A stretch of 64,000 nucleotides of DNA from Diphasiastrum complanatum (taxonomy: Eukaryota; Streptophyta; Lycopodiopsida; Lycopodiales; Lycopodiaceae), in assembly GCA_029204225.1 (NCBI GenBank), contig CM055106.1, forward strand, positions 20,498,959 to 20,562,958, written 5' to 3'. Position 1 is the stretch's first letter. The number at the start of each line of letters is the position of its first letter. Shown one piece after another: positions 1-64,000 of the stretch. A program made the translations under genes and the position numbers. Under the pieces are notes generated by a model. The model had not been told where the DNA came from, made no database searches, and was given only the letters and a program-made list of their open reading frames with translations.

Positions 1-1012
1 AGAAGAAGCAGAACTTTCAGAAGAAAGGCAAAGGCAAAGGGAAGAACTCAAAGCAAAGCTTGGAGCAGCAGGTGTCCAAGTTACAGGTTGGAGAGGAGTC
101 AAGCACCAATTCCTCATCTACACCCAAGAGGAAGGGTAACTGCAACCATTGTGGCAAGTATGGGGAATGCAGGAAGAGGCAAAGTGATCAGAAGAAGGAA
201 AAGAACCAGCAAGGTCACTTTATTGACAAAGTTGCAGGGGAGGAGCAATCTGGTGCGTTAGATCTATTCACCGCAGCCCTATCATCTGAATCCACGTTTG
301 GTGGATGGTACATTGACTCTGGAGCCTCAAAGAACATGACACCTCATAGACATTGGTTCAACACCTATGAGGAGACAGGAGATGGTCAGCAGGTATGCCT
401 TGGAGATAACTCTACACATGAGGTGAGGGGCAAAGGCACAGTTCCAGTGCAGCTATCATCAGGTGAGGTGAAGGTAATCAAGAGTGTGTTGCATGTACCA
501 GGGTTGGCTAAGAACTTGCTATTTGTTGGTGCCCTTACCAAATAGAACATGCTGGTAGAGTTTGACAAATCTACATGTTTGGTAAAAGACAAAGATCAAA
601 GCTTCAAGGTGGTAGCCAAGGGAATGCAAGAAGCGGGTCTTCACAAGCTTTACACAACCATTCCTAGCCAAGAGGCGTTGTCAGTAGGGGATACTAATCA
701 GGACAAGCTTTGGCATGAGAGGTATGGTCATTTGAGCTATCAAAATTTACAAGTTTTGGACAAGCACAATATGGTAGTAGATCTTCCTAGCATTAAGTCT
801 TCTTCAGATACATGTGAGGCTTGTGCACTACGAAAGCAACAGAGGCAAAGGTTTTCCAAAGGGAAAAGCTACCAGGGCCAAGGGCATCTTGAGCTTGTGC
901 ATTCAGATTTGTGCGGTCCCATGCAGACCAAATCAGTAGGGGGGGGTCATGACCTTCGTAAATGATTTCTCACGGAAGGTATGGGTCTATTTTCTGAAGC
1001 TGAAATCTGAAG
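1..1012 (+). pseudogene. Copia-type retrotransposon fragment (gag end, protease, integrase start)
   Basis: This is a piece of a Ty1/Copia polyprotein that enters from the left window edge. A basic gag tail is followed by a damaged CCHC zinc knuckle (CNHCGKYGEC; the spacing and the histidine are lost) near 140-175. The protease active-site motif WYIDSGASKNMT lies near 305-342, followed by the usual LGDNSTHEV and VLHVPGL segments. After a stop at 543-545 the frame resumes with the GAG-pre-integrase motif LWHERYGH (about 708-731), the CEAC zinc residues and HSDLCGPM. A run of seven or more G near 939-946 shifts the frame; NDFSRKVWVYF then continues to about 1012, where homology ends. The stop, the frameshift and the truncation make it non-functional. 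Family assignment is secure from motif order. Confidence 0.85.
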
Positions 1013-1342
1013 CGTTACGCCCTCCTCTCTCTCTCTCTAGCAATTCATTTCTTCTTCTAACTTTTGGTGTTGTAAGGTGCTTATGCAATTCTCCTTGTAT
1101 GTGATGTTTTTCATAGCTAAGTTTCTCAAGCTTTCATAGTTGATCTAGTATTGAAGTTAAGATACTCCATAGTTGCATCTTGCAAATCATCAATGGTACC
1201 ATACTCCAGTCTGCAGTGAGTTCAAAGGCGGAATCCAAGAGATTACATTGCATGCCTATGACTCGATTTAAAGGGAATCCTAGTATGCTTTTCAAGGATG
1301 CAGCTATGACAGACAGGGAGGTCGACTTTGTCAGATGAATAG
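1013..1342. other. Unassigned 330-bp stretch between Copia and LINE fragments
   Basis: It starts with a short CT run (1021-1039). I see no convincing coding pattern on either strand and no terminal repeat. It may be eroded retrotransposon sequence. Confidence 0.3.
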
Positions 1343-1974
1343 TTGAGATCAAGTGCTAGAGATCATTTAGACATACATGCATTGGGACAGGCAGGTTTCC
1401 GCTCTCATTATTCTACCATTGACCATATCTTCACACTTCGAGCTTTGATTGAGGAAGCTAAGTACAAGAAGGAGAGGGTTTACTGTTGTTTTGTGGACTT
1501 CAGGAAAGCCTTTGACTCTGTACCATGCTCCCTGCTCATTCAGAGACTTCGCGACCTTGGCTTCTCCACGGATATTGTTCTGGCAGTGATGGCTCCTTAT
1601 GAGCTGGTCTTGGGATGTTTTACGACATGGCAGTGGCATCTCTGACAACATTTGGACCACCATTGGGGTGGAACAGGGATGCTCCCTTTCACCGGTTCTT
1701 TTTGGAATGTACATTGACGAATTAGAGCGAGTCATCTCACAGTGTGGCGGAGTTGACTTGGCACCATATTGATTGATGATGTGGTACTAATATCCTCGAC
1801 CAGGGAGGGATTACAGAGGCAGCTGGATTGTTTACAGGGATTTTGTACCAGATGGGGATTGGGGTTGAACACTGCGAAGACCAAGGTTATGGTCTTCAAC
1901 ATTTCTCGAGCTTTCATGCAGTGCCAGGAGCTCACCCTAGATGGACAGGCCTTAGAGGTAGTTTCTTCTTGCTT
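1343..1974 (+). pseudogene. LINE (non-LTR) reverse transcriptase fragment
   Basis: The translation shows the non-LTR reverse transcriptase core in order: QAGFRSHYSTIDHIFTLRAL, then FVDFRKAFDSVP (the first catalytic aspartate block), then in another frame GVEQGCSLSPVLFGMYIDEL, then IDDVVLIS in place of the (Y/F)ADD box, and finally LGLNTAKTKVMVF. The frame changes near 1600-1625 and again before 1770, and the second catalytic motif reads I-D-D. There is no endonuclease domain upstream, so this is a 5'-truncated and frameshifted copy. The right end stops abruptly near 1974, where a Copia element in the opposite orientation begins, so a rearrangement or insertion joins the two. Confidence 0.85.
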
Positions 1975-4097
1975 CTTACCATAACAAACTTCATAAGGGA
2001 TTAATACCTTCAAGGCTTTAGTAGGACACCAATTACTAATGTAAGCCACCGTTATAACCGATTCAGCCCAAAACTTGTGAGGTAGGCCCTTTGCCTTGAG
2101 CATGCATCGAGCCATCTCCATGATAGTGCGATTCTTCCTGTCGGCAACACCATTTTGTTGAGGTGTGTAAGGGGTTGTCATTTGATGATGGATACTTTGC
2201 TTTGAAGATAAGTACCGAACGTATTCTTTATATATTCCCCTCCTTGGTCGGTACGTAAGATCTTCAAAAAGTGCCCAAACTGATTTTCTATCATTGCTAG
2301 AAAATCCTTAAATTGTTGAAAAACTTCAGAGTTTGCCTTCATAGGATAAATCCATGTAAATCTTGAAAGGTCATCAATAAATGTAAGAAAGTACTTACAC
2401 CTTCCAATGGATTCGTTCCTCATTGGACCACATACATCACTATGAACCAAATCAAATTTGCCATCAACTCTAATAGTTCCATCAATTGGAAAAGCTTGCC
2501 TTTGAAATTTTCCAAGTATGCATCCTTCGCATACATGTCCTTCGGGATGCTCAATATTAGGAATGTCTTCAACCATATTGAATCTCTTCAACATCTTCAA
2601 GCTAGCAAAGTTGAGATGTCCAAACCTAGCATGTCATAATTTAGCCAACTCCAAAGAATGTGAACTTGATGCAACAAGACAAAAAGATGATGAAGCTCTT
2701 CGCTCATAGGTATCCATAAGGAACAATCCACCACGTAATGTTCCTGAAGCAATGATCATAAGAGATCTCTTTAGGTCTTTAATAAGACATTTGTCTTCTT
2801 TGAATTCCACAACCAATCGTTGGTTCATAATTGTAGACACCGAAATGAGATTTTTTTTTATTTTTGGAACATAAAGTACATTACGAACGTACTTCTCCTC
2901 ACCATTGGGTAGATAATGGGTTGTGAAGACTTCTTTGTGATAAGTCATATGGCGTGTGGCATCGCTATCAATCACCCAATCAATAGATGAAAAGACAACA
3001 ACTTGTAAAGCTGAAGATGAGCTATTTTCTGCTGAAAAACCAACAAGATTTGAAGTGGCAGAAATCTCATCTTGAGGAGAGATGAGATTATTAGTGACAA
3101 AAGCACAATCATTATTGAAAAGACTATCCTCCTTTCCAAATTGTTGTTCCAAAGTAATGATTGCGGTACTTGTATCGTTACCTTTCTCTTTTTCCTTTGC
3201 AAGCCTCTTCCTACATTCTTTGATGTGATGCCCAAACTTCTTGCAATAGTGGCACTTACCCTTCTTTCCAAAGCCTTGATCTTGAGCTTCCTTAGATTTT
3301 TTATCATCTTTGGAAGTTTTAAAAGAAGGCTTCCCTTTCCACTTGCCTTCGCCTTTGCCTTTTGCAAAGAAAGCTTGGTCTTCTTGTTCACCAAAGTTGA
3401 TCCTTGTTTGCTCTTCTTGAAGAAGTAAGCCAACAAGTTCGTCGAAGGAGATTTGCTGTCCCCTAAGAGAAATGCTCAATGATGACACAAATGGAAGGTA
3501 AGAATAAGGAAGAGAGTTGAGAGTAATAGATACAAATTGTGAGTTCTCAATCACCTCATCAATACTAAGACGCTCCTCTCGAAGATCCTTGATCTTCGTC
3601 AAATGGTTTGTAAGCAAATCATCTTCTTGAATCTTCAAGATAGAAAGTTGATTTTGAAGATATACCACTTTTGCCACATTCTTTACCTGAAACATCTTGG
3701 CAAGAGTCTCCCAAGCACTTTTGGAAGTCTTGCATGATCTAATATGAGGAAGGATAGATCTCTTCACTGATAATGCAATGACAGAATGTGCTTGTGCATC
3801 TCGTCGATCCCACTTCTTCTGCTCATCGGAAGACACCTCCGTAGATGATGAAGTAGTTGTTCTAGATGGTGTAATAGGTGCCAAGGTAGGTGGCCTCTCT
3901 TCGTCACCATTAACTACTTCCCACAAACCTTTAGCAATTAGAAGGTTCTTCATCATGTGGGACCACAAGGAATAGTTTGTGCCATCTAGCCTATCTTCAT
4001 TACATAAAGAACCAATAGACTCCAATTCTTTAGCCATAACAGAAAAATCAGCTTGTAGTAGATAGGAAATAGACTTTCCAAGACAAAATCTACTCAA
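1975..4097 (-). pseudogene. Copia retrotransposon gag-protease-integrase, 3' truncated
   Basis: Reading from 4097 downward, the first frame (about 487 aa) holds a UBN2-type gag (LDGTNYSLWSHMMKNLL near the start), a CCHC knuckle CHYCKKFGHHIKECRKR, and the protease motif, which reads WVIDSDATRHMT: the invariant D-S-G is D-S-D. The frame stops at 2634-2636 where the usual LWHARFGH would be; TGG has become TGA, and the same frame continues at once with HARFGHLNF, the CEGC zinc residues, HSDVCGP and RTDQGGEY. A frameshift near 2180 leads to PYTPQQNGVADRKNR, in which the catalytic glutamate of the integrase D-D-E triad is aspartate. Homology ends near 1975 after YEVCYGKK. Reverse transcriptase and RNase H are absent. 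The element is dead. Confidence 0.9.
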
Positions 4098-4628
4098 AGG
4101 GCAGCAACCTCAAAGCTGAAATTATGAGCACAATAGATTGCAATACTCCACATGCAATTGCTCAACAAGTAATGAAATAGGTAGCTGATTTTTGCACAAA
4201 AAACAGAATGCTCACAAATAGGTAGACTTCAAATGAAGCCAAAACCAAAACCATAAATTTGTGGCTAAAAAGAGTGCACACTATGTGCATATAGAGTTGA
4301 TGGTAGCGCCCTACTCCAAGCTCACCAACAGGGACATTTCAACAAGAAATGTGTCCAAAACACATTATCTTCATTTAAGAAGTAAATCTGAAATTTTCAG
4401 CATGTCATTGAGTCAAAATCACATGCAATTGGTTTGAGCATGGGCACCCTACTGCTATCTCTCAAATAGGTGAAGGTGCCCTTCAATTTCCTGCAATTTC
4501 TTCCAAAAAAGTTATAAGAAGATGAACAGATTCTTCTCCTGCAACATCTTGATAATTTTCTACAACCAAAAAGGGAAGAAGATAGCTTCCTATTGGGCGC
4601 CCTCCTGCAAGTAATATGATCACCTAAA
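4098..4628 (-). other. 5' untranslated leader of the minus-strand Copia element
   Basis: This lies between the gag start and the primer-binding site of the element at 1975-4097. It has no coding signal. An apparent reading frame that begins inside the primer-binding site is incidental. Confidence 0.6.
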
Positions 4629-4641
4629 GGCTCTGATACCA
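4629..4641 (-). promoter_or_regulatory. Primer-binding site (tRNA-iMet type) of Copia element
   Basis: The minus strand reads TGGTATCAGAGCC, complementary to the 3' end of plant initiator tRNA-Met, the usual Copia primer. It abuts the 5' LTR. Confidence 0.85.
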
Positions 4642-4990
4642 TGGAGGAAATAGAAGCCTAAGGATCCAAAATCTTAACTATTCAATCACACAAAGCATTC
4701 TCAGAAGAAAGAGAGAGATAGCTAGAAACCCTCTTGTAGAGACTCTAGTCCAAGATAATTATCTAACTTCATGACTATTGGCTATCCAAATACTTGACTA
4801 TTGACTATCCAACTTTCTATAAGTTACATAGAAAGAATAAGGTACCTTCAATATGTCAAGTTGGGATACTTAATGTCACAATTAGGCCTAGTGGACCCAT
4901 GAGTCCCTACCAAGTTAATTTCATACTAACTTAGCTAACTCTAAGTTTAGTAGGCCTAATATAATAAATGACCATGGTTACACAACTCTC
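4642..4990 (-). repeat. 5' LTR of minus-strand Copia element (outer end uncertain)
   Basis: The LTR boundary is fixed next to the primer-binding site, with TG at 4642 on the plus strand (CA on the element strand). The outer end is not clear; I place it near 4985-4990 because character changes there. The matching 3' LTR is missing because the element is truncated at 1975. Confidence 0.55.
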
Positions 4991-5078
4991 GACCTTTTGA
5001 GTCAAAGTAACCTATGGTAATGTAATCAGTTCCATTTTCAATCGAACAAGGGCATGGAAAAGACATTAATTAAGCTTC

Positions 5079-5135
5079 TTCTTCTTCTTCTTCTCTCTCT
5101 CTTCTCTCTCTTCTCTCTCTCTCTCTCGCGCGCGC
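5079..5135. repeat. CT-rich microsatellite ending in CG repeat
   Basis: The run consists of (CTT)n, then (CT)n, then CGCGCGCG. Confidence 0.8.
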
Positions 5136-6020
5136 ACACATTTCCCCATTCATTTATTAGCTCAATCCCTATTTTCAGTTTGGGTTTTTGGCACTTGTAT
5201 ACACTTTATTTCTTCTTGCAGCCAGAGTCATAAAGAGGTCTAGTTCATTTAATAATTTGCTTATGGGACAAATGCAAGGCCCGTGTGTCACTTTTGGAGT
5301 GTGACCGACCAAATTGTCGCCTGCTAGTCACCACACACTAGGGTTTTTGAAAAAACTGATGTTTCTGAAAAAACCCTAATGGGCAACGTGGCACCCGCAT
5401 CGTGTGTTACAAGAATCACCCTTTTCTCCACTACAAAGGTAAATCCTTTCTCTCTCTCTCTCTCTTCCCTCTATCGTTAGCTCTCCTCAGCTCTAGGGTT
5501 TTTTCCCATTTAAATCACAAGCCCTAACATCACTTTAGGGTTTCAGTTTATGGTTTCTGAGCACTTGGTTTATCGTTAATTGCGCAATGAAATAAGTACA
5601 GCTAGCTACATAAATAAGTTAGTTCCTTTTAAGCCGTGCTAGTGACACAAATGCATAGCCCACGGGGCATATGAGTGGAAACCGACATCGGCAGGTCGCT
5701 AGACAGTACTGTGCCGTCGCCAGCACTCAGAAACCAGCTCTCTCTTACTCTCTCTCTCTCTCTCTCAAGCTCTAGATTGCTCAAAGTTCCTTTCAATCTA
5801 CTTGCACAGCAGCCTCGTATAAATACATTCAGTTTCCTTAACAAAACAGCAGAGAAGAACGCACCTCAAAGAGCAGGCCCAAAAATGGAGGTAGAAAGAA
5901 GCCTGCAACCCATTTTAACAAATTAAATTTGAATCCATTTGAAGGCTACAGAAGCTTTTGCTTCTTAGACACGCTTATTATTTATCAACCAAAATACCCT
6001 GAAGAGCTCCCGCTTTGCAC

Positions 6021-6191
6021 GATCCAACCTCACAGAATGAGAACGGCTTTGCTTCTTGAATTTTCAGTGCAAATCCTGCTCGCTTGCCGCTTCAGTTGAA
6101 GATTTGCTTGCTTGCATAATCCAACTTCACAAGACGGAAACAGCTTTGCTCTTTGGATCAACACTGCAAATCTTGCTTGCTTGCTGCTTAG
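6021..6191. repeat. Diverged tandem duplication, ~98-bp spacing
   Basis: ATCCAACCTCACA.GA..GAACGGCTTTGCTC-type sequence occurs at 6021 and again at 6119, each followed about 45 bp later by TGCAAATC(C/T)TGCT(C/T)GCTTGC. Function is unknown. Confidence 0.6.
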
Positions 6192-7164
6192 ACAAGCTTC
6201 ACCGAGAATGCTCTCGGCTTTATTGGCTCCAATGAAATCTGACTTGCTCAGAAAATGCAGGCGACCGCGCCATCACTCCACAGATTGACTTGAACAACGA
6301 TAATATTATGCTTCCGCCATGCCTTCGCTAGCATGCCTTCCTAAGAAGAAAGAGAAGAGAGAAGACGAGAGAAAGAGAGAGAAGGCGAGAGAGGAAGAAA
6401 CAAATGCCCCCCCCCCCCCCCCACCCCCAAATGGCAAGTTCTGTGCCTTTGGGTGCACCACACTGGAATTGTGCCATGTGTCCATGTTGCCCGCCAATAA
6501 ATGGGTGCTCGGAAAAAATTTGTTGTGGGCATCAGCGCAAATTTTTTGGGCACCAGGGCAAAATTTTGATAGCACCCTGGATTTTTCAGGCACCAGCGTG
6601 CACTCCCGCATCCACACAAGGAGATTGTTTTAGTTTTCAGTTTTATGAGCCACAAAACATCCCTCTGATTGCTTATGGAATATATGTTTTTGGCTCAACG
6701 AAGCGCCATCTCATCAGGCAACCAAAAATTTTCAAGAAAAAAAAATGTGTGGCTGGAAGTGTGCCGGGCTCAAACGCCCGATGTGCCTCCAAAATACGAG
6801 GCCCCGCCAAGGGTGTAGAACACCTTGACCGAACTGCTTTACTTGAAGCAAAAAGATAAAAAATTATTATGATCCTTTGAAAGTGAGGTGTTGACTTTTC
6901 ACTCCAACACGTGCTTGTGTCAACTTTCTTTAACAAAGACTTCTTCTAGAAAACTATAGTTGTTCTTATCATATTCGCACGAATTATTGCATCATTTTTA
7001 CAAGTATTGTAGTTTTATTTTCAAAATTGGTTGAAGAGCTTCTCAAACACTTCTTTAAAGACGATCCTTGTTTGCTAAAATATAGACAAAGAGCACTAGA
7101 ATCTCATTGTTGGTATATTGCCTTAGGTGCTTCACAGCATATCACCTCTCAAAAATAGCGGTTC

Positions 7165-8110
7165 TTCGCATTTAAACATCAACCTTGGAGATTCCAGCTC
7201 AAATAAGGTTCCAAGCCACTGTACAACTCGACTTTCAAAATGGCATTTAAAGACCAATTTTTGATGTATTGTATATATTCCTTGGCTCCTCAAGAATTTA
7301 ATATCCATTGGCAAAATTGTTGACCAAGGTAACATTGTTAAATTCAATGCTAAGTGTGTGAGTTCTAATGATGATAGTGCTATTCTTTTAAAAATTGGGT
7401 ATGAGTGCTTGTACACCTTGTGTTATTATTCTGTCCTATATTCAAATGAGAAGCCAATTCTCTTTATAGAAATAAAATGTGGTTGTACTGACTTGGACAT
7501 TTGAATATGAGGTCCATTTTGTACATGTACCATAATTTCTTGGTCAATGGCCTACAAGTTTTTACTTCATCACCAACTCCTTGGTCAATGGCCTACAAGT
7601 TTTTACTTCATGACCTAGCAAGTTTTCTTGTGAGTATTGCATTTTTTGTGAGAATGCTAAAATTAAACTTCCCAACAATCATCAAGAACCAAAGGCATTT
7701 TAGATCTTGTAAACTTTGATATGTGCGACTGCATGTAGACTCCATGATTTGGAGGAGCTACATGGTTTATCACATTTATTGATGGTTATTTGGCAATTAT
7801 ATCTATACAAAATAATATATGAAGCTTGTCAATGCATACAAAAATCTATAGCTAAATTTGAAGTTCAAAATAGAAAGAAGTTTAAAGCACTTCAAACTCA
7901 TGGAAGGGAAAAGTTCATTTCTATTGAGATGAATGACTATTTCTTGAATTAATGGCAATAAATTTTAATTCACAGCCAATTGTTCTCCTCAACAGAATGA
8001 CATAATTGAAATATAAGATGGAGCCCTTATAGAAGTTGTCAGCAAAGTTGCCCCCGAAGCTTTGGGCTGTAGCTATAGATACAATGCTAGGTGCATGTCC
8101 AACATAGAGG
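7165..8110 (+). pseudogene. Ancient Copia remnant (protease tail to integrase core)
   Basis: No long frame survives, but reading across frames recovers the Copia order. LGDSSSNKV (about 7180-7210) corresponds to LGDNSSHKV. Next come VLYIPWLLKNLISIGKIVDQG (about 7262-7330), EYCIFCENAKIKLP (zinc region, about 7633-7675), DLVNFDMCDCM for the ELVHSDLCGPM block, FGGATWFITFIDGY (about 7752), FEVQNRKKFKALQTHGREK (about 7858-7915), and SPQQNDIIEI (about 7983-8015) for SPQQNGVVER. At least four frame changes and several stops are needed. Inside it, 7539-7611 holds a direct 32-bp duplication. This is the most degraded mobile-element copy in the window. Confidence 0.7.
7539..7611. repeat. 32-bp direct duplication, 41-bp spacing
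   Basis: CTTGGTCAATGGCCTACAAG followed by TTTTTACTTCAT occurs at 7539-7570 and again at 7580-7611 without mismatch that I can see. Confidence 0.9.
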
Positions 8111-9240
8111 ATTTGGAATAATCTAAAAAATTAAGATATAGATTTTTAATAACATTTTTAAATTTGTGCATATTCTAAATTAATCAATTTAAAACAAAAT
8201 CATTAAACATAAAAACACTAAAATCAACAAGAAACGATTATTATACTAATTTGCAAAAAGTATTTAATAACAAATATTTTAAAATATTAAAACTTCTTTG
8301 TTTGAAAGAGCTTGTTTAAAAATAATAATTTCTTATAGATATAATATAAACTCAAATCAAAATTCATTAAAGATTTTATTTTTTAAAAATGATAATTTGT
8401 AGATATTCACAAAGGTCAGCAAAATATAAACACTCATATATATTCAAACTGATTACTATTTTAAATAAAATTATTTTACATATCTAATTAATATGACTTT
8501 TAGAAATATTACAATTTTTTATGAAAAAAGTCTTATTGTTAATATCATAATTTAAAATTGGTCATCCTATTAATATATTTTAAGATTTTAAAAATAGAAT
8601 GAATTCTATTTATATTCATTAATTGTTTGAGAATATGGTTTTAAATAAATATTAAACTATAATTTTGCAATAACATTCTTCAAAATATTATTATGATCAT
8701 TTAATATTTATCATCAAAACATTCATCATTTGGCAGTTGTAATCTCATATAAACATTCACCAAAATATTTTACTAAAAATATTACTTTACTTTGAAGATT
8801 AAAATTCAGACATTTTCAAACATTTCAAATAAAAAATACGATTAAATTTTTTTAGCTAATTTAAAAATTTCAAGACAAAAGTGTGAGATTCAAACAAAAT
8901 TTGTATAGTAATAAGATAATCATGTATACTATATCCAAAAATTATCAAGATCATTAATGTCTTTTGTTTGTCTAGAGTAGCCTCAGTAGAGGCAGTGGCA
9001 ACGTCTTGCACAATTTATTCTGCAGTTAAAATATTATAATCTTGGACTAAGACCTTTGTAAATTCTCTGTGTCACCAACTTTCTTACTAGCGGGATGTTG
9101 TAATTCTTTCGACAAAGGAATTATAGAGTCTTCATTGTTTGATGATTTTTCTACCTTTGTTAATTCATGACAAAATAGAAAGAGATTTTATTCGTATTTT
9201 TACAGATTTTAATAAGATAAAATCTAAATCTACAACAATA
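8111..9240. other. Very AT-rich interval without genes
   Basis: A and T dominate throughout (many TTTAAAATATT-like runs). I found no coding, RNA or terminal-repeat signal. Confidence 0.6.
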
Positions 9241-9287
9241 ATATGTCTATCTTTTTTACAGCATATGTGTTGGTGATGCCGCTACCC

Positions 9288-10221
9288 CTAAACAAATCCA
9301 ATACCCAATCTGCAGGGTGCAATCAATTCATCTTCCTTCTTGATCAAACAAGCATCACCAACAAACTCCACATTGAATTCCTTGTCAAGCATTTGACTCG
9401 CACTAAGAAGACTCTTAGTGATAGATGGAGTAAACAAAACATCCTGCAAATTCATGTTCCTATCAATAGAGAGGGAAATAAGAAATGTGCTAATCTCTTT
9501 GATGCACACTCACCACCATTGGCCGTGTAGGTCACCTTTTTGTCACCTTCAAATGCCATCAATAATACATAATACTCCTCATGAAATGTCATATTTGATA
9601 TAGCTCCACTATGAATCCACCAAGGATCAATATCTCCATGATTAGACATAACAAAAGCATTATTTGACAATTGTTCATCAACACCATCTTTATCAAGAGT
9701 TAGATTGGTTTGCTTCTCACCTTGATCTCTTTTCATCTTGAAACAATCACTAACAAAATGTCTTTTGACTCCACAATGAAAACATTTTAGCTTGGATCTG
9801 TCTTTCTTCTTGCAAACAAAAGTAGAAGGCTCACCTTCATCTTGCCCTTTTGACCATTTGCCTTTGCCCTTGCCTTTGAACTTGTCTTTAATGAACATTG
9901 CTTCCTCCTCTCCAACTTGAGATGTAGAAGATGCTTCTCCTCTTGCTTTGAGTCTAAACTCTTCAGCCACCAAGACTTCTTGCAAGTCCTCCATACTTGG
10001 AAATTTCTTTTGAATAGCAAAGCTTTGCACCAAGTTAGCATGATCATCCAACAAGCCATTAAGAATAACTTGAACAAGCTCCACATCCTTAATGCTTTCA
10101 CTAATACATGCTAATTCATCATTCAAAGCTCTAACTTTCAAAACATGAGCACTTTCATCCTTATTTTGAAAATTTTGAAAATTTTGCCTCCTTATGGTTA
10201 GAACCCTAGATGTAGACTTGC
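9288..10221 (-). pseudogene. Copia gag-protease fragment with mutated protease
   Basis: From 10221 downward the gag segment reads KSTSRVLTIRRQNF, then LNDELACISESIKDVELV and ILNGLLDDHAN, a basic linker, and an intact CCHC knuckle (CFHCGVKRHFVSDC) near 9780. The protease motif is WWIHSGAISNMT: the catalytic aspartate has become histidine. A frameshift near 9500 is followed by VLFTPSITKSLLSASQMLDKEF, the normal continuation. The N-terminal gag is cut at 10221 exactly where an unrelated LTR begins; the 5' leader, PBS and LTR of this element appear beyond that insertion (13774-14650). The gag is closely related to the copy at 53149-54577. Confidence 0.85.
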
Positions 10222-10222
10222 A

Positions 10223-10502
10223 TGTACAGTATATTTTTGACGACACTTGCTATACTCAGGGGCATGTCTAGAGTTTGTCAGTCTTTTAGCCCATGTTGGG
10301 CCTATTAGTTAGACAAGTGTCTATATCTCAATGTGTTGACACTTGTCGAGCCCATGCATATTGGGGCTTTTACTATATGTACAGTTTTCTCATTGTAATC
10401 AATAACTTTTGTTGTGCCATCTATGAGAGCCTGTGAGGAGTGGCTATGGTGATTGTGTGATGTGATCTGCATACTGCACTAGATTCTATCGTAATTTCAA
10501 CT
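10223..10502 (+). repeat. 5' LTR (possibly truncated) of nested element without coding capacity
   Basis: This ~280-bp sequence is repeated at 13496-13773 in the same orientation with roughly 20 differences by eye. It starts TGTACAGTATATTTTTGACG and contains CTATATGTACAG (TATA-like). It ends a few bases before a primer-binding site. Because a good polypurine tract lies ~200 bp before the matching part of the 3' copy, the true LTR may be longer and this copy shortened at its left end. Confidence 0.8.
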
Positions 10503-10503
10503 T

Positions 10504-10516
10504 GGTATCAGAGCGG
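10504..10516 (+). promoter_or_regulatory. Primer-binding site of nested LTR element
   Basis: TGGTATCAGAGCG follows the 5' LTR, of the initiator-tRNA-Met type. Confidence 0.8.
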
Positions 10517-13295
10517 CAGGGTGATGCAGGTATGCATGATCCGGTGGAGCTATGGGATAGCGTCTTTCACCAAGAGAAATAGCACTCAGAGCGTCTCAGG
10601 AAAGAGGACTCCATACGGGATACTGGCAGTCCCGATGGCAGGAGATAGCAAAGTTCCTTTGATCGGAGCTTCGGGGAAAGATCAGAACGATCGTCGTAGG
10701 TGGATTCTAGGGAGAATTCACGTAGAAACTTGTAGTTTTGGTGGTTTCGGGGAAATCATCGATGGCGGCCTCGTAATTCACTGTGCGGACAGCCATTTGG
10801 TGCAATGGGGCCTGCATGGGTTTGCAAAGAGCAGTGATAGAGAGCCATAACAATTTACAGGGTCAGATTGGATGGAAAACTGAGAAAATTTGAAAAATTT
10901 CTAGTTTCGTGGGGTGTTGGCGGATATTTCGGAAGATCAATTGGTTAGCAGTCAATACCGCAACAATTTCAAAACCTGTAAATTACATAAGGGCACTGGA
11001 GGTAGGGCGACAGTGTAGAAGGAAGCTGCAAGTGGAAGCTCATGAAAAGCCTGAGAAATGCCCAAGATATCCTCTTCTTTCTGACAGCAAGGGTTTACAG
11101 TCAAAAAGTGTCGGATTATTGGCTATAGAAGATCATTTCCAGCACTATAAGTGGTTGAAGAGGGGCATCCAAGTATTGCCAATAGGAGGCCAGATGGTCT
11201 TGATCAGCTTTGCTATCACCACAGAGCAATTTACTTCTCTTGCTATGAAGGTTTCTAGGAGCCAAAAGCAAAAAAGATCGTTCTCTCTATATACTAAACG
11301 AAATCTGAAACTATTGATGGCTACAAAGGGGCACCCTGGGAAGAAACTGTAGCTGCCCGAAGGCCGCAGAAGGCCGTGAGCTCTAGGAGAAGCTTGAACG
11401 TTATGTCTCAGCCATAGCTATGGAGGAAGTAAGCTAAACAAAGAGGATGAAGGAAGAAGAGCAGAGGAGGAGGAGAAGTCATGCGCACCCAACTAAAATG
11501 GGCTGTAGTGTTTGGGAGTGGCCCGCGTGTCAAAGTACTAAGTTTGTCACTCATGGAGGCTTGTGGCCCTAGGATTTGGCCCTTGCTAGGTCGATGGCAT
11601 AGACCGTAAAGCTCGCGGGCAACATGGATCGTCCGATCATGTTGGGCCATTGGATGGAGGGAGAAGGAGCCCGAAGAGCCATGTGCACCTCTTCTTCAAT
11701 AAAAATTTTCAGTTTGAAATGGAAATTGGACCCGAAGGGCATGAAAGCCCATTCTTAATTAAAAATCTTCAAAACGAAGAAACAAATCATTTTGCAAGCT
11801 ATTTTTGGTTTTGGGCCTAACCTTGGCTAGAGGGCACCTATTTTGGCCATCCTTGGGCCAAAGGGACCCCTAAAATTAGCTGCTCAGAGCTAGCGGATAG
11901 AGCGACGTCACAAAGTAGAGAGAAATGTGTTTCGGGATGTTTTTGTCACCATTCTATTGAGTGAAGTGCAGGTGACCATGTGATGGGCTACATTCGCTAT
12001 TTACCGTAGGGCCAAATTTGGGGTAATTTTTGGCTGGTGAAGCCTGCTACGGGGCAGTACAATGAGGCATTATCGCTTCAGAGTCATTATTACTTACTCT
12101 TGATAGGATAACAGGGTGTTTGGAAGTGGTAAATGCGGTATGGGGGCGAATGGCCTATTAATGGGTAATGGATACTTGGTGATTAGATGGTATAGGGTAC
12201 AGGGTTCTGGAGCTATCCTACCTGATATGCTATGGATCCTGGGTGAGTTGTTCATCACGATAGTGGATCTAGTTTGTATTTGTTTTGGCTTGGATTGACA
12301 TGATGGATGTGTTGGTGAGATAGGCTCCTTGGTGGGAGGCCTATATACTGGTCAAATCAGAGTTGGCAACGTCAAGCATGGGAAGTTGAGCCTACATGGG
12401 ATGTAGGAGAGGAAAATCATCATCAGTATCTTTGGGAGATGGGCGAGCTACTCAAGTATAGCCTATGGTGAGTTTTGCGTACATTCATTCATTGAGTCTT
12501 TGATAGACTCTTGTGCTTGGAGCATGGGGAATGGATGGGGATCAGCTTTCAGGACCTATTGGATAGATGGATATGCTTGGACATGAGGGCATTTTGGTTA
12601 CAGGTGCGGGCCATGGTTGGAAACCTGATTTGGTGACCAGTGGTGTAGCAGCGGATTTACAGGTGACAGGTGCTGGTACGACAGGATACCACAGTTTGTG
12701 CAAGCCTAGTCATATATATGATGTATTCGTGTTGGCTTGCATGAATGTGTGCTTGCATGTTACCTTGTCACGAGAGTCTAGATCTGAGTCGGAGTTTTAT
12801 GTGGTTGTGCATTTGCTACGTTTGAAACAAAGTAGTCATTTTATGCTCATTGACTTGTCATTGTCTACTAGCTGTCTATTTGGTGAGGGTATAGTCTTAT
12901 GGTGGCAGTAAGATTTCCTCAAGTTGAGCCTCAGTCGCTCATTTATGTTAGTTTTACAGGTTTGTGCTTGTAAGTGCCTGATAGGATGTCAGCCTAGCTA
13001 GATGGAGGATGTAAGTCTCATGGTGACAGTGAGATTTTCTCAGTTTGAGCCATGTCGCTCATGTGGTCCACCTGTGTTCAAGTTGCAATGAGGACGAGTT
13101 AGTTGGTCGAGAGTGTGGTAGACTCTCTGTATGTGCATTGTGTTTGCATGATACTTTGTAAGTCAAACCTGGTGGCTTGTTGGTGTGCTTGAGTGTGAGT
13201 CAAATACAGAGTAGCAGGACATGCATAACATCTTTTGGACACTCCAGACGTTGCTACAAATTATTGTTTTTCACTCTCACATTTGAGCTTAAGGG
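10517..13295 (+). mobile_element. Interior of non-autonomous LTR retrotransposon (no recognisable gag/pol)
   Basis: The ~2.8-kb interior between PBS and polypurine tract has only short frames (the longest are about 109 aa at 10521-10850, 147 aa at 10909-11352 and 114 aa at 12567-12911). None shows a zinc knuckle, protease, integrase or reverse-transcriptase motif. Two diverged copies of a ~50-bp segment (TC(T)TATGGTG.CAGT.AGATTT.CTCA) lie at 12893-12943 and 13013-13062. This size and lack of coding fit a LARD-like element mobilised in trans. It could instead be an autonomous element too eroded to recognise. Confidence 0.6.
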
Positions 13296-13298
13296 AGA
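13288..13298 (+). promoter_or_regulatory. Polypurine tract of nested LTR element
   Basis: AAGGGAGAGAG directly precedes TTAGAAATAAGG, a typical polypurine-tract/LTR junction, although the LTR here starts with G/TT rather than a clean TG. Confidence 0.55.
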
Positions 13299-13773
13299 GA
13301 GTTAGAAATAAGGTTGTGATCTGATTCATTAGTATAAGCTCTAAATGTGATGATGTAATTATTGTACAATTTATTTGGTTTACTGTATATGGTTGTGATC
13401 GGCAGGATATGACCCGTTAGGATATATTGATCAGGCACTGATCTCGTAGCCAGCTACTTGGGTTAGCTGAGTAGCCACACGTAGAGAAATTAGCTTGTAT
13501 AGTATATTTTTGACGATCTTGCTATACTCAGGGGCATGTCCTGAGTTTGTCAGTCTTTTAGTCCATGTTGGGCCTATTAGTTAGACATGTGTCTATATTT
13601 CAGTGTGTTGACACTTGTCGAGCCCATGTATGTTGGGGCTTTTACTATATGTACAGTTTTATCTTTGTAATCAATAACTTTTGCTGTGCCATCTATGAGA
13701 GCTTGTGAGGAGTGGCTATGGTGATTGTGTGATGTGAATTGCATAGTGCACTAGATTCTATCAAAATTTCAAC
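13299..13773 (+). repeat. 3' LTR of nested element
   Basis: The part from 13496 onward matches 10223-10502. The 13299-13495 portion has no counterpart on the 5' side, which suggests that the 5' LTR was shortened. Alternatively the LTR begins at 13496 (TGTATAGTATATTTTT). Confidence 0.7.
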
Positions 13774-14650
13774 TTATCATCCACAACCATGAGCAATTTT
13801 TGTCTCCACATTCCAGTAAGTGGTTAAAAAAATTGGCTTACTCCAAGTGATTTGACCTAAAATGGTTCTTGGATCACAAAGATCCAGTTTTTCCCATACT
13901 TGAAAATGCTTGATTTGAAGTAGAAACACCTCAAATCCACATATGGCGCCCTCAAATCCACCTCTAGATTTGGAAAATCCACCAAATTTGACCTACAACC
14001 TGCTTTGATACCATGTGAAAAAATTAGATCCAAAATATACTTGATGGATCACTAAGATCTTGCCCAAATTTGGGTGCACATCTAGATTTATCTATAAGAT
14101 AGAAATAACCACTTTATGCATGTTATAACTTAGAAATAAATGAAGATCTGATCATATGCACTTAAATACGACTTGGTACTGTCACTGTTTGTACAACAAC
14201 AATAGCCTACCATCCTTCAAACGTGTGGATGCAAGATCAATCATAAAAAACACATTCTACACACTAGAAACCAAGCTATCTTGAGAAATACACAAGAGGT
14301 GGACTTAGAATCAAAAGAGATGAATTCCTCACATAAAATGAGAATAAAAAAATTATTTCTCCACACTGCTACTGTTATTTATAGCTTTCAAAATGCTACT
14401 TGGCCAATTGCCCTAAATTAGCCCTAAAATGAAAAGTTCTTGGTACTTCATCAAAGTCTAGAAATTCTGCAATGTATCTATATTAGCTAATTAGAATGGG
14501 TCCAAATCCGACCTCATCCATTAATTTACTTGCCAAAAATAGTACAAACACTATTTAGACCTTTATTGACAAAAATAAATCTATCTCTAAGTTGAGATTT
14601 CATGTTGGCCTCAAAATCGCCAAATAAATCAACCAAATTAGTTGATAATT
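13774..14650 (-). repeat. 5' leader, PBS and LTR of interrupted minus-strand Copia
   Basis: The minus strand carries TGGTATCAAAGC (plus 14002-14013) as primer-binding site, with the LTR starting at 14014 (TGTGAAAAAATTAGATCC on plus). The leader occupies 13774-14001. The position, beyond the nested element and in line with the gag fragment at 9288-10221, suggests that they are one element split by the insertion, with the gag N-terminus lost. The outer LTR end is not visible; I estimate 14600-14700. Confidence 0.6.
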
Positions 14651-14927
14651 TTCATAGTCAATGGGCTTGTGAAAGAGCATGATAAATCTTGTTCAATATT
14701 CATTTTGGACAAGACAATGATAAAGATTTGACTTTTTAAAGATGACACCGTGAAGAATTATTTTGATAAGGCTCTTGTGACATTGGTATGTACACTCCTA
14801 GTCTTTTATCATAAATTTCCTATTTTTGGTTCTGTCTCCTTCAAAATTATTTAACTTCTTAATTATTTTATAGAGTTTCATTCTATGATAAGCATAGAAC
14901 ATAATTTTATTTTCTTTTGTCATGCAG

Positions 14928-15715
14928 AGCTTAAAACAATGTTTGAGAAATGTGGTTATTGTTGTTGCTGAGGGGAAGGATTTGAGTTTTTCTTCCCGTA
15001 GCTCAAAGTCATTGACATTGGGACGTGGCAAACTAGCTTCTTCCACTGCTCTTGTCAACCAAAATGCTATTGATAAATCTGCTCCTTTTGAATCTATCTT
15101 TCATCCTAAGAAAAAGAGATATATTCCTATTGTTGCCCCTATTGAAACCACTCCAGAGAGACCAAGAGCCAACCCTAAGTTAATGGCCAAACAATCTAAA
15201 ATCATTTATTTAGAAAGGAAAAAAAAAAGTAGCACTCTTATTTTGCTTGGAGCATCTATTCGGCCTTTACAAGATATATCTGAAATCTCTAGAATTAGAA
15301 AAAAAAATTCATAAAAAAAAAAAAAATTAGAAAAACTACTTTAATTTTGGATATTGACCAATGTGATCGACCTCCTATTGATCCATCCACTGGAAATAGA
15401 CCAATTGAGGTTCGAGAGCCAAATAAAATACATGTACATAATGTAAAAATTAAATTTAAGGATCGTATACAGACTATAGTCACACATTTTGTAGTTTTAG
15501 TCGACCTAGCCGAATGTAGGTTCATTTCTAACTTTAATTTTTTAAATTTAGATTCATATCATTTTTTTGTTTTAGAAAAAAATCATAGTCTTCAGACTAG
15601 AAAGCAATTGTTCGAACAATACCCACACTACATGATGAAGATGATCGTGATATAGAGAATAAGATTTTTTTCATGAAGAGTATGTCAGAATTTCAAAGGC
15701 TTAAGATTTCAACCA
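14928..15715 (+). pseudogene. ParB-like/methyltransferase gene copy, middle part only
   Basis: This is a decayed copy of the middle of the long gene found on the minus strand at 34166-38669. After a likely acceptor (CATGCAG at 14921-14927) the frame runs SLKQCLRNVV...EGKDLSFSS to a poly-A-rich break near 15310. A second frame has RPPIDPSTGNRPIEVRE and HVHNVKIKFK, matching SPIDPVTGTRPLEMREL and HVHNLKSKMK of the other copy. YHFFVLEKNHSLQTRKQLFE then corresponds to YTYFVMGDATLQRQQLVQE, the ParB-like core, and RIRFF near 15660 matches RIMFF. The methyltransferase half is absent. Homology rests on about six aligned blocks in order. Palindromes of the array at 16.5-17.3 kb also occur in or beside this copy (14881-14899, 15846-15862). 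Confidence 0.6.
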
Positions 15716-16470
15716 ACTAGAATTCAAGACACTTTGTGCGTAGAAAACAGGCCTGCCATATGATTCCAAAAATCCAACGCAAAGCCATATTAAATACGAT
15801 AATTTTTATCAACTTGTCTTTCATAGTGGCCTTGTAATTACATTGTTATGCTCAACATAGAATATTTTTTAATTTTTTTTTGTTAAATTAATTTAAAAAC
15901 TTTTTTCATATTTTATTTATTTTATTGTGTTATATTCAAGTGTGGGCCCTTGTAGATAATTTTTTTTGATAAATGGAAGAATTTTAAAATAAAAGGCCAA
16001 CCAGTTTAAGGAGCTTCAAAATCTTAAAAAAAAACTGTTGCAACCACTCAAACATTAAAACTCATACCAACAAATATTGAAATTTATGAGTGAAAAAATA
16101 TGTAGGGTATCAATTCATCTTAGTTAATAATAAGTGTTGTCTTGAGAATTGTTGATGATCAACTCATTCTAGTTGACATAAGAAAGGAATTTTAAAGGTA
16201 AAAATAAAATTTTCATATTTTTTAGTTTTTTGTCTATTCGAATTTTATTTTTTTAAAAAGATAAAAAAATAAATATAATTTTTTGTAATTCAGGCACAAA
16301 TTATTCATGAAAGTACAAGAAGCCCTTGTAATCGGGCTAAATTGTCAAGATTTTGATGAATGTCATAGGCTCTATCCTTTGAGCAGCAATAACAAGACTC
16401 TCGTCCCATTTTTTAGTTTTATTTAGAGATATGGTATGATTAAGACAAAGCTTTATTAATTTATTATCTA
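15716..16470. other. AT-rich interval, no gene recognised
   Basis: Poly-A/T runs and short frames only. It includes one isolated palindrome (15846-15862, TTATGCTCAACATAGAA) related to the downstream array. Confidence 0.5.
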
Positions 16471-16473
16471 AGT

Positions 16474-17341
16474 GCTATGATAAGCATAGCTCTTTTATTT
16501 TATAAATGTTATGCTACGCATAAGTTCTTTCTTTGCTAAGCATTTGTTTTTCTTATTTCGGACTGTTGAAGATAAGAAGAATAAAGTCCTTTTAGAGCAA
16601 TCTAAAAGACACATCTTAAAGACGAAGACTAAAAAAAGAAGAAGATCGAGAACGATTGACACGAGGTGAGACAATTGTAGAAGTAGATTCAACTAAGACA
16701 TACCTACATAAAAGCGTCGATGATCACCCGTGTTATTACACTATGGAGGAGGGAGATTATAGATAAAAAAAGGCCTTACACATTATGTATCCAACTAGTA
16801 TGCTGAGCATATAAATTGTTGAGAAAACAAGTGTATTTTCTCCACTTAGCATGATGAACAGCAGGTAGTGGATGAATTTAGCTATGTTCAGCATAACAAT
16901 GATAGGAGAATGTAGATGGTTGCTATACTGAGCATAGCATGAGCTCGTAGTATTTCGAGAAATCTATGCTGAGCATAGCGCAAGTTTGTGAAATGGGAAG
17001 GCTTGCTATGCTTTGAGCATAAGAATGAAAGAAAAGTAGAACTTCTATGCTAAGCATAGAGTATGCGAGACCGGAGGGATGCTACGGTCAGCATATGATT
17101 TGGACGAGAAGGAGAAGGATTCTTACATTGAGAATAGCATTGGTTCGTCAAATGAAATGATATGGTATGCTTAGCATAGGTATAAAAGAAAACTAGAGTA
17201 ATGTTTTATGTTGAGCATAGCATCTCAATATTTTTATGCTATGCTTAACATATAATAAGCATTGAATTTATGAGTGTTTAATAATTTTATATGCCAAAAC
17301 GTTTAAATAGAAATATTAAGCATTTATTTTGCTATGCTAAG
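16474..17341. repeat. Degenerate ~41-bp minisatellite built on the palindrome CTATGCTNAGCATAG
   Basis: The palindrome CTATGCTNAGCATAG recurs with centres near 16805, 16847 (half site), 16889, 16930, 16971, 17013, 17052, 17088, 17132, 17172, 17214 and 17244, a spacing of mostly 39-45 bp. Looser copies lie at 16474-16490, 16509-16523, 16532-16543 and 17331-17341. The best copies are 16964-16980 and 17043-17061. Spacers are purine-rich (GAGAAG-like) and poorly conserved, while the palindrome is kept. Unit length is not a fixed multiple of three, so it is not coding. Each unit could form a short hairpin or act as a dimeric protein site. Confidence 0.85.
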
Positions 17342-17571
17342 TTTTTTGTTAAAGACTTTCTATTAAATAAAAAGTAAGAAATATTACCTCAAGAGAAATG
17401 AAAGGCTGAGGATTATCCACGCGAGTTTAGAGAAAGGTCAAATCGATGCAAAGAACGCTCTAGTAGCAAGCATGAACACAAATTTGCAAATGAGGTGCCA
17501 TGCCCTACTCTTTGGGTCCCTAAATATAATATTTTTTCAACTCCATAAATTTAAGGGCCCCTTTTTCGCCC

Positions 17572-17663
17572 GAATACGGTCATGGGATATCGCTACTGAA
17601 TATGGTCATGGGATCTCGCGACAGGATATGGTCATGCGATAGGGACATGGGAGATCGCGACCA
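17572..17663. repeat. 26-bp minisatellite, about 3.5 copies
   Basis: GAATA(C/T)GGTCATGGGAT(A/C)TCGC starts at 17572, 17598 and 17624; the last unit continues with a rearranged copy (GGGACATGGGAGATCGCGACC). Confidence 0.8.
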
Positions 17664-18099
17664 AACCCGACCTTACCAACCCTAACCCTACCAATCAAGC
17701 CCTTTCGTATTGTAATGGCATTTGGACTTTCAAAAATCATGTGTTGTCTTGAAATGTTATGTTGTATGTATTTATGATGGTTTTATGAAGTTTGCAAATA
17801 ACACTTGTAGTGCATTATTAAAAATAGACATTTTTTGACATTTTGTTTTTACAATTTAGAGAATCCCTAAGAAAAACCATGATTTGGGCCTAGAACTAGG
17901 ACCACTACAAAATACAGAAAAAGGTTAATCTTTTTTAGGTCAAAGTTCCAAAACGAATGTCATCGCATTTTAGGCGAGAGTTCAACCCTTTCAAGATCTA
18001 CAGAACCTTTGCTAGTCTTCCCTATTGGTCAGGAACCTTCGCCAACGTTTTTGGTAGCTATTTCATGGTACTGAAGAGGCTTGTGAATTTTTTTTTAAA

Positions 18100-18645
18100 G
18101 CTAACCTACCAAAATAACATTTTGTCTAGTTGATCTTCCAAATTGCCTATATAATCCCTTGTATCAGACTATCTGATTCCATAGGATCAGAGATTTTAGA
18201 GAGAGTGAAAGTAATTCAAGAAGTAGAGATAGTATTCAGTCTGTAATTAGCATAGTAAGATCACAACACATAGTGCACTACTACTGTGAACCATTCTGGG
18301 GCACAAGATCGTGATCTGATCATTGTATTCACAACATCTTAACACATTCTCTATATTCTTTGTGTGTTTGCACTGACGAATGCTTTTTGATAATTTCTTT
18401 CCTTGGTATTGATACTTGTTCCACGACTCATTCGGAATATCTGACTTGAAGGAAGCATGGTTGTCATAGACGCCTAATTGTTTCACTCCCTTCATGGTTG
18501 TCTTTGACACCTACTAAGATATTCCTCTGGTCGATCTAAGTAATAGTCTGAATCAACAAATTGGTAATGATCCTATTATAATTTAACGTTGAGTTTTTCT
18601 CTTGACTGGACTTCGTATTCAACAAGAGTGGTATCAGAGCTGATA
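18100..18645 (+). repeat. LTR edge with primer-binding site
   Basis: TGGTATCAGAGC at 18630-18641 is a Copia-type primer-binding site. The sequence before it (TATATAATCCC near 18147, then a transcribed-looking U5) resembles an LTR. The left LTR border is not identified and no gag follows. Confidence 0.5.
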
Positions 18646-19721
18646 AACAATTCCCAATACAATCATTCCGCTTCATATAAACCCAACAAAATCCCCCATT
18701 ATTCACATCGTAATGCTTGATAACTAGTAATATGGTGCCAAATGGCAATTTTCTACTTGACTAGCTTTTCACTAGTTCATACTTGTATTAATCAAGAATT
18801 CTTTCTATCTAACTAAACATAAATGCATTTAGGACTACCATCCACACGTGGGAACATGCTCCACACTTTTGGGATCAAGTTATGTACAAATAATCATAGA
18901 TCAAAGCTAGAATTCGACAATTTTAACAACATAAACCAAGTTCTAATTTCTCTTTCTACTTGCTAGCAAAACATCGAATTTTACTTGCTTGTATAGTGCT
19001 TCTAACTTTCCGGAGGACCTACAAATATACAAGATACTAGCTTCCCCCGGGCATATGAGGCTTGATGAGACGAAGGCAATGCGAATCTTTTGGTGCAGTT
19101 TGCCATCTTCATCCTCTTGATTTGTCCCAGTTTGTATATCTCTCAAAATCTTTTCCGCGCCTACGGTTTCTATTGCAAGTGAATGCACCATGAATTCTTG
19201 ATTCTATACATAATTGTAGTGCAAGCATGCAGCTAGTGTTGGGTCGCAATTTAGAAAACTCAAATATTGGCATAAGAACTGATGAAGAGATTATGTAAGA
19301 ACTGATGAAGAGATTGCTGCAATGAACACACATAGGGAGATTGGTGCAATGAACACACATAGGAGACAACAGAGGAACACTAACCATTTTTTCACGTCAC
19401 AGCTGGAAGCCATCGTCAGCTTTGTATCTTAGTCGTGCATTAACTTTTTGCATATCTTCTTATCTGTCTCGGATTAGAGAGCCTCTGACAAGTATCATGC
19501 CTTGATTGTCCATTTGCTACACATTTGAGGTTTACATTATGCCACAAAATTGTAACAAGGACAAAAGGAACTTTCCACTTTCCATGGGAGTTGTAAGGGG
19601 AGCATGGATGAAATATTCACTCTCAAAATGCTAATTTAGTGCAGGTCGCACTAGTTTAGTGGCAGGCCTAATTTAGCGGCGATCCCACCAAAATCCGCCA
19701 AATCTCATATATTCCTCTTTC
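18646..19721. promoter_or_regulatory. Upstream region of the quinone oxidoreductase gene
   Basis: No gene is seen. Two small tandem duplications lie at 19260-19360 (GAACTGATGAAGAGATT twice, GCAATGAACACACATAGG twice). The last part before the gene is CT-rich. Confidence 0.4.
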
Positions 19722-19727
19722 TTGTCA

Positions 19728-19783
19728 GTTCTCTCTCTCTCCCCCCCTCTCTCTCTCGAGCGAGCGATCGATCGATCGATCGG
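19728..19783 (+). promoter_or_regulatory. CT-rich and (GATC)n 5' leader
   Basis: CTCTCTCTCCCCCCCTCTCTCTC followed by a CGAT/GATC run (19764-19784) lies 20-75 bp before the start codon. It is consistent with a plant pyrimidine-patch core promoter/5' UTR. Confidence 0.45.
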
Positions 19784-19802
19784 ATCGAGCAAGCTTTCGG
19801 CT

Positions 19803-22800
19803 ATGGCGGAAGGAAAAATGCGAGCTCTGGTGTGCAGAAAGCTGGGCGATCCAACCCTTCCTTTGTCCCATGATTCGCCTCTCTACATCGACCCCGCCTA
19901 TCCCAGGCCCAAGCTCTCATCCCCCACTCACGTCAGAGTGCGCGTCAAGGCAGTGAGCGTGAATTATGCCACCCCGCTGCAAATCGAGGGCAAGTACCAG
20001 GAGAGGCCGCCGCTGCCGTTTGTACCCACTGGTGATTTCTCGGGGACTGTTGTGGAGGTAGGGGCGCAGGTGAAGGGTCTGAAGGTGGGGGATAATGTCT
20101 GTGGGATGGCCGCGCAGGGCGCGTATGCGGACGAGCTTGTAATAGAACAATCCTATTTGTGAGTTTCTTCCGGATTCTTTGTAGTGTCATCCAGTTTGGG
20201 TGATCAAAAAAAGCTAAACTGCTGTTGTTTTGGTATAGTAGGCAATCCTTTCTTTAAGGTGGATGATGATTGGCTTAACCAGTGCGTAGCATAGTTCCTA
20301 GGAATCTGTCTACCTATTCGTATTTATCAATGCTCAAATATTCCTTCACTCTCTTATTATGTTTTGAAAGCAATGCAACAAATAAATTTTGGTGCAAGCT
20401 TGATCGCTCAACAATCACATTAACAAACTGATTCTTCACCTCCGGGCTCCCTTCATCTCTTCTAAACTTTTTGTAATGTGAATGTGCCCGTCATTTATGT
20501 AGTGCTCAAAGGGCGTTGCACTAGAGTGGATCCTAGTCAGTCTCAGTTAGCTTGCTTATCCCACCAACACATGCTTAACCAAATACAAAATGAAAGAAAA
20601 CTAACCTGGGCATTCATCCATTATAATAACTTAGCATAAAGCCAAACAAGCATCCCCACAAGGTAACAACAACAAGCGTAGTCCCAAATGACAGTTTTTC
20701 CTGCAAGTCCCTAGGGCATAGCTTTTTCCCCAGTCAATCTGCATGCCTTATTTTTTTTAATTTAAATATGTTCGAAGTTGAATAACAGAGCTGAGCAATC
20801 TATGCATGCTTTGCTTCCTAGGGTAATTGGATTTGAAAGATCAATGTAGAAATGCAGCTATGACTAATTCAATAACTAATCCATCTGTTAAGTATCTCCA
20901 AAAAAGGATGGGCCCCTTCCAAAATAGGAAGTCCTTAAAAAATCTAGCATATTAGCATCTTAAGGATTCTCCAAAAAGAAGAGGGGGGACAAGGCTATGA
21001 TAGGTCTCTAGGGTGTCAATGATGAGTGTCTATGCGACTTTTCCTTTTTTTATTTTTCGGATTGTTAGTTTTTCAATTTTTTTTTAAGTTCCCATTGCCC
21101 CTTTTCCAATGCTTGATTTTGGGAATGACACCCATTTCTAATGCCCTCTTATTCTTATCCTTGCTTTGAGTTAGGTTTTGGTTCACAACTTTTTGCAAAG
21201 TAAATCAACAAGAGAGACTGGGTTTTTCTAGATGTAGCAATACTATGTTCATATAGCTAGTCATCACTACAAAGGCATCAATAGGCAATAGAATTCACAA
21301 TACTGAAAACGATTGAGAGAAAAGCGTTGGAAATTGCTAATTTCGGTGCTTGGCATTTGGCTTTGTAGGGCTTCATGTGACTTGCTTCAAATGTTGCTTT
21401 AATTTTACAATTGCATCTCTTCAGGTATTTGATTCCATCTGGTTGTGATTTAGTGGAGGCAGGAGGATTGCTTGTGGCTTTTGGCACATCTCATTTGGCA
21501 CTTGTTCATCGAGCTAATCTTGGAAGTGGGCAGGTATTTTCATATTGTCATATGGCTCAAAGCAATTATCTTGACAAGTGTTGGATTGTTTCTTTGATTT
21601 CAAGGTAGATAGTGCTTTAAACTTCTCCTTTATGGGAAGTCATTGTAACATGCAATTGTTCGTTCTTTTGGATTTGGACTATCTCATCGATCCTTGTTTT
21701 GCTAGCTTTTGTTGCCAAAGTTAGATGGTGGCATGATGCACTTCTAGATTTCAAATTTCTCATATAGGCTTACCTCATTTGAGCTTTGCATATTTGTCTT
21801 TGTATTGTAGAAACTCTTGGCATGTCTAGTTTAGTTTTTGCTCTTGGGGTCAAAGTGCTAGACATGATACCTCGCTTTTTTGAGTTTTGACCGTGAAGAC
21901 GTTATTCATTTATTTCGTATTGGCCCATCAATTATTCATGGTGCCACATTTTTTAGCAGCTGATAGAGAGGTATTGGGAACTCATAGAGTGGACTTCACT
22001 ATTTGCGGAACTTTGCCATCTTTGTTAGGTTCTTGGAAGTTTTGCTTAAAAAGTTCCTTTAGGGCTCCAATTAGTATATATAGTGTAGCCACCATTGAGA
22101 TGATAGTTACATTTGCTTCAATTCTCAAGCTCGTTGTAGGTGACTCATTGCAATTCTCAAGTTCAATGTAGGTGATTCACTGTCGCTCTTGTTAAGATCT
22201 AATTATACAAATTCTTGTTGGATATTGAGTCCATCACATCGATATTTATAGATAGTGATAAATAGTATCAACGTAGGACATGGTTTCATCTAGGAAAAAG
22301 TCATATAGTGGCAAAGACAACATGTTACTAGAATGCGATTATGTCACTAGTGGAGATGATAAGTTACAAAGGAAGTTTAAGAGTGGAAGGAGTTGTGTGC
22401 CAAGATAGACCAATAGAGAAATTTGAAAATAGTGGAAAAAGTTAGATTAGTACTTAGTGATCTTTTATTGTAAAGTTGCAAATTTTGTCCTTGGTCCTTG
22501 TGGTTATGGACTCATTTTGTATGAAGTATCGTTCAATCTAAATCTTGCAATGCACGACAAGGTGGTCTCCAATCTTCACGAGAATCATAATAACTTGCTT
22601 TCATTTGACTGAAGCAATGTTTCAATGGAAGATGTTGTAGATGGCTGCAATATAGTTAGATGCTCAAGTATTCTTTCTAAAAAAAAAAAAAATTTGGAAA
22701 CCATTCAGCCCTTGTAATGCCCACTTTGCAAAAAGGATATTATGATAGCAATAAAAGAGTGAATAGAAAATACAGTTGAGATATAATTGTTTATCACTTT

Positions 22801-25800
22801 ATTCACAATAATTTTCAAGAAAGAGATAAGAGAGTAAGATTGTTGTGGGTACAAGTGTGCAATGTCTAGACTTGCAAAATTTGGACCAAACCTTTTATAA
22901 GAGTTTTCTCCGTAGAAGCTAACTTTAGTTCCATTGTAGTGCAAGGCATCTTCCAAGGTAGTCAATTTAGCAATTGTTGGGGAAATGCTGTAGAAGCTAA
23001 GCTTAGTTCGATTGTAGCAAGGCCTTAGGTGCAAGGCATCTTCCAAGGTGATCAATTTAGCAATTGTTGGTGAAATGCTGCGCTGGAATACATTATTTTG
23101 TTGATATGTTTCGTTTTGGCATGTGTGCAGTGGTATGTATGATAAGTTGTTACGCCGTGAAGTTATTTCCATTACTGATTGTCTAGAAATAGGCATTTCA
23201 TAAAGTGTGTGCTTGCAATAGTTTGCCATATACGATTGTACTTTACATGCATGTGGCTGGCCAGCTCATCATTCGAGTAAATGTGTAAGTGATTGAAGGG
23301 CTGATTGCTGAGTGTAGTCGATTGTACTGACTACACAAATAGATGAATGTACTGGTTATCTTACAACTTCCAGTAGTTGACTAGTGTAGACATTTTAGCT
23401 TGTAGTATGGCCGAGTAGTTGAAGGCATGGACCAAACAAAGGATTGCTTACTCAATGGGACAATCGATTGATTGAAGGCATTGATCATTTAGATGCTTTT
23501 AGAGTTTGTGGCACTGAAATGGTGGCACATTTGTTGTTAGGGTTTGTGCCATGAAGCCTATAGAAAAATGTTGTTTAGGAAAAATATACATCGATTTCTG
23601 TTAGAGTAGAGTGAGCCTTATCTTGTTGGAAAGAGGAGCTCCTAAGCTCCCTAATGCATCTTTACATTTCACATGCGTTTACCAAAGACAAAGATACAAT
23701 CGAAAATGCTATGTATAGCATTCTATCCCATGACCAACACTCTTAACCGCCCTCTTCACCTATGAATATAGGTGGTGTAGAGATTCGAGAAGGGAGGCAC
23801 ATTAACCTCTTTGCTTTTTGTGAGTGCCAAGGTGAGGCAGGATGGTTAGAGAGTGTTAGAAATCCAACTTGTTCATACAAGCAACAAAGATAAGATTCCT
23901 ATTGTGATTCAACATTAGCCAATCACATGGGAGAAAACACAAGTGATGACATAAACTCCAACTATGTCTCATTACAAATGTGGTAGGGCGCACTACTTTA
24001 TATAGATTTTAGCATCCATGTCCCTATGATAAAACTTAATAATGAAAATGCAACTTGAAAGCAATTACCTAAATGATTTCTCTAAACATAGGCCCTTAGT
24101 GATAACTCGTAGGCATGGCCTTAATGACCCTAATGAAACTTAGATAATAACATTAGGGGTAACAAATTAATCTAACAGAGAGAAGTGACTCTATGGCTCC
24201 GTCCCTCTGAGATTGCAATCTTATTTCCTCATATTTAGATGTGGATCAGCTGACAGTAAGGAGTCTCTACACCTACGATCTGGAGGTGTAGCTGGTAAGC
24301 CCTTATCGTCTCTTTTGTGTTATTTCTTTATTGGATTTCCCTATTGCTTGATTTTTGTTATTTTTTCTCCTGCCTCAAAGCGCTTGTGTTGCATGCATGC
24401 ATCATGTGCTTTTGAAGGCTTTATCTGAAGATTCTCTCTTCCAAAAGGTTGAAACTTTCTTGAAGATGCCGACTGTACTAAGCAATCAAATTGATATTGC
24501 GACCTACATACATCTTCCTACCCTAGTCTCTTTTAAGCAATGCATGTCGATTTTGTTAGGTAGATTAGTGTTTATGATGGTTGCCATATTGTGTGCCTGT
24601 TAGGCTGAGCTAAGACAAAATATTTCCTTCCTATGAATGTACTTAGGTGCAGAGTGAGTTCTAGTTGCAAGGATCCTTGTATGGGATGTTACACTGCAAT
24701 CTATATCTTTCACTTGACTTCGATATTTTTCCAATTCATGATTGTGTTGGAGAGTGGGGTGTGGGTCTTGTAGCATCTCTAGATGTGCCCTAAGTATTTG
24801 TGTGGTTTAATGTGAACTGTGAATGATGCTAATTTTGAGTATTTATATCATATTTTTTAAAACGTAACTGAGGGTAGATTGCAGACCTTACCCTTGTTGG
24901 GCCTCAGTAGCTTATTAAGTAGCCTTTGTGGGCACCCTTATCAACAGTCGATCGTTGATAGCCTTGTGCTAGTTGGCATAGAGTATTGTAGTTTGCCATC
25001 TTAGCTAGGAGCGCTATTTGCTAGATTTCATTATTTTGTCCATAGCAAAATATTTTGCACTTTTTTGGGCAAAGGACACACCAAATTCTAGTATCATCTG
25101 ATCCTGTTCTGCCCCGGGCGCTACATAATTATGGGCCACTTCTTAGGATTTTGGGTGCAAACCATTATTTTCCATTTCTGGCTGTGACTTTCTCAAAAGC
25201 AATGACATTTTGGTTTTGATAGTTTCACTGGGCTCTTGTCATTATCTGACTAGAGGGAATCCAAATTATTTCTATAAGCTGCCCATTAGAGCTTAGTGTA
25301 GCCCTTCTTAAGTGGTTAAGTGGGCCTTCAGCCTAATCAGAGCATAGGATTCTTAAAAATATACTTTTCTAGCTTTTTTTCTTACTTTTTGGTGGTAAAA
25401 TTGAGAATAACTACTTTGAGCGAGCGTGTCATGTCAGTTGGAGCTGTATATCGAAAGTTCTTGACAAGGAAAGAAATATCCTCATTTTGATTCGCTTAAA
25501 AGGCATTGGCAGCATGATCTTCGGATCTTAATGCATGTGGATAAATTTATATGGATTCTGTGGTGCTAGATAATAAAAACCCCATTGGAATATAGTTTAG
25601 ATCAAAATTAAAAAGTTGCCCCATTTTTACAGCAGGTCTGCATATTTTCTCCGTAATGGTTGCATGGACTCAACATGTGTAACTTCTCATCCACATTTAT
25701 AATGTCAGCCTTACTGATCGAGAAGATTTCAAACCTTAAAAGCATACAGGAAAAGTTTAGGATTTTCATCTCATAATGGATGGCTGGTGTCGGTTTGTTG

Positions 25801-28101
25801 AAGAATAACTCTTCAGTACTATATAGGTTTATCGATTCAATAGATGCTGTTGTTATGTAGGTTAGCTTTTGGAATCTGGAATCAAATGATTATACTGAAT
25901 GAGACTAAAAGTTACGGTCAACCAGGTGTTACTTGTATTGGGTGCTGCAGGTGGAGTAGGCTTGGCAGCAGTTCAGATTGGGAAGCTTCTCGGAGCAGTT
26001 GTTATAGGTTCTGCAAGGTCTGTTTCTGGGTACTCGTTGAGATTCTGTAGCCATTGCCTTTGATAACATGCATTGTTAATTATGTGTATAGTACTAGATT
26101 ATGAATCTGATTCATTGTCATTCCAGCCTTTTAATGCAGGTCAGGTTATACATGGTGTGAAATACTGTTCACATAAATTCTATGTCAACATATTTCTGAT
26201 TCTTTTGCCATCATACCTTCTGCACTCTCACCATTGTAGGTCTTGCTGAATTCTACAGGGGGCAAGATAAGGCTGAGCTGCTCAGGTCTTCAGGAGCAGA
26301 TTTTGTGGTCGACTCAAGTAGTGGCAATTTCATCCAGGATGTGCGAGCATTTCTAAAATCTAAGAATCTCAAGGGGGTAGATGTGCTCTATGATCCTGTT
26401 GGAGGCAAATTGTTCAAAGATAGTATGAAGTTGTTGAATTGGGGAGCCCAGGTTCTGATAATCGGATTCACAAGTGGAGGGATTCCAACTATACAAGCAA
26501 ATATTGCACTTGTAAAGGTGATACTTTATTTACTGACATTTAATGTTGACTTTTAGAGAATAGTCATTTATGATCAGCTAGGCTTTGTTATATGAAATGA
26601 TGGAGAAGCTACATTTATCTCTCTCTCTCAAGGAATATAGGTGGATATTGCTAATGTATTCTGCAATTATTATGCTTGTTAATTTATTGGCCACCATAGT
26701 TTTTGCCGTTAAGAGTGAAAGATATTAGAGTGAATCAATTATTTATTGAGAACATTTAAAAGTAATAAGCTGATTATTTGGTTGTCAGTAAAGCAATCAA
26801 TGGTTTGTTGCTTTGCTTTCTATTGTCCTTCAATTTCTCTTACTGTCTATAGATGCAAATTTGGAAGCAGATATAGCTTGCTAGAGTCTATTAGTCAAAA
26901 AAACGTCTATCTCGAAATCAAGCCGAGTTAGAATTTTGACTTAATATTTTCAAAGCTATTTTCAAGCTGTGCAAACCTCAATATATCAGGCAAGAACTTT
27001 TGATATGAATGTGTAGTGGGAAAGTAGCATGTCCATGGTTTTCCTTGAACTTACAAACTGATTGAGCTTTTCTACACTTATGAGAAATAACTTATGAGAA
27101 AATGCCCAGAGATTTGCCCTACACAAAAAGAATATTATAGATGGTTTCTTGATCTTCACAGATGTCCCTATTTTACTGGTAGAGAGGTTGGATTGCTTGA
27201 AGCTAAATGCATTTTCAAGAGATGTTTGACTGGACCTGCTCTTGTCTATTTTGGAATTTGTGCAGAACCTAACATTTCATGGTGTATACTGGGGAAGCTA
27301 CATGAACCACCCGAAACGGTATATTTTGCAAGAATCAGTGGAGGAGTTGCTGTCTTTGCTGGCAAAAGGTTCTATCCATGTTAATGTTTATCGACGGTTC
27401 ACTTTATCAGAAGTAAGATTGCATTTCATGCCCTTAATTAGCTGAATGGAAGTTTTCTCATTATCTTGTAAGAGTTGAAAGACCTGGTACTTTTGTTTGC
27501 ATTGCTTTGAATGCAGATCTTTTTTGTTTGACTTATTTCTGGGACAGAGCTGATCTTTGTGAGTTGCAACTGCTGGTAGCTGAAACCTGTATTAGCCCTT
27601 GCTCTGTTGTGGAGTTGAGCTGTTCACTATCATCTTACCAGTTGCTGAGAACTTCAAAGCAGTTCCACCTGCTCTATGTCAGAATGTTTGAACTTTTATA
27701 AAGATGTCTAGAGTACAAGAGGTTAAGATCAATGACCTTAGCCACCCAACTGCCCCTTACTGACATCAATCTCTCGTTCATCTACTGCAAAGCCATATAA
27801 TCTACTGAAACATCGTCGCGCTTCCCAAGAGATTTGAATCGTCTTGAAAAGATTCACAAGTTTGAATTGAGCTTGCCTAAAAGTGCAAATATCTTTTACA
27901 TCTTATTTTGTACAAGATGACAATTATTAGGATGAAGAAATATTTGACACAATCAATAAATATGTTTAATTTGTTTGTTGTTTGTAATGATTGCAGGTAA
28001 ATCTAGCATTTTCCTCTATTCGAGAAAGGAAAGTTATTGGAAAAGTGATGGTTATTCTTGATGATACAGAAAACACAACAGACATTCAATCAAAACTGTA
28101 A
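19803..28101 (+). CDS. Quinone oxidoreductase-like protein (zeta-crystallin type MDR), six exons, PTS1
   Basis: Exons by eye: 19803-20158, 21425-21533, 25926-26017, 26259-26517, 27266-27412, 27997-28101, all with GT-AG introns and consistent phase, giving 1068 nt and 355 aa. The N-terminal GroES-like part has MRALVCRKLGD, VKAVSVNYATPLQIEGKYQ and PTGDFSGTVVEVG. Exon 3 carries the Rossmann nucleotide motif LGAAGGVGLAAVQIGK (near residues 160-175), typical of NADPH-dependent medium-chain dehydrogenases without catalytic zinc. Exon 4 has DVLYDPVGGKLF. The protein ends in S-K-L, a peroxisomal PTS1 signal, as I recall for the Arabidopsis relative At3g56460. Expected role: NADPH-dependent reduction of quinones or reactive carbonyls. 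The start ATG at 19803 gives MAEGKMRALV; an upstream in-frame ATG at 19722 lies in CT-rich leader and is less likely. Introns 1 and 2 are 1.3 and 4.4 kb. Confidence 0.92.
22911..23085. repeat. Tandem duplication in intron 2
   Basis: GTGCAAGGCATCTTCCAAGG followed by CAATTTAGCAATTGTTGG occurs twice, at about 22940-22980 and 23028-23070, with flanking GTAGAAGCTAA. It gives a repeated ISPTIAKL(I/T)TLEDALH in an antisense 174-aa frame (23229-22705) that resembles no family I can name with confidence. Confidence 0.7.
23854..24177. mobile_element. Solo LTR with target-site duplication in intron 2
   Basis: A 324-bp unit begins TGTTAGA and ends TCTAACA (perfect 7-bp terminal inverted repeat, TG...CA). 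It is flanked by GAGAG at 23849-23853 and GAGAG at 24178-24182, a 5-bp target-site duplication. This is the signature of an LTR retrotransposon reduced to a single LTR by recombination. Confidence 0.85.
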
Positions 28102-28155
28102 AACTGCAGCATGGAAAAGTAAAATAGTTTTCTCCGAGGTTGATGTATTCCAGAG

Positions 28156-28161
28156 AATAAA
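28156..28161 (+). promoter_or_regulatory. Polyadenylation signal AATAAA
   Basis: It lies 55 bp after the stop codon of the oxidoreductase gene. Confidence 0.6.
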
Positions 28162-30150
28162 GTTTTCAATACTCGTGTAGAAATGTAATTTTTGCAAGAA
28201 AAGTGGTCAAGTTAAAGGCTACTTGTCATCTATGTAAGAACTTTGGCTGTCAATAAGAAAGGCTTTTACCAAAAAATTCTTATTTTATATTCACGTGTCT
28301 TGAACCTGTTCTGTTATTTCTCTTTTTTATGGCATGTTGTTGATGAGCAGAGAACTTCATCCAAGTGATGGCCTATGCTTATGTTTTTTTTGGATTAGTT
28401 CACTTAAATGCCAAGTTATTTTAGTATTTGTGATGAATGCTGTATGCCCCTTTGTGAATGCTGAGACTAGTTTCAAAGAACCTTATTCTCTTATTTTTTT
28501 GGGATTCATTCTCTGAAGTGCCAAGTTCTTATTTATGTGCAATGCCAAAATATGCAAGTACTCATGGAAAATCTGTGCATACTATATAGTTTCTTCTTGG
28601 TTGTTGCACGTTGAGCCAATTTTGGGATATAGGATACAAAGATTCAGCTCAAGTGTTACTGGTACCAAATGTATTGATGGTTCACTATTTTCAGTGTTGT
28701 TTTGAATGCTTGAGCTTATCCTAGCCTTATTAATAAAGGACAATCATTCTACATCTGGTCTCCCATAGTAATAAACCATAGAACTATCTTCTCCATGCTG
28801 CGAATTTGCAAAAATATGTAGTTAAAAACACAGCATTTGGGAGCTAATTTTTGACATTTACTATCAGATCTTGTCGTCTCCCTTTGGAAATAAAGCTGCT
28901 GATTCTTTTTACAAGTGATGCAATCAGTAATTCTGCAATTGAAAATTGAAAGCTTTTAAATCTAGTTCATGCAGTGTATGTCTTTCAAGATCAATGACTT
29001 TATCTACAAAGGTTCTCCTTTGATAGATCTCTTCCCATCATTATCCTGATCTAGATAAAAACTCTTTTCTCCCAGACTTTTTACTTTTTCTCACCTTGAC
29101 TACCACTTATTGGAAGTTGTAGTTCTTCAGTCTTACATAAACATCCAATCGAAGCACTTACAAGACATTGTTCCTATCATGTAGTAGATTGTTTAGAATA
29201 GACTCCCAACTTTCAGATTGAACATGAGAGCCACTAAAACATCATGCATGAAAGCTAATAATTGAACCACAATGTGTTTTCAGCTTAAGGTACTTAGCTT
29301 GATTGTGACTAAGGATATCATGCAAGTAGAGCTGACGTGCTAATGATATCATGCAAGTAGAGCTAACGTGCTAATGATAACATGGATACTAGTAAGGAGG
29401 GGTATTTCGTAAAAGGGTTTCTTGCATGTCATTCATCATGGGGGTCTTTTAAAGTCATTGTTCATATGAATGATCAATGTGGCAATGATAATGCTTGAAT
29501 GTTTTGTAGTTTGACCATGAGATCTCCAAAGTGGGCTGTTTTTGGGACTATGAACTCATGATTGTTGTAAATTCTTGATTTGTGTTTTGGGCTTAAGCAT
29601 TCAATTCATGGTCTTTTGGCTTGCTTTCACAAAGTGGTGGCCTTCATGGATATTGTTTTGGTTGTAGAGTGCTCTTGCCTTCATGGATATTGTTTTGGTT
29701 AGAGTTTAGATTTTTGGCTTGCTTTCACAAAGTGGTGGCCTTCATGGATATTGTTTTTGTTGTCATTTCCATACAAGTGGGTTTTTTAGATCAATTACGA
29801 AAGCAGGTGGGCGATTACTTGCCTGGAAGCATATATAGGTGACCTATCACAGCTACAACAAGAAGAGCAGGACGACCTACGTCAGTTACAGAAATCCAGA
29901 ATCAAACACGAGCCAGATCAAGAATTTCTCAGACAAATTCTTACTTGTGTGAAGGCTAGGGTTTTTAGCTACAAAAACCTTCATATCTCTTGATTGAAGC
30001 TCAAATTTGTTGCTGTAAGCTAAGAGCCTGACTAGAGGCAGAAAAGCAATGACTTAATTTGTACAAGTATTCATGCCTCTTTCCAAGTGCTAGAATTTGG
30101 CATGTCCTATCGACTACTTTACACTGATCATATTCAAATTCTACTTTATG
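28162..30150. other. Intergenic interval with two tandem duplications
   Basis: No gene is recognised. 29318-29380 carries ATCATGCAAGTAGAGCT(G/A)ACG twice at 31-32 bp spacing. 29613-29760 repeats TTGGCTTGCTTTCACAAAGT followed by GGTGGCCTTCATGGATATTG at ~97-bp spacing, plus an extra partial copy near 29672. Confidence 0.6.
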
Positions 30151-30152
30151 TC

Positions 30153-30650
30153 CTAGACTTGTAATTCTGGTACATGCAAGACATTTGAAAGTATCTTAGA
30201 TTGATCATTTGCAAAGCTCAATCTTACTGTACCTTCACCTTTGATAGCTTGTGTGCTATTGTCGCCCAGATGAACATATCTCTTGGTACTGTAAGGTGTA
30301 TAGGACTTGAAATAGCCGATATGGCTGGTCATATGCTGTGGCTCCAGAATCCAAAACCATGAATTGTCGTTGGATGCTTCTTGATGGCTTGTCATGAAGA
30401 CATCATGATCCGCTCCTTGAATAGGATGTGGTGCTTTTGCAACTGCATTTTCCACTTGATTCGACTGCCCCTTGCTGCTGTTCTTAGCTTGTAGAATGCG
30501 GCAGTCTTGGATCTCGTGGTTGGATCACTTGTAGTATCTGCTAAAATAGCTTTTTCTTTAACAGTTGATTCGACTGCTCTTGATGTTGTGTTGGCTTCTG
30601 GTTTGACTTCGATGGCTTTGAGCATGTCTTCTTCTGCTTAGTCGAGCCTC
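30153..30650 (-). pseudogene. Copia gag tail/protease fragment
   Basis: The minus frame shows WILEPQHMTSH where the protease motif (normally DSGAS.HMT) should be, then VHLGDNSTQAIKGEGTV and LSNVLHVPELQ. The catalytic aspartate region is destroyed, and an upstream frame encodes a degraded gag linker. It lies head-to-head with the plus-strand gag that starts at 30748. Confidence 0.75.
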
Positions 30651-30663
30651 TCAAAATTGGTGT

Positions 30664-31250
30664 ATGATCAAATCCTTTTTTGAGAAAGAAAAACCATTTG
30701 TACTTGTTTTTTGGATCCATTACAAGTCAGTTTCTCAAGTAGTCATGGCATCCATGGGGTCCTTTCTCTTGGAGAAAGCTGAGAGATTGAACACCTCCAA
30801 TTATTATATTTGGGTGAGGATGGAATCAATTTTGATTATCCAATATGTGATGGATATTGTACTTGGACTTGGGGAGGAGCAACAAGTACTTCAAGAAGTC
30901 CAAAGGTACAAGAAAAGGGCAAAAATGGCCCTTCACTACATCAAGATGAATGTATCCAATGAAGTCTTGATAGAGATTAGTACTTGCACCTCGTCTAAGG
31001 AGGCTTGGGACACCCTCAAAGCCATTTATGAGGCTAAGAACACTTCTAGATTACTCACTCTTAGGAATCAAATCTTCCAAGTCTATCAAAAGAGTGATGA
31101 GAGTGCCTCAAACTTTGTCATGAGAGTAAAAGGTCTTCATAGAGAGCTTGCATGCATAGGAAACCATCTTAATCAAAGTGATTAAGTCCAACTCATCCTT
31201 AATGGATCAACCTTGGAGATACACCACCAAGTCAAAGTTGACTGATCTCG
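30664..31250 (+). pseudogene. Copia gag N-terminal fragment
   Basis: From ATG 30748 (MASMGSFLLEKAERL) the frame reads LNTSNYYIWVRMESIL, IVLGLGEEQQ, RAKMALHYIKMNVSNEVL, TSSKEAWDTLKAIYEAKNTSRL and RNQIFQVYQKSDESA, the classical UBN2-type gag. It stops at 31183-31185, followed in frame by VQLILNGS, so that stop is a point change. No knuckle or pol follows. Confidence 0.85.
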
Positions 31251-31419
31251 CATGTGTCTGAGCACTGAATTCCGTATAGTACCCAACATGGATCTAATCA
31301 ACGTAATTTAGATCCCTCTTGATCTAAAAATCCTTATGATAGCAATTGAGATGCAACAACACTAGATGTCAAGCCAAAATCTCATCACACTTGATATATA
31401 CAAATCAATCTTAGGTAGG

Positions 31420-31759
31420 ATCTGATACCATGTGATCTTTTCACACGTGTGGGGACATATCAAATAATGTGAATGATATCCTAAGATGTGTTTGATGCAT
31501 CTATCACAATTCATCACACATAATGAGAGGCAACTTTGGATGAAAAAATAAGTATAAAACTGGCTTGCTCTCGAGTAGAGAGAGAATGCTACATCAAGCT
31601 CTCGGGTAGAGAGAGTATGTGAAAATGTTTTTAAGTGTTGGAGCTTGCTACATCTCAATCTTGCTACAAAAAACTAAGTGTGGACTCAATATTAATCTCA
31701 CTCTCACTCATAGTAGCTCAAGATCCATGAGAGTAGAAATGGTGAAATATGATTGGACC
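31420..31759 (-). repeat. PBS plus partial LTR of minus-strand Copia
   Basis: On the minus strand TGGTATCAGATCC (plus ~31420-31432) serves as primer-binding site and the LTR starts at 31433 (TGTGATCTTTTCACACG on plus). The LTR is the inverted relative of the LTR at 39724-40418: both contain CTCTCTACCCGAGAGC-like pairs and GAGCTCCAACACTTA. Homology breaks at about 31759, where the 1.55-kb repeat begins. Confidence 0.7.
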
Positions 31760-31762
31760 TCT

Positions 31763-33332
31763 ACTAGTAATCCATCATTAATGACTAATGAAGATTTGTG
31801 TAATATGAGTTCACCAACTAAAATTTATTCACAATGGAATTTGATAGGCCGTTGAGATGCCCTTCTCCACTCACTTAAATTTTGGAGTTCTTGAAGAATA
31901 TTTAGCTGGTTGTGAATGGAAGGTGAGAAAAACTAAATTGACATAATAGTTGTGCTCAACTTGTCACCCTAAGCAATTTTGCTTTTTACAATATTCAAAT
32001 CCGAATTCAGACAAAGAAGTTATAGAGCTTCGAAGATGATAAGAAAATTACAAAAAAAAGTAACTTTAAAAAGGGGTACCTAAAGGTCAAATAAAAAAGT
32101 TATAGAGGTTTTCAAATATTATGAAACTGCAATTAACTTAGAAATGGGGTCATAAAGAAAAAAAAAATTATAAAGTGAAGTACATAAAGTTTTGAATTCC
32201 AAAAAACATTGTAGTGCTCGTGATAGTTCAGAAAGCTTGACAAAACTTTTTTTTTTACTATCACTTTCTTGGATCATCTGAGTGATCGAAAAAAAATTAA
32301 AATAGTTATATTTTTGTGAGCACGACCGTGGGCCTGGGTGGGGACCTGGTGCATGGGCTAACATCAACAAAAGAAAATTTAATGCAAAAAAACACAGGTA
32401 AAGAGAGAGAGGTGCGGGCGGGGAAGAAGGGGGCCACAATCAAGAAGTGGTGTGTGTGTGTGAAAAGGGAGACACGAATAGAGAGAGTATAAACCAAAGA
32501 GAAAAAAGTAGCCAAGATTGGTCATGGGTTGACGGGGGTGGAAGGGCACAAAAATATACTCAAGGGTCAAGAGTTAAGAGGAAGAGAGAGGGCATAGGAG
32601 TACCCATGTGGTGAATGGAAAGAAAGTAGTACACCTAGAGAGCGGGCGGGGCAAACAAACAAAAGTATAGGTCGGTGTGACAAGGGCAGGAATGTAGAAT
32701 GTTAGAGTTTAGATTTGGGGTTTTTTTATTAAGATTTTAGGGTTAGGGTTTCCAAATTTGTATTTAAGATTACAAGTGAAACATCTACGGTCAAGGCTAC
32801 AACTAAAATTAGGTTTAGGGTTGCAAGAAAAGTTAGGGCTACGAGAATAAGCGAGTAAAGTGCACACTTCCAAATAGTGTCTTAATAAACTTTGTTGTTG
32901 AGTGGTCTATTGAACCGGCTCTGATACGATGTGAAAAAATGAAAATAAGGTAGCTAGATTGAGGATGGAAAGTGGCAACAAAAGTGAAGTAGCTTGTCCA
33001 AGGATCTGTAGTGTGGCAGTAAGCAAGCAAGAGTGATGAATAAATAGTAATTGCATAAACAATAGAAATGAGAATACAATCAGTGATACAAGACAAGAAA
33101 TGAGTACTTCATATTAAGCGAAAGTGATTTTGGTAAAGATCAGAGTACACAAAATAATCTATTATGATATGTCTTGTATTAACCTTGCAAATGCCCTTTT
33201 GAAAACTAATTCGCACTTGTCTCATATTTATAAGAGCGATCTACTACTTGTAAGTACTAATAGATGATATATGCTATCTAATCCATCCTATAGTAGGTAA
33301 CCATTGCTTTTGTAGATTAATTGCTAACACTG
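31763..33332 (-). repeat. 1.55-kb dispersed repeat, copy 1 (LTR plus leader, non-coding)
   Basis: It matches 43071-44613 in the same orientation from ACTAGTAATCCATCATTAATG to GGTAACCATTGCTTT, with many small differences. Near 32916-32930 it contains GGCTCTGATACGAT, a decayed minus-strand primer-binding site, so it appears to be the 5' part of a minus-strand LTR element: LTR about 32930-33330 and a non-coding leader to 31763. Two tandem TTTTAGGG/TTAGGG motifs near 32735 are too few to call telomeric. Confidence 0.75.
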
Positions 33333-34149
33333 TTGCGTATCAAACAAATAATGTTGCAGATTACCCAAAAAGATTCTTGTTAAAATTTGGCACTTTTTAG
33401 TCTATTTTAAAAATAGGCACATTATTTTTTATTCAAAAAATCAAAAAACCTCTTGATTAGTTCAAATTGTGTATGAAATTGTGAACAAATACATTTTTTA
33501 ACATGCTATAATAGAAAAACTAAAATTTTTCAAATAAAATAAAACAAGTACCAAAATTCAAAACCCATAAAAATCTACAAATTTAAAATTTTAACACTAA
33601 ACAATCAGCACAATTTCAAATAATGGGATATCTAATTAATATTAATTGAATCAAACATAGTTGTAAAATGAATTTGTCTTTTTTTCGTCTTATTCTTGTC
33701 AATTTAGAAACTATCTTTTAGTTTCATTGTATTTAACGCAATCATTAGAGGAACGGGTAAAAAAATATGTTCATCACCAATATATATTGGAAAATGATAA
33801 AACATTTAATATTTAATTCATTAGAATTTATAACATAATTGAATCTATATCAGATATATTTTTCCAATTGAAATACATTTGCATTGATTTCAAACATATT
33901 TTTTTAGATTTATTATTTCGATTGTTAAAATATAAACAAACTGAAATTGTAATCAGTATCAAAATTAGTAATAGAACACAACATGATTGTTTTAGTAGTT
34001 ATATAGAATTTCATAAAAACAAAAGATTAAAACAGAATTGAGAAAACAAATAAATTTTATCATACAAAAAATACACTCAAGATACACACAATTGACATTT
34101 TAAACAGCTCATAGGAATTCTCAATTGATATTTGTACTCAGAATAAAGT
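33333..34149. other. AT-rich interval without genes
   Basis: Long A/T-rich stretch; no frames or repeats worth naming. Confidence 0.55.
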
Positions 34150-34165
34150 TTATACATCCAAAAAT

Positions 34166-37100
34166 TTAAGCCTGACCATCACCAACATCGCCAACTTTAA
34201 TATCTTCATTCTGGAGATCAGCAAAATCTCCCAGCTCATCTTTAAGAAGAGGTTGTGGCTCTGACAAAGCCACCTGAACTTTCTCGCTGTCGTGGACAAA
34301 AGATGTATCCACTTTATCATCAACATTTGGAAGATCTTCAATGACAACAATCCTTTGCACAATGAAGGCCGACTGCATAGAATCCTTCTCCACAACTATA
34401 CAATTTTTTTTTTTTTAAGGGCACACACAGTAGTGGTGCCAGTTCCAGAACACAGATCTAAAATTCATTCATTCTCGTATGAAAATAAATCAATTAATTC
34501 ATTTATTAGCCTGTGTGTCTTATGGTAGGGATTCACCACAGTCCGAGAGACATCTGTAGAGCGCAGCTTTTGGGTAATTACTGGGAACGACAATACATTG
34601 GAGGCATTTCTCTTGTAACAATGTCGTGCCACTCGACAATTTTCTAACGAAGAAAAATAACCTACACTCATCATTTCAAAAGCATTTAGAAGACGTTCAC
34701 CTAGTGCGTTATAAACATGTGTTTTGTGCCTGTCAAATAAAAATAGAGTAAAATTAAAATAAAAAATAAAATCAAATATAATGTGAAAAAATGCGATTAA
34801 AAAAGAAGAATGAATCAATATGACATATTTCATACCAAATCATGGCCTGGTATCTATGTGTCTTGTCCTTTGAGACCTTGGCAACTGTTGCAAATTGATT
34901 GGTGGAATGAAAAAAAACAATTCTCCAGAGCGAGGCAGTTGTTATCTCCTTAAAAGATTTAACAATTTGTAGAATCTGTTGATATGTAAAAGTGGATTCA
35001 TTATCTGATGATCCTCTCAGTCGATATCCATAGGGGATATCAGCAATAACAAGGGTATATTTTTTTTTGGACACAATTTGGAGAATATCTTTCACATCGC
35101 ATGTGAAGATGGCCTAATGCCACATGCGAGGAGGATCTCTAGGAGAGGTAAATGATTTGAGGAGGGGGGATCAACGACGGAACTCGCATCCATCAGAGTT
35201 CTCCTCTCCTTCTCCAAGCGGGCTAGATCCATATGAGCAAAAAAATTGCTTGGAATAGAAAATTCCAGAGATCGAGGATTCACTCTTGATTTCTGATAGC
35301 ACAAAACAATAAGCTTGTTAATTTATGTACGGAAATACGAAATCGAGTTACATAAATAATCATGAACATGATATGTTATTTATAAGATGGAAAAATCAAA
35401 CTCACAATATTCTCAGTTTAGTCTGTTCCTACATCCTCATATACGTCTTGTGCCTGAATAAAAAACATGGACTTAAGCAAACATGATTGCAATGATAAAC
35501 AAATCATAACAGGTAGGAAGCAACAATGAAATCGAGAGATTGATACCTTGAAATCAATACCCTGTATTGATCTGAGGTATCAATAAGAGACATTGATACT
35601 AGAAATTGATACCGAAGATCGATGCCTCATATCGATCTAAGGTATCAACCTCCATTTAAATACAAGAGATCGATACCGGGTATCGATCTTAAGTATCAAA
35701 TAATTGATATACACTTACTATTTAAACTCGTTTACCATCTCTTCAAGGGACAGATCCAAAGATTTCACTCGCGAAAGAATGGAGATGATAATCTTCTCAT
35801 CCTTAATTCCCTGCATTGTGTGCCAGTAGGTGATTCTCATGTCATCAGGAAGCGTTTTAATTGAGATGTCAGTTGTTCGCCGATCCTTCTTCCGTAGAGC
35901 AATGGAGGTAATCTTTGGCCTTTATCTCACGATTCTCCCACAATGTAAAAAATTCATCATGTAGATCCCAGATTGCGCTCATTCTGAATGCAAGCTGAAA
36001 CAACTTCTCATATTTTCTCAAGGCATCGGAGGCCTTCGTCTCATCAAAAAATAAGTTTCTCTACAGCACTGGATTCGCAGCTCATGACTCACCCGATCAT
36101 GAGTTTTTAGAAAATCAATATACTCGTTATGAAAAAACATGATCCTCTGGACAAATGACATACCTGAGCGGTAGTCATTGTCATCGTTGTGGTCCCATGC
36201 CAGGAGTTTCGCCTCCTCCTCTGTCAATCCAGCATAAATCTTGCATTCTATAGTCTTAAAATAGGGTGAGTTTGGGTATTCTTGTACCAACTGTCACCTT
36301 GTCTCTGTAGAGTGGCATCCCCCATAACGAAGTATCTATACTCGTTTATCATGCCATTTTTGAATGAGGTTTTCCTGCTGCACTGAGAAGGATCGACCAT
36401 TACAATGAATGCAAGTAAGTTTTGCCAAAGGATTGATCTTCATCTTTGACTTTAGGTTATGTACATGCAGATTATGGAGCTCTCTCATCTCAAGAGGTCT
36501 CGTGCCTGTCACTGGATCAATAGGAGACTGAGTCTAGTTGCTTGATGTCCAACTCTATCGTCTTGGGACTAGCCAACCTTTCATTTTTGATCTTCTCGCC
36601 GATGAGGTTTTGTTGAGAGTTTAGAGCTCCAACACCAAGGCCAGCCCTAGGGACATCAGGGGCATACGTCTCCTAGCTCGACCTTGCAACATCTTCAGCC
36701 ATCGGTCCCTTTTCAAACAAGGCATCTTTCTGCATGCAGTTGATGCCGAATGAACGTTATCTCCTTTGGCAACAACAACTGAGGCAAAGCCTCCTTGCTA
36801 TGTGTCAGGTACTTTGCAAAAATGTGTATTAGGTTTGCATCATTTCCAATGCACTTTGCTATCTCCATGCTAACGACTTAGGGAAGCAATTCTCGACACT
36901 GCAATTGCTTTAAAAAAAGCAGAGCTCCTTGAACGAGCCTTTGTTCTCAGTCTTGAACAATATCTTGGAAGCGTCATCCTCATCATAGTAAATATCACGT
37001 ATTTGACCAAGCTTTTTTGGTCTACCAAATGGAGCTATATCTTTATTTCGGGACACGAGCAAGCACAATTTCTCATCTTTTATGATGGTAGTCCGCTGAT

Positions 37101-38669
37101 ATGCCTTGTACGAATGAAAAGTAATCTCTTCAGAAACTTTCTCTACCACTATTGTTTTTGGCATTGGATTTTCACGGACGGTGGACACTTTTGCAGATGA
37201 GTCACCATCAACTCCAGGATGAGCAGTCTCGTGCTTCCCTTTGGAGTAATAAAAATATTGATAAAAAGACATGATGATTGGCATGTATTTGCTTGTAGTG
37301 AATCTCAATGTTCTTCCATAAGTTGGATTGTTTAGCCAATATCTCTGCATTTGATCTCGAGCTCATGTCTTTTATGTACTTGCATAAAACTAATACAAAG
37401 TTAGTTACAATTAGCACAGAGATTGTATTAGAAAGTTTTGATTGAAACTATTCATAAAAGATCAAGTGTTTACAGTTACTTATGAGTTTACCATTGAAAA
37501 TGAATCTGAAGTTTGAAAGTACATCATCTTGTAGGAGCAATAGTTCCTGCCTGATGTAGTTTAGACTCCAATCTTCTTCCACCTCAACACACGTCAAAAC
37601 GACATCATTGTATATAATTTCAATATTTTTTCGTTTTGAATGTCCACTGGCTTCCAAGTCTTGATCGAGTGGCACCCATTTACCTTTATTTTTTTTCCAT
37701 CTTTGATAATGGAAGCATAAGCTCAACATTTGGTTTTCATTTTGATAACGGAAGCACATGGAAGACATTTTAATTCTGCATTCTATTTCTCCATCTAATC
37801 TTTTGTCCCAGTCTTCATCCATAAGTTTAGATAATAAACTATCTGATAAATTTTTGCATAGAGACATTGTTGGGATTCTGTGTACATTGACACTTGAAAA
37901 GAAATCCACAAATATAATCAAGGAAATAAACCAACTCAATCTGACTGTTTTGATCCCGTGCCATTTTTAATGAATTTTTTACATCATTATATATATCTTG
38001 TAACAAAATGATTCTGAAATTGTAGCATATGGTGTAATCTATTCATCACTTTCAAAACTAGGTAATGGAATTGGTACTATTTGTCCAAAATTTTCTTTTG
38101 TATCAAGAATGTACATTGATTCATAAAAAAAGATCCCACTATCAGCTAGATCTTTTGCAGTTCTACCTTGATATTGTAGTTGTCCAATATCAGTGTGAAT
38201 AACATCTAACACACCTGCTAAAGATCCATTGGGCTCCCATTCATTTATGTTGGATCGATATAAATCTGCAAGAGAAAAATGATAAGATTGGCAAGTTTAC
38301 TATCAGATATTTATGAATGACAAAAATTAAAGTATAAAAAATATCAATACTCATAATTGTTTTTTTGTGATCCTTACGGTTGAATCCTTGCACATTTATC
38401 TCTGAATACATATATGCATGTTGGACTAGAATTTCAGATATAGATTTTCCTCCTGATGATGTTCTAAAATCCAAAATTCTGGCCTTCCAATAAAATCGAA
38501 ATGATAGTTTTGACCTTTTCCTTTTTCGAAATGCTCTTCTTGATGATGGATGCATCAAAACCCAAGAGTTTTTTGAATATTTTCTTGGCACCCATAATCC
38601 ATTATCATCTGTCTCGTTGAATAGAAGCACATAGTCGATTGAGGAGCACGACTTCCTTGATGGCGCCAT
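34166..38669 (-). pseudogene. ParB-like domain + beta-class DNA amino-methyltransferase gene, multi-exon, decayed
   Basis: Read from 38669 down. Exon 1 (to about 38355) starts MAPSRKS and has NSWVLMHPSSRRAF, FYWKARILDFRTSSGGKSI. Exon 2 (from 38265 to about 37484) has DLYRSNINEWEP, FVDFFSSVNVHRIPTMSLC and CVEVEEDWSLNYIRQEL. Later exons hold SPIDPVTGTRPLEMREL (about 36520), then YFVMGDATLQRQ...VQEYPNSPYFKTIECKIYAGLTEEEAKLLAWDH in separate blocks (36360-36200), a ParB-like fold region. The methyltransferase follows: TLVIADIPYGYRLRG (about 35050; D-x-P-Y motif IV), a target-recognition-like segment, NPYHKTHRLINEL and ILDLCSGTGTT (about 34440; SAM motif I). Motif IV before motif I is the beta-class order of N6-adenine/N4-cytosine methyltransferases. 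Damage: TGG to TGA before ILDLCSG, a frameshift in a poly-A tract at 34410, stops near 36340, a frameshift near 37240, and a GT-to-AT donor after exon 1. Known families with this fusion are bacterial or phage; here introns show residence in a eukaryote. Confidence 0.72.
35530..35712. repeat. Cluster of GATACC/GGTATC palindromes in an intron
   Basis: At least four inverted motifs occur in 180 bp: TTGATACCTTGAAATCAATA, TTGATCTGAGGTATCAA, TTGATACCGAAGATCGATG with TATCGATCTAAGGTATCAA, and GATCGATACCGGGTATCGATC (about 35669-35689, near-perfect palindrome). The cluster lies between coding blocks of the ParB-methyltransferase gene. Confidence 0.75.
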
Positions 38670-39146
38670 TCATAATTTGCATGCAAAAATCTGAAACAAT
38701 GAACTATGAATCTGAAAATTTGCATAGACAAAAAGCCATGACTCTGAGAAAATATGTTGGCAAAAATTTGAAACACTGATATATTTGGCACCACAAATTA
38801 ACTCTGGTTAACCCTGTCAACCATGATTTGACAATGCATATACATTAATGGTACATCAATTTTCTCATCTCAACCATCTGTCAAATTCATTTTCAACAAT
38901 TTTTGATCTCTTTGGGCAGTAATGAGTTGGAAGGGCATGCCTCATCAACCAATAGCATTTCCACATGCTGCCCGACGAAACAACAATATATTTTAAAAGT
39001 TTTTATTTTATTTATATTTGGAACATTCTACGTTACGTAGAACCCCGATTTCAAGGTTTCAATTGGTCCACATGGCAACGAAAATAAGAAAAAAAAATAA
39101 AAAAGCATCTTTTTCAAAAGGCCCTCTTTGGGCTCTAAGTTTCTCT
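38670..39146. other. Interval upstream of the ParB-methyltransferase gene
   Basis: No gene. A near-perfect 17-bp palindrome TTCTACGTTACGTAGAA lies at 39026-39042. This could be a promoter site or an element end, but I found no partner copy. Confidence 0.4.
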
Positions 39147-39720
39147 AATGAGGCTCTTGAGATATGTTTCCTCCACATTAGACTATGGTTTGATCTACAA
39201 AGGAGAGGATCTAGCAATGGTTGCATTTTCAAATTTGGATTTTGCAAGTGATAAAGTGGATAGGAAGTCCACAAGTGCTTACACCATCTTTATTGGAGAC
39301 AATCTTGTATCTTGGTTATCCAAGAAACAAGATACTATCTTATTACATCATGTGAAAACAAGTACAAGGCCCTTACAACAACCACCAAAGAAGTTTTGTG
39401 GATCAAGAGGCTACTCATGGAGATAAGGTGCATCAAGGATGAAGATCTACCTATTGTAAAAAATGATAACATCTCGGCACATGATCTTGCAAACAATCCA
39501 ATATTCCATGCAAGAAGCAAGCATAGCGAAATAGCACACCACTTTGGTAGGGAGAAAGTCATTGGGAGAGAGATCAACTTGGAGCATATTGGATCATCAT
39601 CGTCATGTGTTGCAGATCTTCTCACAAAACCATTGCTCAATAGTGCTTTTGTCATGTTTAGATTTAATCTTGGCTTAATTTCAAAATCCATGTTAAAATA
39701 GATAGATATCTTTTAAGGTG
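39147..39720 (+). pseudogene. Copia RNase H / 3' end fragment
   Basis: RLLRYVSSTLDYGLIYKGED starts the RNase H region, followed by FSNLDFASDKVDRKSTSAYTIFIGDNLVSWLSKKQ. After a frameshift near 39340 come YKALTTTTKEVLWIKRLLMEI and IFHARSKHSEIAHHFGRE, then the C-terminus LLTKPLLNSAF. The RNase H D.DYAGD motif reads N-L-D-F-A-S-D. It leads directly into a polypurine tract (AAGGTGGAG, 39715-39723) and LTR. Confidence 0.85.
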
Positions 39721-39723
39721 GAG

Positions 39724-40418
39724 TGTGAAGAATTGTAAAAGTTATCTATCTAGGATCTTGAGATTTGGGGGTGCTAGGCTACATACACTTCCATGTACAC
39801 TTGCAGATTTGGGGTTGCTAGGCTACATACACTTCCATGTACACTTGTAAATATGTGATTTGAGCAAATTATGATCTAGATTAGCTCCAGATAGTGTAGA
39901 TTGCTTACACATAACATGAGGGTAGAGAGACCAAGGACTGCACCTCATGTTATTTTGCCACATGGACCAATAGGAGCAAGAAGTGTACCAAAATGGTCCA
40001 ATCATAGTAAGAGGTGATTAGAGAGTGATGCAATCATTGTAAGAGGTGATTTAAGAGTGATCCAATCAATGAGCATTGTGAGTGAGAGCTCGCGTTGACA
40101 CTTAATTTTTTGATGAGGGTTGAGCTCCAACACTTAGAATGATTTTCATATTATCTCTCTACCTGAGAGCAAATGCTTGTATTTTCTCTCTCTACCCAAG
40201 AGCAAAAAATTTTCATACTTCATTTTTTTCATCAAGTGTCCTCTCAATGTGAATGATAGTTTTTGGATGGTAGAATGCATGCTTGTGTCGCTCTTGCCTT
40301 GATATTATCAAGATATATTGTTTGCATCAATCAAGAGATAGATCCATGTGCAATCACACACACCTTAGAATATCAATCACATTGTTTTGGAGTCTCCACA
40401 CTTGTGAAAATGTTGACA
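39724..40418 (+). repeat. 3' LTR of the preceding Copia fragment
   Basis: It starts TGTGAAGAATTG right after the polypurine tract and ends near TGTTGACA (40411-40418). It is related in inverted orientation to 31433-31759. Inside, a ~42-bp unit (GATTTGGGG.TGCTAGGCTAC followed by ATACACTTCCATGTACACTTG) is tandemly duplicated at about 39764-39847. Confidence 0.75.
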
Positions 40419-43070
40419 ACATAGACGTCCCAACTTGTTTAATAGATTTTGATGCCTTTGGTTCATCAATTTCATAACACTCCAGAAAAATTAATGTCAA
40501 TGTCATTTTTCTTGAAAACAGGTTATGTTTTTTTTCTAAGAAAGACTTTTTAGTTGCTCCCGATAATAATCCTTCAAAAGTGATATTAGGCTTTAGAGAT
40601 GCTAAATAAAAAATAATATCATAGTCAATAAAAAATAATCAGCCCTTACCTTTTTTTTTTTGTCCCACTCATCGATAGAAGAATTAGAACTTTTGATATT
40701 TGACTTCTTACTGGAAGAACTGGAATCTAAATATGAAGATGATTCACTATCAAAGTGTGATAGTTTGGCTACTTTCGTTGCTTTCTTCTTCAACTTGGGA
40801 GGGATTGGATCATATTTTCCTTGTGATCTTAGAAGTCTCATAATTCTTTGTTGTGGTAATAACTTCCTCCAATGTGTTCATAGTTCCTTGTTGGCATTAT
40901 TGATCAATCTTTGTAGAAAGACCTACAAGATACTATCAATATTTAGCACCACTAGATTACACCTACCAACTTTCCAATAAGACTCTTCACTTTCCTCATA
41001 TATCGCCTTAGTGATTCTTTATTTATTTTTTGTACAAAATTCAATCTGGCCAACATCCTTGTAGAATATCCTATTTCTCAAGATTGCTTGCCCCCTTACG
41101 ATGATCCCATGTAGTGATTGTTGTGCAATCCATTGGGTTGTACCAAATGCATGTTTGCTTTCGCAACAAACTTGAAAAAATACAAAGTTTATATGCTACA
41201 ATTCCTTCATTGGTAGATATAATAATCCATTCAAACTATGATATATAACTATTAGTATCATTAAAAGAAACACCTTTAAAATAATCATATTCGATCTTAG
41301 AGTTGGAAGAAAAGCGTTCCCTCCATCTCTGGCCATTTTATAATAAAAAGAATTGAATAGTTATTCAGATGCTCTGTCAAGCTTCTAAAAAGTGCTCGCA
41401 CATAAGTGATCGCTCAAAGCCAAATCTTGGAGTCGCTTAATTTTTTTTTCCTTCGTTTACAAAAGAACTCCAACCGTTGGGCTCTCTCTCTATTTTTACT
41501 AGCTTTGTATGACATTCATTATCATAGATATTATCAACTACAACTATGAAAATCCACTATCCTTGGCAATGGCACCAAAAAATAAGCATATGTTGTATGT
41601 TGATTTTACTCAAGTTTGGTAGATTGTATAGCATAAATGATTATTGCTCTCCAAAGAGATATCTTTTCAAAATATTTGTAGTTAATGATGCATTTTATGT
41701 GCTTCGATCAAGAAAGTCGGTTGTCAACAGACATTCACTTTGAACTGGCAACTAGTATCACCAATATAAATGGTTTTCTGTTCAATATTCTACTTAGAAT
41801 GTTTAATCAGATAAATTGATGTTGAACATGTTTGTTCTGTATATGTGAAACTATAGACTTCTATGGCGATCTGAATATATTTGAATCATACTCCTAGTTA
41901 AATGTGTTAGACAAGATAACCAATCACTTTATCAAGTAGAAGTCAGATATAGTTCTTTCTTACAACAAGTATCAGAACAATCGAGAGAAACTTCAACTAA
42001 TGATCCTCAGCAATCAATTGCTGACTTATTTGAATTGAATAAGTGGCTTCACCTTTCGATTTATCAAGTATAGAACAACAAAAGAACTACTTTGTGAAGT
42101 AATATATCTTCCTAATCTTCTTACAATTGAGTAATTGATTCTTTAGGATTTCAAAATAAGTTTCAAGTTTCAAAATGAAATAATGATTCCATAAGTCTAA
42201 GTCATAGTAGAATTCAGAGATCAACTATACAATTCAAACATAAGGTTCAGTTCGAATTTAACAACAGAATAAAGCCTTTAGTTCACTTTGTGGATGAGCA
42301 AATGCTAATATAGTGAACTAATTGTCTGACCTATTCAACAAACAAGAAACTTATTCCTATTGTGCCACTCAAACAAAAACACTCAACATAGACAATAAGA
42401 GATTAGTCTATGAATGCAAGGACTCTATTACTTGATTCTCCAATGAATATGCTATTGTATTATACTAATCACTTAACTAAGTTCACATAGGCATGGAGTG
42501 CAGATAGGTGCATTCGTTAGACAATGAGATGTGTTTGTTCTAATTACATGTACTTAGTTAATATTAACCAATATAAAATTTACAAGTGTACATTTGTCAA
42601 TGTGTCCTCCTTGTCACTTTTTATAGACCAATGTGGCAAGATCACATGGAAGTGCGGAACTGTTGGTTAAGGCTTGAATTGTCTAACTCATCTTAGAATA
42701 TTTCCTATTCCGATCTCTTCGATAGAGGTCGAGTCATTTCAATTAAGTCCTAGGAATATGTGCCTTATAATTAGAGTTGTCTTTGTTTAAAGACCATCCT
42801 TTAATTTCATAAGTTCAACATATCATGTGTATTTGGCCTTCGATACAATATATCTGAATGTTTGATCTTTCAATAAATATTTCTTCATATATGGGGCTTG
42901 TACATTCGATAATTGTCTTCGATAAGTATGTTTGTATACGATTATTAAGTAAGCTTCCAATTTAGTCAACCAATCTTCAAGACTAATTGAACTTGGCTAA
43001 CTATTAAAAGCAAGGTTAGATAGTGCAATTTGTATTTTGCCATTAGATGGAAGTTGAACGCTTTTATTAT
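40419..43070. other. Interval with no convincing gene
   Basis: A minus-strand frame (40841-40602) encodes a serine/lysine-rich stretch (SESSSYLDSSSSSKKSN) like the linker of some retrotransposon gag proteins, but no flanking domain supports this. The rest is AT-rich, with no repeats or RNA genes that I can see. Confidence 0.4.
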
Positions 43071-43735
43071 ACTAGTAATCCATCATTAATGACTAATGAT
43101 GATTTGTGTACTATGAGTTCAAGTTGATAGGTCGTTGAGATGCTCTTCTCCACCCACTTAAATTTCGGAGTTCTCGAAGAATGAACTGGTTGTGAATGGA
43201 AGGTGTAACAAACTAAATTGACATTATAGTTGTGTTCAACTTATCACCCTGAGCAATTTTGCTTCTTACAACATTCGAATCCAAATTCAAACAAAGAACT
43301 TATAGAGCTCTGAAGATGATAAGAAAATTACAAAGAAAGTAACTTTAAAAAGGGTTACCTAAAGGTCAAATCAAACAGAGGTTTTAAAATATCATGAAAC
43401 TAAAATGCAATTAACTTAGAAATGGGGTCCTAAAGAAATTAAAAAATACAAAGTGAAGTACATGAAGTTTTGAATTCCACAAAAAATTGTGGTGCTCGTT
43501 ATAGTTTCGTGAAAGTTTTGAAAACTTGACAGAACATTTTTTTTACTAACACTTTCTTGGATCATCCGAGTGATCGTAAAAAAAAATTAAAAAGTCATAA
43601 AACAATTTTTTTTTTTGGAGCACGGCCATGGGCTTGGGTGTGTGGGCTAACATCAACAAAAAAAAAATTAATGCAAAAAAACACAGGTGAAGAGAGAGGT
43701 GCAAGTGGGGAAGAAGGGGGCCACAAATAAGAAGT

Positions 43736-43777
<42 letters not shown>

Positions 43778-44613
43778 GACGTGACTAGAGAGAGTAAAAA
43801 TCAAAGAGAAAAATGGCTAGGCTTGGTCATGGGTTGATGAGGGTGCAAAAGTACACTCAAGGATTAAGAGTTAAGAGGAAGAGAGAGGGCGTAGGTGTAC
43901 CCATGTGGGGAAGGGAAAGAACGTAGTACACCCAGAGAGGGGCCGAGGCAAGCAAACAAAAGTATAGGTCAGCGTGACAAGGGCAGGAATGTGGAATGAG
44001 AGAGTTTAGATTTAGGTTTAAGTTTTTTTTATTAAGATTTTAGGTTTAGGGTTGCCAAAATTGTATTTAGGGCTACAATTACAGTCAAGGCTACAACTGA
44101 AATTAGGTTTAGAGTTTCAAGAAAAGTTAGGGCTACGAGAATAAGCGAGTAAAGTGCACACTTCCAAATAGTGTCTTGATAAACTTTGTTGTTGAGCGGT
44201 CTTTTGAATTGGCTCTGATACGATGTTAAAAAATGGAAATAAGGTAGACAGATTGAGGATGGATAGTGGCAACAGAAGTGAAGTAGCCTGTTCAAGGATC
44301 TGTAGTGCGGCAGTAAGCATGCAAGAGTGATGAAAAAATAGTGATTGCATAAACAATAGAAATGAGAATACAATCAATGATATGAGACAAGAAATGAGTA
44401 ATTCATATTAAGCAAAAGTGATCTTGGTAAAGATTAGAGTACACAAAATAATCTATTGTGATTTGTGATATGTCTTGCATTAGCCAACTAATTTGCACTT
44501 GTCTTATATTTATAGAGCGATCTACTACTTGTAAGTACTAATAGATGATATGTTTAAGTACTGTTATCTAATCCATCCTATAATAGGTAACCATTGCTTT
44601 GTAGCTTAATTGC
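43071..44613 (-). repeat. 1.55-kb dispersed repeat, copy 2
   Basis: Same unit as 31763-33332, with the decayed primer-binding site at 44211-44225 (GGCTCTGATACGATG on plus). This copy contains an expanded GT microsatellite and lacks some bases present in copy 1. No coding frame is kept. Confidence 0.75.
43736..43774. repeat. (GT)n microsatellite
   Basis: An uninterrupted run of about 18-19 GT units sits where the other copy of the 1.55-kb repeat has only about 5. Its antisense reading produces a spurious THTHTH frame. Confidence 0.95.
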
Positions 44614-44689
44614 TTATGTACATAGTAGATAATTGTCAACATCATCATTGGATCAAAATGAGATTGTGATTAGGTTTGAAAACATACAC

Positions 44690-45010
44690 GAGGGATGAAA
44701 TAGATGTCAAAATAGATTTGTGAGTCAATTCGTCCCATGTGATATCCAAGCCAAGAATCGAGATAGAGTTCGATTTGATTCTACGAGTCGATACGACTTG
44801 TCAATCCAAACTAGAAGTCAAAATAGACTTCGAGTTGATTTTGCGAGTCGATCCAACCTGTCGATTCATTGAGATAGACTTCGATTTGTTTCTCCAAGTC
44901 GATCCAACCCATCGATTTAAGCCAATAATTGAGATAGACTTCGATTTGATTCTACGAGTCAATCTGACCTATCACTGCCAAGCCAGGAAATCGAGATAGA
45001 CTGCAATTCT
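44690..45010. repeat. Minisatellite of ~60-66 bp, four to five copies
   Basis: The core GAGATAGACTTCGATTTGAT followed by TCTACGAGTCGATCCGACCTGTCGATT recurs from about 44760 to 44985, with a weaker copy before it (44690-44755). A plus frame (44739-44999) reads through all copies with the repeated motif (I/F)EIDFDLILRVDPTCRF. Nothing around it supports a real protein, and the frame is probably a by-product of unit length. Confidence 0.75.
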
Positions 45011-45919
45011 CAAGGTTGAAATGGATTTTGATTCTCGACTTCAATCTTCTAATCAAAATTGCAGTTTACAAAGTTTCTAAGTATCTACATGTGCATGAAA
45101 CGCATATAACATCATTAAAAAGAGATTTCTCCTTGATCTTTGAAATCCAATAGTTTTTAGGATTGATACTCTCCATTCCAATACCAAGTACATTTGCTTT
45201 CTCTAGTAACTAATGAGTTGGTTAAGAGTTATTTTCTTTTTCAAGAGGTTAAGGGTTGCACTCCAATGTGCCACTCAAACAAGGACTTTAATATCCCCTT
45301 GAGCCTATTATGCCAATATTGTGGAATGAACAATTTAGAAATAGACTACCTATCTCTAAATAATGTGTGTATTTATGATAATTTGTTGTTAATTCTACAC
45401 ATTGCAAGAATGGATAGTTTATAACTACTAAAGATCAATAAGACCTAATGACCTATCGCTCCCTTTGTTCACCAAGTTACATACTAGTGACTAGACACCG
45501 TGACACTAACCCCCCTGTGTCCATTTGGCACTGCTTAGGAAGCCTTTTTTGAGTTATCCTCAAACAGCCCGCATTTTTTAAAGTTTCTCGATTGCATCTT
45601 CAAAAAAAGCTCTGTTTAATGCTAGAACTCACCTAAGAGTGGCATCTCGGCTTGTAGCAAATTAAATCAAAATAAGATCTTACCGCTAGAATGTTTTGTG
45701 ATACGGATTGTTGAGAAATAATGCCATTTCCACTCATATACTTTGCCCATTTTCCCAAAGCAATGCCATGTGGGAGTTTTCTTTTAACAAATGCTCCATG
45801 CACATAAAATGTTCCGAAAAGAAACCACAAAAAACAGGTGGGTGATCTAGAATGCTCATCTTTCTATTCTACTATTTGTACTCATTTAGCTCATTTAGCT
45901 CTGAAACAGTGATAAAAGG

Positions 45920-47962
45920 CTAGTTTTTGTTCTCGGTGGCGATGGCGATGGCGGTGGTGGGAGGAGAAAGTAGTATGGTGGGAGAATAGGAAGGCAACCG
46001 TGCACTGAAGGCGATCTGGTAAACGCCCTCCTCCATTGCCTGTAGCAAACTAGATGGGCGCTTCAGGCATCTGGGCACCTTCACTTGACCTACATTCGCA
46101 CCTCCTGCCACACAACAGTCCATTAACTTCTCGAACGATCCTTTTTTCACCAGCCTTATTTCCAATGGCCCAATTGCATTCTCTCGTCTCCCCCTCCTGT
46201 ATGTACTGGCCAAGCTCTCTTCCATGACATAGCAACACTCCTTCAGCTCGTGTGCCTCAATAGGGGTGTCTTCTGCTAGCTCCCAGAAGATAACGTAGTG
46301 GGGTGGCTTGGATTCCAGGTCGGCGTAGCTGCTATAGTCCCTCACTATCTTGCGGGAGGACGAAGCTGCAGTTGTGATTGCGTTCTGTAGATCTTTCTCG
46401 TCTGTTTTGTCGGAATCAATGCTAAGAAGCACATTCTGACGGCACACGAAAAAGAATGTAGGAGACGCGTTGTAGTAGCCTGCAACTTTCAGAATGTCCC
46501 CCATTCTGTATCTGTAAAGACCTGAAAGGTATCGTAGAGAATTCGAATCGATCGTCAAAAACAATCCCAGAAAGACACAACCCACAGGTTCACAACTAGC
46601 ACACGATCTTATCTCGAAGTCAGGAGGAATTTGGCTGATAACCGAGCCTTCATGAGGTGTGGTCATATTTTTATAGCATACACCTTACTACAATAGCTTA
46701 AATCTAATTAATCATAGAACCGTGCAGCACACTGGTTTAAATGCTATTGTTTGCTATGCGTACACTAGTGTATAAGTTCTTTACAAGCTCTGAAGGAGTT
46801 CAGCAATATAGTCTACTTACCCGTGTCGGTAGTCACCAACAATTCGTATTCCTTACCCACTTGGACGTCAGTGAGATCAACAACTGCTTGAGAATCTATA
46901 CACAGGTCGGACGTTAGTTGCTCCCCGAATTCACTGCTTCGATCAATCGGAAGAAATTCGAAGTAGGCGGCACTTGGAGCGAGCATGTATGTGATTTCCC
47001 ATGGAGAGCATATTGGATTCAGATTGAAGCCAAGATATGTCTCAGAAGAAGCATAGACCATGGACACTATTTGGATCCCATCACTATAGTAATCAATTGT
47101 GGGGATATATTGCTGCATGGATCCACTTACAACAGTTTGTATTACCCTTGTGTTTGGCCAGAGGCGTTTGACGATTCCTTGCCACGATGTTTTCCAGCAT
47201 GCCACTCTCACACGACTTGCGAGCTCTGGATTAGGCCGCAAAACCCTGGCCATCGCTTTTCTAACAGAAAGGTTAGTGATTTTTCCATTAAGTTGTCCAC
47301 TTTCGAGATCTTCACATAAGTCTGCCCAATAATCTTCAATGCTTCGGATTATCCTTACGAATGTGGAGGCAAAGAAGCTACCCACATTTACCACTTCAGG
47401 AGATTGCATCAATCCACATAGCAGCTGGCAGTAGGTAGACTGAAAGGAATCAGTGCAAAGCAAAACTTCTGGCAGGCTCATCGTCAAATTGGAGAAATCA
47501 TTCCTTGAGGTTGATCTCTGTATGAGGCTTGTGATAGCAGTCTGTGTATTCAAGCCACAAGGGGTTATACCTTGTTCTCTAGCATAAAGAAAATTCAACC
47601 TCTTACCCTTTTTCAAATCAGGAAAGTGCCTGCACAAGACGTCCAATGCTCGTTTTAAAGCCATAAAACTGGCTAATACTTAGAAAGCAGTGAAATAGCA
47701 TCATGATCCTTAACATGACGATATTTAAATTTAGCTACTTGAGCAGTAAGTACCAAAAAAGATTTTTTCTGTAGTATGATATAGTCTTAAATTGACAATC
47801 TTACTTGTAAAAGACTGCACTTGTTATATTTCTCAATCTTTGGCTTCTTTCTGGATGACCGGCAGGCTTTGGGTAAAGCTTGTGCTCTCCAGTTGAGGTT
47901 CCAGAACTGCAAAAGTTAACTTCAGTACTGTGGGCAAAAAGGTCGGTCCATTGTGTGTGTCT

Positions 47963-48010
<48 letters not shown>

Positions 48011-48290
48011 ACCTGATGAGGAATTTCGCTACACGCTCAAAAAAGAGGATGGGGGAACTGTCACCATTAGCAATTCGATCTATGTCTGGTTTCATGTCTT
48101 CGTATTTGACGATTGGTATGCGTTCCTTGAAAGCACTTTTGGCAGCTGCTGTAAGTCCGCATCTTCGCAAGTATTCAGTGTGAAGGTTGTCCCTTAAGAT
48201 CCTGCAGAGAACTTCTTCCTGCACCTTAGAAGGATCACGGGTTTCCTCATCTAAATCATCAAGTAGAGATTCCTCAGTTTGATTTCCCAT
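45920..48290 (-). CDS. GH3 acyl-acid-amido synthetase, four exons
   Basis: Exons on the minus strand by eye: 48290-48013, 47906-47805, 47668-46821, 46521-45920. Splice phases agree and give 1830 nt, 609 aa, within the usual GH3 range. Adenylation motifs are present: SSGTSTG across the exon 1/2 junction (about residues 93-99), YASSET (about 332-337) and YRYRMGD just after the exon 3/4 junction (about 412-418). KKGKRLNFLYAREQGITPCG matches the DKGKGMYFLF region of the family. GH3 enzymes adenylate jasmonate, auxin or benzoates in the cytosol and conjugate them to amino acids. I cannot assign the substrate group. ATG 48290 gives MGNQTEESLLDD; an upstream in-frame ATG at 48335 adds 15 residues. 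There is no frame damage, so it is probably functional. Confidence 0.9.
47965..48009. repeat. (GA)n microsatellite next to the GH3 intron 1 donor
   Basis: About 22 GA units on plus; on the GH3 strand the 5' splice site CATCAG|GTGCTCTCTCT runs directly into the CT repeat. Confidence 0.95.
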
Positions 48291-48336
48291 AACAGCTGCA
48301 AAGCCTACAGCTCTTTCAAACAGCAAATATAACACT

Positions 48337-49721
48337 TATGTCTTTCTATTGGCAGCTACAATACACGACAAGATGGACCGATATCTTGAAGTTATATCAG
48401 CAACCAAGGACTGTTGCAGCTTGCTCATCTTACTGCAAATAAAAAGAAGTCGTCGAACTGAAACTGTAAACTAAAATCACACTCAGGACAGAAGAAGGAG
48501 TAATCACCATATGGGCTTATGCTGTGAAATCGCTCAAAAGCACCAACAACAACCGATCACTCCCTACAATCACATTCAAGATAGAAGCTGAAAGAGCAGT
48601 CACAATATTAATATGGTGAAGTCGCTCAAAAGCACCAATAACAACCGATCACTCCCTAGTTGAGGCACACTCAAGCTTAAATGCTCCAAAATTGGGAATC
48701 CGATTCCAGATTTCGTCATATTTGCAGATATCGACAACTCTTAGAATAAGGCTAGTGTGTGTCAGACTACGCAGGCACATCCTCGTCTCTTACTGACACG
48801 AGGATAGAGGTCCTGGATGACCTGGACAGCAAGAGAAAAGAAGGAGATGAGAACGCCAGAGTGGAAAATCAGGAAACATCGCACCACTACCATCTCTCAT
48901 ATTGTTTCTCTGTTCATGATATGGGCAAGTCCCTTGTTTTCCTTAGAATGCAATAGCTATCTAGTTATTGATATACCTATTGGACATCAAATCAAAAGGG
49001 TATTTTAGAAGCTCTGTCCACTCTTTCACTATGATTTTTCTATACAAAAAGATCAATCATCATCATGTTTACATGTTTATTCTATGATCTCAATATTGAG
49101 AAGATTTGAAGATAGTAGTGTTTCTATGTTTATAATATGGGCTATTGGAAATCAAATCAAAAGGGTGTGATAAATCTCAACTCGTTTTGCTATATTGGTC
49201 ATATTTGTATATTTGAGGCAAATTTTCATATTAGACTTAGAGTTTGACTTTTCAAAGTTATATTAGTCTAAAAGCATTTGAATAAACACTTTTGTAAAGT
49301 GTGGGAAACTATAGAACACGAGTTTTTAATAGATACAATTTGAGTAGTAGAGACATTAAATCTAATCACAAAATAGTAGGGTTTTTCATTATGTAGGAAA
49401 ACCAAAGTTTAAAGTTAGGTTTGGACCTGCTATAAAAGGATGTAACTGGTGGGAAGAGAAGACATTCTGTCTTTATTATCTCATTCATGCTTATACATGG
49501 TTCTCTTTGGGTTCATCTATCCATTGGTGCACTATATTGGTGATATCTTGCAATCTTGTGTGTAGAATGCTATTTTTGGATTCACATGTGTGAAATACAG
49601 TAGCTTATTGTTTTTCATCATATCTTATGTTTGATGTTTGCAAATTTGGTTTTTTATTTTCATACTGATTCAACTACATTTTGTTTCAGACTCGGTTGTT
49701 CATCTTCTTTTAACTTTGTAA
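48337..49721. promoter_or_regulatory. Upstream region of GH3 with a direct repeat
   Basis: CGCTCAAAAGCACCAA(C/T)AAC followed by AACCGATCACTCCCTA occurs at about 48529-48566 and 48616-48653 (87-bp spacing), 240-360 bp before the GH3 start codon on its strand. I see no gene in the remainder. The right part leads to the plus-strand ParB-methyltransferase copy. Confidence 0.5.
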
Positions 49722-50941
49722 TGGCTTCTAGAAGTCCTAGACCATGAAGCAATATTGTCTTAGTTTCTGTTTGTAATGAAAAAGACTCTGATGGCTCTTG
49801 GATACCATGTATCTATAGAAAATTTCACTGGGTTCTCAAGCATCCCTCATCAAGAGGTGTTTTTGGTAAAAAGAGAAAATCAAATATGGATTATAGGAAT
49901 TTTTGGAAAGGTAGAATTTTAGACTTCAAAGTTTCACCCGGTGGTCGATCCATTTCAGAGGTCTTGATTCAACATGTCTACATGCATAAGGAAATTAGAG
50001 TGGAAGGCGTAAGTTCAAATGACAGAAATGCAATTGTAAGTTTTGGAGAATTTTTTGCTTTGAGCTTTGCATTAATCATTTAGACGTGTATCTGAGTATT
50101 TAAATGACATATAGTTTTATGGATTTGTGCAGATTTGTATCCATCAAGCATAATTGAATGGCAACCTATACAATCCCTTGTCGGCATCATGGGCGTTATT
50201 CATCCTGATATTGTTCTTCTGCAATACAAGAACTGCTCCACGAGATCACTTTTGGATTCTTGTATTTTCTTCTATGATTCATTTTACACACCATCCAGTT
50301 TAGTGGAAAATTAGAGGGGATATCATTACCCTCTTTCTCAAGCGAAAAATGGATTCCTCCAGATTCCACCATAGCAGAGAGCTTCCGATCGAGGTTTTTT
50401 TATGGACATTCAAAACTGTATGAAATGTAGCACAGGTTCAAAAAACAATAGATTGCACTGGTTTCTGCCTTTTGCAATATTTGTAGATTTTTTTGTTGAA
50501 TGTAATATTCGTAGAACAGCGACAATGTTTATTTGTAGTGATTTAACAGACAATATGTTATCAAGCCTCCTTGATGGTCATTGGGATAAAAAGAGTGATG
50601 ACAATATCGAGTGCATAGTTAATAGATCGTCAATGAAATTTAGATATCTTATAGAAAAACAAGTGATTTCTTTAACATTTTATTCTGGAAGATGGTCCAA
50701 AGTTGGCAATGGATGGAAAGCATTGGATCAGGATTTTACAGCGAGTCATCAATATCAAATAGAAATCCAACTGAGGCAAAATAATTTTACTGTTACAACA
50801 ATTGAGGTGGAAGAAGATTGGACACTCGATCACATTCGATCAGAGCTTACCTTGCTGCAATATGATATTCCTAAACACTTATGTTTTCGAGTCAATGAGA
50901 GATTGGTAGGTGTATGTGTATTTATTTCAGTAGACATTTGA
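49722..50941 (+). pseudogene. ParB-like/methyltransferase gene copy, 5' part only
   Basis: This is a second copy of the N-terminal part of the gene at 34166-38669, here on plus. It starts MASRSPRP, then has a stop, then WVLKHPSSRGVF, FWKGRILDFKVSPGGRSI and the exon-1 donor AATGCAATT|GTAAG (about 50033). Exon 2 starts at 50133 with DLYPSSIIEWQP, followed by stops and then FVDFFVECNIRRTATMFIC and TTIEVEEDWTLDHIRSEL. The exon 1/2 splice site lies at the same place in both copies. ParB-like and methyltransferase parts are not found downstream; a convergent minus-strand gene begins within 450 bp. What this N-terminal region does is unknown. Confidence 0.65.
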
Positions 50942-51383
50942 AATGACTTTCAATGATTTTATTTAAACATGTTTCAGTGTTTTCAGTATTGCAATATTTC
51001 ATTTAAAATAATCTCAATGTTGATATTGTCTAACAAGTTTCTTTGGTGTACAAGTAAGACCAAGACAAGAAAGTCGCATACAGTGCAAGGACTTAAATAG
51101 AAGCATACAAATTGTTGAACCTGCATAAAAATTGGGATGATAGACAAACAACAACAATGTATTTTTTCAAAAAAAAGGAATACAAATAAGTCTCAAATGA
51201 CTTCAAGATTTCATCGAACAATTTGTATCTAGTATTTTGAAAAATGTACATTGGTTTTAAAAACGATATCATATATTCGTGGCATTCAGTAATAGCCCAC
51301 TTTCTATTTGCCTATCTGTTGTTCTATGCATCATCATGTGATGATATATTTCTATGTGTCTGTCGAAACTTATGTGACAATAT

Positions 51384-52784
51384 TTACATTTCAATCAAAG
51401 GTGCCTGAGGCATATCCTCAAGCACTGCAACTTCATTCACAGATCCCCTGGTAGGTTCATCCGAGGCACTCTCATGCTTGTAGGGCATTGCACACGATAG
51501 TAAAATTTCCAACATTTCATGCTGATACTGATGAATCGCATTTGTTGATACCTCAGGACATTGGAACTGCAAGATAAAATATCGAGTGCATGTATGTATT
51601 AGCCAATGTTTAAAAAAATATAAATTCACAAAATTAACAATATATCATCAAGATACTGGAACTTGAGAAAAATACCTCACGGATACTAGCATCTGGAGGT
51701 TGCACCATATACCAATCCAAGAACGATTTGACATTCCAGATTGAATGCCATCCGCAGCTGAAAGCATCGTCTTGTTGCAAAGACTGAGAAATCACAGCGA
51801 AAAATTGTTAAATTATAATTCAATATAATTCTAAACTCCATGACATCATGGAAATAAAATACGTAAAAAGATTCTTTTTACCTTTGCAACAATGATTTCA
51901 TAGATTTAGAAGTCAAAATGGAACCTAGTGAGTTTCCGATGGAAATCTCGTCGGCCAAATGGTCTTCAGCAACCAGCATTGATCTGCATTGCAAACATAA
52001 TGTTCATAAAAATGTCAGTAGAGATTAGGACAATCATAGTATTCATAGCAACATAATAAACAAATCAACAGAAAGTTGAAATTAATAAATGACAAAACTA
52101 GTGATTATGAGTGAATCAAAAAGTTCAAGCAATATTAAACCAAATAAGCTATAACTTATTTAAATGCACATATTTGTCTTTTTCGATAACCTCCTATGGA
52201 TGATAGATCACATATATCCTTGGTTACCAGTCTTTTCCTCTTGTTGCTTCTGACCTTTTTGTTGAGCACATCCATATCTTTAACAAGAGACAAATATGAG
52301 ATACGCATGGATTGAAATGCAGGTCTTATCTCATCATTACTAGTTGTAAAATGACACAAAGAAGATTTCAACGTTTGGATCTCCTTCTTGAACATATCAT
52401 TTTCTTCGAAACAAGTTTTGAACTTTGTAGATTTGTCTTCGCACTCCTTTGATATTTTCCTTAATCTCTCTTCCAGATAATGTATTCTTTGCATTGAATG
52501 TGCATTTCCATAGAGCATCAAATTCTCACAGTAACCCAAAAGGCCATTTTTGCCATGACACATATAGATTATTAATTGACTCATCGAATGAAAATCCGGT
52601 GTTGCAATGAATTCGGATCAATAGGATACAATGTTCCTGATGACCATAAACATACATGCTTTAGCTTTTCCTCCCTATATCGAATCTTATCAGAAGTTGA
52701 CAATTTGGATTGCTTTGAATTTCTTGTCCCGAGCGGAGGATATTCTGGTGACAAATCCACATGAAGATGATATAGCTTTGTCAT
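51384..52784 (-). pseudogene. T-family gene with Ulp1-like protease exon
   Basis: From 52784 down. Exon 1 (to about 52165) has LYHLHVDLSPEYPPL, GTLYPIDPNSLQHR, then in a shifted frame HGKNGLLGYCENLMLYG, a coiled-coil stretch, and NKRKRLVTKDICDLSSIGGY. Its donor reads AT instead of GT. Exon 2 (51983-51882) has SIGNSLGSILTSKSM. Exon 3 (51783-51676) has SLQQDDAFSCGWHSIWNVKS, which resembles the Q-x-D..CG catalytic end of Ulp1/C48 SUMO proteases. Exon 4 (51566-51384) is an acidic tail ending in a stop. Exons 1 and 2 match the plus-strand gene at 55936, so the two share a front end but differ behind. The His and Asp of a full Ulp1 domain are not visible, so the protease call is tentative. It is convergent with the gene copy at 49722-50941. 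Confidence 0.55.
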
Positions 52785-53029
52785 TGGTACAATATTATAG
52801 TAACAAACAACACAATGACAATAACAGAGCTAGAGATGGTGCTGAACACTTGTTCGACCCTGCCCTGGAGATAGAGATGACATAGGCTTTGTTTCTGAAA
52901 TGTCACTCCTAATTCAAATTTTTGAGTGTTCCCAACTATTGGGAGGGAATATTTCGACATTTTGAAAATTATACTTTAATTGTGGCTAAGCACCAGTGAA
53001 GTTTGATGTGACTAAAGTAAGTTACATTC

Positions 53030-53148
53030 ATTTTCATGGAAAGTAGTGCGGGCAGATGCATAAAGAAGTTAGAAAATCATATTTTAATAACTTTATTGTT
53101 ATTTTTCTCTCTCCTACATGGCATTTTGGGCCCATATTTTCTCTAATG
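53030..53148. repeat. Left arm of an inverted repeat
   Basis: Reverse-complemented, this arm reads CATTAGAGAAAAT...GGCCCAAAA...TGCCATGTAGGAGAGAGAAA...CATCTGCCCGCAC. It corresponds to 55252-55375 (CATTAGAGAAGT...GGCCCAAAA...TGCCACGTAAGAGAGAGAAA...TATCTGCCCTCAC). It lies upstream of the T-family gene at 52784, as the other arm lies upstream of the T gene at 55936. Confidence 0.6.
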
Positions 53149-54577
53149 AATTCCATGAATATCTGAATGTACAACTTGAAAAGGCTTTGTAGATCTAGCA
53201 TAAGGTAGTCTACATGACTTTGACAAAGCACGAGACTTATAAACATGATTGATGCTACTTAAGAATTTTGAAAGACCAATTACAACTTGCTTCTTAGCCA
53301 TTACCTCCAATGACTTGAAGCTGAGATGCCCCATCCTTTTAAACCTCATGGATAGGTATTTGCTCACTTGCAACACATCCAACTTGGTTAGCAATAACAC
53401 AAGCATCTAGTTTGAACAACTTCCCTTCCTTTCACCTTTTGCAATTAAGATATCTTTCCTTTTGATCATGCAAGCATCTCCATCAAACTCAACTTTGAAA
53501 CCTTTACTTAGAAATTCACTCACGCTAAGTAAATTCTTGGTAATGGAAGGTACGCACAAAACATCCTTCGAATGAACATTCCTGTTTGTAGAGAGAGAAA
53601 TAGGAATTGTGCCAATCCCTTTGATTGCAAGGCTCCCCATCATTGGCCGTGTAGATCACCTTCTATTCATCTTCATATGCCAACAAAGAAGTGAAGTCCT
53701 CTTTGTGAAAAGTCATATGAAGACATTACGAAAGCATCATCATTTGAGTTTTGAACATCCAAACCATCTTCATCATGAGTAAGATTACCTTGTTTGTCTC
53801 CTTGATCTCTCTTCTTCTTGTAGCACTCACTTGCAACTTTGTCCTTTTATCACAATAGAAGCACTTGAGCTTTGATCTATCTTTCTTTTTGCCATTTGAA
53901 GAAGCCTCCTCTTGATCTTGCCCTTTAGACCACCTACTTTTGCTTTTGCCCTTGATGAACATAGCCTCCTCTCCAACTTGAGATGCTGATGAAGATCCAC
54001 CTCTTACTTGAAGCCTATATTCTTCATTGATCAAGATCTCTTGAAGATCAATAAAACTTGGCAAAGTTCTTTGAATGGCAAGAGTTTGTACAATATTAGC
54101 ATGATCATCCAACAAACCATTAAGAATAACTTGAACAAGCTCTCCTTCCTTAATGCTCTCATCAATGCAAGCTAACTCATCATTCAAAGGCTTCACTCTT
54201 AAAACAAAAATATTTGGACTTTCTTCAATCTTTTGCAAAATTTAAAATATTTGCCTTCTTAGAGTCAACACTCTAGAAGTAGACTTGGATTCATAAAGCT
54301 TCTTTAATGAATTTCAAGCATCATTTGATGAAGTACTCTTACTAGCTTCCTTGAGAAGTTCATTGGTAACATTCATCTTGATCATGTGTAGAGCTCTTTT
54401 GGCCCTCTTGTCATACCTCATTTGTTCTTGTGTTGTTGGCCTCTCCTCCAAACCTACAACAATATCCAAAACATCATTCATCTCAAGAAGTGATTCCATC
54501 CTCACTTTCCACAATGAATAGTTGTTTGAGGTAAGCCTATCATTGGCTTCCAACATGTATCCACTTGATGTAGCCAT
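53149..54577 (-). pseudogene. Copia gag-protease-integrase start, frameshifted
   Basis: From 54577 down: MATSSGYMLEANDRL, SLWKVRMESLLEMNDVLDIV, ALHMIKMNVTNELLKEASKS; then after a stop LNDELACIDESIKEG and ILNGLLDDHANIV. The zinc knuckle is cut by a frameshift (CFYCDKRTK). Protease-proximal LCVPSITKNLLSVSEFLSKGFKVEF comes next, then the pre-integrase block MGHLSFKSLEVM and VVHSDI at the left end. It is closely related to the copy at 9288-10221. It ends exactly at the inverted-repeat arm (53148/53149) without an LTR, so it is a truncated copy. Confidence 0.85.
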
Positions 54578-55138
54578 GTTGCAATGACCTGATCATTCTC
54601 TTTCAACTTGTTCCAATGCACAAAACACTCTTTTGAAATACAACAAATGTTTTAAAAAAGAAATCACAAAGATATGGAACCTCTCAATTCTCTTCTAGCA
54701 CTTATATCTAGCAAATCAACACATAGAATGTAGAAATCTTGATCAACCTATGATCTATTCTCAATCTAATAACTCTTGCCACTTCCTAAGAATGAAACAC
54801 ACTCTAATGAAGTTCAGTAACCTCACAAAATAGAGATCCAATCAAAATTAGGGTTTTGACAAAATCACAAAAAATTGATTATTTCAAATTCTACATGTAA
54901 TTGCCTAAAACTTGATATAGAATCTTGTAGCCTAATGCATCCAAAATCGGCTATTTCCTATAAATGTCGTGTGAAATCGAAATTCATCAAGTTCAATAAC
55001 CTAAAATGAGTTTTTATTAACAAAAGATCCAATCTACATATGCAAGAAACTCGATTTTTGGATAGAAGTCAATCTAGCATTGATATCTTCACCAAATCCT
55101 TGATAGATGTGCTTGATCCTTTCATAACCTGTAACATA
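54578..55138 (-). other. 5' leader of the Copia fragment
   Basis: Non-coding sequence between gag start and primer-binding site. Confidence 0.6.
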
Positions 55139-55251
55139 AGCTCTGATACCATGTGAAGAATTTTGGATCAATCAATATCCAAATCCATAACCTGATCTTT
55201 GGTTAGAAATAGATCAACTCTACCAATCTTGCCAATGTGGGAAAATCAACA
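55139..55251 (-). repeat. PBS and ~100-bp LTR remnant of the Copia fragment
   Basis: The minus strand reads TGGTATCAGAGCT at 55139-55151 (primer-binding site). The LTR starts at 55152 (TGTGAAGAATTTTGG on plus) and is cut at about 55251, where the right inverted-repeat arm begins. Confidence 0.7.
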
Positions 55252-55375
55252 TCTACATTAGAGAAGTTCCAAGGCCCAAAAGGGTTGTCTAATAAATGCC
55301 ACGTAAGAGAGAGAAAATTGTCGGATTTTAAAACGCCGACCAAGTTTTTTATCTGCCCTCACAACTCCGATGACT
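55252..55375. repeat. Right arm of the inverted repeat
   Basis: Partner of 53030-53148. The two arms face each other across the Copia fragment. They may be terminal or promoter-proximal sequences of the T-family elements on each side. Confidence 0.6.
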
Positions 55376-55935
55376 TGACCTCACTAGTAACGTATGTAGT
55401 TAACTGGAAGTTGGGTAGCCGCAACGCATGGGGTCCATACTTCAAAATTCTATTTTCTACCATTAACTAACATAACTTCTCATGTAAATGCAAATCGTAT
55501 TGCACATCAAAGTTTTTTTTTCCATCTACTCATAGCGTTCACATCAAAGGAAAACAGTCTTATCGATCTGAAAATCATGGCAAGAAACTTTGAATATTTT
55601 GGTTCACAATGAGCGCCAACGTGAATCTAAATTTTTCGTATTTAGAAAATATGGAGTGTGTTGGATCAAATCGAGCGGCAAGGTTATTTCAAACTTTTGC
55701 AATTCAAAAATTTGCAATGTCAACACACATCTATTGAATTTTTTTTTTGCTCATAACTGCAAAGCTTTGATTTTCCATATAAAGCAAGAAACATGGAGTG
55801 TGATGGATTAAAAAGAGCGCCAAGGTCATTTCAAACTTTTCTAATTGATTTTTTTTTTAATTAAGACGAGTTTTAATAGCTTACAAGATATATAACAAGT
55901 TGATTTTCTACTAGATTAATCTATCGATTATTAAG

Positions 55936-58797
55936 ATGTCTAAATATCATCTCCATATTGATCTTCCCACTGAATATGCTCCACTGTCGAGAAAAAATCT
56001 GAAAAGATCCACTTTACCAGTTCACCAAAGGACGGAAGACAGGAAACATTGTGATCTATGGGTTGATGGAAGTTTGTATCCAATCGATCCAAGCTCAATG
56101 CAACATCCAAATTTTAGATCAGTCACACAACTCATACTGTTTTTGTGTGAAAGACACAATGGTCTATTGGGTTATTGTGAAATATTGAAAAGTTATGGCA
56201 TTAGTAATTCAATGAAAAAAATCCATTGTTTGGAAAATATGTTGAATAATCTGCTTACTGACTACAGAAAAAAAAACAACTCTTTTGTTGCAAACAAAAG
56301 AAGAGAATGAACTTGAAGATAGAAAATTCTCGTTTGCAAGATATGATGTTAAACCTTAACCAAGAAACTGACAATATGAAACTAATTGTACAAACATTGC
56401 GTACCCATATTGTCAAATAAATGTAGAAGTAAACACATTACGGAAGAAAATACTGAATAATAAGCGAAAAAGAGTTATTTTAAAAAGTATTGACGAGCTT
56501 TCATCAAGTGGGGGTCAACGGAAGAAAAGAATATATGCTTTCAAGTAAGATTATGTTTTAAACTATTCATGTGTTTTGTTTCATCTAGCACATCAATGAT
56601 TGTGAATTGTTTTTTTTCTAAATCTTATTTTTATTTTGCAGATCAGCTTAAATCACCAATGAAAATCTGAAAGACAAGGACATGATTGGAAAGTCTTTGA
56701 GTGCAGTACTTACAGCCAAGTCAACGATGAGTCTACCAGGAAACCAACGATATTCTTGAATCAAGTCCAAGATTGCAGAGGCCCTTATGGGCGAAGTCGG
56801 CAAGATCATTGACCGAAAATTGATACAAGGAGCATGTGATTAATCTGGTATTAGCAGGGATGCATATGACACAATGCTTAAAATTATCAAAGAGGCATTT
56901 GGACAAGTACATATAAAACAATTTCCTATTCCTCGGCCCTTTCAAATCAAATTAGAGAGGGATGCGTTAAACAGGGTTTGCAAAACATCATTGGTATTCC
57001 TTACCATATCAATTAAATTTATAACTCAAAACATGGCACTTTGTCATATGATTCCACCAACAATATGTTTGTGGATCTAAATAATTTACTGAGATTTATT
57101 GTAAAGTTTTATGGAATCACAAATGAAAGTGTTGAAAAATTGATATTAGTTCTTAAGTTAGATAAATCAGAAGTAATAAAGGGACAAAAGCTAGAAAGGG
57201 TTAGTGTTACACTTATGAATGGAGCATTAAGCAATACGATAAACTCGGAGAGTCTTGATTTCAGTGTGCAGTCCGAAAATGATATTTGGTGGTTGGCAGC
57301 TTTCCAGGTTTAAATCTATTCTATTGAGTACTAGCAACTAATTCATTTTGAGAATTTATGGTTTTGTGTTTTAAGCTAATATTGTTTTGTTATTATAGGT
57401 CTAAGTTCAATTCTCTTAAAATAGTTCATGATTTTGTGTTTCAAACAGGTTTTTAAAGAAGATCATGACATTCTATTTTGGATTTTTAGTGAAACAGAAT
57501 ATCCAGAGATAATTAAGAATCATATGAGCAACACACCACTCAATGTTCCTGGAATAGGTGATTTTAAGGTGGAATGGCATTTGGCTGGAGACCTAAAGTC
57601 GTTGAAGTGCATGTTCAACGTTTCACATGGAGCAAATTCAAAACATCCATGCCTCTATTGCATGAAAACTACACATGACATGTTGAAGAGCACGAGAGTT
57701 TCAAGGGATATAGAAGATCCGACTTGGAAACCAGTATTATCGATTCCGCTTAAAAATGTTCACATTTGTACACTACATGGAGAGGTTAGAATTATCGAAA
57801 AATTGATATACCTTCATTTTGCTTAGAATACTAAGCCATAGTCATTAGCCAAAAAAGCAATAGCTCGATTGGAAGAAGTTTTATCAAAAGCGGGACTTCA
57901 TAAAGGACACGTTAAAATACAAAAGGATGAGAAGCTTTCAGGGAAAACAAGAAACATCCCATGCAAACCAAGTATAGGAGGATCCAAAGCTCGTCGTTTC
58001 TTATCAAATCATTCCGGAAAACAAACTAAAATCCAATACTCAATTTGGATAGATGTACACAATGCCACAAAGAATTTTGAAGAAAAGGAACAACGAGGAT
58101 TAAAAAAGTTAAAGTCTGGACAAAGCTTGAAACATGGTCAAATTGCTTAGAAAAGATAAACTGTCTGATACTGATGTCCTACTAATTGAGAAATCAACAA
58201 TTGAGTTTGTGGATGCAGTTAAAGACGCCTGGGGTGAAGATCATATTACGCATTATATGGTAAATCTCTTTTCAATGTAACTAGCTCTTCGAATTATAAT
58301 CTCATTGCACATATGCTAAATTTAAAATGATTAATATGACAATATTTGTATCTCTGATATTGCAGCACATTTTACGACATCATGCATCATTTTTTGCAAA
58401 AGCTTACGACAGTCTAAGTATTTGGTCATCACAAGGAATGGAGAAATCGCATTGGCAAGCCAGAGCAGCAATTCATCGAAATACACAACATGGTGGAACA
58501 TCTCAATAAAATAGTTACATCATCCATCTATTTCAATGGTTCTACATGCGTATCAAATCCGATATAAAACTAGATCAACAAATTATCAGAAATTCAGAAA
58601 GGCGTGCAAGTTTATGGACGAAAATAATATTGATGCAACACTCAACCCATAGTAGTTTTCATGATATCAGACGAAAAAAGTATATGTATTATATCGCATC
58701 ATTTCAAGTACAATGCAAGGCAAAATCATTGTTTCTCTTTGTCTTTAATGATCAGCTTTGCTGTGTGGTCATGAAATTTTTGTTTTCTATCATATAA
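55936..58797 (+). pseudogene. T-family transposase-like gene with CxxC insert and GMEK motif, decayed
   Basis: Exon 1 (55936-56544) has KYHLHIDLPTEYAPL, GSLYPIDPSSMQHPN and ERHNGLLGYCEILKSYG, then a coiled coil and, after frameshifts, SGGQRKKRIYAF. Exon 2 (56642-57307) has GKSLSAVLTAKSTMS, SRDAYDTMLKIIKEAFGQV, FPIPRPFQIKLERDALN, then LKLDKSEVIKGQKLERVSVT. Exon 3 (57449-58259) has VEWHLAGDLKSL, HPCLYCMK, LKNVHICTLHGEVRIIEKL and, near the end, DAWGEDHITHYM. Exon 4 (from 58366) has HILRHHASFFAKAYDSL and WSSQGMEKSHWQARAAIHR. The order of a D-bearing strand, CxxC insert, THYMHIL and GMEK recalls uncharacterised transposase-like proteins I remember from invertebrates and arbuscular fungi (memory, unverified); a DDE/RNase H-fold transposase is my best guess. 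Several stops and frameshifts make it inactive. It is convergent with the S gene at 58800-60312. Confidence 0.6.
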
Positions 58798-58799
58798 AT

Positions 58800-60312
58800 C
58801 TAGAAAATCAATGGATTTTCTTTTGCTCATGTCAATGTATCCGGAGAAAACAGCTAAGGAGGAAGACCTTTTTGAAACTTCCTCAGCTACATAGCCAAAT
58901 ACTTTTATGACAATGTCTCTCTTTGCAAAAATAATTTTATATGTATTTGAAGGGTATTTATGCCCATTCAAGAAATAGGATAACACTTTAATTGCCATTA
59001 TTATTGTCGCGGCATCTGAAGAAAATTTGCTAGGATGAATGCAAATCTCTTTATTTACAAAGCACCTCAAATAATTGGACAGAGATGAATCCCTTTGTCG
59101 TGATCCTTGGCCTTTCCTCAAATATTCTTGCCTTGTTGCAAAGGCATCCACCTTCACAGTAGCTTGTAAAATACGAGCAAAGGTCACATCTTGAAAAACA
59201 AAATAAATAAATTTGAATAAAAATCTCATTCAAATAAAACCAGATTTACCTACCAGATCACGCTCATCAGCTTGAATAAGTGCAGCAGTATGTAGACCAT
59301 GACCAGCAACAATGGTCGTCGAAGCAGTGGATGGATTAGTTTTCGAAGACTGTGACACATATTTGCTTCGGATTCTCAAAAATTCCTCCTCACAGGGCAA
59401 ATTTGCCTGGTATGCCCTACTTTCAAACATGATTGACTTCAGGGCTTCAGTCCCATCCAGCCATTCATCTCCGTCCTTGTAATCAATAGAAGCACGTAGA
59501 TCATCATCACCATCGAGATCTATGAAGTTCCCGAATTCTTGATGAGATTAGACAAAATTGATAATATTTCGTCCTCCCTCAGATCAAGAACATCTCCAAC
59601 ATCATTCAGAGAGAGGTATGCAACACTATTCATGTAATAAATCGAGGAGAGTCTTGGTTTTGTCATATGGATTCACGTTAGATAAAGAAGAAATGGACAA
59701 TGCACGAGACTCGGCTGGGTCGTACATTGCTGCCAATCTTGCTTCCTCGTCAGCACCCAAGGTGTCATCAACAATAGCTGACTCTGATATCACAGAATCA
59801 GTTGATGATGAGGCACTCTCAATGCTTAGCCTCGAAGTTCCTGCCTCCTCAAGAACAAGAGCAGAAAGATAAAACACAAAGCCCATGCCTTCCTGCAAAA
59901 AGCGACATGATCGATTGCATTGTTCACAATGGACCACATGTTTAAAATCACTCACTATTTTCGTGAATTGTCGGTTGTGGCTTTGCTTTGAAGATGGTTG
60001 GGCAAGTACCAGGTCATGGAAATGGATGAATCATAGATTATCCATTATCAACATAGACTGATTCAGACTATCATAATACTCTTTATACAACGCTGGAAAA
60101 TAGGATTTATGTTCTGAACCAAACCTCTTAATATCAAAAGACATATTGAAATACGTCTTATACTGACCTATGTAGTTACCAACACCGGATTCAACAAGGA
60201 AGGCGTGCAACGCAGAATCAAAAATATTAGAAGATGAGGCGGCCATCTCGAAAGTATGACCAGTAGGGCCGAGTATCACTACGACGCGGGGTGGCAGGGA
60301 GTTAGAAGACAA
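58800..60312 (-). pseudogene. S gene: acidic protein of unknown function, convergent to transposase
   Basis: From 60312 down: MAASSSNIFDSALHAFLVES, then HNRQFTKIVSDFKHVVHCEQCNRSC in separate blocks, an acidic serine-rich stretch (SASSSTDSVISESAIVDD), then FIDLDGDDDLRASIDYKDGDEW and LPCEEEFLRIRSKYV. An intron lies near 59250-59195, followed by TFARILQATVKV, IIMAIKVLSYFLNGHK and SGYIDMSKRKSIDFLDLYDR. Frame changes and stops occur near 60040 and 59625-59545. The same blocks, and the intron at the same place, occur at 62476-63960, so the gene is a regular partner of the T gene. I recognise no domain; the CxxC...C pattern might bind zinc. Confidence 0.55.
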
Positions 60313-61283
60313 TCAGGCACTCCTTATGTGATGGCGATATTGGTGAATGACCGGATATCAGAACGACGCGAGGGATCCAAGATCGTCATGAATCTGAAAT
60401 AGATTCTCACGTGGTAGTGATACTACAAAGAACTAGTAGTGTTGACAAACCAAGAGCTACAGGGAGTGAAAATCTAAAACTTAGCGAAAGGTTTTAACTG
60501 ATCAGACAACATTTATATAGCTAAAACCAATAAAATCCAAGCCGTACATGCGTCGATCCAACAACGGATCAGATCTATGACGCATAATATAACCGTCCAC
60601 ACGTGCGAGACCATATGTGCTACAATACACGTCAATCTGCCATTCGGCCACGTGCCCACACGTGCAAGCTAATACTTGCTAGAACACACGTCACCAAACC
60701 ATTCGACCACGTGGCCACACGTGCAAGTCCACACATGTGTTGCCCGTACATGTAGTTTCACACGTGTGGATACAGACGTGTAGTTTCACATGTTAGGTAT
60801 TGATTGGGCCACGTGCCCACACGTGCGAGCTTATACGTGCAAAAATACATGTCGCTGATCCATTCGGCCACGTGTCCACATGTGGGATCCCACACGTGTT
60901 CATCTAGACGTGCAGTTTTACACGTGCATATACAGACATGTGGTTCCACACGTCAGTTAGTGATTGGGCCACGTGTCGCAAGTATTCACACGTGCCAACT
61001 TTTTTTCCTTAAATAAGTCCATTCCCGGGGATTGTATAGGTTTTCACGTAATTTGCTTTCACATTTGATTGCTTCCATATGACTTGCATTCGTGATATCG
61101 CCATCACGCGAACGACCTCATCCCCAAGCATGTTCCTTACACCCTCTCGCGTCGTAGCGATATTAGCCTAACTCTCCCAGTATCGCCATCACGCAAGCCC
61201 CTTCCTCTCCCCGCCTGACTCTGCTACTCTCTCGCGTGGCAGTGATATCACCCTCAGAGTTCCCAGTGTCACCATCACGTGAG
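60271..61283. promoter_or_regulatory. Scattered inverted copies of a TCGCGTNGTAGCGATA motif
   Basis: About nine copies in alternating orientation: forward near 60328-60340 (GTGATGGCGATAT), 60408-60424 (CACGTGGTAGTGATACT), 61144-61164 (CTCTCGCGTCGTAGCGATATT) and 61228-61250 (CTCTCGCGTGGCAGTGATATC); reverse near 60273-60291 (GTATCACTACGACGCGGGG), 60354-60373 (GATATCAGAACGACGCGAGG), 61092-61114 (GTGATATCGCCATCACGCGA), 61180-61197 (GTATCGCCATCACGCAAG) and 61266-61283 (GTGTCACCATCACGTGAG). They lie on both sides of the CACGTG array, between the divergent S gene and the histone-like frame. Confidence 0.75.
60595..60995. repeat. CACGTG-rich higher-order repeat, 161-bp period
   Basis: ATT(C/G)GRCCACGTG starts at 60642, 60701, 60803, 60862 and 60963, that is spacings 59, 102, 59, 101: a 161-bp unit made of two subunits, present about 2.1 times. 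Around 19 ACGT cores (CACACGTG, CCACGTG, AGACGTG) lie in 400 bp. CACGTG is the plant G-box/ABRE core, but the array could equally be element structural DNA. Confidence 0.85.
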
Positions 61284-61342
61284 ATTATCTAGCTTTCTCT
61301 TCTTTGTATCTCTGTCCTCTCATGATATAGATATCCAACCTC

Positions 61343-61825
61343 AATGGCACGGACAAAGCAAACCACTAGGCTTACCAGTTTTGTTCAACCATCCCGTCCC
61401 CAGACTTCTGAACCCGTACGTTTGCAAAGACGCGAAAGACCTTGCCGTCCATGGTTGAGGGACATCAGGGCATTGTAGAGGAGCACCAAACTTCTAATCC
61501 CGAAAGCAGCCTTCTACCGGGCTATGAGGGAGGTTACACAAGATATGACCACTCATCTGCCCTATGCAGTGAGTTGGAATATCACTGCATTGGAGGCACT
61601 CCATACTGCATACGAGGACTTCCAGACAAAAATGTTTGAGGATTCGATGTTGTGCTCCATTCATGGCAAGAGGGTGACACTGATGCCCAAGGACATGCTT
61701 CTTGTCATGCGGCTTCGTAACACCTATGACAACATTTTTAAGTCTGGCTTCACACAAAGGCAACTTCCTCTTGAAAGGGGGCCTGTCCCACCCCGAAAAA
61801 AGAGAAAGCAAAATGAAAAAGATTA
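61343..61825 (+). pseudogene. Histone H3-like (CENH3-like) reading frame with one internal stop and C-terminal extension
   Basis: ATG at 61343 gives MARTKQTTR, the exact start of histone H3 up to Q5-T6, then a divergent proline-rich tail. The fold region has LRDIRAL, then TAG where H3 has glutamine (YQKST), then STKLLIPKAAFYRAMREVTQ, SWNITALEALHTAYEDF and MFEDSMLCSIHGKRVTLMPKD, ending MRLRNTY. A lengthened loop 1 with tryptophan and the DSMLC.IH..RVTLM block are closer to plant centromeric H3 than to canonical H3. A 32-residue extension follows, ending in a basic PPRKKRKQ segment, then TAA at 61823. Apart from the TAG the frame is open. No intron is needed, whereas plant CENH3 genes normally have several, so it may be a captured processed copy. 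It lies between the CACGTG array and a T-gene fragment. Confidence 0.75.
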
Positions 61826-62395
61826 AAGCTTCAGTTACTGATAACATTATGAATAAAATTGGAAAAATATTGGACACTATATTGGTTCAGAGGGCATGTG
61901 ATTTTTCTAGCATCAATAGACAAGCATATGCGACAATGTTTAAGATGATTAAGGAGGCATTTGCACAGGTAAGTATTAAAAAGTTTCCAATACTTGAGAA
62001 AAGATAAATTTTCAAATATTGATGTAAAATGATACAGAAAACAACTAGTGAATTTGTGGATGCAGCTCAAAGTGCATGGGGTGTAGATCATATAACACAT
62101 TATATGGTAAGATTCTGATGTTACATTAGTATAGACAAACATGTGCAATTAATTTAGATGCTTTGGTATTGATTTAGATTTTGTTTTTATGACATGCAGC
62201 ACATATTACGGCATCATTCGACATTCTTTGCAAGAAATAGTGGAATGGAAAAATCTCATTGGCAAGCAAGAGTGGCATTTCATAAAAGTACACAACATGA
62301 TGGGACTAGCACAAAGAATAGCTATATATTGTAACTTTTCCAATGGTTTTAAAGTAGAATTCTTTTTGTCATTATACAAAATCGATGAATTATAA
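61811..62395 (+). pseudogene. Internally deleted T-family transposase fragment
   Basis: KMKKIKASVTDNIMNKIGKIL and VQRACDFSSINRQAYATMFK, then MIKEAFAQVSIKKFPIL, match the exon-2 segment of the gene at 55936 (SRDAYDTMLKIIKEAFGQV). About 40 bp later TSEFVDAAQSAWGVDHITHYM (about 62043-62106) matches the end of exon 3. After an intron (acceptor at 62199), HILRHHSTFF and SGMEKSHWQARVAFHKSTQH match exon 4. The CxxC core of exon 3 is missing, so it is a deletion derivative. It overlaps the end of the histone-like frame in another frame. Confidence 0.65.
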
Positions 62396-62475
62396 AAAAT
62401 TTCAAAAAACATGCATATTTATACAAGCCAATAGGCAATAGACACAGAGAGATTTTGTATATTAAATGGAAATTT

Positions 62476-63960
62476 TTACAAAGTACAATTCTCCAATATC
62501 AGCTCTTCTTCCGACATTTTCTCTAATGAAAGTTGCAACTTAGAATCATGCAGCAATTTTCTTCTTTCGTACGGATCCAGGAGCTCATAGTTTTCATGCT
62601 TACTCAGATCAACATAGGCAACATACAATGCAAAATGAGATGATCTGAGCATGGAATTCACTAGTCCATATCCTAAAATTTTAAGTGCAATAGTTTTCAA
62701 TAATTATGTACCCTATTAAAATTATGTCCTCCAAGAAAATGAGAAAGTGCCTTGATTGCCATAATCATTGTATCACCATGTTGATGAAACTTTGAATGGG
62801 CAACACTTATCTCATCATTCTTGAAGAACTTCAGATAATGTCCCAGTGCATGATCTCTTGAAAATTCTCCAGCAGAAGATCTTTGCCCTCCTCGACAAAT
62901 TGCAAAATCATCAAGGAAAATTGTTTCCTGAAATGAAGAAATGCAAAGTAAGCTCCAGTATAAAATCTGACATAACGGATCTACTAGTACATAATAAAAT
63001 ACAAAACTTACGCATTCGGCTTTGTCTTCCTTGATTATTGTCTCTCCATCAATATTATGTCCACCTTTCGATGTCAATAAGGTTGGTGAATAGATAGTTG
63101 GTTTTGGAAAACCAAGCTGACTTTGAAATCTGAAAAACTCCTCTTCAAACGGAAGATCATCTTCTTTTTGGTGCATTTCCTCCACAACCATTTTCAAACA
63201 ATCTTTTCCTGAATAAAACTCATTCTTATTTACATCATCAACACCAGGGAGAAGATTATCAACATCAAAATCAATTATATCTGAAAATTCATAAAGCTCT
63301 TTGCTCAAAATGCAAAGAGTCTTAGGCTTTGTGAAATCAAAAAGATCCGATATAGTGTCAAAAAAGAATTATGATCTATATTATATATAGGCAATGTGAT
63401 TAGAGATTTATCAGAAGGAGAAAGGGTAGTGGTAGTTCTAAGGCCTATAATCGATGCCCTATTTCGACCAGAATCAAAATCTGTACAATCATCTAAACTA
63501 ATGCTTGTATCAATAAAAAAAAGGTTCTATATCTACAGGCTTAGACTTGTCAGAATTTGTATCGCTAGAAGAAACAGCTTCAGAAGCAGAAGGGGCAACT
63601 TCCAAATCGTCAGAAATATTTAACAAAAAAAAAAAAAACAAATGCAAACTGAAACTCTACAAATCTACATTTCTTATTGTGTATTTGACAATTATCTACA
63701 GACTTGAAATCATTATGCAACTTGGTGAACATTCTGTCAAGCTTAGCTTTATAAGTATGCTTGTCGAGTGCCACCAAGTCTTAATAATGAATCATGTCCT
63801 TATTCTGAGATCTAAACAAGGGGGTATTGAGCAGAGACTTAAATTTGAGATAAATCTCAGAAAATGCTTCCACACTAGAACCCTCTGTACTAGAAGGAAG
63901 AACAAAAAAAAAAAGGAGAAAAAAGTGATTTGAAATTCAAGGAAAGGTATATTTGTTGGA
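62476..63960 (-). pseudogene. S gene, second copy, convergent to T fragment
   Basis: From the right: MFTKLHNDFKSVDNCQIHNKKC (about 63720) matches FTKIVSDFKHVVHCEQCNRSC of the first copy. Acidic DDLEVAPSASEAVSSSDTNS follows, then ELYEFSDIIDFDVDNLLPG and LPFEEEFFRFQSQL. An intron (donor after KEDKAEC at about 63013, acceptor before 62930) sits where the first copy has one. Then MIMAIKALSHFLGGHN, a stop near 62700, and KILGYGLVNSML...AYVDLSKHENYELLDPYERR. Poly-A runs and frame changes interrupt the N-terminal part. The gene may extend past the right window edge. Function unknown. Confidence 0.55.
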
Positions 63961-64000
63961 TATAGTGAGATGAGTACAACCTACAAGGTTTACATTTGTT

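Follow-up and report, generated by a model that had tools for sequence, protein, structure and literature searches.

Close to the end of the window, the 64,000-nucleotide stretch of Diphasiastrum complanatum DNA that was analysed, an intron-free reading frame resembling histone H3 stands among transposase remnants. The question raised by this locus is whether the frame belongs to a mobile element and, if so, what an element would do with it, since a transposon-borne H3 is unusual because mobile DNA normally relies on host-provided histones.

The window copy and its neighbours

The frame was found on the forward strand, starting with the ATG at 61344 and ending with a stop codon at 61826, one base above the limits (61343..61825) given in a preliminary description made from the sequence alone. 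It spans MARTKQTTRLTSFVQ... through ...PPRKKRKQNEKD and its translation starts MARTKQTTRLTSF...; the lack of introns and the single in-frame TAG (codon 45) were as first described. The window presented a gene order K-T-S-H3 after a TIR-like terminus (TIR, terminal inverted repeat) at 55256, together with pieces of further copies:

61344-61826, forward: H3-like gene; TAG at 61476-61478, homology with relatives stopping at 61811
55256-55290, forward: left TIR-like end of the H3-carrying element (CATTAGAGAAGTTCC...); 13/14 bases match the B-family TIR CATTAGAGGAGTTC, weak alone (E 2.5)
55945-56545, forward: gene K, coiled-coil-like, degraded; tblastn with K of L028, pieces at 48% and 32% identity
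56742-58545, forward: gene T, predicted RAG1/Transib-fold transposase, broken; exon-like blocks 56742-57310, 57449-58259 and 58366-58545 (tblastn)
58759-60246, reverse: gene S, accessory, degraded; tblastn with S_B, 27% over 512 columns, E 1.7e-38
60600-60994, no strand: CACGTG (G-box) array of the divergent S-H3 interval, probable promoter; 15 CACGTG in 60247-61343
61807-62349, forward: second element remnant, T pieces with the middle deleted; tblastn pieces 61807-61992, 62026-62106 and 62200-62349
62506-63870, reverse: S gene of the second remnant (tblastn)
52159-53148, reverse: K gene (52784-52159, tblastn) and TIR-like end (53148) of a further, inverted copy of the same family
49996-51892, forward: end of the D gene of the inverted copy (D 50129-50911, tblastn); 91% to L033 6816-8719, the stretch downstream of the L033 H3
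37478-39150, reverse: D gene (38278-37478, 57% to D_B) and TIR-like right end (39150) of another copy

The open part of the frame (61479-61823) matched the Pfam profile Histone (PF00125) with 69.3 bits and an E-value of 4.5e−19, so the frame is not a product of chance, and two other copies, L014 and L028, reached 98.3 and 92.6 bits against the core histone profile (cut-off of 26.4 in all cases). The DSMLC.IH..RVTLM block that had been noticed earlier was present, and alignment with canonical H3 confirmed the lengthened loop 1, with four additional residues and a tryptophan. The basic tail, which had been taken for a C-terminal extension, was also present, but it is what is left of a longer extension. 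L033 and L034, the two close relatives that were read, have a frame that continues for about 200 amino acids beyond PPRKKRKQ, while the window copy is homologous to them only as far as 61811, at which point T and S pieces of a different remnant take over. Thus, gene D and the right end of the window copy have been lost. The frame is a decayed copy of one gene of a multi-copy TIR DNA transposon, and this copy is dead.

The distance between the TIR-like end at 55256 and gene K was 689 bp in the window and 526 bp in the related element B25, and L034 was co-linear with window positions 57128-61811 at 91%. The T gene of the window (core block, C15:20556467) contained two TAG codons, its tail being QGMEKSH. 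The CACGTG array had been regarded as a separate neighbour of the frame; instead, it turned out to be the S-H3 interval of the element itself, with 15 CACGTG motifs in 1.1 kb in the window and 4-8 in each of five W and B relatives for which the interval was measured, compared to a background of 0.07 per kb in window positions 1-60246. None was found in the single A-type interval measured. The array is probably a shared promoter of S and H3.

Elsewhere in the window, a GH3-family gene that probably belongs to the host was recognized by Pfam at 45923-47679 (reverse strand; 193.6 bits for the N-terminal and 120 bits for the C-terminal part), and an ADH_N frame (alcohol dehydrogenase GroES-like, 51.9 bits) at 19677-20159 (forward) is perhaps a first exon of another host gene. 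Copia-type retrotransposon gag frames were identified by Pfam at 2637-4109 (reverse) and 30622-31182 (forward), and two candidate frames of this kind at 9452-10249 and 53726-54241 (both reverse) have a 77% DNA repeat in common and a gag-like reading.

Copies, partner genes and selection across the genome

The genome searched comprised 1.74 Gb in 5176 contigs, about 23 of them large. A histone-family search, in which 150 of 6325 first-look candidates were scored, gave 13 canonical H3 at 164-165 bits, followed by many matches at 95-110 bits and by three at 83-84 bits that were partial. With the window H3 as query, all 150 matches scored (the best 150 of 6833 candidates, window included) were 75-100% identical, 61 of them being stop-free inside the match. 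Both searches combined, H3-like matches were present on every contig C1-C23. One copy on the forward strand at C15:21452431, 98% identical to the window H3, also had one TAG and a T gene 3.8 kb upstream; it is perhaps a segmental duplication about 0.9 Mb from the window copy.

Elements were read in 10 kb around 20 H3-like loci, picked mostly for long open frames, with the flanks of four, and in the two nearer window relatives L033 and L034. At least one partner gene was found within 10 kb in 21 of these 22 loci and at least two in 20 (T in 16, S in 19, D in 16 and K in 6), while canonical H3 loci had none (0/8, for 8 of the 13 loci, 3.4 kb around each). Comparison of the best 150 H3 matches with the best 150 T matches placed T upstream on the same strand in 32 cases, 27 of them at 3.06-3.84 kb, and in another order or orientation in 5. 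Any T within 12 kb was found for 40 of the best 150 H3 matches, versus 0.28 (maximum 3) at random. These counts are lower bounds, because each list contains just the top-scoring members of a larger family (6833 candidates for H3 and 10755 for T). Repeated genome copies flanked by the T and S genes were therefore found, rather than a single locus.

Besides the window type W, three types of H3 were distinguished. Type A (10 loci; MARTKQTARDPRV...) has a long proline-rich N-terminal part and the histone fold last, type B (9 loci; MDRRKQTRRDFFSP...) has the fold followed by a C-terminal extension of about 190 amino acids, and type C (L028; MARTESTARATTT...) has the fold and then an extension. The C-terminal extensions of W, B and C resemble one another, and the H3 of the divergent subfamilies is 37-46% identical to that of the window. 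In the A-type loci (L009-L012, L015, L017 and L019-L022), a polyproline and Q/E-rich N-terminal stretch precedes the fold, a very unusual layout for an H3.

Terminal inverted repeats were found at homologous ends of several B-family copies; in the window subfamily, only TIR-like single ends were seen. The B element TIRs (CATTAGAGGAGTTCTCAATATCAAAAAG...) matched in 35/35 bp in B14 (8681 bp) and in 27/30 in B25 (9305 bp), the latter being the best-preserved element, with K(+) T(+) S(-) H3(+) D(-) in the 9.3 kb between its TIRs; gene K was not found in B14. The B-type TIR pattern occurred 1881 times in the genome with at most one mismatch (reversed control, 0), a count of all ends of this pattern and not only of those of H3-holding copies. 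No convincing target-site duplication (TSD) was seen in seven B-family TIR pairs, the one 3-bp match (TCA) being possibly due to chance. Some TIR elements, such as Spy, are reported to lack TSDs.

Between the B1 and B2 branches, the histone fold had a dN/dS of 0.07-0.19 in 10/10 pairs (dS 0.45-0.58), the most constrained stretch measured, compared to 0.43-0.62 for the C-terminal extension, 0.52 for the T core, 0.27 for the S exon and 0.54 for D. Within B1, the values were 0.28-1.53 for the fold (at dS 0.04-0.17), 1.27 for the T core, 0.48 for the S exon and 0.26 for D; the single B2 pair had 0.21 for the fold, so that ratios inside the branches do not all approach 1, and nine aligned A copies had a pooled dN/dS of 0.56. 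The fold has been under strong purifying selection while B1 and B2 diverged, which argues for the histone being an element gene and not cargo. Moreover, dS differed greatly along the element, with between-branch values of 0.05-0.16 for T versus 0.45-0.58 for the fold. For D, the value obtained with L023 was three to four times lower than that obtained with L018. Recombination has therefore affected parts of the element. The earlier suggestion that the histone is carried by a mobile element was thus borne out by the TIRs, the co-linear partner genes, the genome-wide copies and the selection, and the H3-like gene is almost certainly a gene of the element.

The transposase and the histone

The predicted fold of T matched those of RAG1 and Transib (pLDDT 75.5; model without the last exon). 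No Pfam family was found in T, its profile had no match among PDB sequences at E up to 1, and hhalign of T against RAG1 gave a probability of 4.2% (p 0.0099) at the catalytic-Glu end. Along with this predicted fold, T carries an end motif of RAG1/Transib-type DDE transposases. No Pfam family exceeded the cut-off in S (L018, L020) or D, so that no RAG2-like kelch/PHD was seen. The hallmarks of Transib and RAG elements are a 5-bp TSD and CAC-type termini; a standard element of this kind was ruled out, since none of the seven TIR pairs had a convincing TSD, and the TIR reads CATTAG instead of CAC. A review of land-plant transposons (PMC9033089) distinguishes six plant TIR superfamilies, and the word 'transib' occurs 0 times in it.

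The residue alignment comprised eight rows, seven from this genome and the database protein P0128, from another source and of similar layout, whose fold and C-terminal extension make it a probable relative. Residues F67, E97, D106, H113, R116, T118, D123, R129 and R131 were kept in all eight rows and R83 in seven, being absent from the dead window copy. On the other hand, E94 was lost in W and C, K79 was lost in all rows, R63 was changed to P or L in all, and alphaN was altered with respect to canonical H3. Residues such as H113, R116, D123 and R83 are those of the H3-H3′ bundle and the DNA contacts of nucleosomal H3, so pairing with H4, the bundle and the main DNA contacts look possible. A nucleosome-type role of the element H3 appears somewhat more likely than not.

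The start of the tail was readable in 20 of 23 copies. K4 was present in 19 of these 20, type C having E, and K9 in none (D or G in A, D in B, A in C and L in W), while K27 fell in a gap in each of the seven rows for which the tail was aligned, the A tail lying outside that alignment. Exact ARTKQT was found in 6/20 tails, of types A and W only, the others being DRRKQT or once DKRKQT (B) and ARTEST (C), so the element H3s do not as a rule mimic the free end of H3. P0128 had both K4 and K9. Furthermore, the tail diverges throughout past position 8, so the loss of K9 need not be selected; an anti-silencing histone could look like this, keeping K4 and lacking K9, and drift past position 8 could give the same pattern.

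The preliminary description had also proposed a centromeric-histone relative. In a tree of about 100 columns that included two plant CENH3s and human CENP-A, the transposon H3s formed one group (support of 94/91 without P0128 and 81/55 with it). This group stood beside the two plant CENH3s at 68/73. Holding it with canonical H3 was 8.2 log units worse, but the AU test did not reject this tree (p = 0.083), nor one in which the group was held with human CENP-A (p = 0.49). Both the tree and the genome copies set the frame apart from canonical H3 pseudogenes. Relative to H3, loop 1 was longer by four residues in the window subfamily, by one in B and by eight in P0128, and of equal length in A and C; the long loop with tryptophan was found in the window subfamily and P0128, and not in types A, B and C. 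A host CENH3 was searched for in this genome and not found. Regarding location, 28 B-type TIR ends lay in 2 Mb of C1 (64.97-66.68 Mb), compared to at most 12 in 2000 random draws, and at least 20 in a second C1 cluster at 95.5-98.6 Mb, these counts being taken among the first 100 of the 1881 TIR-end places, all on C1 up to 98.6 Mb. No satellite was seen in two 3-kb samples of the first cluster. The clustering could reflect a centromere, heterochromatin or local duplication.

Possible roles of the element histone and known parallels

The anatomy of the element is well supported, and the function of its H3 is what we infer. For this family of TIR DNA transposons, with a predicted RAG1-fold transposase and a selected H3 of its own, the evidence inclines on balance towards a histone that would serve the chromatin of the element. 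The element would make this H3 from the divergent G-box promoter common to S; the product would pair with host H4 and, on the DNA of the element, become part of nucleosomes or of a transposition complex, its likely role being to package or protect element chromatin. With K4 kept, K9 absent and a gap at K27, H3K9/K27 silencing would find little to act on in such chromatin, and so the histone would maintain expression of the element or label it for the transposase. That anti-silencing is the chief benefit seems less likely than not. A more far-reaching version, which we regard as doubtful, is that a RAG1-fold lineage outside the known plant superfamilies, inserting without TSD, brings its own H3. 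Element-specific nucleosomes would then be barred from the K9 mark but keep K4 (intact ARTKQT start in two types), and the element would control its own chromatin, perhaps guiding its RAG-like transposase by the K4 mark. This would parallel RAG2, which reads H3K4me3.

Other explanations were weighed against a chromatin role. The histone fold might bend DNA or mediate dimerisation within the transposition complex instead of acting as a nucleosome component, as the mutually similar C-terminal extensions of W, B and C, the altered alphaN and the constant link with T would suggest; this seems rather improbable given that the protein retains those H3-H3′ and DNA-contact residues that characterize nucleosomal H3. 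It is unlikely that a transposon captured CENH3, whose product would be loaded at centromeres and steer insertion there or hide the element there. The LLIPxAPF and EDS/KDF letters do resemble those of plant CENH3, the tree sets the transposon group beside two of them (68/73), and B-type TIR ends cluster on C1 at 65.0-66.7 Mb. However, the tree support is weak and grouping with canonical H3 was not rejected (p 0.083), a second C1 cluster exists (95.5-98.6 Mb) and the first lacked satellite in its two 3-kb samples, H3-like matches are spread over each of C1-C23, and the host CENH3 was not found.

A host-derived passenger, useless to the element, would account for the retro-copy-like lack of introns, and capture of gene pieces by transposons does occur, as in Pack-MULEs, CACTA elements and Helitrons. 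The presence of the same gene with the same partners in divergent subfamilies (37-46% identical to that of the window) and the purifying selection on the fold between branches nevertheless make it highly improbable. As for the frame being a pseudogene of canonical H3 that lies next to transposon remnants by coincidence, the stop codon of the window copy would fit. This reading is refuted by the relatives, of which 150/150 scored were 75-100% identical and many have T at a constant spacing, and by a tree position apart from the canonical H3 of this genome, and it retains next to no probability.

Host silencing of transposons works largely via histone marks; an element-supplied H3 would, if true, offer a direct means of evading it, and would naturally give rise to new H3 variants, perhaps including centromeric ones. 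If the product forms nucleosomes on its own element, it would be of a new kind, the secure frame at present being that of a DNA transposon with accessory genes. Moreover, a predicted RAG1-fold transposase with accessory genes in a plant-type genome bears on the spread of the RAG/Transib lineage. No report of a transposon-encoded H3 family was found in a literature search of titles and abstract openings, a scope that does not establish absence from print.

Among known systems, VANC, the anti-silencing protein of the Arabidopsis VANDAL21 transposons, is likewise encoded by a transposon and appears to counteract the silencing of that element by the host; it leads to loss of DNA methylation, whereas the tool proposed here is a histone. 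Viruses also encode histones, such as bracovirus H4 and the Marseillevirus histones, and are alike in that a mobile genome encodes a host-related histone-fold protein, here in an integrated multi-copy TIR transposon. Compared to plant CENH3 and CENP-A, the element H3s share a divergent fold and some letters in alphaN, loop 1 (window subfamily) and alpha2-alpha3, and differ in being transposon genes with a C-terminal extension of about 200 amino acids (W and B types). RAG1/RAG2 and ProtoRAG have a 5-bp TSD and CAC ends, while the present family has CATTAG TIRs, no convincing TSD (7/7 pairs), a histone gene, a plant-type host and no RAG2-like kelch/PHD seen. From Transib, it differs in TIR and TSD and in the extra genes that the element carries.
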